Of a stretch of 47,928 bases of DNA, positions 1-47,928 are shown one piece after another; the first letter of the stretch is position 1; every line of letters begins with the position of its first letter. The notes beneath the pieces are model-generated. The model was not told where the DNA came from. It saw nothing but the letters and a program-made list of their open reading frames with translations, and searched no databases. The position numbers were made by a program, and so were the translations under genes. This DNA is from Pararcticibacter amylolyticus. Lineage in GTDB: Bacteria > Bacteroidota > Bacteroidia > Sphingobacteriales > Sphingobacteriaceae. Location of the stretch: the NCBI RefSeq assembly GCF_003130405.1, contig NZ_QEAS01000006.1:1-47928 (forward strand). Direction: 5' to 3'.

Positions 1-197
1 CGAATGATCTCCGCCAACAGGGAGGAGATGGGGCGGCATGGCCGGTGGTGCACAAAGGCAAGGATCTCCTGGAGAAGATGGGGAGGCTTCACGGGAAAAA
101 GAAGAAGCCCGAAAAGCAGAGGCAGGAGGCCTCTTCCGGTCCGCCGGGGGGTGAAGGGAGCGGGCTGACAGGGAAGAGGATGAAGCTCAATCTGTAA
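1..197 (+). CDS. C-terminal fragment of an unrecognised protein (5' end outside window)
   Basis: An open frame enters from the left edge (codons from position 3) and stops at TAA 195-197. The visible 64 residues are hydrophilic and rich in Lys, Gly and Gln, with a run of four lysines, and end in KRMKLNL. There is no membrane segment or known motif. The stretch is visibly richer in G and C than anything else in the window, and its tail has the basic low-complexity look of DNA-handling or mobilisation proteins. That resemblance is only an impression. The downstream gene converges on it. Function is unknown, and reality as a gene is likely but not certain. Confidence 0.4.
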   Translation, partial: NDLRQQGGDGAAWPVVHKGKDLLEKMGRLHGKKKKPEKQRQEASSGPPGGEGSGLTGKRMKLNL

Positions 198-237
198 AAC
201 ATTTTGATCCGGCATCCCTTCAACCCGTATCCAAGCA

Positions 238-555
238 TCAGGAATTTTGCTCAGCGATACCCTTCAGTATCTTTTTGTCGATATAGAAAGTTCCGAACGG
301 AATAAAAGAAGCGATAATCACTTTTAGGGTGATTTGCCAGAAATTCCATTTTTGCTCAACACCCACCTGGAGCGCATTGAATACGAACAGTATAAACAAA
401 GCTCCGTGCACGGGGCCGATAGCTTTTACCCATTCATCGTAATCGAAAACGTATTTAAGCGGAACAGCAATAAACACCAGAATCAACAATGACATGCCTT
501 CTAAAAAGGCACAAAGGCGTAAACGCCCGATCGAAGTAGTGAAGTATTCTCTCAT
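238..555 (-). CDS. DUF3817-family small integral membrane protein
   Basis: The protein has 105 residues with about three hydrophobic segments. It opens with a GRLR..AFLEGMSLLIL stretch, followed by VPLKY and a GPVHGALFILFVF segment, which is the pattern of the DUF3817 integral membrane family. The biochemical role of the family is unknown. The frame is open 31 codons further upstream, but that extension would overlap the preceding gene. The ATG at 553-555 sits two bases after the stop of the upstream membrane-protein gene, so this start was chosen. The two genes form a tight operon, probably expressed from the palindromic promoter region near 1078-1111. Confidence 0.8.
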   Translation of the reverse strand: MREYFTTSIGRLRLCAFLEGMSLLILVFIAVPLKYVFDYDEWVKAIGPVHGALFILFVFNALQVGVEQKWNFWQITLKVIIASFIPFGTFYIDKKILKGIAEQNS

Positions 556-557
556 AA

Positions 558-1019
558 TCAAAAAGTTCTTAAATAGGGTCTGGCAGACAATGGCGAGAAC
601 GGCCAGGGTATCGCAAGCAATATAATGATCAACGCAATGGAAAACCAAATAAGCATTGTTCTGAATTTGTCTTTGTCCGTTGATCTTCGCTTTGCCAAAG
701 CAGATCCGATGGTTAATACCACAATTGCAGAAAGCATTAAAGCTGCATGTATTGCTGAGTAAAATGTGATATCGAATGATGATGCTGCTCCGGTATTCTT
801 CCAGAAATATTTTACGACCGGGCTCTGGGTGTAAAGTATCATTCCGATCATTAATTGTATATGGGCAGTGGTAGCTGTCCAGTGTCTAAGGGCATTATCT
901 TTTCTGGAGAAAGGCCTGCCGTCGGTTAACCCCTTAAAAGCTGCGATAACCGCAACGACGAGCGTGATCAAAACCAGCCATCGGGCAATCGAGTGAAGAG
1001 TAAGAAGCTGATAATACAT
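558..1019 (-). CDS. Cytochrome b-like four-helix membrane protein, function unknown
   Basis: The 153-residue protein has four predicted transmembrane helices, at about residues 10-30, 48-66, 80-108 and 120-142. Histidines lie in or near the membrane (HSIARW near the N-terminus, HWTATTAHIQLMIGM, and an HAALM segment). Proteins of this layout in Bacteroidota are often annotated as cytochrome b, because the histidines could ligate heme. That is inference here. It is the first gene of a two-gene operon with the DUF3817 gene, separated from it by two bases. A perfect palindrome and a -7 box lie just upstream, suggesting repression by a TetR-like protein not encoded in this window. Confidence 0.7.
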   Translation of the reverse strand: MYYQLLTLHSIARWLVLITLVVAVIAAFKGLTDGRPFSRKDNALRHWTATTAHIQLMIGMILYTQSPVVKYFWKNTGAASSFDITFYSAIHAALMLSAIVVLTIGSALAKRRSTDKDKFRTMLIWFSIALIIILLAIPWPFSPLSARPYLRTF

Positions 1020-1077
1020 CTCAAATTAAATCATGCATTTATATCTTTCAGCAGTAATTTTCATACTGCATTGTCAC

Positions 1078-1111
1078 CAAAGATATTCAAAACATACTAT
1101 TCAGTATGTTT
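1078..1111 (-). promoter_or_regulatory. Putative promoter with TetR-like palindromic operator
   Basis: A perfect inverted repeat with 9-bp arms (AAACATACT, 4-bp spacer, AGTATGTTT) spans 1090-1111. On the minus strand it is followed directly by TATCTTTG (1078-1085), a perfect match to the Bacteroidota -7 consensus TAnnTTTG, about 60 bp upstream of the membrane-protein operon start at 1019. A plus-strand TATGTTTG (1105-1112) overlaps the palindrome and could serve the decayed RDD gene. The arm length and sequence resemble TetR-family operators. No TetR gene is visible in the window. Confidence 0.5.
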
Positions 1112-1172
1112 GATTTAAGTCAAATTTGATTTTATCAGGGATTCCTTTTACATTAGAGCAAACTTCCTCACA

Positions 1173-1486
1173 ATGAATAATCTGACCGAAAATTTAAGCC
1201 CCTTGACCGAAGATCATTTAGAAGATCAATTACAGGCAGCAAGCTCTGGAAAAAGGTTTCTGAATTTATTGATCGACTATACCGCGTTTATAATCTTTTT
1301 ATTCTTGATCTGCGGCATCTGGGCTGCTGTAAGTCCGGATACTTTTCCGGCAGATGAAAGCCCGGGTTCGGCATAGAATATCTCTGCCGGGGAAAGTCGA
1401 TAGGAATTTATCCCACGTGGAACAGAACCAACCTGTTTGCTTTTCACGTAGTTATCGCGCAAGCTAATCGCAGGTCGTCCCGTTAG
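1173..1486 (+). pseudogene. Decayed RDD-family membrane protein gene
   Basis: The intact reading frame 1173-1376 gives 67 residues. They include SGKRFLNLLIDY and a first transmembrane segment, the start of an RDD domain. The frame then stops, but another frame from about 1370 to the TAG at 1484-1486 encodes EYLCRGKSIG, which resembles the conserved GK(S/T)xGK region that follows the second helix in RDD proteins. Together this suggests a frameshift plus loss of the middle of the domain. Normal family members have about 130-160 residues. The alternative is that the 67-residue protein is a real short gene and the second match is chance. Confidence 0.45.
1341..1397. repeat. Imperfect inverted repeat at the RDD gene break
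   Basis: ACTTTTCCGGCAGA (1341-1354) is nearly the reverse complement of TCTGCCGGGGAAAGT (1383-1397), with 28 bp between the arms. It sits where the RDD reading frame breaks. It could be a hairpin that helped cause the rearrangement, a terminator-like structure, or coincidence. No target-site duplication was seen. Confidence 0.35.
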
Positions 1487-1570
1487 CAACATAAACACTG
1501 ATTTTTTTTTCTCATTGCCCTGCTTTGTGTATTTTGGGGGTCCGGCAACACACGCCTCAGTACGCAACCA

Positions 1571-4500
1571 ATGAGATTTATACTTTTTGTTTTACTTTTC
1601 ATTTCATACGCAGGACTATGTCCGGCCATCAATATACCGGACTACCGCTTTCACAAAATGCCGGAGACCTCTTATTATGGCGGGATCCATAGTATTACCA
1701 AAGATAGTATAGGCAGAATATGGTTCAGCGGGTATGATGCCCTGTTTATGTACAATGGAAATTCATTTATCCAGATGAACGACCTTGTTACAAGCCATTC
1801 TCCGGGAGTATACTGGGCGTACGGGCAGGTCATTACTGATAAATCCAAAAGATTATATGTTGCGACCAATCAGGGATTGATGCGTTTCAATTACCAGACC
1901 CAAAAATTTCAGCGCGTCTTAACGGGGAACATAGCAATGGTTATTCCGGGAGAGGATGGCCTGATCTGGCTGGTTCGTGATGGTAAAGTTGAATCATTTC
2001 ATCCCGGCCAGCTTCCAGATGTAACCCATTACCCCCCTTTAACCAATATATCTGCACTGGTTTCCACGAGGAAACACGTATATATTGCAGCGGGCCGGAA
2101 AGTATACAGGATCCATTCAAAAACGGGAAAATACACCCTTTTTTCTGATCTTGGAGACAACCCGTATGTCATAAAAGACGTTCTTGAGCATAAGGGCTCG
2201 GTTTACATTCTTACTCAAATGAACGGACTGCTTGAGTGCAGCAGCGAAGGGAAAATTGTCAGGCATTTCAATCTTTCTTCTTTCTACGGAAAAACCGCCA
2301 ACGCGAAAAGCCTTTATCTCGACTCCTCCAATATCATTTGGGTTGCTACTCAATCCGGTCTTTTCCTGCTGGATCCTCTCACAAAAGAAACCCGTTTGCT
2401 TCGCTCTAATCTTCATTATGCATACTCACTACCTAATAATTCGGTATGGTCTGTTTACCCGGACCCCGACGGAGGGGTATGGATTGGCACGTATGGCGGA
2501 AAACTGGCTTACCTGACTTTCTTCGACAATGATGTCAACTATTTCAAGCCGACACTGGGCGGACTGAACCATCCTATCGTCAGTTGCTTCGAAGAAGATG
2601 CTCAGGGCAATTTATGGATTGGCACGGAGGGAGGGGGGTTAAATTACTGGAACCGGAAGAATGATCATTTCTCCTATTACACGCAGGAAAACAAAACCGG
2701 CATTACGTCTAATATGATCAAAAACCTGCATTATGATAAAGAAACTAACATTCTCCATGTTTCCACATTCAATGGGGGCATAGAGCAGTTTGATAGCAGG
2801 CAGCAGCGTTTTATCGATCTGCACCTCTCTCACCCTGCAAACTCCCAGCTGCTCAGCGTTTATGATTTCGCCATGGAAGGTGATTCAGGTATCTGGATGA
2901 CTAATCCGGATGCTGAACTGATCTATAAAGATAAGAAAAAAGGTACGGCAGAGGTAGTTTCCTTCTTTGATCCAAAGGGTAACCGGGTTAGAATGCGCAT
3001 TGAAACTTTGTTCCGCGATAAAGGAGAGAAGCTCTGGCTAATGACGCACACCGGTCTGTATGTGGTGGATGTCCGCAGCAGGCGGATCGTCAAACATTAT
3101 TACATGCCCAACGTGCCGTATTCAGTAAACAGCCTCTGTTCTTACTATATCACCTCCGGCTCTGATATCTGGCTGGGAACCCGGGGCGGCGGCGTCAACA
3201 GATTGGGTAAAGATGGAAGTTATGTCAATTTTGGCGAAAAAGAAGGTTTGCTCGGGAAGACCGTTTTCGGCATACTGGAAGATTCGGGATCAAAGGACGT
3301 GTGGTTCAGCACGAACGACGGACTGTATTACTATGAACATGCTAAAAAGAAGATAAAGAAATTTCCGATCGATGTTTCCAGCCTTTGCGGAACATTCTAT
3401 GTCCGTTCCTGCTTTAAAACATCAAAAGGGGAAATGCTGTTTGGCGGAACCAATGGGTTTATCCTGTTTAGTCCCGGCAAGATCAGGCAAAACAATCAGA
3501 AGCCTAAGGTCTTTTTTACCGACCTGCTGATCAATAATAAAAAGATCGTTCCGGGTAATGGGGATTCTCCGTTAACACAGGATATTTCTACTTTATCTTA
3601 CCCGGCAGGAAACAACCACAATAAAATCGTACTGTCTCACAGGCAGGCTAATATTGAGATCCGTGTTTCTGCCAATAGCTATCTGCAAGCTGATAAAAAT
3701 CAGTATGCTTACAGAATGCTGGGGCTATCGGATAAATGGTATACGTTGCCGAAAGGCCAGAAATCCGTACAATTCTTCAATTTGCCAGCGGGGAAATACA
3801 TATTCGAAATAAAGGCAGCCAATAATGATGGCTTGTGGGGTGACTACATTTCTACGTTGTATTTTGAAATACAACCCTCCCCGTTTTTCTCCGTTTGGGC
3901 CTACATCATTTACTCCATTTTAATTTTGTGTATTGTGTACTTCATCTGGAGATATTTTACCAATAAAAAAATATTCAGGCACCAGCTGGAAATGGAGCAG
4001 ATTAAGGAACAGAATATGAAGAAGCTGACCCAGGCACGGATTAACTTCTTTACCAACATATCGCATGACCTGAAGACCCCTCTTACCCTGGTTATTGATC
4101 CGTTGAAACAACTCAAGGAACTTTTGCCGGAGAAGAATTCGTCTAACGCCAATGCATACGTAAATCTCATTGAGAAGAACGTCAACCGCATTCAGCGAAT
4201 GATCAGCCAGTTACTTCAGTTCAGGGAGATAGAAAGTCAGAAGATCACTATCAACGAACAACTCGGCGACCTGATCCAGTACCTGGGAGATATTTTCTCT
4301 TTATTCGAACTTTATGCAAACAAGAAAGGAATTGAAACGAGTATAAATTCCGACATGGAGAGCTTTTACACAAAGTTCGATCATGATGTTATCGAAAAGA
4401 TCTTCACCAACCTGTTTTCCAATGCTATTAAATATACCACGGAAAATGGCTTTGCCGGAGTAAAGATCAGCAGGTCTGCACAGGAGGAACTTCTGCAGCT

Positions 4501-5626
4501 TGGACTACCCGCAAAGGCTGAAAATGAATATATCTCAGTGGCGATCACGAATACAGGTACGGAGATTCCTGAGGATAAAAAGGAGGCAATATTCGAGTCT
4601 TTTAACCGCCTCTCTGCGGACAAACCGGATTTTGAAAAGAGTACCGGGCTGGGACTGGCCATTGTCAGGGAACTGGTTAGTCATCTGGAAGGTAAGGTCA
4701 CCCTCCATTCCGGTGATTCGAAAGTTACGTTCACGGTAGTTTTACCATTTCCCGTAAATGTCGCAAAAACCGAAAATAACGTAGCATCGTACGATTATAC
4801 TATTTCTGAAATTGACAATATCCTCGCGGAATCGAAGGAAATGAATCTGCTGGACAAAAGAAGACGTAAAGCGAACAGCATCGTGGTGATTGAGGATGAC
4901 CCCAGCCTTCGGGCCTATATGGAGCAGCGGCTATCTGAGCACTATAATATCTATACAGCCTCTAATGGAAATGAAGGTATCGCTAAAACGGAGAAAATAT
5001 TCCCCCAGGTGGTCATTACCGACTTAATGATGCCGGAAGCTGACGGCTTTGATGTTTGCCGGCGACTGCGCTCAAATATTAAAACGAGCCATATTCCGAT
5101 AGTTGTGCTATCAGCAATGGGTAAGGAAACAGAAAATAAGATCAAGGCGCTGGAGAGCGGGGCGAATGTTTTTATCGACAAGCCTTTTAATATGGATTTT
5201 CTGCTCAAACAGGTGGACAACCTCATCAAAACCCAGAACGAGCTAAAAGAGTCATACAGCAAGAAATATATTGCGGAGCCTTCCAAAATTACTATTTCTT
5301 CTACTGACGAGGATCTGCTGAAAAGGGCGATGGAACACGTTGAGAAAAACATCAGCAATATTAACTACGATGTTGAATCGTTCGTGTCTGATATGGGCAT
5401 TGGGCGCACCCTTTTATACCAAAAGATAAACGATATACTCGGCATGTCGATAAAAGAATTCATCATCGATGTACGACTGAAACGCGGGGCCCAGCTCCTC
5501 CAGGAATCAGAACTTACTGTATCCGAAATCTCCTACGAGACCGGGTTTAATAATCCAAAATACTTCAGTATCTGCTTTAAAAAACAATTTGGTTTAACTC
5601 CTACTGAGTTTAGGAAAAAGTCTTAA
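1571..5626 (+). CDS. Hybrid two-component system (HTCS) sensor-regulator of the PUL
   Basis: This 1351-residue one-protein signalling system senses a glycan fragment in the periplasm and switches on PUL transcription. The order seen is: signal peptide (1-19); beta-propeller repeats with IWFSG, IWVAT, VWIGT and LWIGTEGGG motifs (to about 690); Y_Y_Y domain (about 700-770); one transmembrane helix (775-796); histidine kinase with phospho-acceptor H832 in NISHDLKTPL; ATPase domain with STGLGLAI at 1024; receiver domain with phospho-acceptor D1151 and K1204; and an AraC-type DNA-binding domain (about 1255-1350). All key residues are present, so it should be active. It lies directly upstream of three operons that share one operator type, which are its probable targets. 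Its own promoter is not evident and carries no copy of that operator. Confidence 0.96.
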   Translation: MRFILFVLLFISYAGLCPAINIPDYRFHKMPETSYYGGIHSITKDSIGRIWFSGYDALFMYNGNSFIQMNDLVTSHSPGVYWAYGQVITDKSKRLYVATNQGLMRFNYQTQKFQRVLTGNIAMVIPGEDGLIWLVRDGKVESFHPGQLPDVTHYPPLTNISALVSTRKHVYIAAGRKVYRIHSKTGKYTLFSDLGDNPYVIKDVLEHKGSVYILTQMNGLLECSSEGKIVRHFNLSSFYGKTANAKSLYLDSSNIIWVATQSGLFLLDPLTKETRLLRSNLHYAYSLPNNSVWSVYPDPDGGVWIGTYGGKLAYLTFFDNDVNYFKPTLGGLNHPIVSCFEEDAQGNLWIGTEGGGLNYWNRKNDHFSYYTQENKTGITSNMIKNLHYDKETNILHVSTFNGGIEQFDSRQQRFIDLHLSHPANSQLLSVYDFAMEGDSGIWMTNPDAELIYKDKKKGTAEVVSFFDPKGNRVRMRIETLFRDKGEKLWLMTHTGLYVVDVRSRRIVKHYYMPNVPYSVNSLCSYYITSGSDIWLGTRGGGVNRLGKDGSYVNFGEKEGLLGKTVFGILEDSGSKDVWFSTNDGLYYYEHAKKKIKKFPIDVSSLCGTFYVRSCFKTSKGEMLFGGTNGFILFSPGKIRQNNQKPKVFFTDLLINNKKIVPGNGDSPLTQDISTLSYPAGNNHNKIVLSHRQANIEIRVSANSYLQADKNQYAYRMLGLSDKWYTLPKGQKSVQFFNLPAGKYIFEIKAANNDGLWGDYISTLYFEIQPSPFFSVWAYIIYSILILCIVYFIWRYFTNKKIFRHQLEMEQIKEQNMKKLTQARINFFTNISHDLKTPLTLVIDPLKQLKELLPEKNSSNANAYVNLIEKNVNRIQRMISQLLQFREIESQKITINEQLGDLIQYLGDIFSLFELYANKKGIETSINSDMESFYTKFDHDVIEKIFTNLFSNAIKYTTENGFAGVKISRSAQEELLQLGLPAKAENEYISVAITNTGTEIPEDKKEAIFESFNRLSADKPDFEKSTGLGLAIVRELVSHLEGKVTLHSGDSKVTFTVVLPFPVNVAKTENNVASYDYTISEIDNILAESKEMNLLDKRRRKANSIVVIEDDPSLRAYMEQRLSEHYNIYTASNGNEGIAKTEKIFPQVVITDLMMPEADGFDVCRRLRSNIKTSHIPIVVLSAMGKETENKIKALESGANVFIDKPFNMDFLLKQVDNLIKTQNELKESYSKKYIAEPSKITISSTDEDLLKRAMEHVEKNISNINYDVESFVSDMGIGRTLLYQKINDILGMSIKEFIIDVRLKRGAQLLQESELTVSEISYETGFNNPKYFSICFKKQFGLTPTEFRKKS

Positions 5627-5659
5627 AAAAGGCGTCTCCACGCCACAAACAGGCCATTT

Positions 5660-5725
5660 GTACAAAATAGAACCATTTCCGTACAAACGGATACCACTGT
5701 GCAGCTCCATGCTCTCCTACTTTTG
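5660..5725 (+). promoter_or_regulatory. HTCS-type operator and promoter of operon A
   Basis: Two direct half-sites fit GTACAAAnnnnnACCA, at 5660-5675 and 5681-5696, exactly 21 bp (two helical turns) apart. A -7 box TACTTTTG lies at 5718-5725, 37 bp after the start of the second half-site. The same layout recurs before operons B and C. Tandem direct repeats upstream of the -33 region are what an AraC-type dimer would bind. A leader of about 230 nt separates the promoter from susC. Confidence 0.8.
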
Positions 5726-5808
5726 TACAGGCCAAAGCGATATCAACACTTTGGCCTGCCAATAATAAAGCTATAAAACAAACACATCTCTTTTAACTAA
5801 ATGAATGT

Positions 5809-5871
5809 ATGATGAAAAAGAAATCTAACTATCAGATCAGAATGCCTATTGAAAGAAAGCGGCCAGATTAA
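5809..5871 (+). other. Short open frame in the susC leader (20 codons)
   Basis: Within the 330-bp gene-free stretch 5627-5956, ATG 5809 to TAA 5871 encodes 20 residues starting MMKKK and containing MPIERK. The matching leader of operon B also has an ATGAAAAG start followed, in another frame, by LPIEK. The relation suggests either a small leader peptide or a remnant of an older SusC N-terminus. The rest of the stretch holds the operator and -7 box, plus a weak hairpin after the HTCS stop (GGCGT/ACGCC, 5631-5644). Confidence 0.3.
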
Positions 5872-5956
5872 AAGCAATGATCTTCGCCATTCTCAAATGG
5901 AACGAAGGATCAAAGTGTTCTTGGTTTAACATTAACCGTACGTAAATCTAAATTAC

Positions 5957-8900
5957 ATGATAAAAGAAATACACATAAAGCTGAAAGGCTTCTTCATGGC
6001 TATTGTCTTGCTCCTTCTGTCGGCAAGTCAGATCTATCCGCAACAGGATATTAAAATCAAAGGAAAAGTGACCGATGAAAAAGGGGAAGCCCTGATTGGA
6101 GTGACGGTTCGGGTAAAAGGGAAAACAACGGGAACGGCAACGGACCCGGCAGGCAATTACACCATACAAGCTTCTCCGTCTTCCACACTGGTCTTTTCAT
6201 ATGTAGGCTTTAACGCCCGGGAAGTGAAAGTAAATCCTTCCGGAGTGATGAACATCACCATGACAGGTGATAAAGTACTCGAGGAAGTGGTCGTCATCGG
6301 GTATGGTACTGCGAAAAAGAAGGACCTGACGGGAGGCCTGGCAGTAGTTGGCAAAGAGCAACTTAGCATGGCGTCCACCCCTAACTTAATGGACCGTTTG
6401 GTCGGACAGGTTGCGGGATTCACCATTACCACTTCCAATGCCGCTCCCGGAACAGACCAGAGTCTCCTGATCCGCGGAGAAAATTCATTGTCGGCCACCA
6501 ATGCTCCTCTGATTATTTTAGACGGAATTCCATACAGCGGGTCACTGAACGATCTGGACCCGAACATTATTGATAACCTCAGCGTGCTGAAAGATGCTTC
6601 GGCTGTGGCAATCTACGGATCGCGCGGCTCGAACGGGGTCATCCTTATACAGACCAAACGAGGAATGAAGGGAAAACCGCAGGTCTCTTACAAAGGCCAG
6701 TTTGGAGTAGCTGAGCCCATGCAGCGGATCCAGGTGATGGGACCGAATGAATATATACGTTTACAACAGGACATAGGCCGGTTGAAAGAAGGGCTTTCCG
6801 GCGATCAGCTCGACCCTATTGCGGGAAACATCATCAGTGTCAGTGAACGTGAAAATTATGCAAAGGGAATTACACATGACTGGCAGGATTATATCTTCCG
6901 CAGAGCACTTACCCTGGATCATCAGGCAACTATCGCCGGAGGAACGGAGGCAACCAAATACCTTGCCGCTGTTTCTTCCCTCAGCCAGGAAGGCGTGGTT
7001 TATAACTCCAAACTATCCCGTACAATTATCTCAGCCAATATCGACCAGACATTCAGCAAATGGCTGACTACCGGGATCGGGACCCAATTCTCGCAGAGAG
7101 AAGACGGCGGGATCACTCCGAATATCGAGCACGCCATCAAACAGAGCCCGTATGGGAAGTATAAGGACGAATTTGGCAAATATGTTCCGGAACCGATGGA
7201 ATACTCTCTGATAGCTAACCCGATGCGAAATGTCGATGCAGTTCAGGACAGGACGAACCGGAACTTCTTCCTCAGCGCCTATGCGAATATCCAACTGCCT
7301 GTAAAAGGTCTTTCTTTCAGATCTAATTACGGTTATAACTACCGGAGTAATTTTACTGGCACCTATTATGGACGCAATACATTTGATGGTAAAATAGTGA
7401 GCGGGAAAGCCAGTATTAACAATGGACATTACAATGATTACAACTGGGAGAACATATTGAAGTATGACCGGGAGATTGGCAACCACCGCATCGACGCAAC
7501 CGGCTTGTTCAGTATGCAGCAAACTAAAGAAATCAGCGCTTCTCAGGGGGGAGAAGGCTTCGTAACAGATGATACTGAGTATCATATGATACATGGAGCA
7601 GCCCGGGTTTTAACCCCAAGTTCAAATTTGACCGAAACAGCGATGTTATCTTATATGCTCCGGGTCAACTATGCTTATAAGGGGAAATATATGGCTACCA
7701 TAACCGGCCGTACAGACGGAGCATCCGTCTTTGGCAAAAATAACAAATATGCTTTTTTCCCTTCGGCGGCTCTTGCATGGCACATTGGGGAAGAGGGTTT
7801 TATAAAGAACAACCTGGGCTGGGTGAACATGCTTAAATTGAGAGCTTCCTACGGAGCTAACGGGAACCAGGCCATCACCTCATACAGGACACTAGACCGT
7901 CTTTATTCGACCATTAAATATATATGGGGAGATGGCGGTACTGCTGTCAATACAGCCTACCTGCCAGGTGACGGCGTGGGCAATCCAAACCTGAAATGGG
8001 AAACTACCTATACGACTAACGTTGCTCTGGACTTTTCATTGTTCAGGAATCGTTTGAGCGGAAGCGTAGATGCTTACCTTTCTAATACAAAGGATTTGCT
8101 GATGATACGTACCGTACCGGTGATGAATGGCTACAACCGGATTTGGGATAACATAGGCCAAACCCGTAACAAAGGTATTGAAGTTGCTTTAAATACGGTG
8201 AACATGGATAAGCGGGATCTGCGCTGGACCTCCAGTGTTAATTTTTTCCTGAACCGTGATAAGATCGTTGATCTCAGGGGTGACAAAATAGATGACATTA
8301 ATAACAACTGGTTTATAGGTAAACCACTGAGGGTGTTTTATGATTATTATATGGTAGGCATCTGGAAACAAGGAGACGAATTCCAATATACAGACGCCGA
8401 TGGCAACAAAAGGGATATTCAAACAGGCGCGGTTCCGGGATCGGCAAAGGTAGAAGATGTAGACGGCAATGGCTATATTAATGAAAAAGACCGGAAAGTT
8501 ATCGGGTCCAGAAGGCCAAGTTTCACTGCATCCATAGGCAACAGGCTTACCTACAAAAATTTCTATTTTTCATGTCTCGTAAACGGAGTATTTGGCACCT
8601 GGAGCGAGGATAACCTGGCCAATATAGGTTCGTGGACATTCGGAATTACCAATTACGTGCATGGTGCAAACTATTGGACTCCGGAAAATCAGAATGCTGA
8701 TATCGTTTCTCCCGGCTATAATAACAATCTGGGGCACGGCTATTACAAACAGGTTTCGTATGTACAGGTTAAGAATATTACGCTTGGTCACAGGTTTGGT
8801 CAAAAAACCGCTGGCAAAGTTGGCTTCAGCGCCATCGACCTGAACCTGAGCGTCAACAACCTGCACACTTTTTCTAACACAAGACAGGTTCTCAACTACG

Positions 8901-8968
8901 ACAACGGCTGGATGGCCTCTTATCCAACTGCCCGTTCCTACATGCTGGGACTAAACTTAACTTTCTAA
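5957..8968 (+). CDS. SusC-like TonB-dependent outer-membrane glycan transporter (operon A)
   Basis: The 1003-residue SusC-family receptor imports oligosaccharides across the outer membrane using TonB energy, as a complex with its SusD lid. It has a signal peptide (about 1-29, ending QIYPQ), a carboxypeptidase-D-like domain (about 32-110, KGKVTDEKGEALIGV), a TonB-box-like EEVVVIGYGTAKK segment, and a plug with VLKDASAVAIYGSRG from residue 210. A 22-strand barrel follows, ending in an aromatic C-terminus (LNLTF). There is no STN domain, fitting control by the HTCS and not by an anti-sigma factor. An internal ATG at codon 14 could be the true start, but the longer form keeps a plausible basic n-region. 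It is the first gene of operon A, with susD starting 11 bases after its stop. Confidence 0.95.
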   Translation: MIKEIHIKLKGFFMAIVLLLLSASQIYPQQDIKIKGKVTDEKGEALIGVTVRVKGKTTGTATDPAGNYTIQASPSSTLVFSYVGFNAREVKVNPSGVMNITMTGDKVLEEVVVIGYGTAKKKDLTGGLAVVGKEQLSMASTPNLMDRLVGQVAGFTITTSNAAPGTDQSLLIRGENSLSATNAPLIILDGIPYSGSLNDLDPNIIDNLSVLKDASAVAIYGSRGSNGVILIQTKRGMKGKPQVSYKGQFGVAEPMQRIQVMGPNEYIRLQQDIGRLKEGLSGDQLDPIAGNIISVSERENYAKGITHDWQDYIFRRALTLDHQATIAGGTEATKYLAAVSSLSQEGVVYNSKLSRTIISANIDQTFSKWLTTGIGTQFSQREDGGITPNIEHAIKQSPYGKYKDEFGKYVPEPMEYSLIANPMRNVDAVQDRTNRNFFLSAYANIQLPVKGLSFRSNYGYNYRSNFTGTYYGRNTFDGKIVSGKASINNGHYNDYNWENILKYDREIGNHRIDATGLFSMQQTKEISASQGGEGFVTDDTEYHMIHGAARVLTPSSNLTETAMLSYMLRVNYAYKGKYMATITGRTDGASVFGKNNKYAFFPSAALAWHIGEEGFIKNNLGWVNMLKLRASYGANGNQAITSYRTLDRLYSTIKYIWGDGGTAVNTAYLPGDGVGNPNLKWETTYTTNVALDFSLFRNRLSGSVDAYLSNTKDLLMIRTVPVMNGYNRIWDNIGQTRNKGIEVALNTVNMDKRDLRWTSSVNFFLNRDKIVDLRGDKIDDINNNWFIGKPLRVFYDYYMVGIWKQGDEFQYTDADGNKRDIQTGAVPGSAKVEDVDGNGYINEKDRKVIGSRRPSFTASIGNRLTYKNFYFSCLVNGVFGTWSEDNLANIGSWTFGITNYVHGANYWTPENQNADIVSPGYNNNLGHGYYKQVSYVQVKNITLGHRFGQKTAGKVGFSAIDLNLSVNNLHTFSNTRQVLNYDNGWMASYPTARSYMLGLNLTF

Positions 8969-8979
8969 ATCAATACGAT

Positions 8980-10632
8980 ATGAAAATGAAGAAATTACTA
9001 CAAACCGGCCTGGGGATTATACTCCTGATCTCTGTCAGCGGGTGTGAAAGTTTCCTGGAAGAAGATCTGAAATCAGCACTGGCACCAACAAACACTTTTA
9101 CCAGCACCTATGGCTTCGAGGTAGGTACTGCAGGTCTTTACGCCCTTACACGTTCAGAATATAATACCTTTGGTGAGGGAGGGGCATATATTCATAATGG
9201 GGCCTGCCCTTACGAAGCGCTACAGGCTGCAACCGATATTGCAGACGTCATAAACAGCGACGCGTCACTGCTCCCGTTTGCAAATCTGACCCTGAACTCG
9301 CAGGAAAGATTTGTAGGCTCTTACTGGAACTGGGCGTATAGCCTGATTGCTTCGGCAAATGAAATACTGGTTTTCTCTGAGCAAAATACGAATTGGGATA
9401 ACCCGGCAGATAAGCAGCGCTTTCAGGCGGAGGCGCGGTTCTTCCGTGCTTACGCATATCGTACACTGGTTTATCTCTTTGGAGATGTTCCTTATGTAGA
9501 AACAATATTATATGATTTCCAGCTCAATTTCACCCGCACTCCGAAAGCCGAGGTAGTGGGTCATATTGTGGACGACCTGAAATTTGCATCTGAATATCTT
9601 CCCGCCAATCCGGACCAGGTTCAGGATGGGAAGCTGACCAGATGGGCGGCCTATCATTTATTAAGTGAGATGTACCTGATGCAGAAAGAATATGCGCCGG
9701 CAGAACAAGCGGCACTGGCCGTTATTAACAGCGGGTATTACGGGCTGATGAAAACACGGTTTGGCGTAAACAAGGACAAGCCGGGCGATGTATTCAGCGA
9801 TATGTTCCTGGAGAATAATCAAAACAGGAAGAGTGGCAACAGGGAGAGTATATTTGTTCTGCAGTTTCAATTCAATACAGTCGGAGGGGGTACAAATTCT
9901 GACGACTGGACCCGCAGGGCATGGAATCCCAAATACCAGGATATATCCGGTTTTGTTCTGGCTGATACACTGGGAGGCCGCGGTCTGGCTCAATTAACAC
10001 CGATGAAATGGTGGGTTGGCACAAACGGCACCAACGCCTCCGGGAACGTAGCAGGTATCTTCGGCGCCACCGATATCCGTAACTCCAACTATAATATCAA
10101 ACGAAACTGGTATTACAACAACTCAGGTGACCCGTCTTTATATGGAAAGAAGGCTAATATAACAGAGCAGACCTGGTTTTCAACCAAGACCCTGTTCCCG
10201 GCAATAACCAAATTCTTTTATGGGCGCCCGGAGAACCTGAGTCTTACCGGAAGTTATAAAGACCGCATGAAATTCCGTCTGGCAGAAACCTACCTGCTGC
10301 TGGCAGAGGCTTACCTGGGGCAGAATAATCCGGCCAGGGCAGCAGACGCAGTAAATGAAGTCAGAAACAGATCCGGAGCAGCAGCCATAACTGCCGGTCA
10401 AATGTCTATGGACTTCCTGCTCGACGAGCGGATCCGAGAACTGGTAGGCGAAGAAAGCCGTCGTTTCACCCTGATACGTACCGGAAAACTGGTGGACCGG
10501 GTGAAAACATACAATACAGCTATAAAAGACAAAATTCAGGATTATCATACGTTGTGGCCTATTCCGCAAGCTATAATAGATGCCAATCGTGATGCAGAAT
10601 TTCCTCAGAATCCGGGCTACAGCAATAAATAG
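8980..10632 (+). CDS. SusD/RagB-like surface glycan-binding lipoprotein (operon A)
   Basis: The 550-residue lipoprotein has its lipobox cysteine at C22 (VSGC), followed by acidic residues that fit surface export. The SusD hallmarks are the ESFLEEDLKS start of the mature protein, TPR-like helices with RFFRAYAYRTLVYLFGDVPYVE, the LAETYLLLAEAYLGQNNPARA block, and a C-terminus with LWPIPQ and NPGY. It caps the SusC barrel and captures the glycan at the cell surface. It follows susC by 11 bases. Confidence 0.95.
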   Translation: MKMKKLLQTGLGIILLISVSGCESFLEEDLKSALAPTNTFTSTYGFEVGTAGLYALTRSEYNTFGEGGAYIHNGACPYEALQAATDIADVINSDASLLPFANLTLNSQERFVGSYWNWAYSLIASANEILVFSEQNTNWDNPADKQRFQAEARFFRAYAYRTLVYLFGDVPYVETILYDFQLNFTRTPKAEVVGHIVDDLKFASEYLPANPDQVQDGKLTRWAAYHLLSEMYLMQKEYAPAEQAALAVINSGYYGLMKTRFGVNKDKPGDVFSDMFLENNQNRKSGNRESIFVLQFQFNTVGGGTNSDDWTRRAWNPKYQDISGFVLADTLGGRGLAQLTPMKWWVGTNGTNASGNVAGIFGATDIRNSNYNIKRNWYYNNSGDPSLYGKKANITEQTWFSTKTLFPAITKFFYGRPENLSLTGSYKDRMKFRLAETYLLLAEAYLGQNNPARAADAVNEVRNRSGAAAITAGQMSMDFLLDERIRELVGEESRRFTLIRTGKLVDRVKTYNTAIKDKIQDYHTLWPIPQAIIDANRDAEFPQNPGYSNK

Positions 10633-10692
10633 AAATATTCCACATTTAATTGCCGGAAGAGGGGAATAACGACTTAACAAAGAAACAACGTT

Positions 10693-11883
10693 ATGAAAAA
10701 AATTAAATTTCTATATAAAATATTTCCATTGTTGTTCTCTGTGGTTTTACTGACCGCGTGTGAACAGGACGTCATGGACATTAAAAAGGTACAGGAACGG
10801 CTGGAACTGAAGGCATCAGCCGAAAGCATTACCCTGAGTGAAGAACATCTTACCGACGACATTGTGACATTCACATGGACGGAGGCGAGGCAGGTTTCCG
10901 ATGATCACCTGGTTTCTTATACGACTAAGCTGGATATCGTAGGGAATAATTTCGGATCCTCTACAGCTATTATGAACTATGAGGATGAGGGAGTTCTGAG
11001 CAGAAGTTTCACATCTGAACAATTGCAGAACTGGGCAAATGAAAAGTGGGGCGTTCCTGTTAACAAACCCTTTACACTGGAATTCCGGGTTGTAGCTCAA
11101 TGGGAAGGGGGAGCCACCTTTGAAGCGCCAGAAGTACGCACCGTACGGGTTAACGTGCAGCCTATCAAAACGGTGGTCTTTGATGCGGACAAAGTGTTCC
11201 TGGATGGCACTGCCGTTCCGGGTATGAGCCCTGTTGAGATGAGCAAAACAGTTGAAAATCCTAACCAATATGCATCCCTGGTTAACCTGGAGGCCGGTGA
11301 CTTGCAAATCCCTGTTGAATTTCAGGGTGCAACCAATTATATCTTTGCAGCGGATGGCAATCAACAGTTGCAGGACGGAGCAACAGGCATAAAAATGCGG
11401 GAAACTGCTTTCGCCTGGAAGATAGAAACGCCTGGACAATACCGGATCGTTGTCAATATGCAAAAAGCAACAGTTGCCATCTATTCGCCTGAAACAGATC
11501 TTAAGCCTGCTGTTGTGGAATGGCCTCTTTCGGGAGTGACACAAACTACTACGGTGAACAACCTCTGGGAGTATGGAGAACCGACAGGCTGGGCCTGGCG
11601 GACAGGCAACTGGAAACAGAGTCTGGCCGATCCGCAGGTATTCATCTATTCCGGGCCGGCACTTAGTGGAAGAACCAAATTTGGAGTACAGCCCAACAAC
11701 CAAACTTATGTATACACCGGTAACAACACCGCTACCAATACTCCTGTTACGCTGGGAACGGTTTATAACCTGTTCAGCGGTTACACGACCAATGAGCGTA
11801 ACGCATACTTCAGTATTCCGGCGGGGACTAACTTCATCATCCTCGATATAAGAAATATGACAATGGTAGCAAGCAAAAAATAA
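10693..11883 (+). CDS. SusE-like outer-membrane glycan-binding lipoprotein
   Basis: The 396-residue lipoprotein has cysteine C23 (LLTAC). The N-terminal part (ASAESITLSEEHLTDDIVTFTWTEA) is the SusE-type immunoglobulin-like domain. The rest forms beta-rich modules similar to the starch-binding modules of SusE and SusF, with a repeated pattern of aromatic residues (WEYGEPTGWAWRTGNWKQ). No catalytic motif is seen. It sits after susD with a 60-bp gap, the usual place for a surface glycan-binding protein, which helps hold the polymer close to the SusCD pair. The exact ligand cannot be read from the sequence. Confidence 0.85.
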   Translation: MKKIKFLYKIFPLLFSVVLLTACEQDVMDIKKVQERLELKASAESITLSEEHLTDDIVTFTWTEARQVSDDHLVSYTTKLDIVGNNFGSSTAIMNYEDEGVLSRSFTSEQLQNWANEKWGVPVNKPFTLEFRVVAQWEGGATFEAPEVRTVRVNVQPIKTVVFDADKVFLDGTAVPGMSPVEMSKTVENPNQYASLVNLEAGDLQIPVEFQGATNYIFAADGNQQLQDGATGIKMRETAFAWKIETPGQYRIVVNMQKATVAIYSPETDLKPAVVEWPLSGVTQTTTVNNLWEYGEPTGWAWRTGNWKQSLADPQVFIYSGPALSGRTKFGVQPNNQTYVYTGNNTATNTPVTLGTVYNLFSGYTTNERNAYFSIPAGTNFIILDIRNMTMVASKK

Positions 11884-11897
11884 CCAGTATGTGTCAG

Positions 11898-11960
11898 GAA
11901 GTATTGCTGCATTCAAATGAATGATGACCTCAGGGGATAAGAGAGATACAGCAATATTTC
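11898..11960 (+). other. Intergenic RNA hairpin between susE-like and DUF4832-like genes
   Basis: GAAGTATTGCTG (11898-11909) pairs with CAGCAATATTTC (11949-11960) over 12 bp with one G-U pair. Inside the loop lies a second small hairpin (CATTC/GAATG). There is no T-run, so it is not a classic terminator. It may set relative expression or mRNA stability across the 101-bp gap inside operon A. Confidence 0.4.
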
Positions 11961-11984
11961 TGATGCGCATTAAACGTTAACGAA

Positions 11985-13553
11985 ATGAGAAAATTGAATT
12001 ATAAAACAATGATCATACCCACACTGATGGCATTTCTATGCCTTCAATTATTTGCCTGTTCCTCAAAAGATAATACTGGTGAAGCAGAGAAACCAAAAGA
12101 AGGAACCTTAGTAAAGCCCAAATACAACAGGAATTCGGTAATCCGAAATCCTTTAAACGGCTGGGTGATGTATGCCGCGCGCGATGCCAATGAATCATAC
12201 TGGGACAAGGAGATCTATGTGGCAGACTTAGGCAAAAGAGTAAAGGTCATTGATTATGCTTCGGCCTGCTATCTTCGTACCAGCTGGTCATCTCTAAATC
12301 CCAGCGATGGTGTATATACCTGGAGAGATCCTAATACACAGATTGGCAGATTAATTAAAGGAGCAAAGGACAGGGGCTTGCCAATAGGTCTTCGTATAGT
12401 AGTGGACGGACGGGATCAGGGCATGAATACACCTAAGTTTGTATTTGACGCCGGGGCTAAATCTTACCTTGAGAACAGCAATTATCCGACCCGGATAACT
12501 CCTATACCACAAGATCCTGTTTTTCAGCAATACTATGCCAAATTTATCGAAGAGCTGGCGAAGGATTTCAATGATCCCGCACGCACTTCATTTATCGACG
12601 CATATGGTTTGGGCAAATGGGGTGAAGCTCACAATGTAGTATATGAGGATCCAAATACTTCTACGGGCCAAAATACCGAAAGGCTTAAAGAAGAGGTTTT
12701 TGACTGGATTACGGATCTATATTCCCGGACCTTTACCAAAGTACCTCTGGTGATCAATTACCATCGGGTGATCGGAGATCCGGTAAGCTGGGGTTCTGCA
12801 AATCCAAACAGCGACAGGCTGCTGGTTAAAGCTATTAATAAAGGATATAGCCTGAGACAGGATGCCTTTGGAATGAACGGCTATTATGGAAGTTGGGAAA
12901 AGCAATTTGCGAATAACTGGATTTTTAAGCGCCCTATCATTATGGAAGGAGGCTGGATCATCAGTTCCCATAGTTATTGGACAGATCCAAGCGGTAAATA
13001 CAGGCAGGGACATCCTGAAGACGTACGTCAGGGAGAGTTTGATGCGTCGGCGGAAGCCCATGTGAATATGATGGACTTTCGTGCGGGATCAGAGACAGTC
13101 TCCTGGTTCGAAAATAGTTTTACTTTGGTTCAGCGCTTTATTTCTGAGGGGGGGTACCGCCTATACCCAGACCGGATCTACTTACCGGAAAAAATTAAAA
13201 GCGGAGCCGAAACAACCCTAAGCCATCGCTGGAGAAATATGGGCTGGGGATACTTCCCTAACAACATCCCTCAATGGAATTATAGGTATAAAGTTGCCTT
13301 CGCACTTCTTGACGCGCAGAATAATGTGAAGAAGGTTTTTGTAGATAAAGATAGCGAGCCTTCCACCTGGCTGAAGGACACTCCTGTATCTTACGATTTC
13401 AAAACTACAGTAGATCTACCTGCGGGGGCTTATTCATGGGCTGTAGCGATTGTAGATACATCGAAAGACAACCAGCCGGCTATAAAGCTGGCCGTTAACG
13501 GGGATATTACTAATGACGGCTGGGTAAAACTGCTGGATTTACAAGTTCAATAA
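11985..13553 (+). CDS. DUF4832-like lipoprotein, candidate surface glycoside hydrolase
   Basis: This 522-residue protein has a lipobox cysteine at C25 (LFAC) followed by SSKDN, a mature start that fits export to the cell surface. The first ~400 residues read like a TIM barrel: NPLNGWVMY, then YLRTSWSSLNPSDGVYTW, GLPIGLRIVVDG, and GLGKWGE with E214 where clan GH-A enzymes carry the acid/base. VPLVINYHR follows, then IMEGGW with E321 where the nucleophile would sit. The last ~120 residues (YLPEKIKSGAETTLSHRWRNMGWG) resemble the DUF4832 beta-domain. It is the last gene of operon A, before a strong terminator. A lipoprotein in this slot is often the endo-acting enzyme or the surface binding protein. 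The catalytic assignment is inferred. Confidence 0.7.
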   Translation: MRKLNYKTMIIPTLMAFLCLQLFACSSKDNTGEAEKPKEGTLVKPKYNRNSVIRNPLNGWVMYAARDANESYWDKEIYVADLGKRVKVIDYASACYLRTSWSSLNPSDGVYTWRDPNTQIGRLIKGAKDRGLPIGLRIVVDGRDQGMNTPKFVFDAGAKSYLENSNYPTRITPIPQDPVFQQYYAKFIEELAKDFNDPARTSFIDAYGLGKWGEAHNVVYEDPNTSTGQNTERLKEEVFDWITDLYSRTFTKVPLVINYHRVIGDPVSWGSANPNSDRLLVKAINKGYSLRQDAFGMNGYYGSWEKQFANNWIFKRPIIMEGGWIISSHSYWTDPSGKYRQGHPEDVRQGEFDASAEAHVNMMDFRAGSETVSWFENSFTLVQRFISEGGYRLYPDRIYLPEKIKSGAETTLSHRWRNMGWGYFPNNIPQWNYRYKVAFALLDAQNNVKKVFVDKDSEPSTWLKDTPVSYDFKTTVDLPAGAYSWAVAIVDTSKDNQPAIKLAVNGDITNDGWVKLLDLQVQ

Positions 13554-13567
13554 AGTAAACATTTTCA

Positions 13568-13609
13568 CCCCTTGTAACCGTTGCTGTTTCCAGGATTGGT
13601 TACAAGGGG
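13568..13609 (+). terminator. Terminator hairpin ending operon A
   Basis: A perfect 12-bp inverted repeat, CCCCTTGTAACC (13568-13579) with GGTTACAAGGGG (13598-13609) and an 18-nt loop, lies 15 bp after the stop of the DUF4832-like gene. It has no clear T-run. Confidence 0.65.
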
Positions 13610-13721
13610 CTTATAGAACGGCTATCCCGAATGGTCGTAAGCAGAAGAAACCATACTTGTCATCTCAATTCTGATTAAAAACTGACCGAATAATTTACCT
13701 ATCACCCGTATAACCTGCTTC

Positions 13722-13785
13722 GTACAAAAACAAACCATTTCCGTACAAAAGTGAACCCTTCCGATAGTACGTACATATAGTTTTG
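13722..13785 (+). promoter_or_regulatory. HTCS-type operator and promoter of operon B
   Basis: The half-sites are GTACAAAAACAAACCA (13722-13737) and GTACAAAAGTGAACCC (13743-13758), 21 bp apart. The -7 box TAGTTTTG lies at 13778-13785, 35 bp after the second half-site start. The last base of the second half-site differs from the other copies. The leader to susC is long, about 570 nt. Confidence 0.78.
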
Positions 13786-13997
13786 TCATAACCCAACGAT
13801 GGTTTTCGGCGATGAAGCTATTTTATTACTTCCCTTGACTGTAAGTACCAGATAATGAAAAGAAGTTTAACCATAAAATCCACTTGCCTATAGAAAAGAC
13901 CGCCAACTTAACAACCGTTTATCTTCATTATTCAATATAGTAATGACGGTAGAAAATGAATACTTCTAAAAACTCAACCAACATTAAACTAAATTAT

Positions 13998-14092
13998 ATG
14001 ACAAAGCAATACTCCTCAAGCTGAAGTTTATTACTGTTTACTGCTCCACTTCCGCTGGCAGCTACACTCCGTTTTCCCTAAAAATGCTATAA
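13998..14092 (+). pseudogene. Vestigial susC start in the operon B leader
   Basis: The leader bases before this point (CTAAATTAtATGA) match those before the operon A susC start (CTAAATTAcATGA). The codons that follow read MTKQYS and, after a one-base shift, LKLKFITV, next to MIKEIHIKLKGFF in the intact gene. The frame stops at once or at 14092. This looks like the broken first codons of a duplicated susC. The functional susC of operon B begins only at 14357 with a different signal peptide. Confidence 0.4.
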
Positions 14093-14356
14093 AAGTAACA
14101 GAGAATACTGAAGGCCTATACTCTCCGGCTGATGACACAATGTAGCCACGGGCAAAGATGAGTAGTAGTTCCGAGACAGAGATCGATTCATTCAGCCATA
14201 CAATTATAGTATAAACAAACCAAGATATGCCGGAAACATAACGGGCATAAAGCAGGCGATATTTCAGCCCTGTTGAATAAGCCGTGCCGTTTTGACTTAT
14301 CTGAAGCAATCCCGGCTTCTATAATAAGTTAACGTGAAATATTAACCAATTACACA

Positions 14357-17300
14357 ATGAGACATAAAACTTCCCTAGTGAAAATTATGAAAATATCTTT
14401 TTTACAGATAATCACATTCTGGGTCATTTCAGGGAGCTGTTTAGCAACAGAAAGCAGCGCCAGCCCATTTTTTGATAAAAACACGCGTATTAATGAGCCG
14501 CGGTCAGCAATGCCTTTAATTAGCTTGAACGATTTATTGGAAGCACAGGTTTCCGGAAAGATAACCGATGAACGCGGAGAGCCCCTTCCCGGAGTAACTG
14601 TTTACATTAAAGGCACAAGCAAGGGCGCAGTCTCTGATGCCGGAGGTAATTACCGGATTGTTGTGCCTGTCGGCAATGAAGTTCTGGTTTTTAAATTCGT
14701 AGGATATAAAAACCAGGAAATACCTGTCGAGACCCGAAGGCTGATCAATGTTTCCATGGAACCTGACGCAACAAGCTTAAACGAGGTTGCTGTGGTGGCA
14801 TTTGGGACGCAAAAAAAAGAAAGCGTAGTTGCTTCCATTTCTACAGTTAACGTACGGGATGTGAAACAAGCTGCCCCCCGTTCTTTGACCAATGCACTTG
14901 CAGGAAAGGTCTCCGGACTAATTTCTGTTCAGCGAAGCGGTGAGCCGGGATACGACGATGCACAGTTCTGGATCAGGGGCATCAGCACATTCGGCGCAGG
15001 AGCAAATCCCCTGGTGCTAGTTGACGGAGTGGAACGTCCTATTGCAAACATTGAGCCGGAAGAGATCGAAACCTTCTCGGTATTGAAAGATGCAGCCGCT
15101 ACTTCTGTGTATGGTGTAAGAGGCGCCAACGGGGTTATCCTCGTGACAACCAGAAGAGGTTTGCGGCAGAAGCCCGGCATCAGTTTTAAAATGGAAAGCG
15201 GAACGAACAGACCCACCCGGTTACAGGAGTACGTGGATGGTCCTACCTGGCTGAATTTATACAATGAAGCACAATTGGCCACGAATCCTAACTTTGTTTC
15301 GCCCTACACACCTGAAATAATAGCAAAATATGGAAGCGGCGAAGACCCTTATCTTTATCCAAATGTTGACTGGCTTGATCTCATGATGAAAGATCACGCT
15401 TCGAATCAAAGAGCCAACCTGAACATAACCGGGGGCAGCGAGATGGCTAAGTATTTCGTTTCCGCAGGGTATTATCAGGAAGATGGCATATGGAAGGGGG
15501 ATAACCTGAACACATATAATACCAATGCAAAAGTAAAACGTTATAATTTCCGTGCTAATATCGATGTGAATCTGAACAAAGACACCGAACTTAGCCTCGG
15601 CTTAGGAGGAATTCTGGTTACATCTAATTATCCGGGCACCGGTAACGGGGATATCTGGTCGGCTATTCAAAATAATACGCCAATCGGCTATTCGCCAACA
15701 TATCCTGATCCAGCAAGTCCCGGAAAAATCTTATACGGAGGCATCACCAGTTTGATCAATCCATATGCTCAATTGACGGGTACTGGCTTCAAAACTCAAT
15801 GGCGTAATAACATACAGTCTGACCTTACCTTAAAACATGACCTTTCCAGGTTTGTGAAAGGCTTGAACATACAGGGAAAATTCGCTTTCGATGGCTATAA
15901 TTATCATGATATTAATCAAACCAGAACCTACCTGACCAACAGCGGCGAGGTGGATAAGTATTTTGCTACGGGACGGGATGAAAACGGAGACCTGATATTA
16001 AGCAGACTGGTGACAGGTAAAGCAGATCTCGGTTTTGGAAAGACCTCTGGCGGTAACAGGCGCATTTATATCCAGGCAAACATTGATTACAACAGAAGTT
16101 TTGGGAAACATAGTGTAAAAGGCTTATTGCTCTACAACCAGCAGGACTACCAGAACGCCGATGCTACTGACGCCATTAGCTCATTGCCATTCCGGCTTCA
16201 GGGCTTGGTTTCCCGGCTGTCTTACGGCTACGACAACCGTTACTTTATAGAAGTAAGCGCCGGCTATAACGGTTCAGAAAATTTTGCAAAAGGACACCGA
16301 TATGGCTTTTTTCCGGCAACAGCTATAGGATGGATACTCTCTGAGGAGTCGTTCTTCAAAAACACTATCAAAGGCATTGAGTACCTGAAGTTGAGAGGGT
16401 CATGGGGAATCAAAGGAAACGATCAGATCGGAGGCCGGAGATTTGCCTACCTGACAACAGTAGCCGGGGGAAATGGAGGCTATACATTCGGTATTGATGC
16501 AAATAATGGTTTTACCGGCCGTGGGGAAGATCAATGGGGGGCAAATCTGACATGGGAAAAAGAAAGAGAAACCGATTTGGGCATAGAAATGAGATTTTTG
16601 AGAGGCTTCAACCTGCAGGCTGACGTGTTCAAACGCCACCGGGAGGGTATATTCCTGCAACGCGCTTCGTTACCTACTATGCTGGGCTTACAAAACAACC
16701 CATACGGAAACCTTGGGGAGTTTGAAAATAAAGGGTTCGAAACTACTCTCGAGTACAGGGCAAGAATGGGAAATCTTGATATCTCCTTCAGAGGCAATTA
16801 TACATTCGCCAAGAATAAATTGTTGAATACTGATCAGCCGGACTATACGTACACGTACCAAAACCGCGTTGGGAAAAGATATAATCAACCCTTCGGCCTG
16901 GTCGCTTTAGGCTTGTTTAATGATCAGGCCGAGATTGATAATTCACCGGTTCAACAATTCGGAGCGGTACGACCGGGAGACATCAAATACCTGGATTACA
17001 ACAATGATGGTGTGGTCAATTCGTTCGATGCTATAGCAATAGGCAATCCTGCAGTACCTCAGGCGATCTATGGCTTTGGAAGCACCATCGCGTATAAGGG
17101 CTTTGATGTCTCTGTATTCTTTCAGGGCAACGGAGCCGCCAGCTTTACGCTTGGCGGTTCGGGATGGTATCCCTTTGCGCAAGGGGGCCTGATCGGCAAT
17201 GTGAATATCAACACTTTGGACAGGTGGACACCTGAAGATCCCAGACAAGATGCCCTTTTTCCAAGGCTTTCATTTGGCACCAACTCCAATAATTTTCAGA

Positions 17301-17542
17301 GTTCCACATGGTGGCAACGCGACGGCAGCTACTTAAGACTGAAAACTGCTGAAATAGGTTATACTATTCCTAAATCTCTGACAAAAAAGCTAAAAATCAA
17401 CACTCTCAGAGTTTATGCGAACGGGTTGAACCTGCACACCTGGAGCAAATTCGATTTCTGGGATCCTGAACTGGGTAGTGCCAACGGAGGAGCTTACCCT
17501 ATCCAGAAGACATTCAATTTTGGGATCAACCTGAATTTATAA
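14357..17542 (+). CDS. SusC-like TonB-dependent outer-membrane glycan transporter (operon B)
   Basis: This 1061-residue SusC homologue has a signal sequence (about 1-31, hydrophobic core ISFLQIITFWVISGSCLA), then an unusual extra ~35-residue segment before the carboxypeptidase-D-like domain (VSGKITDERGEPLPGVTVYIKG, from about residue 65). The TonB-box region is NEVAVVAFGTQKKE, and the plug contains VLKDAAATSVYGVRG from residue 242. The C-terminus is FGINLNL. There is no STN domain. It is clearly divergent from the operon A SusC, so it probably takes up a different fragment of the same polysaccharide. The partner susD starts 34 bases downstream. Confidence 0.94.
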   Translation: MRHKTSLVKIMKISFLQIITFWVISGSCLATESSASPFFDKNTRINEPRSAMPLISLNDLLEAQVSGKITDERGEPLPGVTVYIKGTSKGAVSDAGGNYRIVVPVGNEVLVFKFVGYKNQEIPVETRRLINVSMEPDATSLNEVAVVAFGTQKKESVVASISTVNVRDVKQAAPRSLTNALAGKVSGLISVQRSGEPGYDDAQFWIRGISTFGAGANPLVLVDGVERPIANIEPEEIETFSVLKDAAATSVYGVRGANGVILVTTRRGLRQKPGISFKMESGTNRPTRLQEYVDGPTWLNLYNEAQLATNPNFVSPYTPEIIAKYGSGEDPYLYPNVDWLDLMMKDHASNQRANLNITGGSEMAKYFVSAGYYQEDGIWKGDNLNTYNTNAKVKRYNFRANIDVNLNKDTELSLGLGGILVTSNYPGTGNGDIWSAIQNNTPIGYSPTYPDPASPGKILYGGITSLINPYAQLTGTGFKTQWRNNIQSDLTLKHDLSRFVKGLNIQGKFAFDGYNYHDINQTRTYLTNSGEVDKYFATGRDENGDLILSRLVTGKADLGFGKTSGGNRRIYIQANIDYNRSFGKHSVKGLLLYNQQDYQNADATDAISSLPFRLQGLVSRLSYGYDNRYFIEVSAGYNGSENFAKGHRYGFFPATAIGWILSEESFFKNTIKGIEYLKLRGSWGIKGNDQIGGRRFAYLTTVAGGNGGYTFGIDANNGFTGRGEDQWGANLTWEKERETDLGIEMRFLRGFNLQADVFKRHREGIFLQRASLPTMLGLQNNPYGNLGEFENKGFETTLEYRARMGNLDISFRGNYTFAKNKLLNTDQPDYTYTYQNRVGKRYNQPFGLVALGLFNDQAEIDNSPVQQFGAVRPGDIKYLDYNNDGVVNSFDAIAIGNPAVPQAIYGFGSTIAYKGFDVSVFFQGNGAASFTLGGSGWYPFAQGGLIGNVNINTLDRWTPEDPRQDALFPRLSFGTNSNNFQSSTWWQRDGSYLRLKTAEIGYTIPKSLTKKLKINTLRVYANGLNLHTWSKFDFWDPELGSANGGAYPIQKTFNFGINLNL

Positions 17543-17576
17543 TAAGCTGCGCTTAAACGAACTAAATGTAAGCTAA

Positions 17577-19403
17577 ATGAGAAAAATCATGACAAATAAA
17601 ACTTCAAAATATATCCTTCTGCTCATATGCAGCATGAGTCTGCTGTCCTGTGAAAAATTCCTGGATAAACAACCTAATGATATGCTGAATCTTGATCAGG
17701 TATTCTCTATCAGACTGGAAACTGAAAGATACCTTGCCAATGTTTACAGCTACATCCCTGATCCGCTGGTGTGCAATGGTGTTAACTATACTCCTCTCTC
17801 AGATGAAGCGGATTGGGTATTTAACTGGCCTCACCAACAGATTAATACCGGCAATTGGTCACCCGTCAATACCCCTTACGATATTTGGTCCAAATACTAT
17901 AAAGGTATAAGAGCTGCAAGCACTTTTATTAACAGGGTGAGCGAATGCAAGGAATGTGATGAGCTCAATCCTGGTATTACTGTACAATACCGGGAAGAAG
18001 CACGGGTACTCAGGGCATTTTATTATTTCCTGTTAATCCGGCAATATGGCCCCGTAACCATCTTGCCGGATGTGCCTTTAGCTATTGACGCACCATTGTC
18101 TGAAATGCAGTTACCCAGAAACTCGTATGACGAATGCGTTGATTTCATTGTTTCGGAACTTGACAAGGCGCAGCAGGTATTGCCAGACAAACAGTCAAAT
18201 ACAAGGGAATACGGCCGGACTTCAGCAGGAATGGCAAGAGCATTAAAAGCAAGGGTTTTACTATATGCCGCCAGTCCCCTATGGAATGGAAATACGGACT
18301 ATGCTGATTTCAAAAATAAAGACGGGAAGCAACTCGTTAACCAGGTATATGATCAAAACAAGTGGCGTAAAGCAGCGGAAGCGGCTAAGAGCGTTATAGA
18401 CAAAATGCCTGAAGGGCTTTATAAGAAGAACGGCACTGACGGAAAGTTTGATCCATTTCTTTCTTACCAATATGTGTTCCTGGACAGGTGGAACACAGAG
18501 GTTATCTGGGCACGGCCAATGACGGGGGATGCCGTTCGTTGGGAACGATGTTCAGCTCCGCGGCAAATTAACGGCTATATCGGACTTGGTCCCAGTCAGC
18601 AATTAGTGGACGAGTATGAAATGGAAAACGGGATGAGTCCGTTTACGGCTGCGAGCACGACTGCTAACCCCGTAATCAATCCGGCTTCCGGCTATACAGA
18701 GACAGGATTTTCGACTACTGCGACCAAGTTCACGAAAGCAGGCATTCATAACATGTATGTTGGCCGTGAACCGCGCTTTTATGCGACAGTTGGATTTAAC
18801 GGCATGGACTGGGTTTATAAAGGAGCAGATGGTAAAACCATTATTCGTGTTGAGTTATTTTCTACGGGTAAAGACGGCTATAACGGATCCAACGACCATT
18901 CCACAACGGGCTACACTACGGTTAAATATGTGCACCCCGAAAGCGATGTGAGAAACGGAAGGCATGTATTGAAATCATGGATATTTTTCAGGCTGGCAGA
19001 ATTTTACCTGAACTACGCAGAAGCCCTTAACGAATATGATCCGCAAAACCCCGATATCTATAAATATATTAATTTGATTCGTGAGCGGGGGGGAATACCT
19101 TCACTTCCGGAAGGTCTTAATCAGGATCAGATACGTGAACGTATCAGACATGAACGCAGAATAGAACTTGCTTTGGAGGAACATCGTTTCTGGGATGTAA
19201 AACGGTGGAAGATTGCCGAACAAACTGATGCTGCACCGATATATGGGATGAACGTAACTACAGGCACCAGTTTCAGCGATCAGAATTTCTACAAACGAAA
19301 GATTACTGAGTCACGCACATTTCAGAAGAAACATTTTCTTTGGCCTGTGCCACAATATGAGATAGAAAGGAACACGGAACTGGTGCAGAACCCGGAATGG
19401 TAA
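17577..19403 (+). CDS. SusD/RagB-like surface glycan-binding lipoprotein (operon B)
   Basis: The 608-residue lipoprotein has cysteine C25 (SLLSC), followed by EKFLDKQPNDMLNLDQVF, the usual mature SusD start. TPR-type helices include EEARVLRAFYYFLLIRQYGPV and RLAEFYLNYAEALNEY, and the C-terminal region has RERIRHERRIELALEEHRFWDVKRWK and HFLWPVPQYEIERN. All are standard SusD signatures. It pairs with the SusC just upstream. A second ATG at codon 5 is an alternative start. Operon B contains only this SusCD pair and ends in a hairpin terminator, so it has no enzymes of its own. Confidence 0.95.
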   Translation: MRKIMTNKTSKYILLLICSMSLLSCEKFLDKQPNDMLNLDQVFSIRLETERYLANVYSYIPDPLVCNGVNYTPLSDEADWVFNWPHQQINTGNWSPVNTPYDIWSKYYKGIRAASTFINRVSECKECDELNPGITVQYREEARVLRAFYYFLLIRQYGPVTILPDVPLAIDAPLSEMQLPRNSYDECVDFIVSELDKAQQVLPDKQSNTREYGRTSAGMARALKARVLLYAASPLWNGNTDYADFKNKDGKQLVNQVYDQNKWRKAAEAAKSVIDKMPEGLYKKNGTDGKFDPFLSYQYVFLDRWNTEVIWARPMTGDAVRWERCSAPRQINGYIGLGPSQQLVDEYEMENGMSPFTAASTTANPVINPASGYTETGFSTTATKFTKAGIHNMYVGREPRFYATVGFNGMDWVYKGADGKTIIRVELFSTGKDGYNGSNDHSTTGYTTVKYVHPESDVRNGRHVLKSWIFFRLAEFYLNYAEALNEYDPQNPDIYKYINLIRERGGIPSLPEGLNQDQIRERIRHERRIELALEEHRFWDVKRWKIAEQTDAAPIYGMNVTTGTSFSDQNFYKRKITESRTFQKKHFLWPVPQYEIERNTELVQNPEW

Positions 19404-19432
19404 GCATAAATACGTTTCATGTGAAAAGGGTT

Positions 19433-19463
19433 ACCTGCTACGCCCTTTAATGGTGTAGCAGGT
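19433..19463 (+). terminator. Terminator hairpin ending operon B
   Basis: ACCTGCTAC (19433-19441) pairs with GTAGCAGGT (19455-19463). Pairing can extend inward by three more pairs (one G-U). ATTTTAG follows. Confidence 0.65.
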
Positions 19464-19501
19464 ATTTTAGGTGAAATTGACCAGTTGTTTATGTGCCGAC
19501 T

Positions 19502-19566
19502 GTACAAAATAGAACCATTTTTGTACGAACTAATACCATTATACGAACGTCCCCGGCCTACTTTTG
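19502..19566 (+). promoter_or_regulatory. HTCS-type operator and promoter of operon C
   Basis: GTACAAAATAGAACCA (19502-19517) is identical to the first half-site of operon A. GTACGAACTAATACCA (19523-19538) follows at a 21-bp spacing. The -7 box TACTTTTG (19559-19566) starts 36 bp after the second half-site. The leader is short, about 75 nt or less, unlike those of operons A and B. Confidence 0.8.
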
Positions 19567-19646
19567 CATCATGCGTAAGTACGACATCGCTTCGCAAACC
19601 ATATAATAAACTATAATAATTGCACTTCAGCCAACCAATAAGTTTA

Positions 19647-21779
19647 ATGAATGGAAAAATCAAACGAAAGACAATAATCAGGACTACCTTGACGGGAATT
19701 ATACATCTCGCTGCACTTGTATGCTTCTCCAAAAACGCCGCCGGAAAGGAATTTGATGAAAAAAGTAACACTAGTCCGTCCACATACTACAGCCGTTTAA
19801 AGAACGACACGCTGGTTATCGGGAACAGATTAATAGAACGCAAATTTATCTGGAATAAAGGGAACGTCATCACTTACAGCCTGACAGATCAGTCGTCCGG
19901 ACAGATCTGGGTGAACAAAACAAAAACTCCTGATTTTTATATCGGGAAAAATCAGGAACCGGTATCAAACACCTCATATAACTCCAGAGAAATAAAGGAG
20001 AACGCTATTCATCCGCCTTACCTGGAAACGGAGGTAAGCTTTTCGCTGGGAACCTTATATATTAAGAAAATATACCGTATCTACAGCGACAGCCCGGTAA
20101 TTGCCTGTGATATTTACCTGAAGGGCAGCACAGACGTTATTCTTGAGGGAACGGCGGCAAATCCGGCTGATATGAAAAATATTGAGTTTGCCGAAGACAT
20201 GAAGTCTAAGCAGGTAACCGCAATACTGGACCAGATAAAGCTCGACGGATTTCACTGGCAGACAAAGATTGTGGAGTTCTTCGATGTAACTGACTGGAAC
20301 AACAACCTTGTGTCTGAACGTAAGATCATCCCATACCGGAAAAACACCTACAGAGGGAATCTTCTTTTCGCCCATAATAATGAAAATGATAAGGGGCTTT
20401 TCTTTCTGAAGGAAGCGCCATCCTCAAGTACACAACTGGCATATAACGGATACGACTTTACCACCGAATTCGGCCATTTTATGGTGAGCGGACTTGGGAT
20501 GACCCAAAAAGATATTTCGCCCAATGAGTGGCGAAAAGCCTATGGCGTTGTCATGGGTGTTTACAGCGGATCAGAATTGAACCAGCTTACGGCCCTGCGA
20601 AGCTACCAGAAAAACATACGAAAGTTATTGCCGGAAAGAGATGAGATGGTGATGATGAATACCTGGGGCGACCGCAGCCAGGATTCGAAAGTAAACGAGA
20701 AATTCAGCCTGATAGAGGTGAACCGGGCGGCAGAGTTGGGCATCTCGCATTTCCAGATCGATGATGGCTGGCAATCAGGAAAGAGCCCCAATTCGGCGGT
20801 TGCAAAAGGCTCATTCAAAAATATCTGGGATAACCCGGACTATTGGAAACCAGATTCCGAAAAATATCCCAGGGGATTGCATCCTGTGGTGAAAAAAGGA
20901 AAAGAACTCGGGGTAGAGATTTGCCTCTGGTTTAATCCAAGTGTACAGAATGATTATGCCGACTGGAAAAAAGATGCAGAGGCCATCGTCGGCCTGTATA
21001 AGCAGTATGGTATCCGCACGTTTAAAATTGATGGTTTAGCTATTCCTACCAGGCAATCCGAGATCAATCTTCGCAAGCTATTCGACACTGTTCTCGAAAA
21101 GACAGACAACCAGGTAGTGTTTAACCTTGACGCTACGGCCGGACGCCGGGGCGGGTATCATACCTTTAATGAGTACGGAAATATTTTCCTCGAAAACCGT
21201 TATACCGACTGGCAGAATTATTATCCGTACTGGACATTGAGGAACCTGTGGCAGTTGTCGAAGTATGTCCCTGCTGAAAAGCTCCAGATAGAATTTCTGA
21301 ATAAATGGAGAAATACTGCCAAATACGGCAGCGATATTTTTGCTCCGCAGCATTACTCCTTCGAATATTTATTCGCTACTACGATGGCCGGACAGCCGCT
21401 TGCCTGGTTTGAGGGGAGCGGTTTACCGAAAGAGGGCCTGAGCATCGGGCAACTGATCAAAGCATATAAAAAGGTGCAGCATGATTTCCATACAGGTGTC
21501 ATTCTCCCAATCGGGGAAGAACCTTCCGGGAAATCCTGGACTGGCTTTCAGTCGGTAAAAGACGGTACAGGCTATTTCATCTTTTACAGGGAAAATACGC
21601 CGGACTCCGTTGGTTTTGTTAACACCTGGCTAACTGAAGGTACCCAGATAAAATGCACGCCCGTTTTAGGCAACGGAAAGGCCATGATCGCCACCACCAG
21701 CCGGAACGGCATCATTGAAGTCAAACTTCCTGATGTGAATGACTTTGTGATGTACCGTTACGAAATAATCCACCAATAA
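19647..21779 (+). CDS. GH36-like (clan GH-D) exported alpha-galactosidase
   Basis: The exported protein has about 710 residues: an N-terminal beta-domain, then a TIM barrel with MMNTWGDRS, ISHFQIDDGWQ and RTFKIDGL. The DDGW motif and the Asp of KIDG (D462) match the substrate-binding and nucleophile positions of clan GH-D alpha-galactosidases. The usual GH36 acid/base motif is replaced by NLDATAGRRGGYH and FLENRYTDW, so this is a divergent subgroup. The frame is open from an ATG at 19620. The ATG at 19647 was preferred because it gives a normal signal peptide (MNGKIKRKTI plus hydrophobic core). It is the first gene of the eight-gene enzyme operon C. Likely role: removal of terminal alpha-galactose in the periplasm. 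Confidence 0.78.
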   Translation: MNGKIKRKTIIRTTLTGIIHLAALVCFSKNAAGKEFDEKSNTSPSTYYSRLKNDTLVIGNRLIERKFIWNKGNVITYSLTDQSSGQIWVNKTKTPDFYIGKNQEPVSNTSYNSREIKENAIHPPYLETEVSFSLGTLYIKKIYRIYSDSPVIACDIYLKGSTDVILEGTAANPADMKNIEFAEDMKSKQVTAILDQIKLDGFHWQTKIVEFFDVTDWNNNLVSERKIIPYRKNTYRGNLLFAHNNENDKGLFFLKEAPSSSTQLAYNGYDFTTEFGHFMVSGLGMTQKDISPNEWRKAYGVVMGVYSGSELNQLTALRSYQKNIRKLLPERDEMVMMNTWGDRSQDSKVNEKFSLIEVNRAAELGISHFQIDDGWQSGKSPNSAVAKGSFKNIWDNPDYWKPDSEKYPRGLHPVVKKGKELGVEICLWFNPSVQNDYADWKKDAEAIVGLYKQYGIRTFKIDGLAIPTRQSEINLRKLFDTVLEKTDNQVVFNLDATAGRRGGYHTFNEYGNIFLENRYTDWQNYYPYWTLRNLWQLSKYVPAEKLQIEFLNKWRNTAKYGSDIFAPQHYSFEYLFATTMAGQPLAWFEGSGLPKEGLSIGQLIKAYKKVQHDFHTGVILPIGEEPSGKSWTGFQSVKDGTGYFIFYRENTPDSVGFVNTWLTEGTQIKCTPVLGNGKAMIATTSRNGIIEVKLPDVNDFVMYRYEIIHQ

Positions 21780-21787
21780 AAAGAACG

Positions 21788-23779
21788 ATGAAGTACCTCC
21801 TTTTTACCATTTTCTTATTTACCCTCGTCACTGGTCTGCACGGGCAGAAAAAGTTTGAGTTAAAATCACCGGACGGCAAGCTTGCCGCAACTGTTTCCGC
21901 AGGGAGCCAGGTAAGCTACTCTGTCTCGTATGAAGGAGATATCCTTTTAAAGCCTTCCAGCCTTTCGATGGAACTGGACAAGGGAGTGACCTGGGGCAGA
22001 GACTCTAAGCTGCAAAACGCGAAAACAAGCTCTGTAAGGCAGGAGATAGATGCCCACTTCTACAAAAGGAATAAAATAACAGACCATTACAACGAACTGA
22101 CCCTTCATTTCAGGGAGAATTTCAGCCTGATCTTCCGGGCTTACAATGAAGGCATCGCATACCGGTTCGTATCAACAGGAACCCGGGATATCATTGTAAA
22201 AAACGAGGAGGCCTCATTTAACTTTGACAAGGATTATTCTGCTTATGTTCCTTATGTAAAAGGGAAATTCAAAGATACCGAAAGTCAGTTCTTCAACTCA
22301 TTCGAGAACGAATATACATACGCTCCATTGAGCAGGATGAACAGGGATAAGCTGGCTTTTACTCCTTTAGTGGTATGCCTGGATAAGGGAAGGAAGATCT
22401 GCCTCGCCGAGTCGGACCTCGAAAGCTATCCCGGAATGTTCCTCAGCAATAAGACCGGATCGCTATCACTCAGTTCCAGTTTCGCTCCATACCCCGCCGC
22501 TGCAGAACAGGGCGGGCACAACCAGTTGCAGCAGCTGGTGACCTCCCGGCAGCCTTACATCGCAAAGAGTAAAGCGAAATCCAGGTTTCCGTGGCGGATC
22601 ATCATCGTTTCTGCAAAGGATAAAGAACTTGCAGATAACGACATGGTTTATAAGCTTGCATCCCCCACGCGGTTAACCGACCTGTCGTGGATCAAGCCGG
22701 GCAAGGTTGCCTGGGAATGGTGGAACCACTGGGGATTGTCGAATGTAGACTTCGAAGCCGGCGTAAATAACGATACCTATAAGGCATATATTGATTTTGC
22801 ATCGAAGAACAAGATCGAATATGTGATACTCGATGAAGGCTGGGCAGTGAATCTGAAGGCCGACATGTTCAGTATAGTACCTGAAATAGACCTGAAAAAC
22901 CTTGTAGCTTATGCGAATTCAAAGAATGTGGGTTTAATCCTGTGGGCCGGATATTATGCTTTCGAACGGGATATGGAACGGGTATGCAGGCATTATTCTG
23001 AAATGGGCATAAAGGGGTTCAAAATAGATTTTATGGACCGGGACGATCAGCAGATGGTCGATTTCCATTACCGTGCAGCGGTTACAGCTGCAAAGTACAA
23101 GATGCTGGTTGACTTTCACGGGACCTATAAGCCCACAGGGATCAACCGTACTTATCCGAACGTGATCAACTTCGAAGCCGTTCACGGGCTGGAACAAATG
23201 AAATGGACTGGTCCGGAGCTGGACCAGGTCACTTATGATGTCACCATGCCTTTTATCCGCATGGTAGCAGGGCCTGTAGATTATACGCAGGGAGCGATGC
23301 GTAACGCAACAAAGAGAACCCACCGCGGGATTAACGACGAGCCCATGAGCCAGGGTACCCGCTGCCGGCAGCTGGCAGAGTATGTCATATTCGAATCGCC
23401 TTTAAATATGCTGTGCGATAGTCCCACCAGCTACGAAAAAGAGCAGGAGTGCACGAACTTCATATCCGCTGTTCCCACGGTTTGGGACAATACAGTTGCC
23501 CTCGACGGAAAGATTGGTCAGTACCTGTCCATCGCACGCCGGAAGGCGGATGTTTGGTATGTGGGTGCTCTCACTAACTGGGATGCACGCAAGCTGGAAC
23601 TTGACTTGTCATTCTTAGATGAAGGAGATTATATGGCGGAGGTTTACCGGGACGGGGCAAACGCGAACCGGATAGCATCGGATTATAAAAAAGAAACTAT
23701 TGCGGTTCCTTCAAACCGGAAATTAACGGTGTCCATGGCACAAGGCGGGGGCTTTGCCATGAAAATATATAAAAAATAG
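21788..23779 (+). CDS. GH97 retaining alpha-galactosidase-like enzyme
   Basis: The 663-residue protein has a signal peptide (1-19), the GH97 N-terminal beta-sandwich (KFELKSPDGKLAATVS), the TIM barrel (WEWWNHWGLSN, EYVILDEGW, GIKGFKIDFMDRDDQ, INFEAVHGLEQMKW) and a C-terminal beta-domain. GH97 has two mechanisms. Inverting SusB-type alpha-glucosidases use glutamates. Retaining alpha-galactosidases use an Asp in a K(I/V)DF motif. Here D414 in KIDF and E469 in GLE fit the retaining type, numbered almost as in the characterised B. thetaiotaomicron enzyme (D415/E470, recalled). An alpha-galactosidase is therefore more likely than a SusB-like glucosidase. It follows the GH36-like gene by 8 bases. 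Confidence 0.9.
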   Translation: MKYLLFTIFLFTLVTGLHGQKKFELKSPDGKLAATVSAGSQVSYSVSYEGDILLKPSSLSMELDKGVTWGRDSKLQNAKTSSVRQEIDAHFYKRNKITDHYNELTLHFRENFSLIFRAYNEGIAYRFVSTGTRDIIVKNEEASFNFDKDYSAYVPYVKGKFKDTESQFFNSFENEYTYAPLSRMNRDKLAFTPLVVCLDKGRKICLAESDLESYPGMFLSNKTGSLSLSSSFAPYPAAAEQGGHNQLQQLVTSRQPYIAKSKAKSRFPWRIIIVSAKDKELADNDMVYKLASPTRLTDLSWIKPGKVAWEWWNHWGLSNVDFEAGVNNDTYKAYIDFASKNKIEYVILDEGWAVNLKADMFSIVPEIDLKNLVAYANSKNVGLILWAGYYAFERDMERVCRHYSEMGIKGFKIDFMDRDDQQMVDFHYRAAVTAAKYKMLVDFHGTYKPTGINRTYPNVINFEAVHGLEQMKWTGPELDQVTYDVTMPFIRMVAGPVDYTQGAMRNATKRTHRGINDEPMSQGTRCRQLAEYVIFESPLNMLCDSPTSYEKEQECTNFISAVPTVWDNTVALDGKIGQYLSIARRKADVWYVGALTNWDARKLELDLSFLDEGDYMAEVYRDGANANRIASDYKKETIAVPSNRKLTVSMAQGGGFAMKIYKK

Positions 23780-23791
23780 GACCAGATTATC

Positions 23792-25579
23792 ATGAAGCTA
23801 CACACACTTACTACTATAGCGCTGATCCTTTCATGCTTATTTTTTTCGGATCTGTCTGCACAGCAAACCCTGGTAAATATCTACGGACGTAAGATGCAAT
23901 CCTTAAACGGAAAATGGGATGCCATTATTGATCTGTATGCGCAGGGGCGCGGAAATAAGATCTATCTCAATAAAAAGCCTGAGGGAAAGACGGACTTTTA
24001 TGAATATTCTTTTGAAAACGGTCTCCGGTTGAATGTTCCTTCCGACTGGAACAGCCAGGCGCCTGAACTTAAATATTATGAGGGAACGATCTGGTATGCG
24101 CGCAGATTCGATGCTGCAAAGGAAACCGGCAAACGCCTGTTCCTTTACTTCGGAGCTGTCAGTTACCGCTGCCGGATCTACCTGAACGGGCAGGAAATCG
24201 GTCAGCATGAAGGCGGTTTCACTCCTTTCCAGATAGAAGTAACGAAAGACGTTAAAGAGAAGGATAATTTCCTTGCGGTGGAAGTCAGCAATACACGAAC
24301 AACCGATGCCATTCCCGCGATGTCTTTTGACTGGTGGAACTACGGGGGGATTACCCGGGATGTATTGCTGGTAAGCACACCAAATGTGTTTATTGAAGAC
24401 TACTTCATCCAGCTGGATAAATATAAGGCTGATAAGATCGATGCACGGGTGAAACTATCAGAGAAGACCGCCAATGCGGCGGTGACAATCGAGATTCCCG
24501 AGCTGAAGATCAGGCAGACCCTGAAGACGGACCAAAACGGCGAGGTAAAAACTTCCTTTATATCCCGGAAGCTGGAACGCTGGTCGCCTCAGTCACCCAA
24601 ACTCTATAAAGTGATTGTATCAGGTGTAAACGACAAGGTAGAGGAAACTATTGGCTTTCGTAATTTATGGGTGAAGGGAGAAGATATTTATCTGAATGAT
24701 AAGCCGGTATTTATGAAAGCCATCTCCTTTCATGAAGAAATACCCCAAAGGAAGGGACGTGCTTTTTCTGAAGCTGATGCATACATGCTTCTTTCGGAAG
24801 CCAAAGCGCTTGGATGCAACCTGATCCGCCTGGCCCATTATCCGCAAAATGAATACACGGTAAGACTGGCGGAGAAGATGGGTTTCCTGCTGTGGGAAGA
24901 AATACCGGTATGGCAGGGCATTGATTTTAAGAATGAAGCGACCCGGGAGAAGGCGGGCAAGATGGCCAGGGAGATGGTCATTCGGGACAAGAACCGCTGT
25001 TCTCTGGCTTTCTGGGGAGTAGCGAATGAAACACAGCCTTCCGAAGCCCGGGATGCTTTCCTGAAATACCTGATCGCCAACTGCAAATCGATAGATACCA
25101 CACGCCTGATAACGGCCGCCTGCGACCTGGTACGATTCGACCGGGAAAGACAGGTATTCACCATGAACGATCCTTTTATAAAAGAACTGGACGTAGTAGC
25201 TGTGAACAAATATATGGGCTGGTACCACCAGTGGCCTTTAGCACCGGATAAAGCGAAGTGGGATGTGGCAAGAGGAAAGCCGCTGATCATTTCGGAATTC
25301 GGGGGCGAGGCGCTTTACGGGAAGACAGGAGATGCTGACGTGGTCAGTTCCTGGAGCGAAGACTACCAGGCGACTCTTTACAGGGATAACCTGGAGATGT
25401 TTAAGCATATCCCAAACCTGCGGGGAACAGCGCCATGGATACTATTTGATTTCCGCTCCCCTTTTCGCCTCCACCCTACTAACCAGGATGGCTGGAACCG
25501 CAAAGGACTGGTATCGGACCAGGGACAGCGGAAGAAAGCGTGGTATTTAATGAAGGAATATTATGACAGTATTAAATAA
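23792..25579 (+). CDS. GH2 enzyme with beta-glucuronidase signature
   Basis: The 595-residue protein has a signal peptide (1-23), a sugar-binding jelly roll (YEGTIWYARRF, FGAVSYRCRIYLNG, DWWNYGGITRDV), an immunoglobulin-like domain and a TIM barrel. The acid/base is E413 in GVANE and the nucleophile is E502 in ISEFGGE. Near the C-terminus WNRKGLVS places N569 and K571 as an N-x-K motif, which in E. coli UidA (N566, K568) binds the uronate carboxylate. Length and residue spacing are also close to UidA. This favours beta-glucuronidase, or a related uronidase, over beta-galactosidase. Substrate identity is inferred. The downstream gene begins close to this stop. Confidence 0.87.
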   Translation: MKLHTLTTIALILSCLFFSDLSAQQTLVNIYGRKMQSLNGKWDAIIDLYAQGRGNKIYLNKKPEGKTDFYEYSFENGLRLNVPSDWNSQAPELKYYEGTIWYARRFDAAKETGKRLFLYFGAVSYRCRIYLNGQEIGQHEGGFTPFQIEVTKDVKEKDNFLAVEVSNTRTTDAIPAMSFDWWNYGGITRDVLLVSTPNVFIEDYFIQLDKYKADKIDARVKLSEKTANAAVTIEIPELKIRQTLKTDQNGEVKTSFISRKLERWSPQSPKLYKVIVSGVNDKVEETIGFRNLWVKGEDIYLNDKPVFMKAISFHEEIPQRKGRAFSEADAYMLLSEAKALGCNLIRLAHYPQNEYTVRLAEKMGFLLWEEIPVWQGIDFKNEATREKAGKMAREMVIRDKNRCSLAFWGVANETQPSEARDAFLKYLIANCKSIDTTRLITAACDLVRFDRERQVFTMNDPFIKELDVVAVNKYMGWYHQWPLAPDKAKWDVARGKPLIISEFGGEALYGKTGDADVVSSWSEDYQATLYRDNLEMFKHIPNLRGTAPWILFDFRSPFRLHPTNQDGWNRKGLVSDQGQRKKAWYLMKEYYDSIK

Positions 25580-25598
25580 GGCTCATAAAACAGGACTT

Positions 25599-26858
25599 AT
25601 GAGGAACGCTTTTTTGCTGGCCCTTTTTCTTGGTGCGTTTTTTACGCTTAAAGCGCAGGAGCCTAATTATGATGAATCTAAAGTACCTGCCTATACATTG
25701 CCTGATCCTCTGAGAATGGAGAACGGCGATGAGGTGAACAGCCCGGCAAAATGGGTTGAACGCAGGGCGGAAATATTGAAGGTATTTGAAACCCAGGTGT
25801 ATGGTAAAATGCCGGAACACCCGAAAGACCTGCACTTCCGGGTACTGTCTGAAGACCGCTATGCCCTCAGCAATATGGCCACGCGCAAAGAGGTTGCTGT
25901 TTATTTTACGAAAGATGAACAGCATTATATGACCATCCTGATGTATATCCCTAATAAACGGCGTGGCGAAGCACCGGTGTTCTTTGGATTGAATTTTAAG
26001 GGGAATCATACCATCTGCGATGATCCGGATATCACGGAATCGGTGACACGGATGAAGCCGCGTGAAGGAGGCAGTGAAAAACAGCCTGGAACATTTAAGC
26101 GCGGGGCTGAATCATCGCGCTGGCCGGTTGAGATGCTGATCGCCAACGGATACGCTGTGGCGACAGTTTATCGTGGAGATATTGATCCTGATTATGATGA
26201 CGGTTTTCAAAACGGCGTGCATCCGCTATTCTATGGCAAAGGTCAAACCAGGCCGCGCGCAGATGAATGGGGCACACTTTCCGCCTGGGCATGGGGATTA
26301 AGCTGTGCCATGGACTATTTCGTAACAGATGAGGACATTGACAGTAAGAAAGTTGCTTTAGTGGGCCATTCGCGTCATGGGAAGACAGCATTATGGGCCG
26401 GAGCGATTGATCAGCGTTTTGCCATGGCGATATCCAACGACTCAGGCTGTGGCGGAGCTGCTATATCCAGGCGGAAGTATGGAGAAACGTTCAGCAAGGT
26501 CAATAGGCTCTTCCCCCACTGGTTCTGCGAAAATTTCAAGCAATACAACGATAAGGAAGAGCTTTTACCTGTCGATCAGCATGAACTGATCGCCCTGATG
26601 GCTCCCCGGCCGGTATATATAGCCAGCGCAATAGATGATAAATGGGCTGACCCGAAAGGAGAATTTCTTTCCGGGGTTCATGCTACTCCTGTCTACCGGT
26701 TACTGGGTCGTGAAGGTTTGAACGGCACGGGTCTTCCTACGGTTAACCAGCCCCTGATGCCGGGCTCAATCGGTTACCACGTGCGCTCGGGAAACCATGA
26801 CATTACCCTTTACGACTGGGAACAGTTTGTAAAATTTGCTGACAAACATTTTAAATAA
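25599..26858 (+). CDS. CE15 glucuronoyl esterase-like protein
   Basis: This exported alpha/beta-hydrolase of 419 residues belongs to carbohydrate esterase family 15. The nucleophile elbow GHSRHGK (S258) has the family G-x-S-R-x-G-K form. The SGCGGAAISRR, ASAIDDKWADP and SGNHDI (H400) segments also match. CE15 enzymes cleave esters on the carboxyl of (4-O-methyl) glucuronic acid. The frame is open from 25563, overlapping the preceding gene. The ATG at 25599 was chosen because it has an AGGA upstream and starts directly with a signal peptide (MRNAFLLALFLGAFF..KAQ). In this operon it would free esterified glucuronate for the beta-glucuronidase and the GH88 enzyme. Confidence 0.88.
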   Translation: MRNAFLLALFLGAFFTLKAQEPNYDESKVPAYTLPDPLRMENGDEVNSPAKWVERRAEILKVFETQVYGKMPEHPKDLHFRVLSEDRYALSNMATRKEVAVYFTKDEQHYMTILMYIPNKRRGEAPVFFGLNFKGNHTICDDPDITESVTRMKPREGGSEKQPGTFKRGAESSRWPVEMLIANGYAVATVYRGDIDPDYDDGFQNGVHPLFYGKGQTRPRADEWGTLSAWAWGLSCAMDYFVTDEDIDSKKVALVGHSRHGKTALWAGAIDQRFAMAISNDSGCGGAAISRRKYGETFSKVNRLFPHWFCENFKQYNDKEELLPVDQHELIALMAPRPVYIASAIDDKWADPKGEFLSGVHATPVYRLLGREGLNGTGLPTVNQPLMPGSIGYHVRSGNHDITLYDWEQFVKFADKHFK

Positions 26859-26879
26859 CACACACATAATCCCATATCA

Positions 26880-28079
26880 ATGAATAACATAACCTTGATT
26901 TTTATAATGGTTCTGGCAGGATTGGCATCCGGCAATAGCCAGCCAAAAAAAGACAAAGATCAGCCCTTAAAACAGGTTGTCGACCAGGCTTTCGTCCTTG
27001 CTGAAAAACAATCTTTATTAATGGCTGAAAAATACAAAAGCCAGGAAGGCAGGCTTCCAAAGACATACGAAAAGGGCAAAGACGTATCTTCTGATTCTCG
27101 GTGGTGGTGCAGCGGCTTCTTTCCCGGCTCGCTATGGTATCTCTATGGCAACAATAAGAATGCGGAAGTATTGAAGTACGCCCGGTTATATACCGGCCGG
27201 GTCGAGAGAGAGAAATACACTACCGATAACCACGATGTGGGCTTTATGATCTATTGCAGTTTTGGCAACGGCTACCGGTTAACCCATGACAATAGCTACA
27301 AAGAAGTCATGCTTACTGCTGCCAAATCGCTGAGTACCCGCTATAACCCGAAGGTCGGGCTTATCCGCTCCTGGGATCATAATAAAGATAAATGGCAATA
27401 TCCGGTTATCATCGACAACCTGATGAACCTGGAACTTTTGCTTTGGGCGGCTAACCAGTCGGGGAACACCAAATTCAGGGAAATTGCTTTATCTCATGCC
27501 GATAAGACCATGAAACATCATTTCCGGCCGGACTACAGTTCTTACCATGTTGTATCCTATGATACTACTACCGGTCTGCCTCATCTGAAGCAAACTCACC
27601 AGGGGTATTCAGATCAATCTTCATGGAGCCGCGGACAGGCATGGGGATTATACGGGTATACCTATTTATACCGGGAAACAAAAGATAAACGCTACCTGGA
27701 ACAAGCTAAAAATATTGCAAACTACCTGATCAATCATCCCAATATGCCGAAAGATTATATTCCATACTGGGATTATAACGCACCTGGTATCCCGGATACT
27801 TACAGGGACGTATCGGCAGCAACTGTTATGGCTTCGGCGCTGACTGAGCTTAGCGGGTATACCGGCAAGAAGCTTGCTCAAAAATACATGAAGATAGTGG
27901 AAACACAAATCAGGACACTGGCTTCACCTGAGTATACCGCCCAACCGGGAGAAAACGGATGCTTCATCCTGAAACATAGTGTCGGCTCTTACCCCGGCAA
28001 GTCGGAGGTCGATGTACCGCTCACCTATGCCGACTATTACTACCTGGAAGCGCTGAGCCGTTTGAAGAAAAAGATTTAA
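26880..28079 (+). CDS. GH88 unsaturated glucuronyl hydrolase-like enzyme
   Basis: The 399-residue protein forms an (alpha/alpha)6 barrel after a signal peptide (about 1-20). Family signatures are WWCSGFFPGSLWYLY, NHDVGFM with D119, IIDNLMNLELL with D179, SSWSRGQAWGLYGY and PDTYRDVSAATVMASALTEL. The two aspartates are 60 residues apart, as in characterised GH88 enzymes (D88/D149 in the Bacillus enzyme, recalled). GH88 removes 4,5-unsaturated uronic acids left by polysaccharide lyases. No lyase gene is seen in this window. The gene lies within the tight enzyme operon C. Confidence 0.9.
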   Translation: MNNITLIFIMVLAGLASGNSQPKKDKDQPLKQVVDQAFVLAEKQSLLMAEKYKSQEGRLPKTYEKGKDVSSDSRWWCSGFFPGSLWYLYGNNKNAEVLKYARLYTGRVEREKYTTDNHDVGFMIYCSFGNGYRLTHDNSYKEVMLTAAKSLSTRYNPKVGLIRSWDHNKDKWQYPVIIDNLMNLELLLWAANQSGNTKFREIALSHADKTMKHHFRPDYSSYHVVSYDTTTGLPHLKQTHQGYSDQSSWSRGQAWGLYGYTYLYRETKDKRYLEQAKNIANYLINHPNMPKDYIPYWDYNAPGIPDTYRDVSAATVMASALTELSGYTGKKLAQKYMKIVETQIRTLASPEYTAQPGENGCFILKHSVGSYPGKSEVDVPLTYADYYYLEALSRLKKKI

Positions 28080-28102
28080 AGCATTTGAAGATAGAGACCG
28101 AC

Positions 28103-30835
28103 ATGAATCATACTATAAAAAGATACCTGAAGAGCTTTTTTATTATCCTTTTGTTTATTCAGATCAATCCACTTAAGGCGCAGACCATTGAGGTCGATCT
28201 ATCGGGAACCTGGGGATTTCAAACAGACCTGATGGATTTCCGGAGAGGCTCTCTTTCTCCCCGTTACAATCACCTTTTGCAGGGAAAGATTGAACTTCCG
28301 GGGATCACCGACGATTACCAGATCGGTTATAAATCGCCTTACCGTTATATCGATCGCCTTACGCGGAAATATGAATATATGGGACCGGCATGGTACCAGC
28401 GGGACATTGAAATCCCGGCATCCTGGAAAGGGAAACGCATATTCATGTATTTCGAACGTACACACTGGCTTAGTTCTATTTATGTGGATACCAAGGAGGT
28501 GAGCAAAATCGATTATATAAGCGTACCGCATAATCACGATCTGACTGATTTTGTCAAACCAGGAAAATCGCATCGGATCACCGTCTGCATCGATAACAGA
28601 TTCCAGTATAACACCCATAAATGGAATCATGCCCACACCGAGTTTACACAAATAAACTGGAACGGAATACTGGGGAAGATGAAGCTGATTGCAGTTGATC
28701 CGGTATACATTGATGATATCCAGGTTTATCCTAACATAGCGGACAAATCTGTGAAAGTACGGCTGCAAATTAATAACGACACTAAGAAAGCCATAAACGG
28801 CGGCGCCGTATTTAAAATATCAGGAACAAATTACAGCCTCAGCAAGGAGGTTCAGGTGGTCTGCAAGGATTCGGTGACCTTTATCGAAAGCATCATTCAA
28901 CTGGGTAAAAACATCAAATTGTGGGACGAGTTCAATCCGAACCTGTATACGATCAGCTGCCAGCTGAAGACCTCAGATGATAAAGTTAACTATCAGCATG
29001 AGAAATCCGCGACTTTCGGAATGCGGGAAGTGAAACAGGGTAAGAATCACGTACTGATCAATAACCGGCCTGTTCACCTGAGGGGAAATGTTGAAAACGC
29101 GGTGTTCCCGAAGACAGGACATGCACCGGTAGACGACGCATCATGGGAGCGGATCATGTTGCTGATGAAGGAGTATGGCATGAATCATCTCCGCTTTCAT
29201 TCCTGGTGTCCACCAGAGGCGGCCTTCCGCATGGCTGATAAACACGGGATCTACTTTGAAGTAGAAATGCCTATGTGGGGTAAAGATGCCGAGCCTGATG
29301 AAGCCCGCTACAATTTTTTCCGCAGGGAGATTAAGGCCATTTTAAAGGAATATGGCAATCACCCTTCATTTGTGTTGTATTGTAATGGAAATGAAATTAC
29401 CGGCAACTTTGATTTTATAGAAGAGCTTACCGCAGAAGGCAGAAAACTCGATCCCCGTCACCTGTACAGCGGATCTACCGCCCGTACGCGGGTAAAGTCA
29501 GACCAGTATTACGTGTCGCAGCAAACCAACAAAGGGCCGGTAAAGGTCTATGAAGGCTTGCCGGAGACGGATTGGGACCGGAATACAGAATCGGATGTGG
29601 ATGTGCCCGTGATATCACATGAATCAGGTCAGCGTTGTATTTACCCGAACTTCGAAGAAATAAAAAAATATGCGAACAGTCCCGTTGAAGCCCGCAACTT
29701 CGAGGTATTTAAAGAAATGCTGGAAAAAAACGGGATGGGAGATCAGGCTCACGACTTTTTCCGGGCATCGGGAGCACTGACGGTGCTGGAATACAAAGCC
29801 GTTATTGAAGCTCTTCTGCGTTCATCAAAATCAGCCGGATTCCAGCTGCTGTCTATCAATGACTTTCCGGGGCAGGGTTATGCGCCTGTAGGCATTCTTG
29901 ATCCTTTCTGGGATTCAAAAGGCCTGGTTACTCCTGAAAAGTTCAGGGAGTTCTGCGCTCCGCGGGTTGCACTGCTGCGCTATGATAAAAGCGCATATTT
30001 CAACGATGAGACCTTTAAGGGCAAAGCTGAAGTGTATAACTTCAGCAATTCTGAGATTAAAAATGCTAAGCTGAAGTGGTGGCTGACGGATGATGCAGGC
30101 AAGGTGCTTAAAAAGGGAAATCTTAAAACGCAAACCATTGCCAATGATAACGTCTCCCCTATCGGCGAATTTTCAATAGCGTTGAATGGCATTACTGTGG
30201 CGCAAAAGCTGGCTGTGCACCTCTCTGTAAATGACCAGGTTAAAAACAGCTGGAATATCTGGGTGTATCCTAAAAATAAATCGTTGATGCAGTCCACCGA
30301 TCAGGTGCTCTACACCACTGTGTATGACGATGCAGCCCAAAAGCAGCTTGCTGCGGGGAAGACTGTGGTGCTATGCCCGATGCCTAATAATGTAAAAGGA
30401 AGAAAATCTATTTTCCATAACCATTTCTGGAATCCTATCATGTTTGCATGGCCACCGATGACGATCGGTTGTCTGATTCACCAGGAAGAACCTGTATTTA
30501 AAGACTTTACAACCTCCTATCATACAGACTGGCAGTGGTGGGACATTTTAAACAATGCTAAAGTGATTGAAATGCAGGATACGCCTGGCCAGCTACGCCC
30601 ATTTATACAGGTGATAGACAGCTATGATAATAATCAGAAGCTGGGGATCGGGTTTGAAGCAAAAGTGAAGGGTGGCAAATTACTGGTTCTGGCGGTAGAC
30701 ACTCAAAAAGATATGGATAAACGGCCAGCTACACAGCAGTTGCTGCGGAGCATCGACAACTATGTAAAGAGCGACAAATTTGCTCCTAAAGTTGCGGTGG
30801 AAGAGTCATTCATCCAGTCATTCTTAATTAAATAA
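28103..30835 (+). CDS. GH2-like exported glycosidase, specificity unknown
   Basis: This large GH2-type protein of 910 residues has a signal peptide ending in LKAQ. It has an N-terminal sugar-binding jelly roll (WYQRDIEIPASWKGKRIFMYFERTHW), an immunoglobulin-like domain, a TIM barrel with acid/base E431 in CNGNEITG and nucleophile E507 in ISHESGQ, and a ~250-residue C-terminal extension. Both catalytic glutamates are present. The SHESGQ nucleophile motif and the RFHSWCPPEAAF segment differ from classical LacZ or UidA enzymes and belong to the broad 'GH2, sugar-binding' group of Bacteroidota PULs. The frame is open from ATG 28085. The later ATG at 28103 gives a better signal peptide. Confidence 0.8.
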   Translation: MNHTIKRYLKSFFIILLFIQINPLKAQTIEVDLSGTWGFQTDLMDFRRGSLSPRYNHLLQGKIELPGITDDYQIGYKSPYRYIDRLTRKYEYMGPAWYQRDIEIPASWKGKRIFMYFERTHWLSSIYVDTKEVSKIDYISVPHNHDLTDFVKPGKSHRITVCIDNRFQYNTHKWNHAHTEFTQINWNGILGKMKLIAVDPVYIDDIQVYPNIADKSVKVRLQINNDTKKAINGGAVFKISGTNYSLSKEVQVVCKDSVTFIESIIQLGKNIKLWDEFNPNLYTISCQLKTSDDKVNYQHEKSATFGMREVKQGKNHVLINNRPVHLRGNVENAVFPKTGHAPVDDASWERIMLLMKEYGMNHLRFHSWCPPEAAFRMADKHGIYFEVEMPMWGKDAEPDEARYNFFRREIKAILKEYGNHPSFVLYCNGNEITGNFDFIEELTAEGRKLDPRHLYSGSTARTRVKSDQYYVSQQTNKGPVKVYEGLPETDWDRNTESDVDVPVISHESGQRCIYPNFEEIKKYANSPVEARNFEVFKEMLEKNGMGDQAHDFFRASGALTVLEYKAVIEALLRSSKSAGFQLLSINDFPGQGYAPVGILDPFWDSKGLVTPEKFREFCAPRVALLRYDKSAYFNDETFKGKAEVYNFSNSEIKNAKLKWWLTDDAGKVLKKGNLKTQTIANDNVSPIGEFSIALNGITVAQKLAVHLSVNDQVKNSWNIWVYPKNKSLMQSTDQVLYTTVYDDAAQKQLAAGKTVVLCPMPNNVKGRKSIFHNHFWNPIMFAWPPMTIGCLIHQEEPVFKDFTTSYHTDWQWWDILNNAKVIEMQDTPGQLRPFIQVIDSYDNNQKLGIGFEAKVKGGKLLVLAVDTQKDMDKRPATQQLLRSIDNYVKSDKFAPKVAVEESFIQSFLIK

Positions 30836-30846
30836 ACAGATAAATT

Positions 30847-31614
30847 ATGATCAGGATATTTGTATTGGGGCTCGTGGTATTTTTTTATACTCCTCTCCTG
30901 AGCCAGGAAATCACCCTGGATCAAACAGCTTCTTTAGAGCAGGCGTATATTGATTCTGTAAAGTCGGAAAACCTGCTGCCGATGAACGACCTGAATATAG
31001 AGTCAGGATATGTATTATATCAGTCTGAAATTTCAACTGAATCGGAAAGTGCGGAGCTGGAACTGGAGAATGTGCGTGATTATGCAGCCGTCTATGTAGA
31101 TGGTAAATTGAAGGGAACACTGACGGATAATCAAAAAAAGATAGGTCTCGAAACGGTTCCGGGAAAACATCAGCTACAGTTATATGTCGAAAATATCGGG
31201 CGGATCACCTATGGCCCCGAGATATTGGATAACTCGAAAGGGCTGTTCGGAAGCGTCACGCTGAATGGAGAAGAGATCAGAAACTGGACCATCACCCCAA
31301 TAAATGTAAGGAATTGTCCCGTTAAAAATCTTACTTTCAGCCCGGACACCAATAGCCAGGTACCTTGTTTTTATAAGGGTACCTTTAACCTTAGCTCTGT
31401 ACGGAATACGAATCTTGACATATCCGGCTGGGGAATGGGGGAAGTATGGATCAATAACAAATATGTAGGAGCGTACTGGGAGCAGGAAAAACAACAGTCC
31501 ATAAAAATACAAGCGGGTGATTTGGTGCAGGGCAATAATGAAATTGTTGTCTTTGAATTAAAGAACAATCAGAAAAATACAATGAAACTATCGGAAACTC
31601 CTGTTTTCAAATAG
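30847..31614 (+). CDS. Stand-alone GH35 C-terminal jelly-roll protein without catalytic domain
   Basis: The 255-residue protein has an intact signal peptide (1-19, ending PLLSQ). The mature part matches only the two C-terminal beta-galactosidase jelly-roll domains of GH35: SGYVLYQSEIS, VRDYAAVYVDGKLKGTL, VENIGRITYGPEILDNSKGLFGSVTLNG, FYKGTFNL, LDISGWGMGEVWINNKYVGAYW and EIVVFEL. The ~330-residue catalytic TIM barrel is absent, and none of it is found in the flanking DNA. The gene starts 11 bases after the GH2-like gene and ends 14 bases before the GH3 gene, so it is kept in the operon. It may be a periplasmic sugar-binding protein or a subunit of a neighbouring enzyme. Its function is unknown. 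Confidence 0.8.
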   Translation: MIRIFVLGLVVFFYTPLLSQEITLDQTASLEQAYIDSVKSENLLPMNDLNIESGYVLYQSEISTESESAELELENVRDYAAVYVDGKLKGTLTDNQKKIGLETVPGKHQLQLYVENIGRITYGPEILDNSKGLFGSVTLNGEEIRNWTITPINVRNCPVKNLTFSPDTNSQVPCFYKGTFNLSSVRNTNLDISGWGMGEVWINNKYVGAYWEQEKQQSIKIQAGDLVQGNNEIVVFELKNNQKNTMKLSETPVFK

Positions 31615-31628
31615 ACATACATGCAATT

Positions 31629-33833
31629 ATGAAAAAAACTCTCATATACTGTTTACTGGTTCTGCTTATTCCGGCCGCTTCTCCTGCGGCAGGTGATAAA
31701 GAAAAACCGCTATACAAAGATCCGAAACAGCCTGTTGAAAAGCGGATTGAAGATTTGTTGTCGCGAATGACCATAGAGGAGAAAGTTTTGCAGCTAAATC
31801 AATATACCCTCGGAAGGAATGATAATGCAAATAATATGGCTGACCCCGTTAACGATATTCCGGGAGGGGTAGGTTCTCTCATCTATTTCAGCAGTAACCC
31901 TGAGTTGCGTAACAGGGTACAGAAAAAAGCAATGGAACAGACCCGGCTGGGCATTCCTATCCTGTTCGGATACGATGTTATACATGGGTATCGCACGATA
32001 TACCCTATATCTCTGGGCCAGGCATGTTCATGGAACCCCGGCCTGGTAGAAAAGGCATGTGCGGTGGCTGCCCAGGAATCAAGAATGTCGGGAGTAGACT
32101 GGACCTTTTCGCCGATGATCGATGTCGCACGTGACGGGCGCTGGGGAAGAGTTGCAGAAGGGTACGGCGAAGATCCCTATACAAATGCGGTATTTGCGGT
32201 TGCTTCTGTGAAAGGCTATCAGGGCAACGACATGTCGGGCACAAACAAGGTGGCAGCTTGCCTGAAACATTATATTGGCTACGGCGCGTCGGAAGCGGGC
32301 AGGGATTACGTCTATACCGAGATCTCCCGGCAAAGCCTGTGGGATACTTACATGCTGCCATACGAAGAGGGAGTAAAGGCAGGAGCGGCTACTTTGATGA
32401 GCTCCTTTAATGATATAAGCGGCGTTCCTGGTTCGGCGAACCACTATACCCTGACTGAAATTTTAAAGAATAGATGGAAGCATGATGGCTTCGTTGTATC
32501 AGACTGGGGCTCGATAGAGCAGCTTCGTCCGCAGGGGGTCGCCGCGGATAAGAAAGAAGCGGCCTTGAAAGCATTCAGTGCCGGTGTGGAGATGGATATG
32601 ATGAACCGTTGCTATGACAACCATCTCGCGGATCTTATTAAAGAGGGAAAATTGACTAAAGAACAACTCAACGACGCAGTGAGACGCGTACTCAGGGTAA
32701 AGTTCAGGTTAGGGTTGTTTGAACGGCCTTATACGCCAGCCAGTTCTGAAAAAGCGAGGTTCTATCTTCCGGAAAGCTTGAAGATCGCTGAACAGTTAGC
32801 TGAAGAATCTATTGTACTTCTTAAGAATAAGGACAAAGCTCTGCCACTATCGAAAGTCTCTAAGTTAGCCGTGATCGGTCCTATGGCAAAAAGCCAATGG
32901 CATTTGCTTGGTTCGTGGGCTGCGCAGGGTAAGGCGGAAGATATTACGACGATCTATGATGCTTTGCAAGCGGAATATAAAGGCAAAGCGGAGGTTTCCT
33001 ACTCCCTGGGCTGTGATTTTGACGGCAAAGACAAATCGGGATTTGAAGAAGCAAAAGCCCTGGCTTCAAAATCGGATGTGATCCTGCTCTGCCTGGGAGA
33101 AAAGAAAAACTGGAGCGGCGAGAATGCTTCCCGGTCCACCATAGCCCTGCCCGGTATACAGGAGGAACTGGTGATGGAACTTAAAAAGCTTGGGAAACCT
33201 GTGATACTGATACTGTCAAACGGTCGCCCTCTGCAGCTTAACCGGTTAGAGCCATTGAGTGATGCTATTCTTACCATGTGGCAGCCCGGTACTCCGGGAG
33301 GTAAGCCCCTTGCAGGAATCATATCAGGAAGGGTAAATCCGTCGGGGAAACTATCTATGACATTCCCCTACTCTACTGGCCAGATCCCTGTTTATTACAA
33401 TCACAGGCAAAGTGCCCGTCCTCACCAGGGCAAGTACCAGGATATACCCAGCACCCCCTTATACGAATTTACTCATGGACTGAGCTATACAACATTCCAG
33501 TATGGGGAGATAAAGGTTTCATCACCGAAACTGAAGCGCAGCGATAAGCTCTCAATTGAGATCCCCGTTACGAATACGGGAGACAGGGATGGTTCAGAAA
33601 CGGTACATTGGTTTATATCAGATCCTGTATCTTCCATATCCCGTCCTGTGAAAGAGCTTAAGTATTTCGAAAAGAAACTGATAAAGAAAGGGACAACGGT
33701 GAACTACCGCTTTGAAGTAAACCTGGAACGGGATTTAGGATTTGTTGACGGGGATGGGAAACGGTTCCTGGAACCTGGAGAATATTACGTGATCGTGAAA
33801 GATAAGAAGGTTAAGATTGAAATAGAGGATTAA
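31629..33833 (+). CDS. GH3 periplasmic beta-glycosidase (BglX-like)
   Basis: The 734-residue GH3 enzyme has a signal peptide (1-20), an N-terminal TIM barrel (RIEDLLSRMTIEEKVLQL, PILFGYDVIHGYRTIYPISLGQA, WGRVAEGYGEDPY, KHYIGYG), the nucleophile D292 in GFVVSDWGS, an alpha/beta sandwich (ESIVLLKN..LPLS) and a C-terminal fibronectin-like domain (PVTNTGDRDGSETV). It releases terminal beta-linked sugars. BglX relatives are beta-glucosidases, but xylosidase or other activity cannot be excluded. It is the last gene of operon C, followed by a bidirectional terminator. Confidence 0.93.
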   Translation: MKKTLIYCLLVLLIPAASPAAGDKEKPLYKDPKQPVEKRIEDLLSRMTIEEKVLQLNQYTLGRNDNANNMADPVNDIPGGVGSLIYFSSNPELRNRVQKKAMEQTRLGIPILFGYDVIHGYRTIYPISLGQACSWNPGLVEKACAVAAQESRMSGVDWTFSPMIDVARDGRWGRVAEGYGEDPYTNAVFAVASVKGYQGNDMSGTNKVAACLKHYIGYGASEAGRDYVYTEISRQSLWDTYMLPYEEGVKAGAATLMSSFNDISGVPGSANHYTLTEILKNRWKHDGFVVSDWGSIEQLRPQGVAADKKEAALKAFSAGVEMDMMNRCYDNHLADLIKEGKLTKEQLNDAVRRVLRVKFRLGLFERPYTPASSEKARFYLPESLKIAEQLAEESIVLLKNKDKALPLSKVSKLAVIGPMAKSQWHLLGSWAAQGKAEDITTIYDALQAEYKGKAEVSYSLGCDFDGKDKSGFEEAKALASKSDVILLCLGEKKNWSGENASRSTIALPGIQEELVMELKKLGKPVILILSNGRPLQLNRLEPLSDAILTMWQPGTPGGKPLAGIISGRVNPSGKLSMTFPYSTGQIPVYYNHRQSARPHQGKYQDIPSTPLYEFTHGLSYTTFQYGEIKVSSPKLKRSDKLSIEIPVTNTGDRDGSETVHWFISDPVSSISRPVKELKYFEKKLIKKGTTVNYRFEVNLERDLGFVDGDGKRFLEPGEYYVIVKDKKVKIEIED

Positions 33834-33837
33834 AACG

Positions 33838-33872
33838 AGAAGAGGGCATTCAAACTTTGGATGTCCTCTTCT
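33838..33872. terminator. Bidirectional terminator between convergent operons
   Basis: AGAAGAGG (33838-33845) pairs perfectly with CCTCTTCT (33865-33872). Six further pairs, including two G-U, extend the stem to 14 bp around a 7-nt loop. TTTAAATT follows. It sits 4 bp after the GH3 stop and ends the minus-strand iron-uptake operon as well. Confidence 0.8.
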
Positions 33873-33884
33873 TTAAATTCTATT

Positions 33885-35054
33885 CTAGAATGCTTGTGAT
33901 GCTCTTTTCTTCTTCTTACCCCACCAGATGTAAAATCCGGTAATGGGCAGACTGGCACAGATCAGGCTGGCAATGAAATACAGCCATTTGGTAACAGTTC
34001 CGCCTATGTAGCCAGTATGCAGAGCAAAATTTGAACGCATCATCCATTTGGATGGTACCTCCAGAGATATTTTCTCCTGTGAGTTCGATAAAAGATCAAG
34101 CGTCTCCTTGTCAAAGTAAAGTTCCCGCCAGGTACCGTTTTGCATGTCTGTACAGGCATAGATGGAGGTAGCCTCTTCTTTTGGATAGTGGATACTGATC
34201 TGGAAGGGATCTTTTTCCCCTAACTCACGGGTTACCTTATGCCAGATAGCATCAATTTTTCCATCCATTTTCTGCGGAAGCTCTGCATTCCATTCCCGGA
34301 TGCTGCGTACTTCCTCCCGCTTATCCTGCCCTCCCAATAAATGGTATACAGCATTACGCACGGGCAGGAAACCCATCAATACTCCTGTAAATGCCATCAG
34401 CACGCCGATCGTCAGAGAATAGAAACCCAGTACATTGTGCAGGTCATAGTTAACACGTTTCCATTTCGCCCGCCAGTTTATGGTAAAGGCCTGCCTGACA
34501 TGACGTATATTCCACTTTTTAGGCCACCAAAGTACCATCCCGGTAATGAGCAGGACAAAGAAGATCACCGTACACCAGGTTACAAAAGATCGTCCGGCTT
34601 CGGGAGGCAGCCAAAGATTTCTATGGCCTTCATCGATCAGATGAAAGAAATTCTCATGATCTTCCAGCGCCAGTACCCTGCCGGTGTAGGGATTAGCGAA
34701 TATCAGGGAATCGGAATGCTCCGGTGTAATTTTCACCGGAGCGTCCAACCCATAATACCAGAAGCGGCGGATCTCCATGTCGGGCAGCTGCTGCTGCACG
34801 CGTGAACGGATAACAGAAGGAGGCAGCAAGTGCGCTTCGCCCTTCACCTCTATATTCCACCAGGGCCTGGACAGCTGCGTAATTTCCTGCTCAAAGACCA
34901 ATAAACATCCAGTAAGGCTGATCAGGACAATAGGAATGCCCGTCACGATCCCAACCCAAAGGTGAAACCAGTCGTTGAAACGCCGTAATAAAGACGCTTT
35001 TTTGTTTGCCGGCGGCTTACTTTTTTTGCTTACTGATGGTGCATCTGGCATCAT
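33885..35054 (-). CDS. PepSY-domain inner-membrane protein (XusC-like)
   Basis: The 389-residue protein has four transmembrane helices. The first follows RFNDWFHLWVGIVTGIPIVLISLTGCLLVFEQE (about 32-55), two lie in the middle (FVTWCTVIFFVLLITGMVLWW and GFYSLTIGVLMAFTGVLMGF) and one near the C-terminus (WLYFIASLICASLPITGFYIWWGKK). Periplasmic PepSY segments lie between them (YTGRVLALEDHENFFHLIDEGHRNLW). This is the PepSY-associated TM family, found with siderophore receptors and thought to act in ferric-siderophore reduction or handling. It is the last gene of the operon, 17 bases after the DUF4374 lipoprotein. The order receptor, lipoprotein, PepSY protein matches xusABC of Bacteroides. Confidence 0.88.
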   Translation of the reverse strand: MMPDAPSVSKKSKPPANKKASLLRRFNDWFHLWVGIVTGIPIVLISLTGCLLVFEQEITQLSRPWWNIEVKGEAHLLPPSVIRSRVQQQLPDMEIRRFWYYGLDAPVKITPEHSDSLIFANPYTGRVLALEDHENFFHLIDEGHRNLWLPPEAGRSFVTWCTVIFFVLLITGMVLWWPKKWNIRHVRQAFTINWRAKWKRVNYDLHNVLGFYSLTIGVLMAFTGVLMGFLPVRNAVYHLLGGQDKREEVRSIREWNAELPQKMDGKIDAIWHKVTRELGEKDPFQISIHYPKEEATSIYACTDMQNGTWRELYFDKETLDLLSNSQEKISLEVPSKWMMRSNFALHTGYIGGTVTKWLYFIASLICASLPITGFYIWWGKKKKRASQAF

Positions 35055-35071
35055 TCTATGAAATCTGTACG

Positions 35072-36280
35072 TTACTGTAATTTATCGATACGTGAAAAAG
35101 AGGTATACCCTCCCTGGATCTGAAGACCCTTCGTTACTTTATCTGTATTTGAGTCGTAGATCCAGATGTAGTCGGTCCCCTGCCCTGATAAAACCGCGAT
35201 ATAGGCCTTACCATTTTCTACATAAACATTCCGCTCTCCTGAGGCACCTGATGGGATTTCAGTGAGTTTGCGAAGCTCTTTTCCCGTGGTTAAATTGAGG
35301 ATGGCATAGCCAAATTTAGTATTGCTGTTTCCTGGTGCTTCCTGATATTTAATGATCGCTTTACCATTTCCGAGGTTCATAAATAAACCGGCTGCTGCTT
35401 CATGGCCCAGTTCTGCCTGAACATCCAAAAGGTAGGATGCATCCAGTTCATCCGATCCGGCTTTGATACGATAGATATTTTTCGGAGACGAAGTTCCGTC
35501 ATCCTTCCAAACTCCGTTCCAGCTGGTCAGAAAATACATATCCCCTTTTTCGTCCACGAAAGAGGTTGCAAAATAGCCTGAAGTATTTCCTACCCCTGCG
35601 GTACGGGTGTCGGTAGAAACACGAGTGACGCTGAATGCCGGATAAGAAACGGCCAGGGTATTGAAACGTGGGTACAGCTGGTAGTCAGATGTATTCTGAT
35701 AGGCAATTGAAAAAAACAATTTACCATCTTTATACTGTATATCTCCACCGACACGATACTTGTGTCCATCCGGGCGGTCAGGCAGACCACTTACCGTTCC
35801 GTTGGTAATATCTAAGTCATTAACCTTGATAATGGAATAATTGATCGCGCTGGCAGCCGCGTTGGCGCCGATAATAACGAGCGTATTATCGTCAATCCAT
35901 GTATGGCCAGCCAGGGAAGCTAAGTTAGTCAGGGGAACCTCTCTTACGGTAGACACTGCACCATTTACTAACTGGTATTTCCCGAAACGGCCCTCGGCAG
36001 TGTTATAGAAATAATAATAACCGGCGCGGGTAATGACCGAATTGTTCAGCTTGGTGGTCACATCGATACCATTACCTTCAAGCTTTACAGCGCCTTCGTT
36101 CAAATTATTAACACCGAGGATATAATAGCTGGTATTAGGCCAGCTTCCCAGCTGGGTCCAGATAGCAAATTCAGATCCGGCTTCCGGATCTTCCGGTTTA
36201 GCACCATCATCACTGCTACAAGAAGTAAAGCTTAAGGCCAAATATGCGGCCGCGAAGAAAAATTTGCAGAATTTATTCAT
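35072..36280 (-). CDS. DUF4374 surface lipoprotein (XusB-like)
   Basis: The 402-residue lipoprotein has cysteine C21 followed by SSDDG, which resembles the acidic lipoprotein export signal of Bacteroidota and predicts surface exposure. The mature part looks like a beta-propeller with a TFVDEKGDMYFLTSW-like blade and a YIWIYDSNTDKVTKGLQIQGG C-terminus, the DUF4374 pattern. Bacteroides XusB, which binds ferric enterobactin, is as I recall from this family and is encoded between receptor and PepSY genes, as here. A paralogue lies at 38791-40020 (FVDEKGDFYFLS and IYRIKA shared). The ligand is inferred to be a ferric siderophore. Confidence 0.82.
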   Translation of the reverse strand: MNKFCKFFFAAAYLALSFTSCSSDDGAKPEDPEAGSEFAIWTQLGSWPNTSYYILGVNNLNEGAVKLEGNGIDVTTKLNNSVITRAGYYYFYNTAEGRFGKYQLVNGAVSTVREVPLTNLASLAGHTWIDDNTLVIIGANAAASAINYSIIKVNDLDITNGTVSGLPDRPDGHKYRVGGDIQYKDGKLFFSIAYQNTSDYQLYPRFNTLAVSYPAFSVTRVSTDTRTAGVGNTSGYFATSFVDEKGDMYFLTSWNGVWKDDGTSSPKNIYRIKAGSDELDASYLLDVQAELGHEAAAGLFMNLGNGKAIIKYQEAPGNSNTKFGYAILNLTTGKELRKLTEIPSGASGERNVYVENGKAYIAVLSGQGTDYIWIYDSNTDKVTKGLQIQGGYTSFSRIDKLQ

Positions 36281-36302
36281 GATCTATAGTTTAAAATGTG
36301 AG

Positions 36303-38666
36303 TTACTTCAGGAAATACCGGAACTTGACATAGAAAGCCCTCCCGGGTTTTTGCAGCCTGAAATTGTCATAAAGAGTTTCATCTGTCAGATTCCGGCATT
36401 CGAGGGACAGGTTATACCTTCCCTGTTCCATGGAGTAGGCCAGTAAGAGGCTGTGGACCAGTTGCCGGGGAATTGTAACCAGGGAGTTCGCCGTAGCAAA
36501 ACCTTCCCATGAACGATAAAACCAGTGAGTATAATAGGTCATCCAATTGAACTGCAAGCGGTTTCCTTTTGTCAGGACATCGTTTTTGCCAAGGCTCAAA
36601 TCAAGATTTCCGAACAACCAGGGCTGGTTGGGAACCTTATTTTTGTAGGTAGCTGATATGGCTCCACTCGCATCATTTTTGACATACTTCGTGTTATCTA
36701 TGGCATGCTGGTAAGTGACATTCAGAACGGCACTGAACAGAGATGAGTAGCGGTAACGAAGTTCGGATTCCACTCCTCTGATCTGTACATTGGACAGGTT
36801 CTCATATCGCATCTGATTATTATCATACTGGTTAACATATATGAATCCCTTAGCGTCCCGGTAAAATCCGGATGCTTCGGCAAACCATTCATGCTTACCA
36901 AAAGTCTGCCCGTAAAAGGCGCCCAGGTTGATATTATCGCCCGACTCTGGTTTCAGGTCCAGGTTGTTCATAAGCTGGTAGCCATCTCCGTATACTTCAT
37001 TAACATCCTGTAAGCGATAGGTATGTTCGTAAGACGCCTTGATTCCCAGGTTTTCCCAGAGCTTATAAACTGATGCCAGGCCATAGCCAAAGTATTCCTG
37101 GTAACTGTGTACATTGACGAAGCCGCCTGCGTTGTAATCGTTTTGTTTTTTGTTCAGGGTCAGTCCGTAGTACTTGCCCATAAAGGTATTGGTCCAGCGT
37201 TCGCTCAGTTTCTGCTCATAGCCCAGGCCCAGAATGTGCTTCCCCAATTTACCGGGCATAGTGTCTTCATCTTCGAACAGGGCGTTAAATGTCCGGTTTT
37301 CCACCTGATCGAAGCTATAATTGAGGTTCAGGTTGTGTCCCTCAGCCAACAGGTAATTCGCATTTAACCTGCTAAAATACCGGGGCCTTTCTACATGCGT
37401 AAGCCGGAAACTTCCTGTCTCTGGATTCCCATCCGTATAGGTTCCATCCCAGCTGTATCGTTTCAGGGTAGTATCAGCCAGCACATAGTTGTCTTTCGAA
37501 TAAGTTGCATACAGCCCCAGGTCGAGCCTGTTGTTAAACAGGTTCGCTTTCCGGTAGCGCATACTTATATTGCGGCCATCTCCGTCACGTGTGACCGCGC
37601 CGTATACAATGCTCTGCCGTACTCCTGTTTGTACCTGCTTGTCGTAATTAGTATACCCTAATCCAATGAAGAGAATGTCTGCCCAGGGCTTATTAACCAA
37701 CCCGATCTCCGCCTGTGCCATCACCGAACGGTAGCGATCATGGAAACGGGGAAGGTCACGCTCCACATAGAGCTTCTGTTGCGCGTCCCAGACTTCCACG
37801 TCTTTCATCCTGTAATTATTTTTAGAGTAATTATAGAAAGCGCTGCCTTTGAGCACCAGGCCTGAAGACGGGAAGACATATTGTCCGGTCAACGCCGACT
37901 GATTGGTTTGAAAGGAGCTATAGCTATGGCTGATATCGAGATAATTGCCGGGGGCTTTATTAGTAACGATATTAACTGAGCCGCCCAGCGCATCAGATCC
38001 GAGAGATACAGGAGCAACACCTTTATATACTTCAATACGTTCGGCTATGTTAACAGGGATATTATTCAGGTTCATAGCACTGCCCATCACCTCGAGGGGT
38101 ATACCATCTAAAAAGAACTTGACTGACTTGCCTGACAGTCCGCTGATAGAAAAATCAAAATCGGAACCAACACCTCCCTGCTCCCGCATTTTAATTCCCG
38201 TTGTCCGGTTAAGCACCTGCCCCAGGTCGGTACTCTGATTAGCGAAATGCCGCGCATCAATGGCATTCACGGCAAAGCCCTGCTCTTTCAATTGCCGTGT
38301 CTCTGATTTCCCCCGAACCTGAGCCTCTTCCAGGGCATTCGTATTAGCCGCCAGGATAATTCGCAGGGACCTGGCGCTCTGACCATTGCCGATGCTTACG
38401 CTTTTCTCCAGGCTCTGGTAACCTATAGATGAAAAAACCAGGATAAAGGTACCAGCCTGTGGCAGCTGTAAATTGAACTCCCCTTTTCTATCGGATTGAG
38501 TACCGAAAGAAAGCCCTTTAACGGAAATGCTCACAGCTTCCAGCGGAAGTCCTTCCAAATCCGAGATTTTCCCGGATAAAGTATGCTTCGGCTGAGCCTG
38601 TGCAAATGAAATAATAAGAATACAGAAAATGACAATATTGCTAAACAGGTATTTTTTTATGCACAT
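36303..38666 (-). CDS. TonB-dependent siderophore-type receptor (XusA-like)
   Basis: The 787-residue outer-membrane receptor has a signal peptide (MCIKKYLFSNIVIFCILIIS..AQA), a carboxypeptidase-D-like domain (LSGKISDLEGLPLEAVSISVKG), and a plug with LGQVLNRTTGIKMREQGGVGSDFDFSISGLSG and VYKGVAPVSLGSDALGGSVNIVT, the non-SusC, siderophore-receptor style. The barrel ends in VKFRYFLK. There is no STN domain. The frame is open to 38714, but the ATG at 38664-38666 begins the signal peptide cleanly and was chosen. A perfect palindrome lies 5 bp upstream of it. There is no SusD partner. The downstream neighbours are DUF4374 and PepSY genes, supporting iron-siderophore uptake. Confidence 0.9.
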   Translation of the reverse strand: MCIKKYLFSNIVIFCILIISFAQAQPKHTLSGKISDLEGLPLEAVSISVKGLSFGTQSDRKGEFNLQLPQAGTFILVFSSIGYQSLEKSVSIGNGQSARSLRIILAANTNALEEAQVRGKSETRQLKEQGFAVNAIDARHFANQSTDLGQVLNRTTGIKMREQGGVGSDFDFSISGLSGKSVKFFLDGIPLEVMGSAMNLNNIPVNIAERIEVYKGVAPVSLGSDALGGSVNIVTNKAPGNYLDISHSYSSFQTNQSALTGQYVFPSSGLVLKGSAFYNYSKNNYRMKDVEVWDAQQKLYVERDLPRFHDRYRSVMAQAEIGLVNKPWADILFIGLGYTNYDKQVQTGVRQSIVYGAVTRDGDGRNISMRYRKANLFNNRLDLGLYATYSKDNYVLADTTLKRYSWDGTYTDGNPETGSFRLTHVERPRYFSRLNANYLLAEGHNLNLNYSFDQVENRTFNALFEDEDTMPGKLGKHILGLGYEQKLSERWTNTFMGKYYGLTLNKKQNDYNAGGFVNVHSYQEYFGYGLASVYKLWENLGIKASYEHTYRLQDVNEVYGDGYQLMNNLDLKPESGDNINLGAFYGQTFGKHEWFAEASGFYRDAKGFIYVNQYDNNQMRYENLSNVQIRGVESELRYRYSSLFSAVLNVTYQHAIDNTKYVKNDASGAISATYKNKVPNQPWLFGNLDLSLGKNDVLTKGNRLQFNWMTYYTHWFYRSWEGFATANSLVTIPRQLVHSLLLAYSMEQGRYNLSLECRNLTDETLYDNFRLQKPGRAFYVKFRYFLK

Positions 38667-38670
38667 ATTT

Positions 38671-38686
38671 TGATTATCTATAATCA
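38671..38686. promoter_or_regulatory. Palindromic putative operator before the TonB receptor
   Basis: TGATTAT and ATAATCA form a perfect 7-2-7 palindrome, four bases from the receptor ATG. With a two-base loop it is a poor RNA hairpin and a better DNA operator. It resembles, but does not equal, the Fur-box core TGATAAT-N-ATTATCA. The regulator is unknown. Confidence 0.4.
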
Positions 38687-38790
38687 GGAACATTCTTCCC
38701 GATAACCAAGACATAGTTGCATAAGTGATCCCTCACTGCAATAGAATATGATTTTTTTTAGAATTAATTTAAATAAGGTTAAAAAGCGAC

Positions 38791-40020
38791 TTAATCGTAT
38801 AGTTTTTCTAACCGGAAAATATAGTCAATATTGCCTTCCAGATGCAGGCCTTTGGTGAGGGACCGGTCTTGGGGACGGTAAATCCAGACATCATTGTTCC
38901 CCTTTCCATCGTTGATCGTAATATAAGCCCGTTCATTCCGGATCAGAACACAGGTACGGGAACTTCCCCTGTCTAATGGCAAATTCAATTTGTGCACTTC
39001 CCGGGTAAGCAGGTTTACTTCGTGATATTCGATATGTGCAAGGAGGTAATGTTCTTCATAAGTCCTGAAGAGATCCTTTCGTTCACTCCGGACAAGGGCC
39101 TTATGATTCCCAAGATACCAGAGGCCATAAGCATGGTTCTGTATAGGTGATTGAGAAATATTAAAAAACCAGGCACGGTCTAACTGTTGTTCGTTTGCTT
39201 TAATACGGTAAATGGCCGTCGGCTGATCCGGGTTGGCTCCCCGTGCAATGCCGGGACATGACAGGAAATAAAAGTCGCCTTTCTCGTCCACAAAAGTATT
39301 CTGCTGAGCCGTGTTCACGTTACCAGGATAAGTGGAACGCGGATCCTTTTCTATATTCAGCAGCTTCATTTCAGGATAAGACATCCGGGCTATGTATACG
39401 GTGTCGGACGAACCATAGCCTCTTTCTTCATTGTTAAAATGATAGGTATACCCCATCCATAGCTGATTGCCCCTCCAAAGTTCAAACCCGACAGACATAT
39501 TATCGAATAATGCACGAGGAGGCGGAAGAGGTAATTGATCCGTAACGACCGACATGTCCCGGACATTTACTTTGGCGTAACGTTTTGGGTTTCTCCCTAC
39601 ACTGTGATTGACGAGAAAAACGGTGTCTGCATTGATAAACAATGCATTGTCCGGATAGCTGAAACCCTTAAGATGAACCGAGTCCAAACGTTCAAAACGG
39701 GAATCTTCGATCCGTCCCCTGATGAAATACTCCGTTTTCGGATCTACATAATAATAATAGCCATTTTTTACCAGCATATAGTACCAGATGCGCGGCGGGT
39801 GATCCAGCAATACGCCTTTTTCTATCGGGTTAGCAGCTCCCGCATCCAGGCTGTCGGTTTGCCACAGATATTGCTTCTGATCTTTGCTCATAACAAAGAA
39901 ACTATACTTTTTATGCCCGGCTGGATCCTTCTTTCTGCAAGCTCCTATAGTTGAAAGCAAGCTACCTATGAGAAATGCAGCGATAATTGCAGGAAAGAAA
40001 TTTTTAGGTTGGCTGATCAT
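38791..40020 (-). CDS. Second DUF4374-like lipoprotein
   Basis: The 409-residue lipoprotein has cysteine C28 (STIGAC). It is a distant paralogue of the DUF4374 protein at 35072-36280. Shared features are the TFVDEKGDFYFL blade, AIYRIKANEQQLDRA, and the closing VWIYRPQDRSLTKGLHLEGN region. It is encoded between the anti-sigma gene and the TonB receptor, separated from the receptor by ~125 bp and only one base after the anti-sigma gene. The residues after its lipidated cysteine are basic (RKKD), unlike the acidic SSDDG of the paralogue. It may therefore stay on the periplasmic side and play a different role, such as ligand hand-over or signalling. Confidence 0.72.
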   Translation of the reverse strand: MISQPKNFFPAIIAAFLIGSLLSTIGACRKKDPAGHKKYSFFVMSKDQKQYLWQTDSLDAGAANPIEKGVLLDHPPRIWYYMLVKNGYYYYVDPKTEYFIRGRIEDSRFERLDSVHLKGFSYPDNALFINADTVFLVNHSVGRNPKRYAKVNVRDMSVVTDQLPLPPPRALFDNMSVGFELWRGNQLWMGYTYHFNNEERGYGSSDTVYIARMSYPEMKLLNIEKDPRSTYPGNVNTAQQNTFVDEKGDFYFLSCPGIARGANPDQPTAIYRIKANEQQLDRAWFFNISQSPIQNHAYGLWYLGNHKALVRSERKDLFRTYEEHYLLAHIEYHEVNLLTREVHKLNLPLDRGSSRTCVLIRNERAYITINDGKGNNDVWIYRPQDRSLTKGLHLEGNIDYIFRLEKLYD

Positions 40021-40021
40021 G

Positions 40022-40675
40022 TTATATACCGAACTGCTTTATTAACGAATTGCGTAACAAAGGAGGTAGTTCGAAAAGCAAGTCTTCATTCATAACCAAT
40101 AATTCGGTATGGTGATTATTTTTCAAATCAAGGGCAAAATAAGTGGTTCCACCGGTCACATGCATTTCCCTCTTTAGTTCCTCGTGATTACCACAATAGT
40201 TCGAAAAGGACAATTTCATACTTTTCTTAGGCGTGATTTTGATGATACCGCAGAAATCGACCATCTCATTTTCGCGGTCAAATGTCGCCCGGCTTTCGTT
40301 GCCGAACTCTATATCGAACAATTCGGTGTTTAAGCCTTTCATTTTCCGGTTTTGGACTACCATACTATCAGGCTCCTTACCGTTCCTGAAAACGAACAGG
40401 CTCGTTACCAGCAATACAATAGCAGCTGCCGCTGCCCAATATCTTTTTTTAGGTTTTTTCCTGACTATGGTACTCAAATCAGATGGGCCGGCCATAATAG
40501 TATCTGACTGTACCTGCTGCCAAATCTCTTCTTTAACGAGATTCTTATCGGGTAAGTGATCCGGGAAATGAAAATCATCATCATCCTCCAGTAACCATTG
40601 TTCTACGGACTTCTGTTCATCGGGGCTGCAAAGACCGTGATGATACCGTTCAAGCAGATCTTTGGATACCTTCAT
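40022..40675 (-). CDS. Divergent anti-sigma factor-like membrane protein
   Basis: The 217-residue protein is encoded directly after an ECF sigma gene. The N-terminal cytoplasmic part (LLERYHHGLCSPDEQKSVEQWLLED) resembles the sigma-binding helices of FecR-like anti-sigma factors. One transmembrane helix (about 79-96) follows a basic stretch. The periplasmic part (about 97-217) contains two cysteines (DFCG, NYCG) but does not show the standard FecR motif (LPDGT.., GEAFFDV). The assignment rests mainly on position and layout. It overlaps no neighbour and is followed after one base by the second DUF4374 gene. Confidence 0.6.
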   Translation of the reverse strand: MKVSKDLLERYHHGLCSPDEQKSVEQWLLEDDDDFHFPDHLPDKNLVKEEIWQQVQSDTIMAGPSDLSTIVRKKPKKRYWAAAAAIVLLVTSLFVFRNGKEPDSMVVQNRKMKGLNTELFDIEFGNESRATFDRENEMVDFCGIIKITPKKSMKLSFSNYCGNHEELKREMHVTGGTTYFALDLKNNHHTELLVMNEDLLFELPPLLRNSLIKQFGI

Positions 40676-40766
40676 AAAAAAGCGGGAAATGAAAATCGTT
40701 TAATGTAACAAACTTAGACAAACTTTCTTTTTTTAACAAGTTCGGTTATTCAGACCCGATCCGCTG

Positions 40767-41306
40767 CTATAAAGCGTAGTCATTCAAGCTTGATCTCAGT
40801 TGCTTCAGCGCGCTGGCCAGATGATAAGCGGCAGTACGCTCTGAAATAAGCAATTCTTCAGCAATCTCCTTCGTACTTAAGCCGCGTTCACGGCTCATAC
40901 GAAAAACACGCTGATAATTATAAGGAAGAGCATTTACTAAAGATACCAGAGTTTCTGAAAGGCAGCGGTGCATGACCAGATCTTCTGTCACATTCGTTTC
41001 ACGCCCTGCTTCATCAGCCAGACGTTTTAAATGCGTAGTTCTGATCTGTTTGTTCCGGATATATTCAAATACCTTTAATTTGGCAGAACGCAGGAGATAA
41101 CGTTCAACAGAATGAGTAAATGTCAGCGTATCTCTTCTTTCCCACACCGACTTAAAAATATCCTGTACTATCTCTTTAGCCACATCGACATCTTCCAAAT
41201 GTGCATAACAGATTGAAAATACCTTTTCCCAATACTGATTATACAAATCAGTAAACATGGTTTCATCCAATGGCCCTGCCTTTTCTTCTATATCCTGATC
41301 GAACAT
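40767..41306 (-). CDS. ECF RNA polymerase sigma-70 factor
   Basis: The 179-residue ECF sigma factor has region 2 (FTDLYNQYWEKVFSICYAHLEDVDVAKEIVQDIFKSVWERR) and region 4 with a helix-turn-helix (YQRVFRMSRERGLSTKEIAEELLISERTAAYHLASALKQLRSSL). It belongs to the Bacteroidota FecI-like expansion group. It is the first gene of the minus-strand cluster, followed 91 bp later by its presumed anti-sigma factor, and likely directs transcription of the siderophore-uptake genes. No autoregulated promoter was identified in the upstream 100 bp. Confidence 0.93.
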   Translation of the reverse strand: MFDQDIEEKAGPLDETMFTDLYNQYWEKVFSICYAHLEDVDVAKEIVQDIFKSVWERRDTLTFTHSVERYLLRSAKLKVFEYIRNKQIRTTHLKRLADEAGRETNVTEDLVMHRCLSETLVSLVNALPYNYQRVFRMSRERGLSTKEIAEELLISERTAAYHLASALKQLRSSLNDYAL

Positions 41307-41406
41307 GAAAACAAAAGATTTCGCTGCGAATATAAGACTTTTATAATGATTCTAAATAACAACATCGCTGGCTGCACGGTTGATAATGGCGGTACGCGGG
41401 AATAAT

Positions 41407-41438
41407 AAAAAAGCCGCAGGCGGGCACCAGCGGCTTTT
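41407..41438 (-). terminator. Intrinsic terminator of tRNA-Glu
   Basis: On the minus strand AAAAGCCGC (41438-41430) pairs with GCGGCTTTT (41417-41409) around a 12-nt loop, and the stem runs into a six-T tract. It starts immediately after the tRNA CCA end, a textbook intrinsic terminator. Confidence 0.9.
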
Positions 41439-41512
41439 GGTAGTCCATAGGGGAATCGAACCCCTGTTTCAAGAATGAAAATCTTGCGTCCTAACCCCTA
41501 GACGAATGGACC
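41438..41512 (-). tRNA. tRNA-Glu (anticodon TTC)
   Basis: The minus strand folds into a complete cloverleaf. The acceptor stem is GGTCCAT with ATGGACT (first pair G-U). The D-arm is GTCTAGGGGTTAGGAC. The anticodon stem CAAGA/TCTTG holds the loop TTTTCAT with anticodon TTC. The T-arm is AGGGG-TTCGATT-CCCCT. The discriminator base is A and CCA is encoded. It is followed directly by an intrinsic terminator and is transcribed away from the ECF sigma gene at 41650. Confidence 0.96.
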
Positions 41513-41649
41513 ATTCTATGGTTTAAGTTCTGGCTGCACTGTACGTGCTTCCGCCAAAACCGGCTGCAAAAATACAGGAATATTTTGATTCGGCAATAGA
41601 GTTGAATGTTTTTGATAAGAAAACTTTTTATACTACTTTTATTCATGAG

Positions 41650-42231
41650 ATGTCCGTAGAAGAAGAGAACAGAGATTTCTGGAGCAAAATACTGGAAGGG
41701 GATAAACAGTCTCTGTTTGATCTGTATAATAATACCTATTTTCACTTGCTGAGGTTTGGGCTGAAAGTATGCGCAGATAACGATCTGGTAGCGGACTGTG
41801 TAAACCAGTTATTCTTAAACATCTGGGACAGGCGTGAACGGCTGCAACCGGTGAAGAATGTGAGGGCTTATCTTTTCACTTCCCTCAGACGTAATATCCT
41901 GGATCAGCTTTCTTACCAATCCAAAATAGACCTGGCAGTGAGCAACATGCAAGCTGCGGACCAGGAAACAGAGTTGTCATATGAGGAGATCCTGATCAGG
42001 GTACAGCATGACGAGGAGGTTAGAAAAAAACTGAATACTGCCTTAAAAAAACTATCCCCAAAACAAATTGAATTCGTAAAGCTGAAGTTCTTCGAGGGTT
42101 TAAGCTACGAACAAATTGCTTCTTCTACAACCCAGAGCATAAAAACGTGCTACAACGTCATCCACGATGCCGTCAAAACCCTCAAAAGAGACCTTCTCCC
42201 GGAAATAGACAAGAAAAAAAGAGAATTTTAG
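41650..42231 (+). CDS. ECF RNA polymerase sigma-70 factor (PUL 2)
   Basis: The 193-residue FecI-like sigma factor has region 2 (FDLYNNTYFHLLRFGLKVCADNDLVADCVNQLFLNIWDRRERL) and region 4 (LSPKQIEFVKLKFFEGLSYEQIASSTTQSIKTCYNVIHDAVKTLKRDL). The frame is open upstream to 41545. That extension would start within 33 bp of the tRNA and has no family match, so the ATG at 41650 (MSVEEENRDFWSKI) was chosen. It is followed by a FecR gene and an STN-containing SusC, the classic trans-envelope signalling set in which the receptor itself reports ligand binding. Confidence 0.93.
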   Translation: MSVEEENRDFWSKILEGDKQSLFDLYNNTYFHLLRFGLKVCADNDLVADCVNQLFLNIWDRRERLQPVKNVRAYLFTSLRRNILDQLSYQSKIDLAVSNMQAADQETELSYEEILIRVQHDEEVRKKLNTALKKLSPKQIEFVKLKFFEGLSYEQIASSTTQSIKTCYNVIHDAVKTLKRDLLPEIDKKKREF

Positions 42232-42310
42232 CCCTATTTTAAAAAAAAGGTATTTTTTCCAGGGAAATTACGGGAAGTTTTCCGTCTGTATAGAAAACAC
42301 TCACCTCTGG

Positions 42311-43402
42311 ATGGATTACGACAACTACGACATAGAAGACTTTGCGTGTGAACACAGCTTTCAACAGTATTGCAAGGGAGAAGATCCGGAGGCAATAGCA
42401 TTCTGGGAGAACTGGACGAAAAAAAATCCTGCCCGGCAGGATATCATTGATGCTGCCCGAAAACTGGTCATGATCCTCAACGCAGGCCAGGAAAAACGCG
42501 ATGATCAGCTGTCCCGGCTTCAAAAAGGCCTGCAACAAAGACAGATTCTTGAAAATAAACTGGATATCAAAAAGCCAGATTCGTACCCTTTCAGAAGAGC
42601 AGCGAAATATATCAGCGGTATAGCCGCCACAATCATCATAGCAGCAGGCTTATATTTTCTTCAAGACAAACGCTATCCTAAAGACGAGCAGGTCAGCAGA
42701 TCTTATAATCAGTCAAAATCATACCGAACAGGAAAATCAGAACGAAAAACGATAGTTCTACCTGATGGAACCTTTATAACCTTAAACCATAACAGTTTCC
42801 TTCTTTTGCCGGCCGATTTCGGAAAACAGGTACGTGAAGTTCATTTACGGGGAGAAGGATTCTTTGATGTAAAACAAGACCCTGTTCACCCCTTCCTGGT
42901 TCATACGAATACTGTAACCGTAAAAGTTCTGGGTACTACATTTAATCTGAAAGCACATCCTGCGGACGCTGGTATAACTGAGACAACCCTGCTGAAAGGG
43001 ATAGTGGAGGTGGAGCTGAACCAGGGCCTCCAAAAGAAATACCTGCTCAGGGCGGGCCAAAAAATACGTACTGTTGCGCACGCTGGTAAGTCCGCTATCG
43101 CTACCGGCAACATTCAGGCGCAAATCAGCCCGCTTTCAAAAGAAGGGGTCCTGTATAGACCGGCGGAGACGGGCTGGACGAGAAGCAGGATTGAATTATC
43201 CAATGAGAAACTTTCTGATATAGCCCTCAAACTCGGGAAATGGTATGGAATCAGGATAGAGTTCGGAGATGAAAACGTTAAGGATCTACGGTACTCAGGC
43301 ACATTTGAAAGTGAAACTATAGCGGAGGCTCTCGAAGCTTTGCAATTATCCTATCCGTTTAACTTCAAGGCCGAAAATGAAAAAATAATCATCACCCATT
43401 AA
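42311..43402 (+). CDS. FecR-family anti-sigma factor
   Basis: The 363-residue protein has a cytoplasmic N-terminus (about 1-95), one transmembrane helix (about 97-118), a periplasmic FecR domain (RKTIVLPDGTFITLNHNS, EVHLRGEGFFDVKQDPVHPFLVHT, VKVLGTTFNL, LLKGIVEVEL) and a C-terminal DUF4974 domain (IELSNEKLSDIALKLGKWYGIRIEF, YSGTFESETIAEALEALQ). It holds the sigma factor at 41650 inactive until the STN domain of the SusC receptor signals. It sits 79 bp after the sigma gene and just before susC. Confidence 0.95.
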   Translation: MDYDNYDIEDFACEHSFQQYCKGEDPEAIAFWENWTKKNPARQDIIDAARKLVMILNAGQEKRDDQLSRLQKGLQQRQILENKLDIKKPDSYPFRRAAKYISGIAATIIIAAGLYFLQDKRYPKDEQVSRSYNQSKSYRTGKSERKTIVLPDGTFITLNHNSFLLLPADFGKQVREVHLRGEGFFDVKQDPVHPFLVHTNTVTVKVLGTTFNLKAHPADAGITETTLLKGIVEVELNQGLQKKYLLRAGQKIRTVAHAGKSAIATGNIQAQISPLSKEGVLYRPAETGWTRSRIELSNEKLSDIALKLGKWYGIRIEFGDENVKDLRYSGTFESETIAEALEALQLSYPFNFKAENEKIIITH

Positions 43403-43487
43403 TGACAGGAAGGCTGATCACAGCCACATGATCTGTCAAATAATTCAGAAATCATCATTATCTGTTCAACACAAATCAACCCAATTT

Positions 43488-46400
43488 ATGAGAAAAACTA
43501 TACTACTGGTACATCCCGGCAGTAATACGTTTGCCAGGCAAATCATTCGGACCATGAAATTAACTTCTTTAATCCTGCTCCTGCTGTGCTTACAGGTCTC
43601 AGCGCTAACCTATGCCCAAAACAAGATCAATGTAAATTACCGGGAGATCAGCATGAAGCATCTTCTGAAGGAAATTGAAAAGCAAAGCGGGTACCGGTTT
43701 GTGTATAACAATACTATCCTTGCGGAAGACCGCCATATAAGTATTGATGTCAGGGATGCTTCTATTGATGAAGCGATGCAGCAGGCGTTAAAGGGCAGCG
43801 GATTGAGTTATACTGTAAAAGGAGACGGGTTGATCGTCATCCATAATAGTGGAGCACTGTCGAAACCGGACCGCGTGATAAGCGGCCGTGTAACGGACAA
43901 GCAGGGCTTGCCTCTGCCAGGTGTTTCGGTGAAAATCCCCGGGGCGCTTCGTGGTACCTCGACAAACGCAGACGGCCGTTTCTCTCTGCCGGTTCCTGAT
44001 GAAACCAGCGTACTTGAGTTCTCATTCGTTGGATTTACTACCCGAACGGTGCCGGTAAAAGGCAGGACAGAAGTCAGCATTTCTCTTAACGAAGACAACC
44101 GGACACTGGAAGAAGTCACCGTTACGGGATACACAAACTATTCGCGCTCTCAGTCGGCAAATGCCGCTTCTGTTGTAACAGCAGGCAAAATAGAACAGGT
44201 GCCGATGGCATCCATTGACCAGGTGCTCCAGGGAAGAGTTCCCGGCATGACCGTTATGTCGGGGACAGGACAACCCGGAAGCAGCGCAATGGTGACCATA
44301 CGGGGAGTAGGAAGTATCAATGGCAGTACAGCTCCTTTATATGTTATGGATGGCATTCCGATCGAGCCAGATTATTTTCAAACTATCAATCCTGAAGACG
44401 TTGAATCGGTGACTGTTCTGAAAGATGCCTCTGCAAAAGCACTTTATGGATCAAGAGGCTCAAACGGGGTAATCGTCATTACGACCAAAAAAGGCAAGGC
44501 CGGAAAAGTAGCGGTTGAATATAAATCGCAGTATGGTTTTTCAGACCTCACCAGACCTCGTTTTACTATGATGAATACCGAACAACGGCTTCGCTTTGAA
44601 GAAGAGGTAGGGCTTGAAATGGATGAAGATATCGGTCCTGGATGGGCTTTCTCGCCACAAAACCCGGAAAACGCAAATTTATCGCAGGAAGAGAAAAACC
44701 GTAACGCTTCCATCCTCGACAGTATTAGTAAGATCAACACCGACTGGCGGGACATATTTTTCCAGCAGAGTAAATTTATGGAGCAGCAGGTAGCCGTAAG
44801 CGGCGGTAATGAGAATGTCCGTTTTTATAACTCACTAAATTACTACAGCCAGGACGGGATTGCCAAGAGAACGGGAATGGACCGCTATGCATTAAGAAGT
44901 AATGTTGATTTCAGGTCGGATAAGTTTTCGGGAAATGTAAACCTTTCCCTGGGCTATTCGAATTCCAGTTTCACGGAAGGTGAAGGAACAACAAGGGTCG
45001 GCACAGCTATGGCGTCAGTTTATTATGCTCTTCCTTATGAATACCCTTACGCTCCGGATGGCACACTCATTCATCCTGGCAACGAAGATGAATATGATAA
45101 TATATATGACCTCCGGGAAGGCAGCCAGGGCCTCGAACGCCTCCTGAACTCTTCCAGCAAGACAGATCAGCTGAAGTCTGTCACCGGAATTTCATTAAAC
45201 TATGAGATACTGCCAGGCTTAAAAGCAAGCACCCGTGCGGGGATCGATTACCGGAACTCCACGGATCAGACTTATATCAATCCCAACTCCTATTATGGAT
45301 CGAGGGACAATTCTACGACTGTTGGGGGCAAGGGCAGATTCGAAGAAGGTACGAGAAGGAACTTTAACATTATCTCCACGACCGGGCTGACATACAGCAA
45401 AAGAGCCGGTGATCTTCATGACTTCGAAGTATCAGGCTTTTTTGAATATGTTCATGACAACTACCGGTCTTTTAATTATACTGCCTTCGGCCTTGACGAA
45501 AGGCTACCGGAAACACCAGCAGGGATCTCAAACAATGATCCCAACTTTTTCCCGACTATAGGAGGAGGAAGAACTAAAAGCGCCCTCCTGTCGTATATGG
45601 CTACCGGGCGTTATACATACAGCGACAAATACACTCTTACCGGAAGCTACAGGTACGATGGGTCTACTAAAGTAGCGAAGACAAACCGCTGGCATGGGTT
45701 TTATTCACTGGGCGGAAACTGGAATATTAAACAGGAAGACTTCCTTAAGGACCTTGCTTTTATTCCATCTCTCAGACTCAGGATAAGCTATGGAACCACG
45801 GCCAGCCCTTTCAGCAGCAACTTCCTTTACCTTCCCACTTATGTGACCAGCGGCTCCTATGGAGGATCACAAGCCATAGCCCCCTCACAACCAGGAAATC
45901 CCGATTTTGACTGGGAATACGTAGATGAATTTAACGCTGGCTTTGATATCAGCCTGCTGAAGGAAAGCCGTCTCAGGATTACTGCTGATTTTTATAACCG
46001 GATCACGCGTAATATGTTCATTGACCAGCCTCTTTCTGCCACATCAGGCTTTGACATCCTGTCGCTCAGCACCGGGAAAATGCGAAACCGTGGTGTCGAA
46101 TTTGATATCCAGGGGGACATTATAAAGAATAAGGATTTCTCATGGACTGCCGGCGTTAATGCGGCTTACAACAAGAATACGATCCTTCATCTCACAGATA
46201 TTACCGATGAAGTTCTTGATGGTGACACCCGTATCCTGAAAGTAGGAAAGGCTTACGGATCGTACTACGCTCCCCGCTGGGCTGGTGTAAACCGTGAAAC
46301 AGGCGAACCTCAGTATTACAATACAGACGGTAGTATTACTTCAGTTTATAATGAAAACACTCAGAGCGTTGCAGAATCGGGCAGTATGTTTCCCCGGCTC

Positions 46401-46862
46401 ACGGGAGGTTTCAGTTCGGGGATCACCTGGAAAAGCTTCAGCGCAAGTGTTTTATTTTCATTTGTCACCAATGTAAAACGCTGGAATAATGAGGACTACT
46501 ATAACGAGAATATGGATTACATGACCAGTAACCAGTCCATAAGAATGCTTGAGAACAGGTGGAAAAAAGCGGGCGATGATGCGATCCTTCAAAGGATCGA
46601 CATTCCGCGCGAGTTCACATCCAAGGACATCCAGGATGCTTCTTTTCTCCGGCTCAGAAATGTAAATATCGGGTACTCGCTTCCTGCTGCCACAATAGGA
46701 AAGCTGGGGTTCATAAAGAACCTCCGGATCTTTGTGCAGGCACAAAATCTCTTTACCTGGACCAGCTGGAGAGGGCTTGACCCCGAAAACAGCAGTGTTT
46801 TCGGCCGTTTTCAGTATCCGGCCGCCAGAACCTATACAGCAGGGCTTAATGTTAACCTTTAA
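43488..46862 (+). CDS. SusC-like TonB-dependent transducer with STN domain (PUL 2)
   Basis: The 1124-residue SusC homologue has a signal peptide (hydrophobic core MKLTSLILLLLCLQVSALTYAQ), an STN domain (about 46-118, NYREISMKHLLKEIEKQSGYRFVYNN then LSYTVKGDGLIVI), a carboxypeptidase-D-like domain (ISGRVTDKQGLPLPGVSVKIPG), a TonB-box region (LEEVTVTGYTNYS), and a plug with VLKDASAKALYGSRGSNG. The barrel ends in LNVNL. The STN domain can contact FecR, so it signals as well as transports. The frame is open from ATG 43428. The ATG at 43488 (MRKTILLV) was preferred as a closer start to the signal peptide, although the n-region is still long. Its susD begins 10 bases after the stop. Confidence 0.94.
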   Translation: MRKTILLVHPGSNTFARQIIRTMKLTSLILLLLCLQVSALTYAQNKINVNYREISMKHLLKEIEKQSGYRFVYNNTILAEDRHISIDVRDASIDEAMQQALKGSGLSYTVKGDGLIVIHNSGALSKPDRVISGRVTDKQGLPLPGVSVKIPGALRGTSTNADGRFSLPVPDETSVLEFSFVGFTTRTVPVKGRTEVSISLNEDNRTLEEVTVTGYTNYSRSQSANAASVVTAGKIEQVPMASIDQVLQGRVPGMTVMSGTGQPGSSAMVTIRGVGSINGSTAPLYVMDGIPIEPDYFQTINPEDVESVTVLKDASAKALYGSRGSNGVIVITTKKGKAGKVAVEYKSQYGFSDLTRPRFTMMNTEQRLRFEEEVGLEMDEDIGPGWAFSPQNPENANLSQEEKNRNASILDSISKINTDWRDIFFQQSKFMEQQVAVSGGNENVRFYNSLNYYSQDGIAKRTGMDRYALRSNVDFRSDKFSGNVNLSLGYSNSSFTEGEGTTRVGTAMASVYYALPYEYPYAPDGTLIHPGNEDEYDNIYDLREGSQGLERLLNSSSKTDQLKSVTGISLNYEILPGLKASTRAGIDYRNSTDQTYINPNSYYGSRDNSTTVGGKGRFEEGTRRNFNIISTTGLTYSKRAGDLHDFEVSGFFEYVHDNYRSFNYTAFGLDERLPETPAGISNNDPNFFPTIGGGRTKSALLSYMATGRYTYSDKYTLTGSYRYDGSTKVAKTNRWHGFYSLGGNWNIKQEDFLKDLAFIPSLRLRISYGTTASPFSSNFLYLPTYVTSGSYGGSQAIAPSQPGNPDFDWEYVDEFNAGFDISLLKESRLRITADFYNRITRNMFIDQPLSATSGFDILSLSTGKMRNRGVEFDIQGDIIKNKDFSWTAGVNAAYNKNTILHLTDITDEVLDGDTRILKVGKAYGSYYAPRWAGVNRETGEPQYYNTDGSITSVYNENTQSVAESGSMFPRLTGGFSSGITWKSFSASVLFSFVTNVKRWNNEDYYNENMDYMTSNQSIRMLENRWKKAGDDAILQRIDIPREFTSKDIQDASFLRLRNVNIGYSLPAATIGKLGFIKNLRIFVQAQNLFTWTSWRGLDPENSSVFGRFQYPAARTYTAGLNVNL

Positions 46863-46872
46863 ATGTAAGACA

Positions 46873-47928
46873 ATGATCACTAAAGACATAAAAAAATACC
46901 TACTGATATTTCCGGTCCTGTTCCTTCTGGCATCGTGTGACAAGCTGGACATTTCACCGTCAGATACCATTGATCCTTCGGCTGCCTTTCGCAATATCAA
47001 GGATGTGAACATGGGCATACTCGGCGTCTACGGCTCGCTCGGTTATACACTAACGGGAAATAATGTAACTGTATCCGATGAGGCCGTGATGCCCCAGGAA
47101 AACAATGTGACCAATACCAGTGCTTACCGCTGGCTCTATACCCCCGGGAGCGGCTCCGTTACCTCAGCATTTTATGAGTTGTATGTTTCCATCGACCGGG
47201 CAAACCGTGTGCTTGCTGCGATCGACCGGATTAAGGTAAAGGACAATGAACTTGAAATAAAAGAACAGTACCGTGGTGAACTGCTTGCTTTAAGGGCATA
47301 CTGCCATTTTGAACTGCTGAGAGCTTATGCATCAGCGTACCAGGCGGATGCGTTAGGTATCGCTTATATGAAAGCTTCGTCGATCGGCTACCCCGCAAGA
47401 GAGTCGTTCGGAGCTGTAATCACCAACATAAAGGACGACCTGATACAAGCAAAACCCCTGATCTCCTCTTCTTTCAGCGACAGAACGAGAATCACAAAGA
47501 ACGCGGTAAGTGCTATTCAGGCAAGGGTTGCGCTATATGAGAAAAACTGGACCGAGGCTGTCACTTACGCTACTGAAGCCATTCAGGCACAGCCGCTCGC
47601 TTCATTAAGTGATTTCCCTGAGATCTGGACGGACGTCAGTGAGCAGGAAGTGATCTGGAAACTAAAAAGAGTTGCCGGAGACACACCGATCGGAGGTTTC
47701 TTCTTCCGGCAAAATGGCGGGATCGTTCTTTATGCCCCATCCGGCAAACTAATCAGTTCGCTCGACAAAGACAAGGATATCCGGTACACCTCCTATATCG
47801 CATTTGATCCGGACCGGGGTAATGGAAAATCACCATACATGGTAAAAAAATATGCGGGCAGAAGCAATGAAGCTGCCGGGCTTACAGACATTAAACTATT
47901 CAGGACAGCTGAAATGTACCTGATAAGG
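46873..47928 (+). CDS. SusD/RagB-like lipoprotein, 3' end outside window (PUL 2)
   Basis: The first 352 codons of a SusD-family gene run off the right edge without a stop. The lipobox cysteine is C22 (LLASC), followed by DKLDISPSDTIDPSAAF. The TPR-like helices show YRGELLALRAYCHFELLRAYASAYQ and AVSAIQARVALYEKNWTEAVTYATEAI. The visible part ends in LFRTAEMYLIR, the start of the usual C-terminal helix. It begins 10 bases after the STN-SusC stop and is its partner. The substrate of this second PUL cannot be judged from the window. Confidence 0.92.
   Translation, partial: MITKDIKKYLLIFPVLFLLASCDKLDISPSDTIDPSAAFRNIKDVNMGILGVYGSLGYTLTGNNVTVSDEAVMPQENNVTNTSAYRWLYTPGSGSVTSAFYELYVSIDRANRVLAAIDRIKVKDNELEIKEQYRGELLALRAYCHFELLRAYASAYQADALGIAYMKASSIGYPARESFGAVITNIKDDLIQAKPLISSSFSDRTRITKNAVSAIQARVALYEKNWTEAVTYATEAIQAQPLASLSDFPEIWTDVSEQEVIWKLKRVAGDTPIGGFFFRQNGGIVLYAPSGKLISSLDKDKDIRYTSYIAFDPDRGNGKSPYMVKKYAGRSNEAAGLTDIKLFRTAEMYLIR

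Follow-up and report, generated by a model that had tools for sequence, protein, structure and literature searches.

Paired sequences spaced 21 bases apart are the predicted operators of an adjacent HTCS regulator at three operons of PUL 1 in Pararcticibacter amylolyticus

Three operons of PUL 1 in Pararcticibacter amylolyticus are each preceded by a tandem element, and these elements are very likely activator sites of the HTCS encoded directly beside them, through which operons A, B and C would be switched on together. The paired sequence, spaced by 21 bases, is very probably the landing site predicted for this adjacent sensor-regulator. The window referred to below is the whole stretch of DNA that was analysed, 47,928 nucleotides of contig NZ_QEAS01000006.1, and the features of interest in it are as follows.

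1571..5626, + strand: HTCS regulator gene (1351 aa), with Pfam matches to the Reg_prop propeller, Y_Y_Y, HisKA, HATPase, receiver and AraC-type HTH domains
5660..5696, + strand: operator A (half-sites 5660-5675 and 5681-5696), starting 34 bp past the HTCS stop codon
5718..5725, + strand: -7 box of promoter A, TACTTTTG, 37 bp from the start of the second half-site (5681 to 5718)
5957..13553, + strand: operon A, with SusC (5957-8968), SusD (8980-10632), SusE (10693-11883) and a DUF4832-like protein (11985-13553)
13722..13758, + strand: operator B (half-sites 13722-13737 and 13743-13758)
13778..13785, + strand: -7 box of promoter B, TAGTTTTG, 35 bp from the start of the second half-site (13743 to 13778)
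13852..14025, + strand: leader of operon B, homologous to the operon A leader together with the 29 bases that open susC_A, which do not code at this place
14357..19403, + strand: operon B, with a second SusC (14357-17542) and SusD (17577-19403)
19502..19538, + strand: operator C (half-sites 19502-19517 and 19523-19538)
19559..19566, + strand: -7 box of promoter C, TACTTTTG, 36 bp from the start of the second half-site (19523 to 19559)
19620..33833, + strand: operon C, eight genes (GH36/GH97-like, GH97, GH2, CE15-like with the Pfam match GCE_fung, GH88/105, GH2, GH35 C-terminal domains only, and GH3)

The window contains three tandem GTACAAAnnnnnACC elements with an exact pitch of 21 bp and a TAnnTTTG box downstream of each. 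The tandem copies that a sequence-only reading of this DNA had located at 5660-5725, 13722-13785 and 19502-19566 are all present as it described them, and its spacings of 37, 35 and 36 bp to the -7 box hold once they are counted from the start, and not the end, of the second copy to the T of TAnnTTTG. Allowing up to three mismatches, the tandem pattern matches at just these three places (0, 1 and 1 mismatch; none expected from 100 dinucleotide shuffles), which bears out the claim that no other copy occurs in the window. The genome-wide search proposed in that reading likewise confines the motif to the PUL 1 locus, as the pattern occurs three times in the 6,314,122 bases (153 contigs, 97.69% complete) of the genome of the organism, always at the sites of the window, while the reversed-pattern control gives zero matches. 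An operator profile of 67 positions, derived from 38 sites including the three of the window, recovers these three with E values of at most 6e-11, and the next match in the genome has an E value of 0.14. Four weak partial profile matches (E 0.14-1.5) were considered as extra regulon members and not accepted, and neither pattern nor profile locates a further operator in the 6.3 Mb genome. While 19 places in this genome match Y_Y_Y, the HTCS-type sensor module, all three operator sites sit in the PUL 1 locus. A sample of 395 genomes from the phylum, scanned with stricter filters under which some weak matches are lost, yields besides the organism's own sites only four weak partial matches (E 1.6e-4 to 7.3e-4). 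A motif widespread before unrelated genes, the outcome that the sequence-only reading had named as speaking against its proposal, was thus encountered neither in the genome itself nor in the phylum sample.

The regulator gene encodes the complete HTCS domain set in a single protein, with all Pfam matches over their cut-offs, and the product also carries the SHIP residues, which are part only of the S/CHIP-DK motif reported for phosphorylation-controlled HTCSs (PMC11253607, available portion). As is typical of HTCS systems, the operators near this gene precede susCD and enzyme operons. The earlier description of A as SusCD/E with DUF4832, of B as SusCD only and of C as enzymes agrees with the Pfam assignments, with the DUF4832-like protein of operon A matching below Pfam's cut-off. 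The SusC proteins of operons A and B are 26% identical. The first start codon of operon C is, to judge from the sequence, more likely the ATG at 19647 than the TTG at 19620. Its CE15-like, GH88/105 and GH2 genes, taken alone, point to pectic or glucuronic-acid-containing plant polysaccharides as candidate glycans.

The tandem arrangement first given for the motif is confirmed, but the real motif is longer and its spacer is constrained, with the consensus GTACAAAAnnnAACCATTTyyG(t/a)ACAAA....ACC. Of 177 perfect half-sites in the window and in the loci fetched from the family, 175 are partnered (up to two mismatches) at exactly 21 bp, none solely at another distance, and two are single; these half-sites, like the 105 distinct sites used for the promoter register, come mostly from loci fetched because the tandem motif is present. 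Sites with identical context were counted once in both sets, and all 111 sites of the family survey described below fall within the fetched stretches. Among 20 loci outside the family, chosen by their regulator, 18 of 20 perfect half-sites are partnered at 21 bp (up to three mismatches), one at another distance and one not at all. The direct repeats about 21 bp apart that are characteristic of HTCS operators are therefore present here. The TAnnTTTG box starts 35 bp from the start of the second half-site in 47 of the 105 sites and 36 bp from it in 45, and it occurs once each at 37 and 34 bp and is absent in 11, so that 92 of 105 sites have it at 35 or 36 bp against about 0.11 expected. Near-boxes (TATTTTTA, TAGTTTTA or TACTTTCG) are seen in nine of the 11 box-less sites. 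Operator A of the window provides the sole, unusual 37 bp spacing. A scan for the same geometry (tandem repeats plus box) in 17 stretches around other HTCS-type genes of the own genome ranks a pitch of 21 first among 20 pitches (14-33) at the loosest threshold (32 versus at most 22), and not at two stricter ones.

Within each half-site, GTACAAA and ACC lie about 10 bp apart, centre to centre. A separation of this size is compatible with the two HTH units that an AraC-type domain has. When the box is taken as -7, the ACC of the second half-site would fall at about -33. The proximal half-site would thus lie near -33/-35 at a fixed distance from the promoter, as at class II promoters, its place relative to the transcription start being derived from the box. 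A -33 TTTG element, whose part the bound HTCS would take over in the mechanism proposed below, has been described in B. fragilis, and its relevance in the Sphingobacteriaceae is uncertain since it was not identified in Flavobacterium johnsoniae (PMC7366714, available portion).

The distribution of regulator and motif was compared in 399 genomes drawn evenly from a larger Sphingobacteriaceae set, using the DNA-binding part of the HTCS (residues 1240-1351) as the domain query and scoring up to 11 candidates per genome. A clade of 47 matches in 46 genomes is separated at a cut of at least 139 bits, which was set at the gap after this had been seen; the next match scores 115. The motif, with up to two mismatches, is found in 48 genomes at 111 sites (two for the reversed-pattern control). 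It is present in all 46 domain-positive genomes and in two of the 353 domain-negative ones (Fisher p ~2e-58, with kinship ignored), and the operator is thus conserved together with orthologous regulators. A site lies within 25 kb on the same contig for 46 of the 47 clade genes, while the 47th, a 54%-identical paralogue in genome G376, is followed 38 bp past its domain by a degenerate site with four mismatches and the box at 35. One of the two domain-negative genomes with the motif, G325, has only one match, which is AT-rich, lacks both the usual ACCATTT core and a -7 box, and is probably due to chance. The other, G104, has two convincing operator sites, of which one lies 138 bp from the end of a contig, and no clade HTCS was found in it.

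Another regulator, whether some other HTCS, a protein of the SusR kind or a free-standing AraC-type protein, could bind the elements, which would then merely be co-inherited with the PUL. In its favour, PUL genes move as a group, so that a correlation with the HTCS is expected of any element in the PUL; the P. amylolyticus genome has 18 further Y_Y_Y matches, and the sites of G104 stand without a detected clade HTCS. This explanation is nevertheless improbable, as the motif can be separated from its cargo. Close orthologues of SusD_A (at least 957 bits; next match 545; up to three candidates scored per genome) occur in 46 of the 399 genomes, and five of these (G019, G110, G145, G224 and G317) lack the HTCS clade. 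The motif is absent in all five, and in the 20 kb around each of their operons the best operator match has six to nine mismatches. Conversely, five clade genomes without a SusD_A match of at least 957 bits (G061, G166, G205, G214 and G232) retain the motif. The motif therefore tracks the regulator and not the transporter. Moreover, no other transcription factor was recognised among the 15 gene products of 1571-33833 that were scanned, and SusR-like motifs have a spacing of 67 or 77 bp (PMC3878776, available portion) against the pitch of 21 bp in the window.

In G019 (locus L188) an ECF sigma factor and FecR precede this SusCDE-DUF4832 operon, whose SusC has an STN domain. Control of the ECF sigma/FecR/STN-SusC type is not indicated in PUL 1, where SusC_A has no STN match and no sigma/anti-sigma pair occurs among the 15 products of 1571-33833, and L188 lacks the present operator type. 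In the 20 kb around the operon in G110, G145, G224 and G317, no homologues of the window HTCS, nor of the ECF and FecR proteins of the window, were found. Elsewhere in the window, a sigma/anti-sigma pair at 41545-43402 precedes another SusC.

The regulator was also taken as the starting point. An alignment of ten DNA-binding domains, used to scan the GTDB species collection, yields 60 loci, namely 38 from the Sphingobacteriaceae, 20 from other taxa and two weak ones that were left out (L171 and L172; E 9e-10 and 4e-5). B. thetaiotaomicron is absent from the 60 loci. Among the 38 family loci, which are not independent of the 399-genome survey because many genomes are common to both, 28 have a site in the 10 kb flank and nine of the other ten have one 13-17 kb off, L134 being the remaining one. 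The 20 loci outside the family include Dysgonomonas, Bacteroides sp., Prevotella, Parabacteroides, Paludibacter, Alistipes, Sinomicrobium and Niabella. In 15 of them the best profile match is an operator on the HTCS strand, 32-1188 bp past the domain, with scores of +6 to +61, while the next-best place scores at most -3 except for a second operator in L131. The weakest three of the 15 (L117, L129 and L130) have more than four mismatches to the original pattern. Thirteen of the 15 have [TCG]AnnTTTG at 35 or 36 bp, five of these with the strict TAnnTTTG. The operator was not found in five of the 20 loci, namely L119, L138, L139 and two in which the contig ends within about 220 bp of the domain (L121 and L136). 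The operators of L131, which is titled Flavobacteriaceae, resemble those of Pedobacter. The agreement between regulator and motif in the family, the absence of the motif where the clade is missing and its presence in the regulator-chosen loci together support, at the level of sequence, the proposal of the earlier reading that a single adjacent HTCS controls A, B and C.

A mechanism can be proposed for this adjacent HTCS. The periplasmic sensor would detect a glycan breakdown product, leading to phosphorylation of the receiver, and the phosphorylated HTCS would dimerise on the DNA via its AraC-type domains. One monomer may occupy each half-site, its two helix-turn-helix units touching GTACAAA and, roughly a helical turn away, ACC. 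The 21 bp pitch of the half-sites corresponds to exactly two turns, and both monomers would therefore be placed on one face of the DNA. The upstream half-site would serve as a strong anchor, and the weaker downstream half-site, which starts 35-36 bp before TAnnTTTG, would end near the position of a -33 box. The HTCS is therefore predicted to contact RNA polymerase from -33, in the manner of AraC at araBAD, and may jointly switch on operon A (SusCDE and the DUF4832-like protein), operon B (the second SusCD) and operon C (the eight enzyme genes).

The upstream half-site is the better conserved of the two, and this holds also in the regulator-chosen loci outside the family, where it has no mismatches in 12 of 15 cases versus four of 15 for the downstream one. 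The araI1-araI2 half-sites of E. coli araBAD are likewise set at a 21 bp pitch and overlap the -35 region. The stronger conservation of the distal half-site here resembles the situation at araBAD, where AraC binds araI1 more strongly than araI2, the half-site through which RNA polymerase is recruited (PMC4760080, available portion). AraC differs in being a cytoplasmic sugar-binding activator with a looping distal site and a sigma70 promoter, whereas the HTCS is found with the -33/-7 type promoter of the Bacteroidota. Instead of acting as a class II activator, the HTCS could repress from these sites or be a dual regulator, as some HTCSs, for example BT2391, do repress (PMC11253607, available portion) and a protein bound at a site that reaches the -33 region could block polymerase. 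The near-invariant register of 35-36 bp is better suited to an activator that contacts polymerase, and the SHIP residues belong to the motif of the phosphorylation-controlled HTCSs, which makes repression a little less probable even than binding by another regulator.

The similarity of the promoter regions extends beyond the operators in some pairings. The A and B leaders resemble each other past the operator (local score 51 versus a shuffle maximum of 33, n=300), and the similarity of A and C covers the entire promoter region (55 versus a maximum of 30, n=300). That one promoter region was simply duplicated to three places without common regulation is nonetheless very improbable, since past the -7 box the A-C likeness is equalled by 25 of 300 shuffles and that of B-C by 178 of 300, and since the operator is kept in regulator-chosen loci outside the family, which argues that selection maintains it. 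As to operon B, its susC starts at 14357, beyond the homologous leader, and several relatives have leaders that align with both the A and B leaders. The simplest reading, judged from these alignments, suggests that an operator, its leader and a susC_A-like gene start were duplicated and now stand before a different SusCD pair. The promoter and leader of operon B gave no match against plasmids. The leader block shared before susC_A (the TGCCTATAGAAA region) was also considered as a remnant of an STN-type SusC N-terminus and rejected, as the frames in 13 leaders contain stops and the two leaders of the window score 12 and 17 against the 5' end of the STN-type susC of G019, with shuffle means of about 14.5.

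The sequence-only reading expected the motif to reveal unlinked members of the regulon; neither pattern nor profile located one in P. amylolyticus itself, but some relatives have them. The operators of relatives precede first genes of the SusC_A, SusC_B, GH36-like, GH97, GH2, GH105 and DUF4832 types, along with 12 unclassified ones and, in some cases, a GH28-like gene (of two scanned, one exceeds Pfam's cut-off). For eleven of the 111 family sites, the same contig carries no clade HTCS at a distance of up to 40 kb, which contig breaks may explain in some cases. Six sites precede homologous proteins of 710-730 aa that are 57-64% identical to that of locus L094, a T9SS-sorted right-handed beta-helix protein; five of them, including that of G104, belong to the 11 distant sites and one lies 28 kb away in G289. 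A search of the P. amylolyticus genome, run without a positive control, returned no match to this beta-helix protein. Other sites precede homologues of about 660 aa of the DUF4832-like protein, the one in L095 (67%) having a fascin-like C-terminus, and eight such loci are mutually homologous. In one case (L097) the operator precedes RHS-repeat genes.

The general architecture, with HTCS direct repeats about 21 bp apart, was already published in 2013 (PMC3878776, available portion). According to that portion of the work, HTCS motifs are direct repeats averaging 21 bp, presumably bound by dimers on one DNA face, HTCS_Man sites consist of 16 bp with a 5 bp spacer, one HTCS may control several operons, including distant ones, and operators were first assigned from neighbourhood and footprinting. 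The operators described here share with those of Bacteroides (Ravcheev et al. 2013, PMC3878776, available portion; RegPrecise) the AraC-type C-terminus of the regulator, the repeats about 21 bp apart and the position before susCD and enzyme operons, and differ in having a measured promoter register and a cross-test of regulator and motif in 399 genomes. New here are the motif, the cross-genome assignment of its regulator, the promoter register and the cases of regulator change, with published HTCS motifs compared through their written description. Literature searches with the motif string in Bacteroid- taxa gave no relevant paper among the matches listed, and those for HTCS in Pedobacter and for hybrid two-component systems in the Sphingobacteriaceae found no paper. 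The available portion of PMC10994844 gives no promoter spacing, and a Vibrio XylR paper (PMC12125979, available portion) was set aside as a comparison.

In a wider sense, the DNA-binding domain of the HTCS and its rigid operator, in which a strong distal and a weak proximal half-site stand at a 21 bp pitch with the -7 box 35/36 bp away, may have remained coupled across several Bacteroidota orders while their cargo was rewired, the operators acting as portable cassettes and their geometry as the class II rule at Bacteroidota promoters; the chances for and against this broader interpretation appear evenly balanced. Were it true, the SusCDE-DUF4832 operon would have come under ECF sigma/FecR control in one genome and under another system in four, operon B would have joined the regulon by way of a copied operator and leader, and relatives would recruit unlinked genes through operator placement. 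Hundreds of genomes allow the regulator and its site to be compared with one another, which yields a 37 bp probe with agreement in 46 of 46 cases. The outcome is a regulator/site pair for binding and structural work, a predicted regulon of three operons and unlinked candidate targets in relatives, together with natural examples of one transporter operon passing from one regulator to another. Because the register to the -7 box is fixed, the activation of Bacteroidota promoters by HTCS proteins can be put to a direct test.

Downstream of the predicted operators, the leaders of operon A (SusC_A, SusD, SusE and a DUF4832-like gene) and operon B (the second SusC/SusD pair) share a non-coding block, of which there are two copies in the window:

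5809-5985, leader block (TTTAACCATAAAAT...TGCCTATAGAAAA), before susC_A
13852-14025, second copy, operon B

With up to two mismatches allowed, a 12-base word of this block is found in 12 of the 37 SusC_A leaders, lying 99-119 nt ahead of the start in eleven and 67 nt in one, as well as in the operon B leader, and in one of 70 leaders outside these two groups. The block could represent a regulatory RNA element or a small-RNA target.

Among the enzyme genes of operon C is a short reading frame:

30847-31614, plus strand, 255-aa ORF with beta-galactosidase C-terminal all-beta and galactose-binding domains

A domain scan of the product found no catalytic domain. Homologues sharing 56-64% identity occur in many relatives and are mostly of similar length, and the ORF therefore looks like a kept gene rather than a fragment.

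Several operators in the sampled Sphingobacteriaceae occur in unusual settings. In G109, a convincing predicted operator with a -7 box (L097:9267-9303) has RHS-repeat genes (1041 and 1233 aa) downstream, while the clade HTCS sits on a different contig. In G330 (L041:1039-1096), three consecutive half-sites at 21 bp pitch precede a GH28-like gene, with the -7 box in register with the last pair. The 99%-complete genome G104 has two operators (L091, L092), and a DNA-binding domain search of it found no clade HTCS; a contig may be missing, or the regulator may have been lost.

Sigma-factor genes are encoded in the 33885-43402 region of the window:

40767-41306, minus strand, ECF sigma gene preceding minus-strand genes including a TonB receptor
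41438-41512, minus strand, tRNA-Glu beside this gene
41545-43402, plus strand, ECF sigma/FecR pair preceding an STN-type SusC

SusCDE-DUF4832 operons also seem to occur under other regulation. In four genomes (L184-L187) they share an upstream block, CATTTGG.GAAAAAGTACCCCCTAAATG ..., which is unlike the present operator and is perhaps that of another regulator. In G019 (L188, contig C35, 7000-26900), the same operon as operon A is preceded by an ECF sigma/FecR pair and its SusC bears an STN domain; this locus is a natural switch of regulatory mode for the SusCDE-DUF4832 operon.
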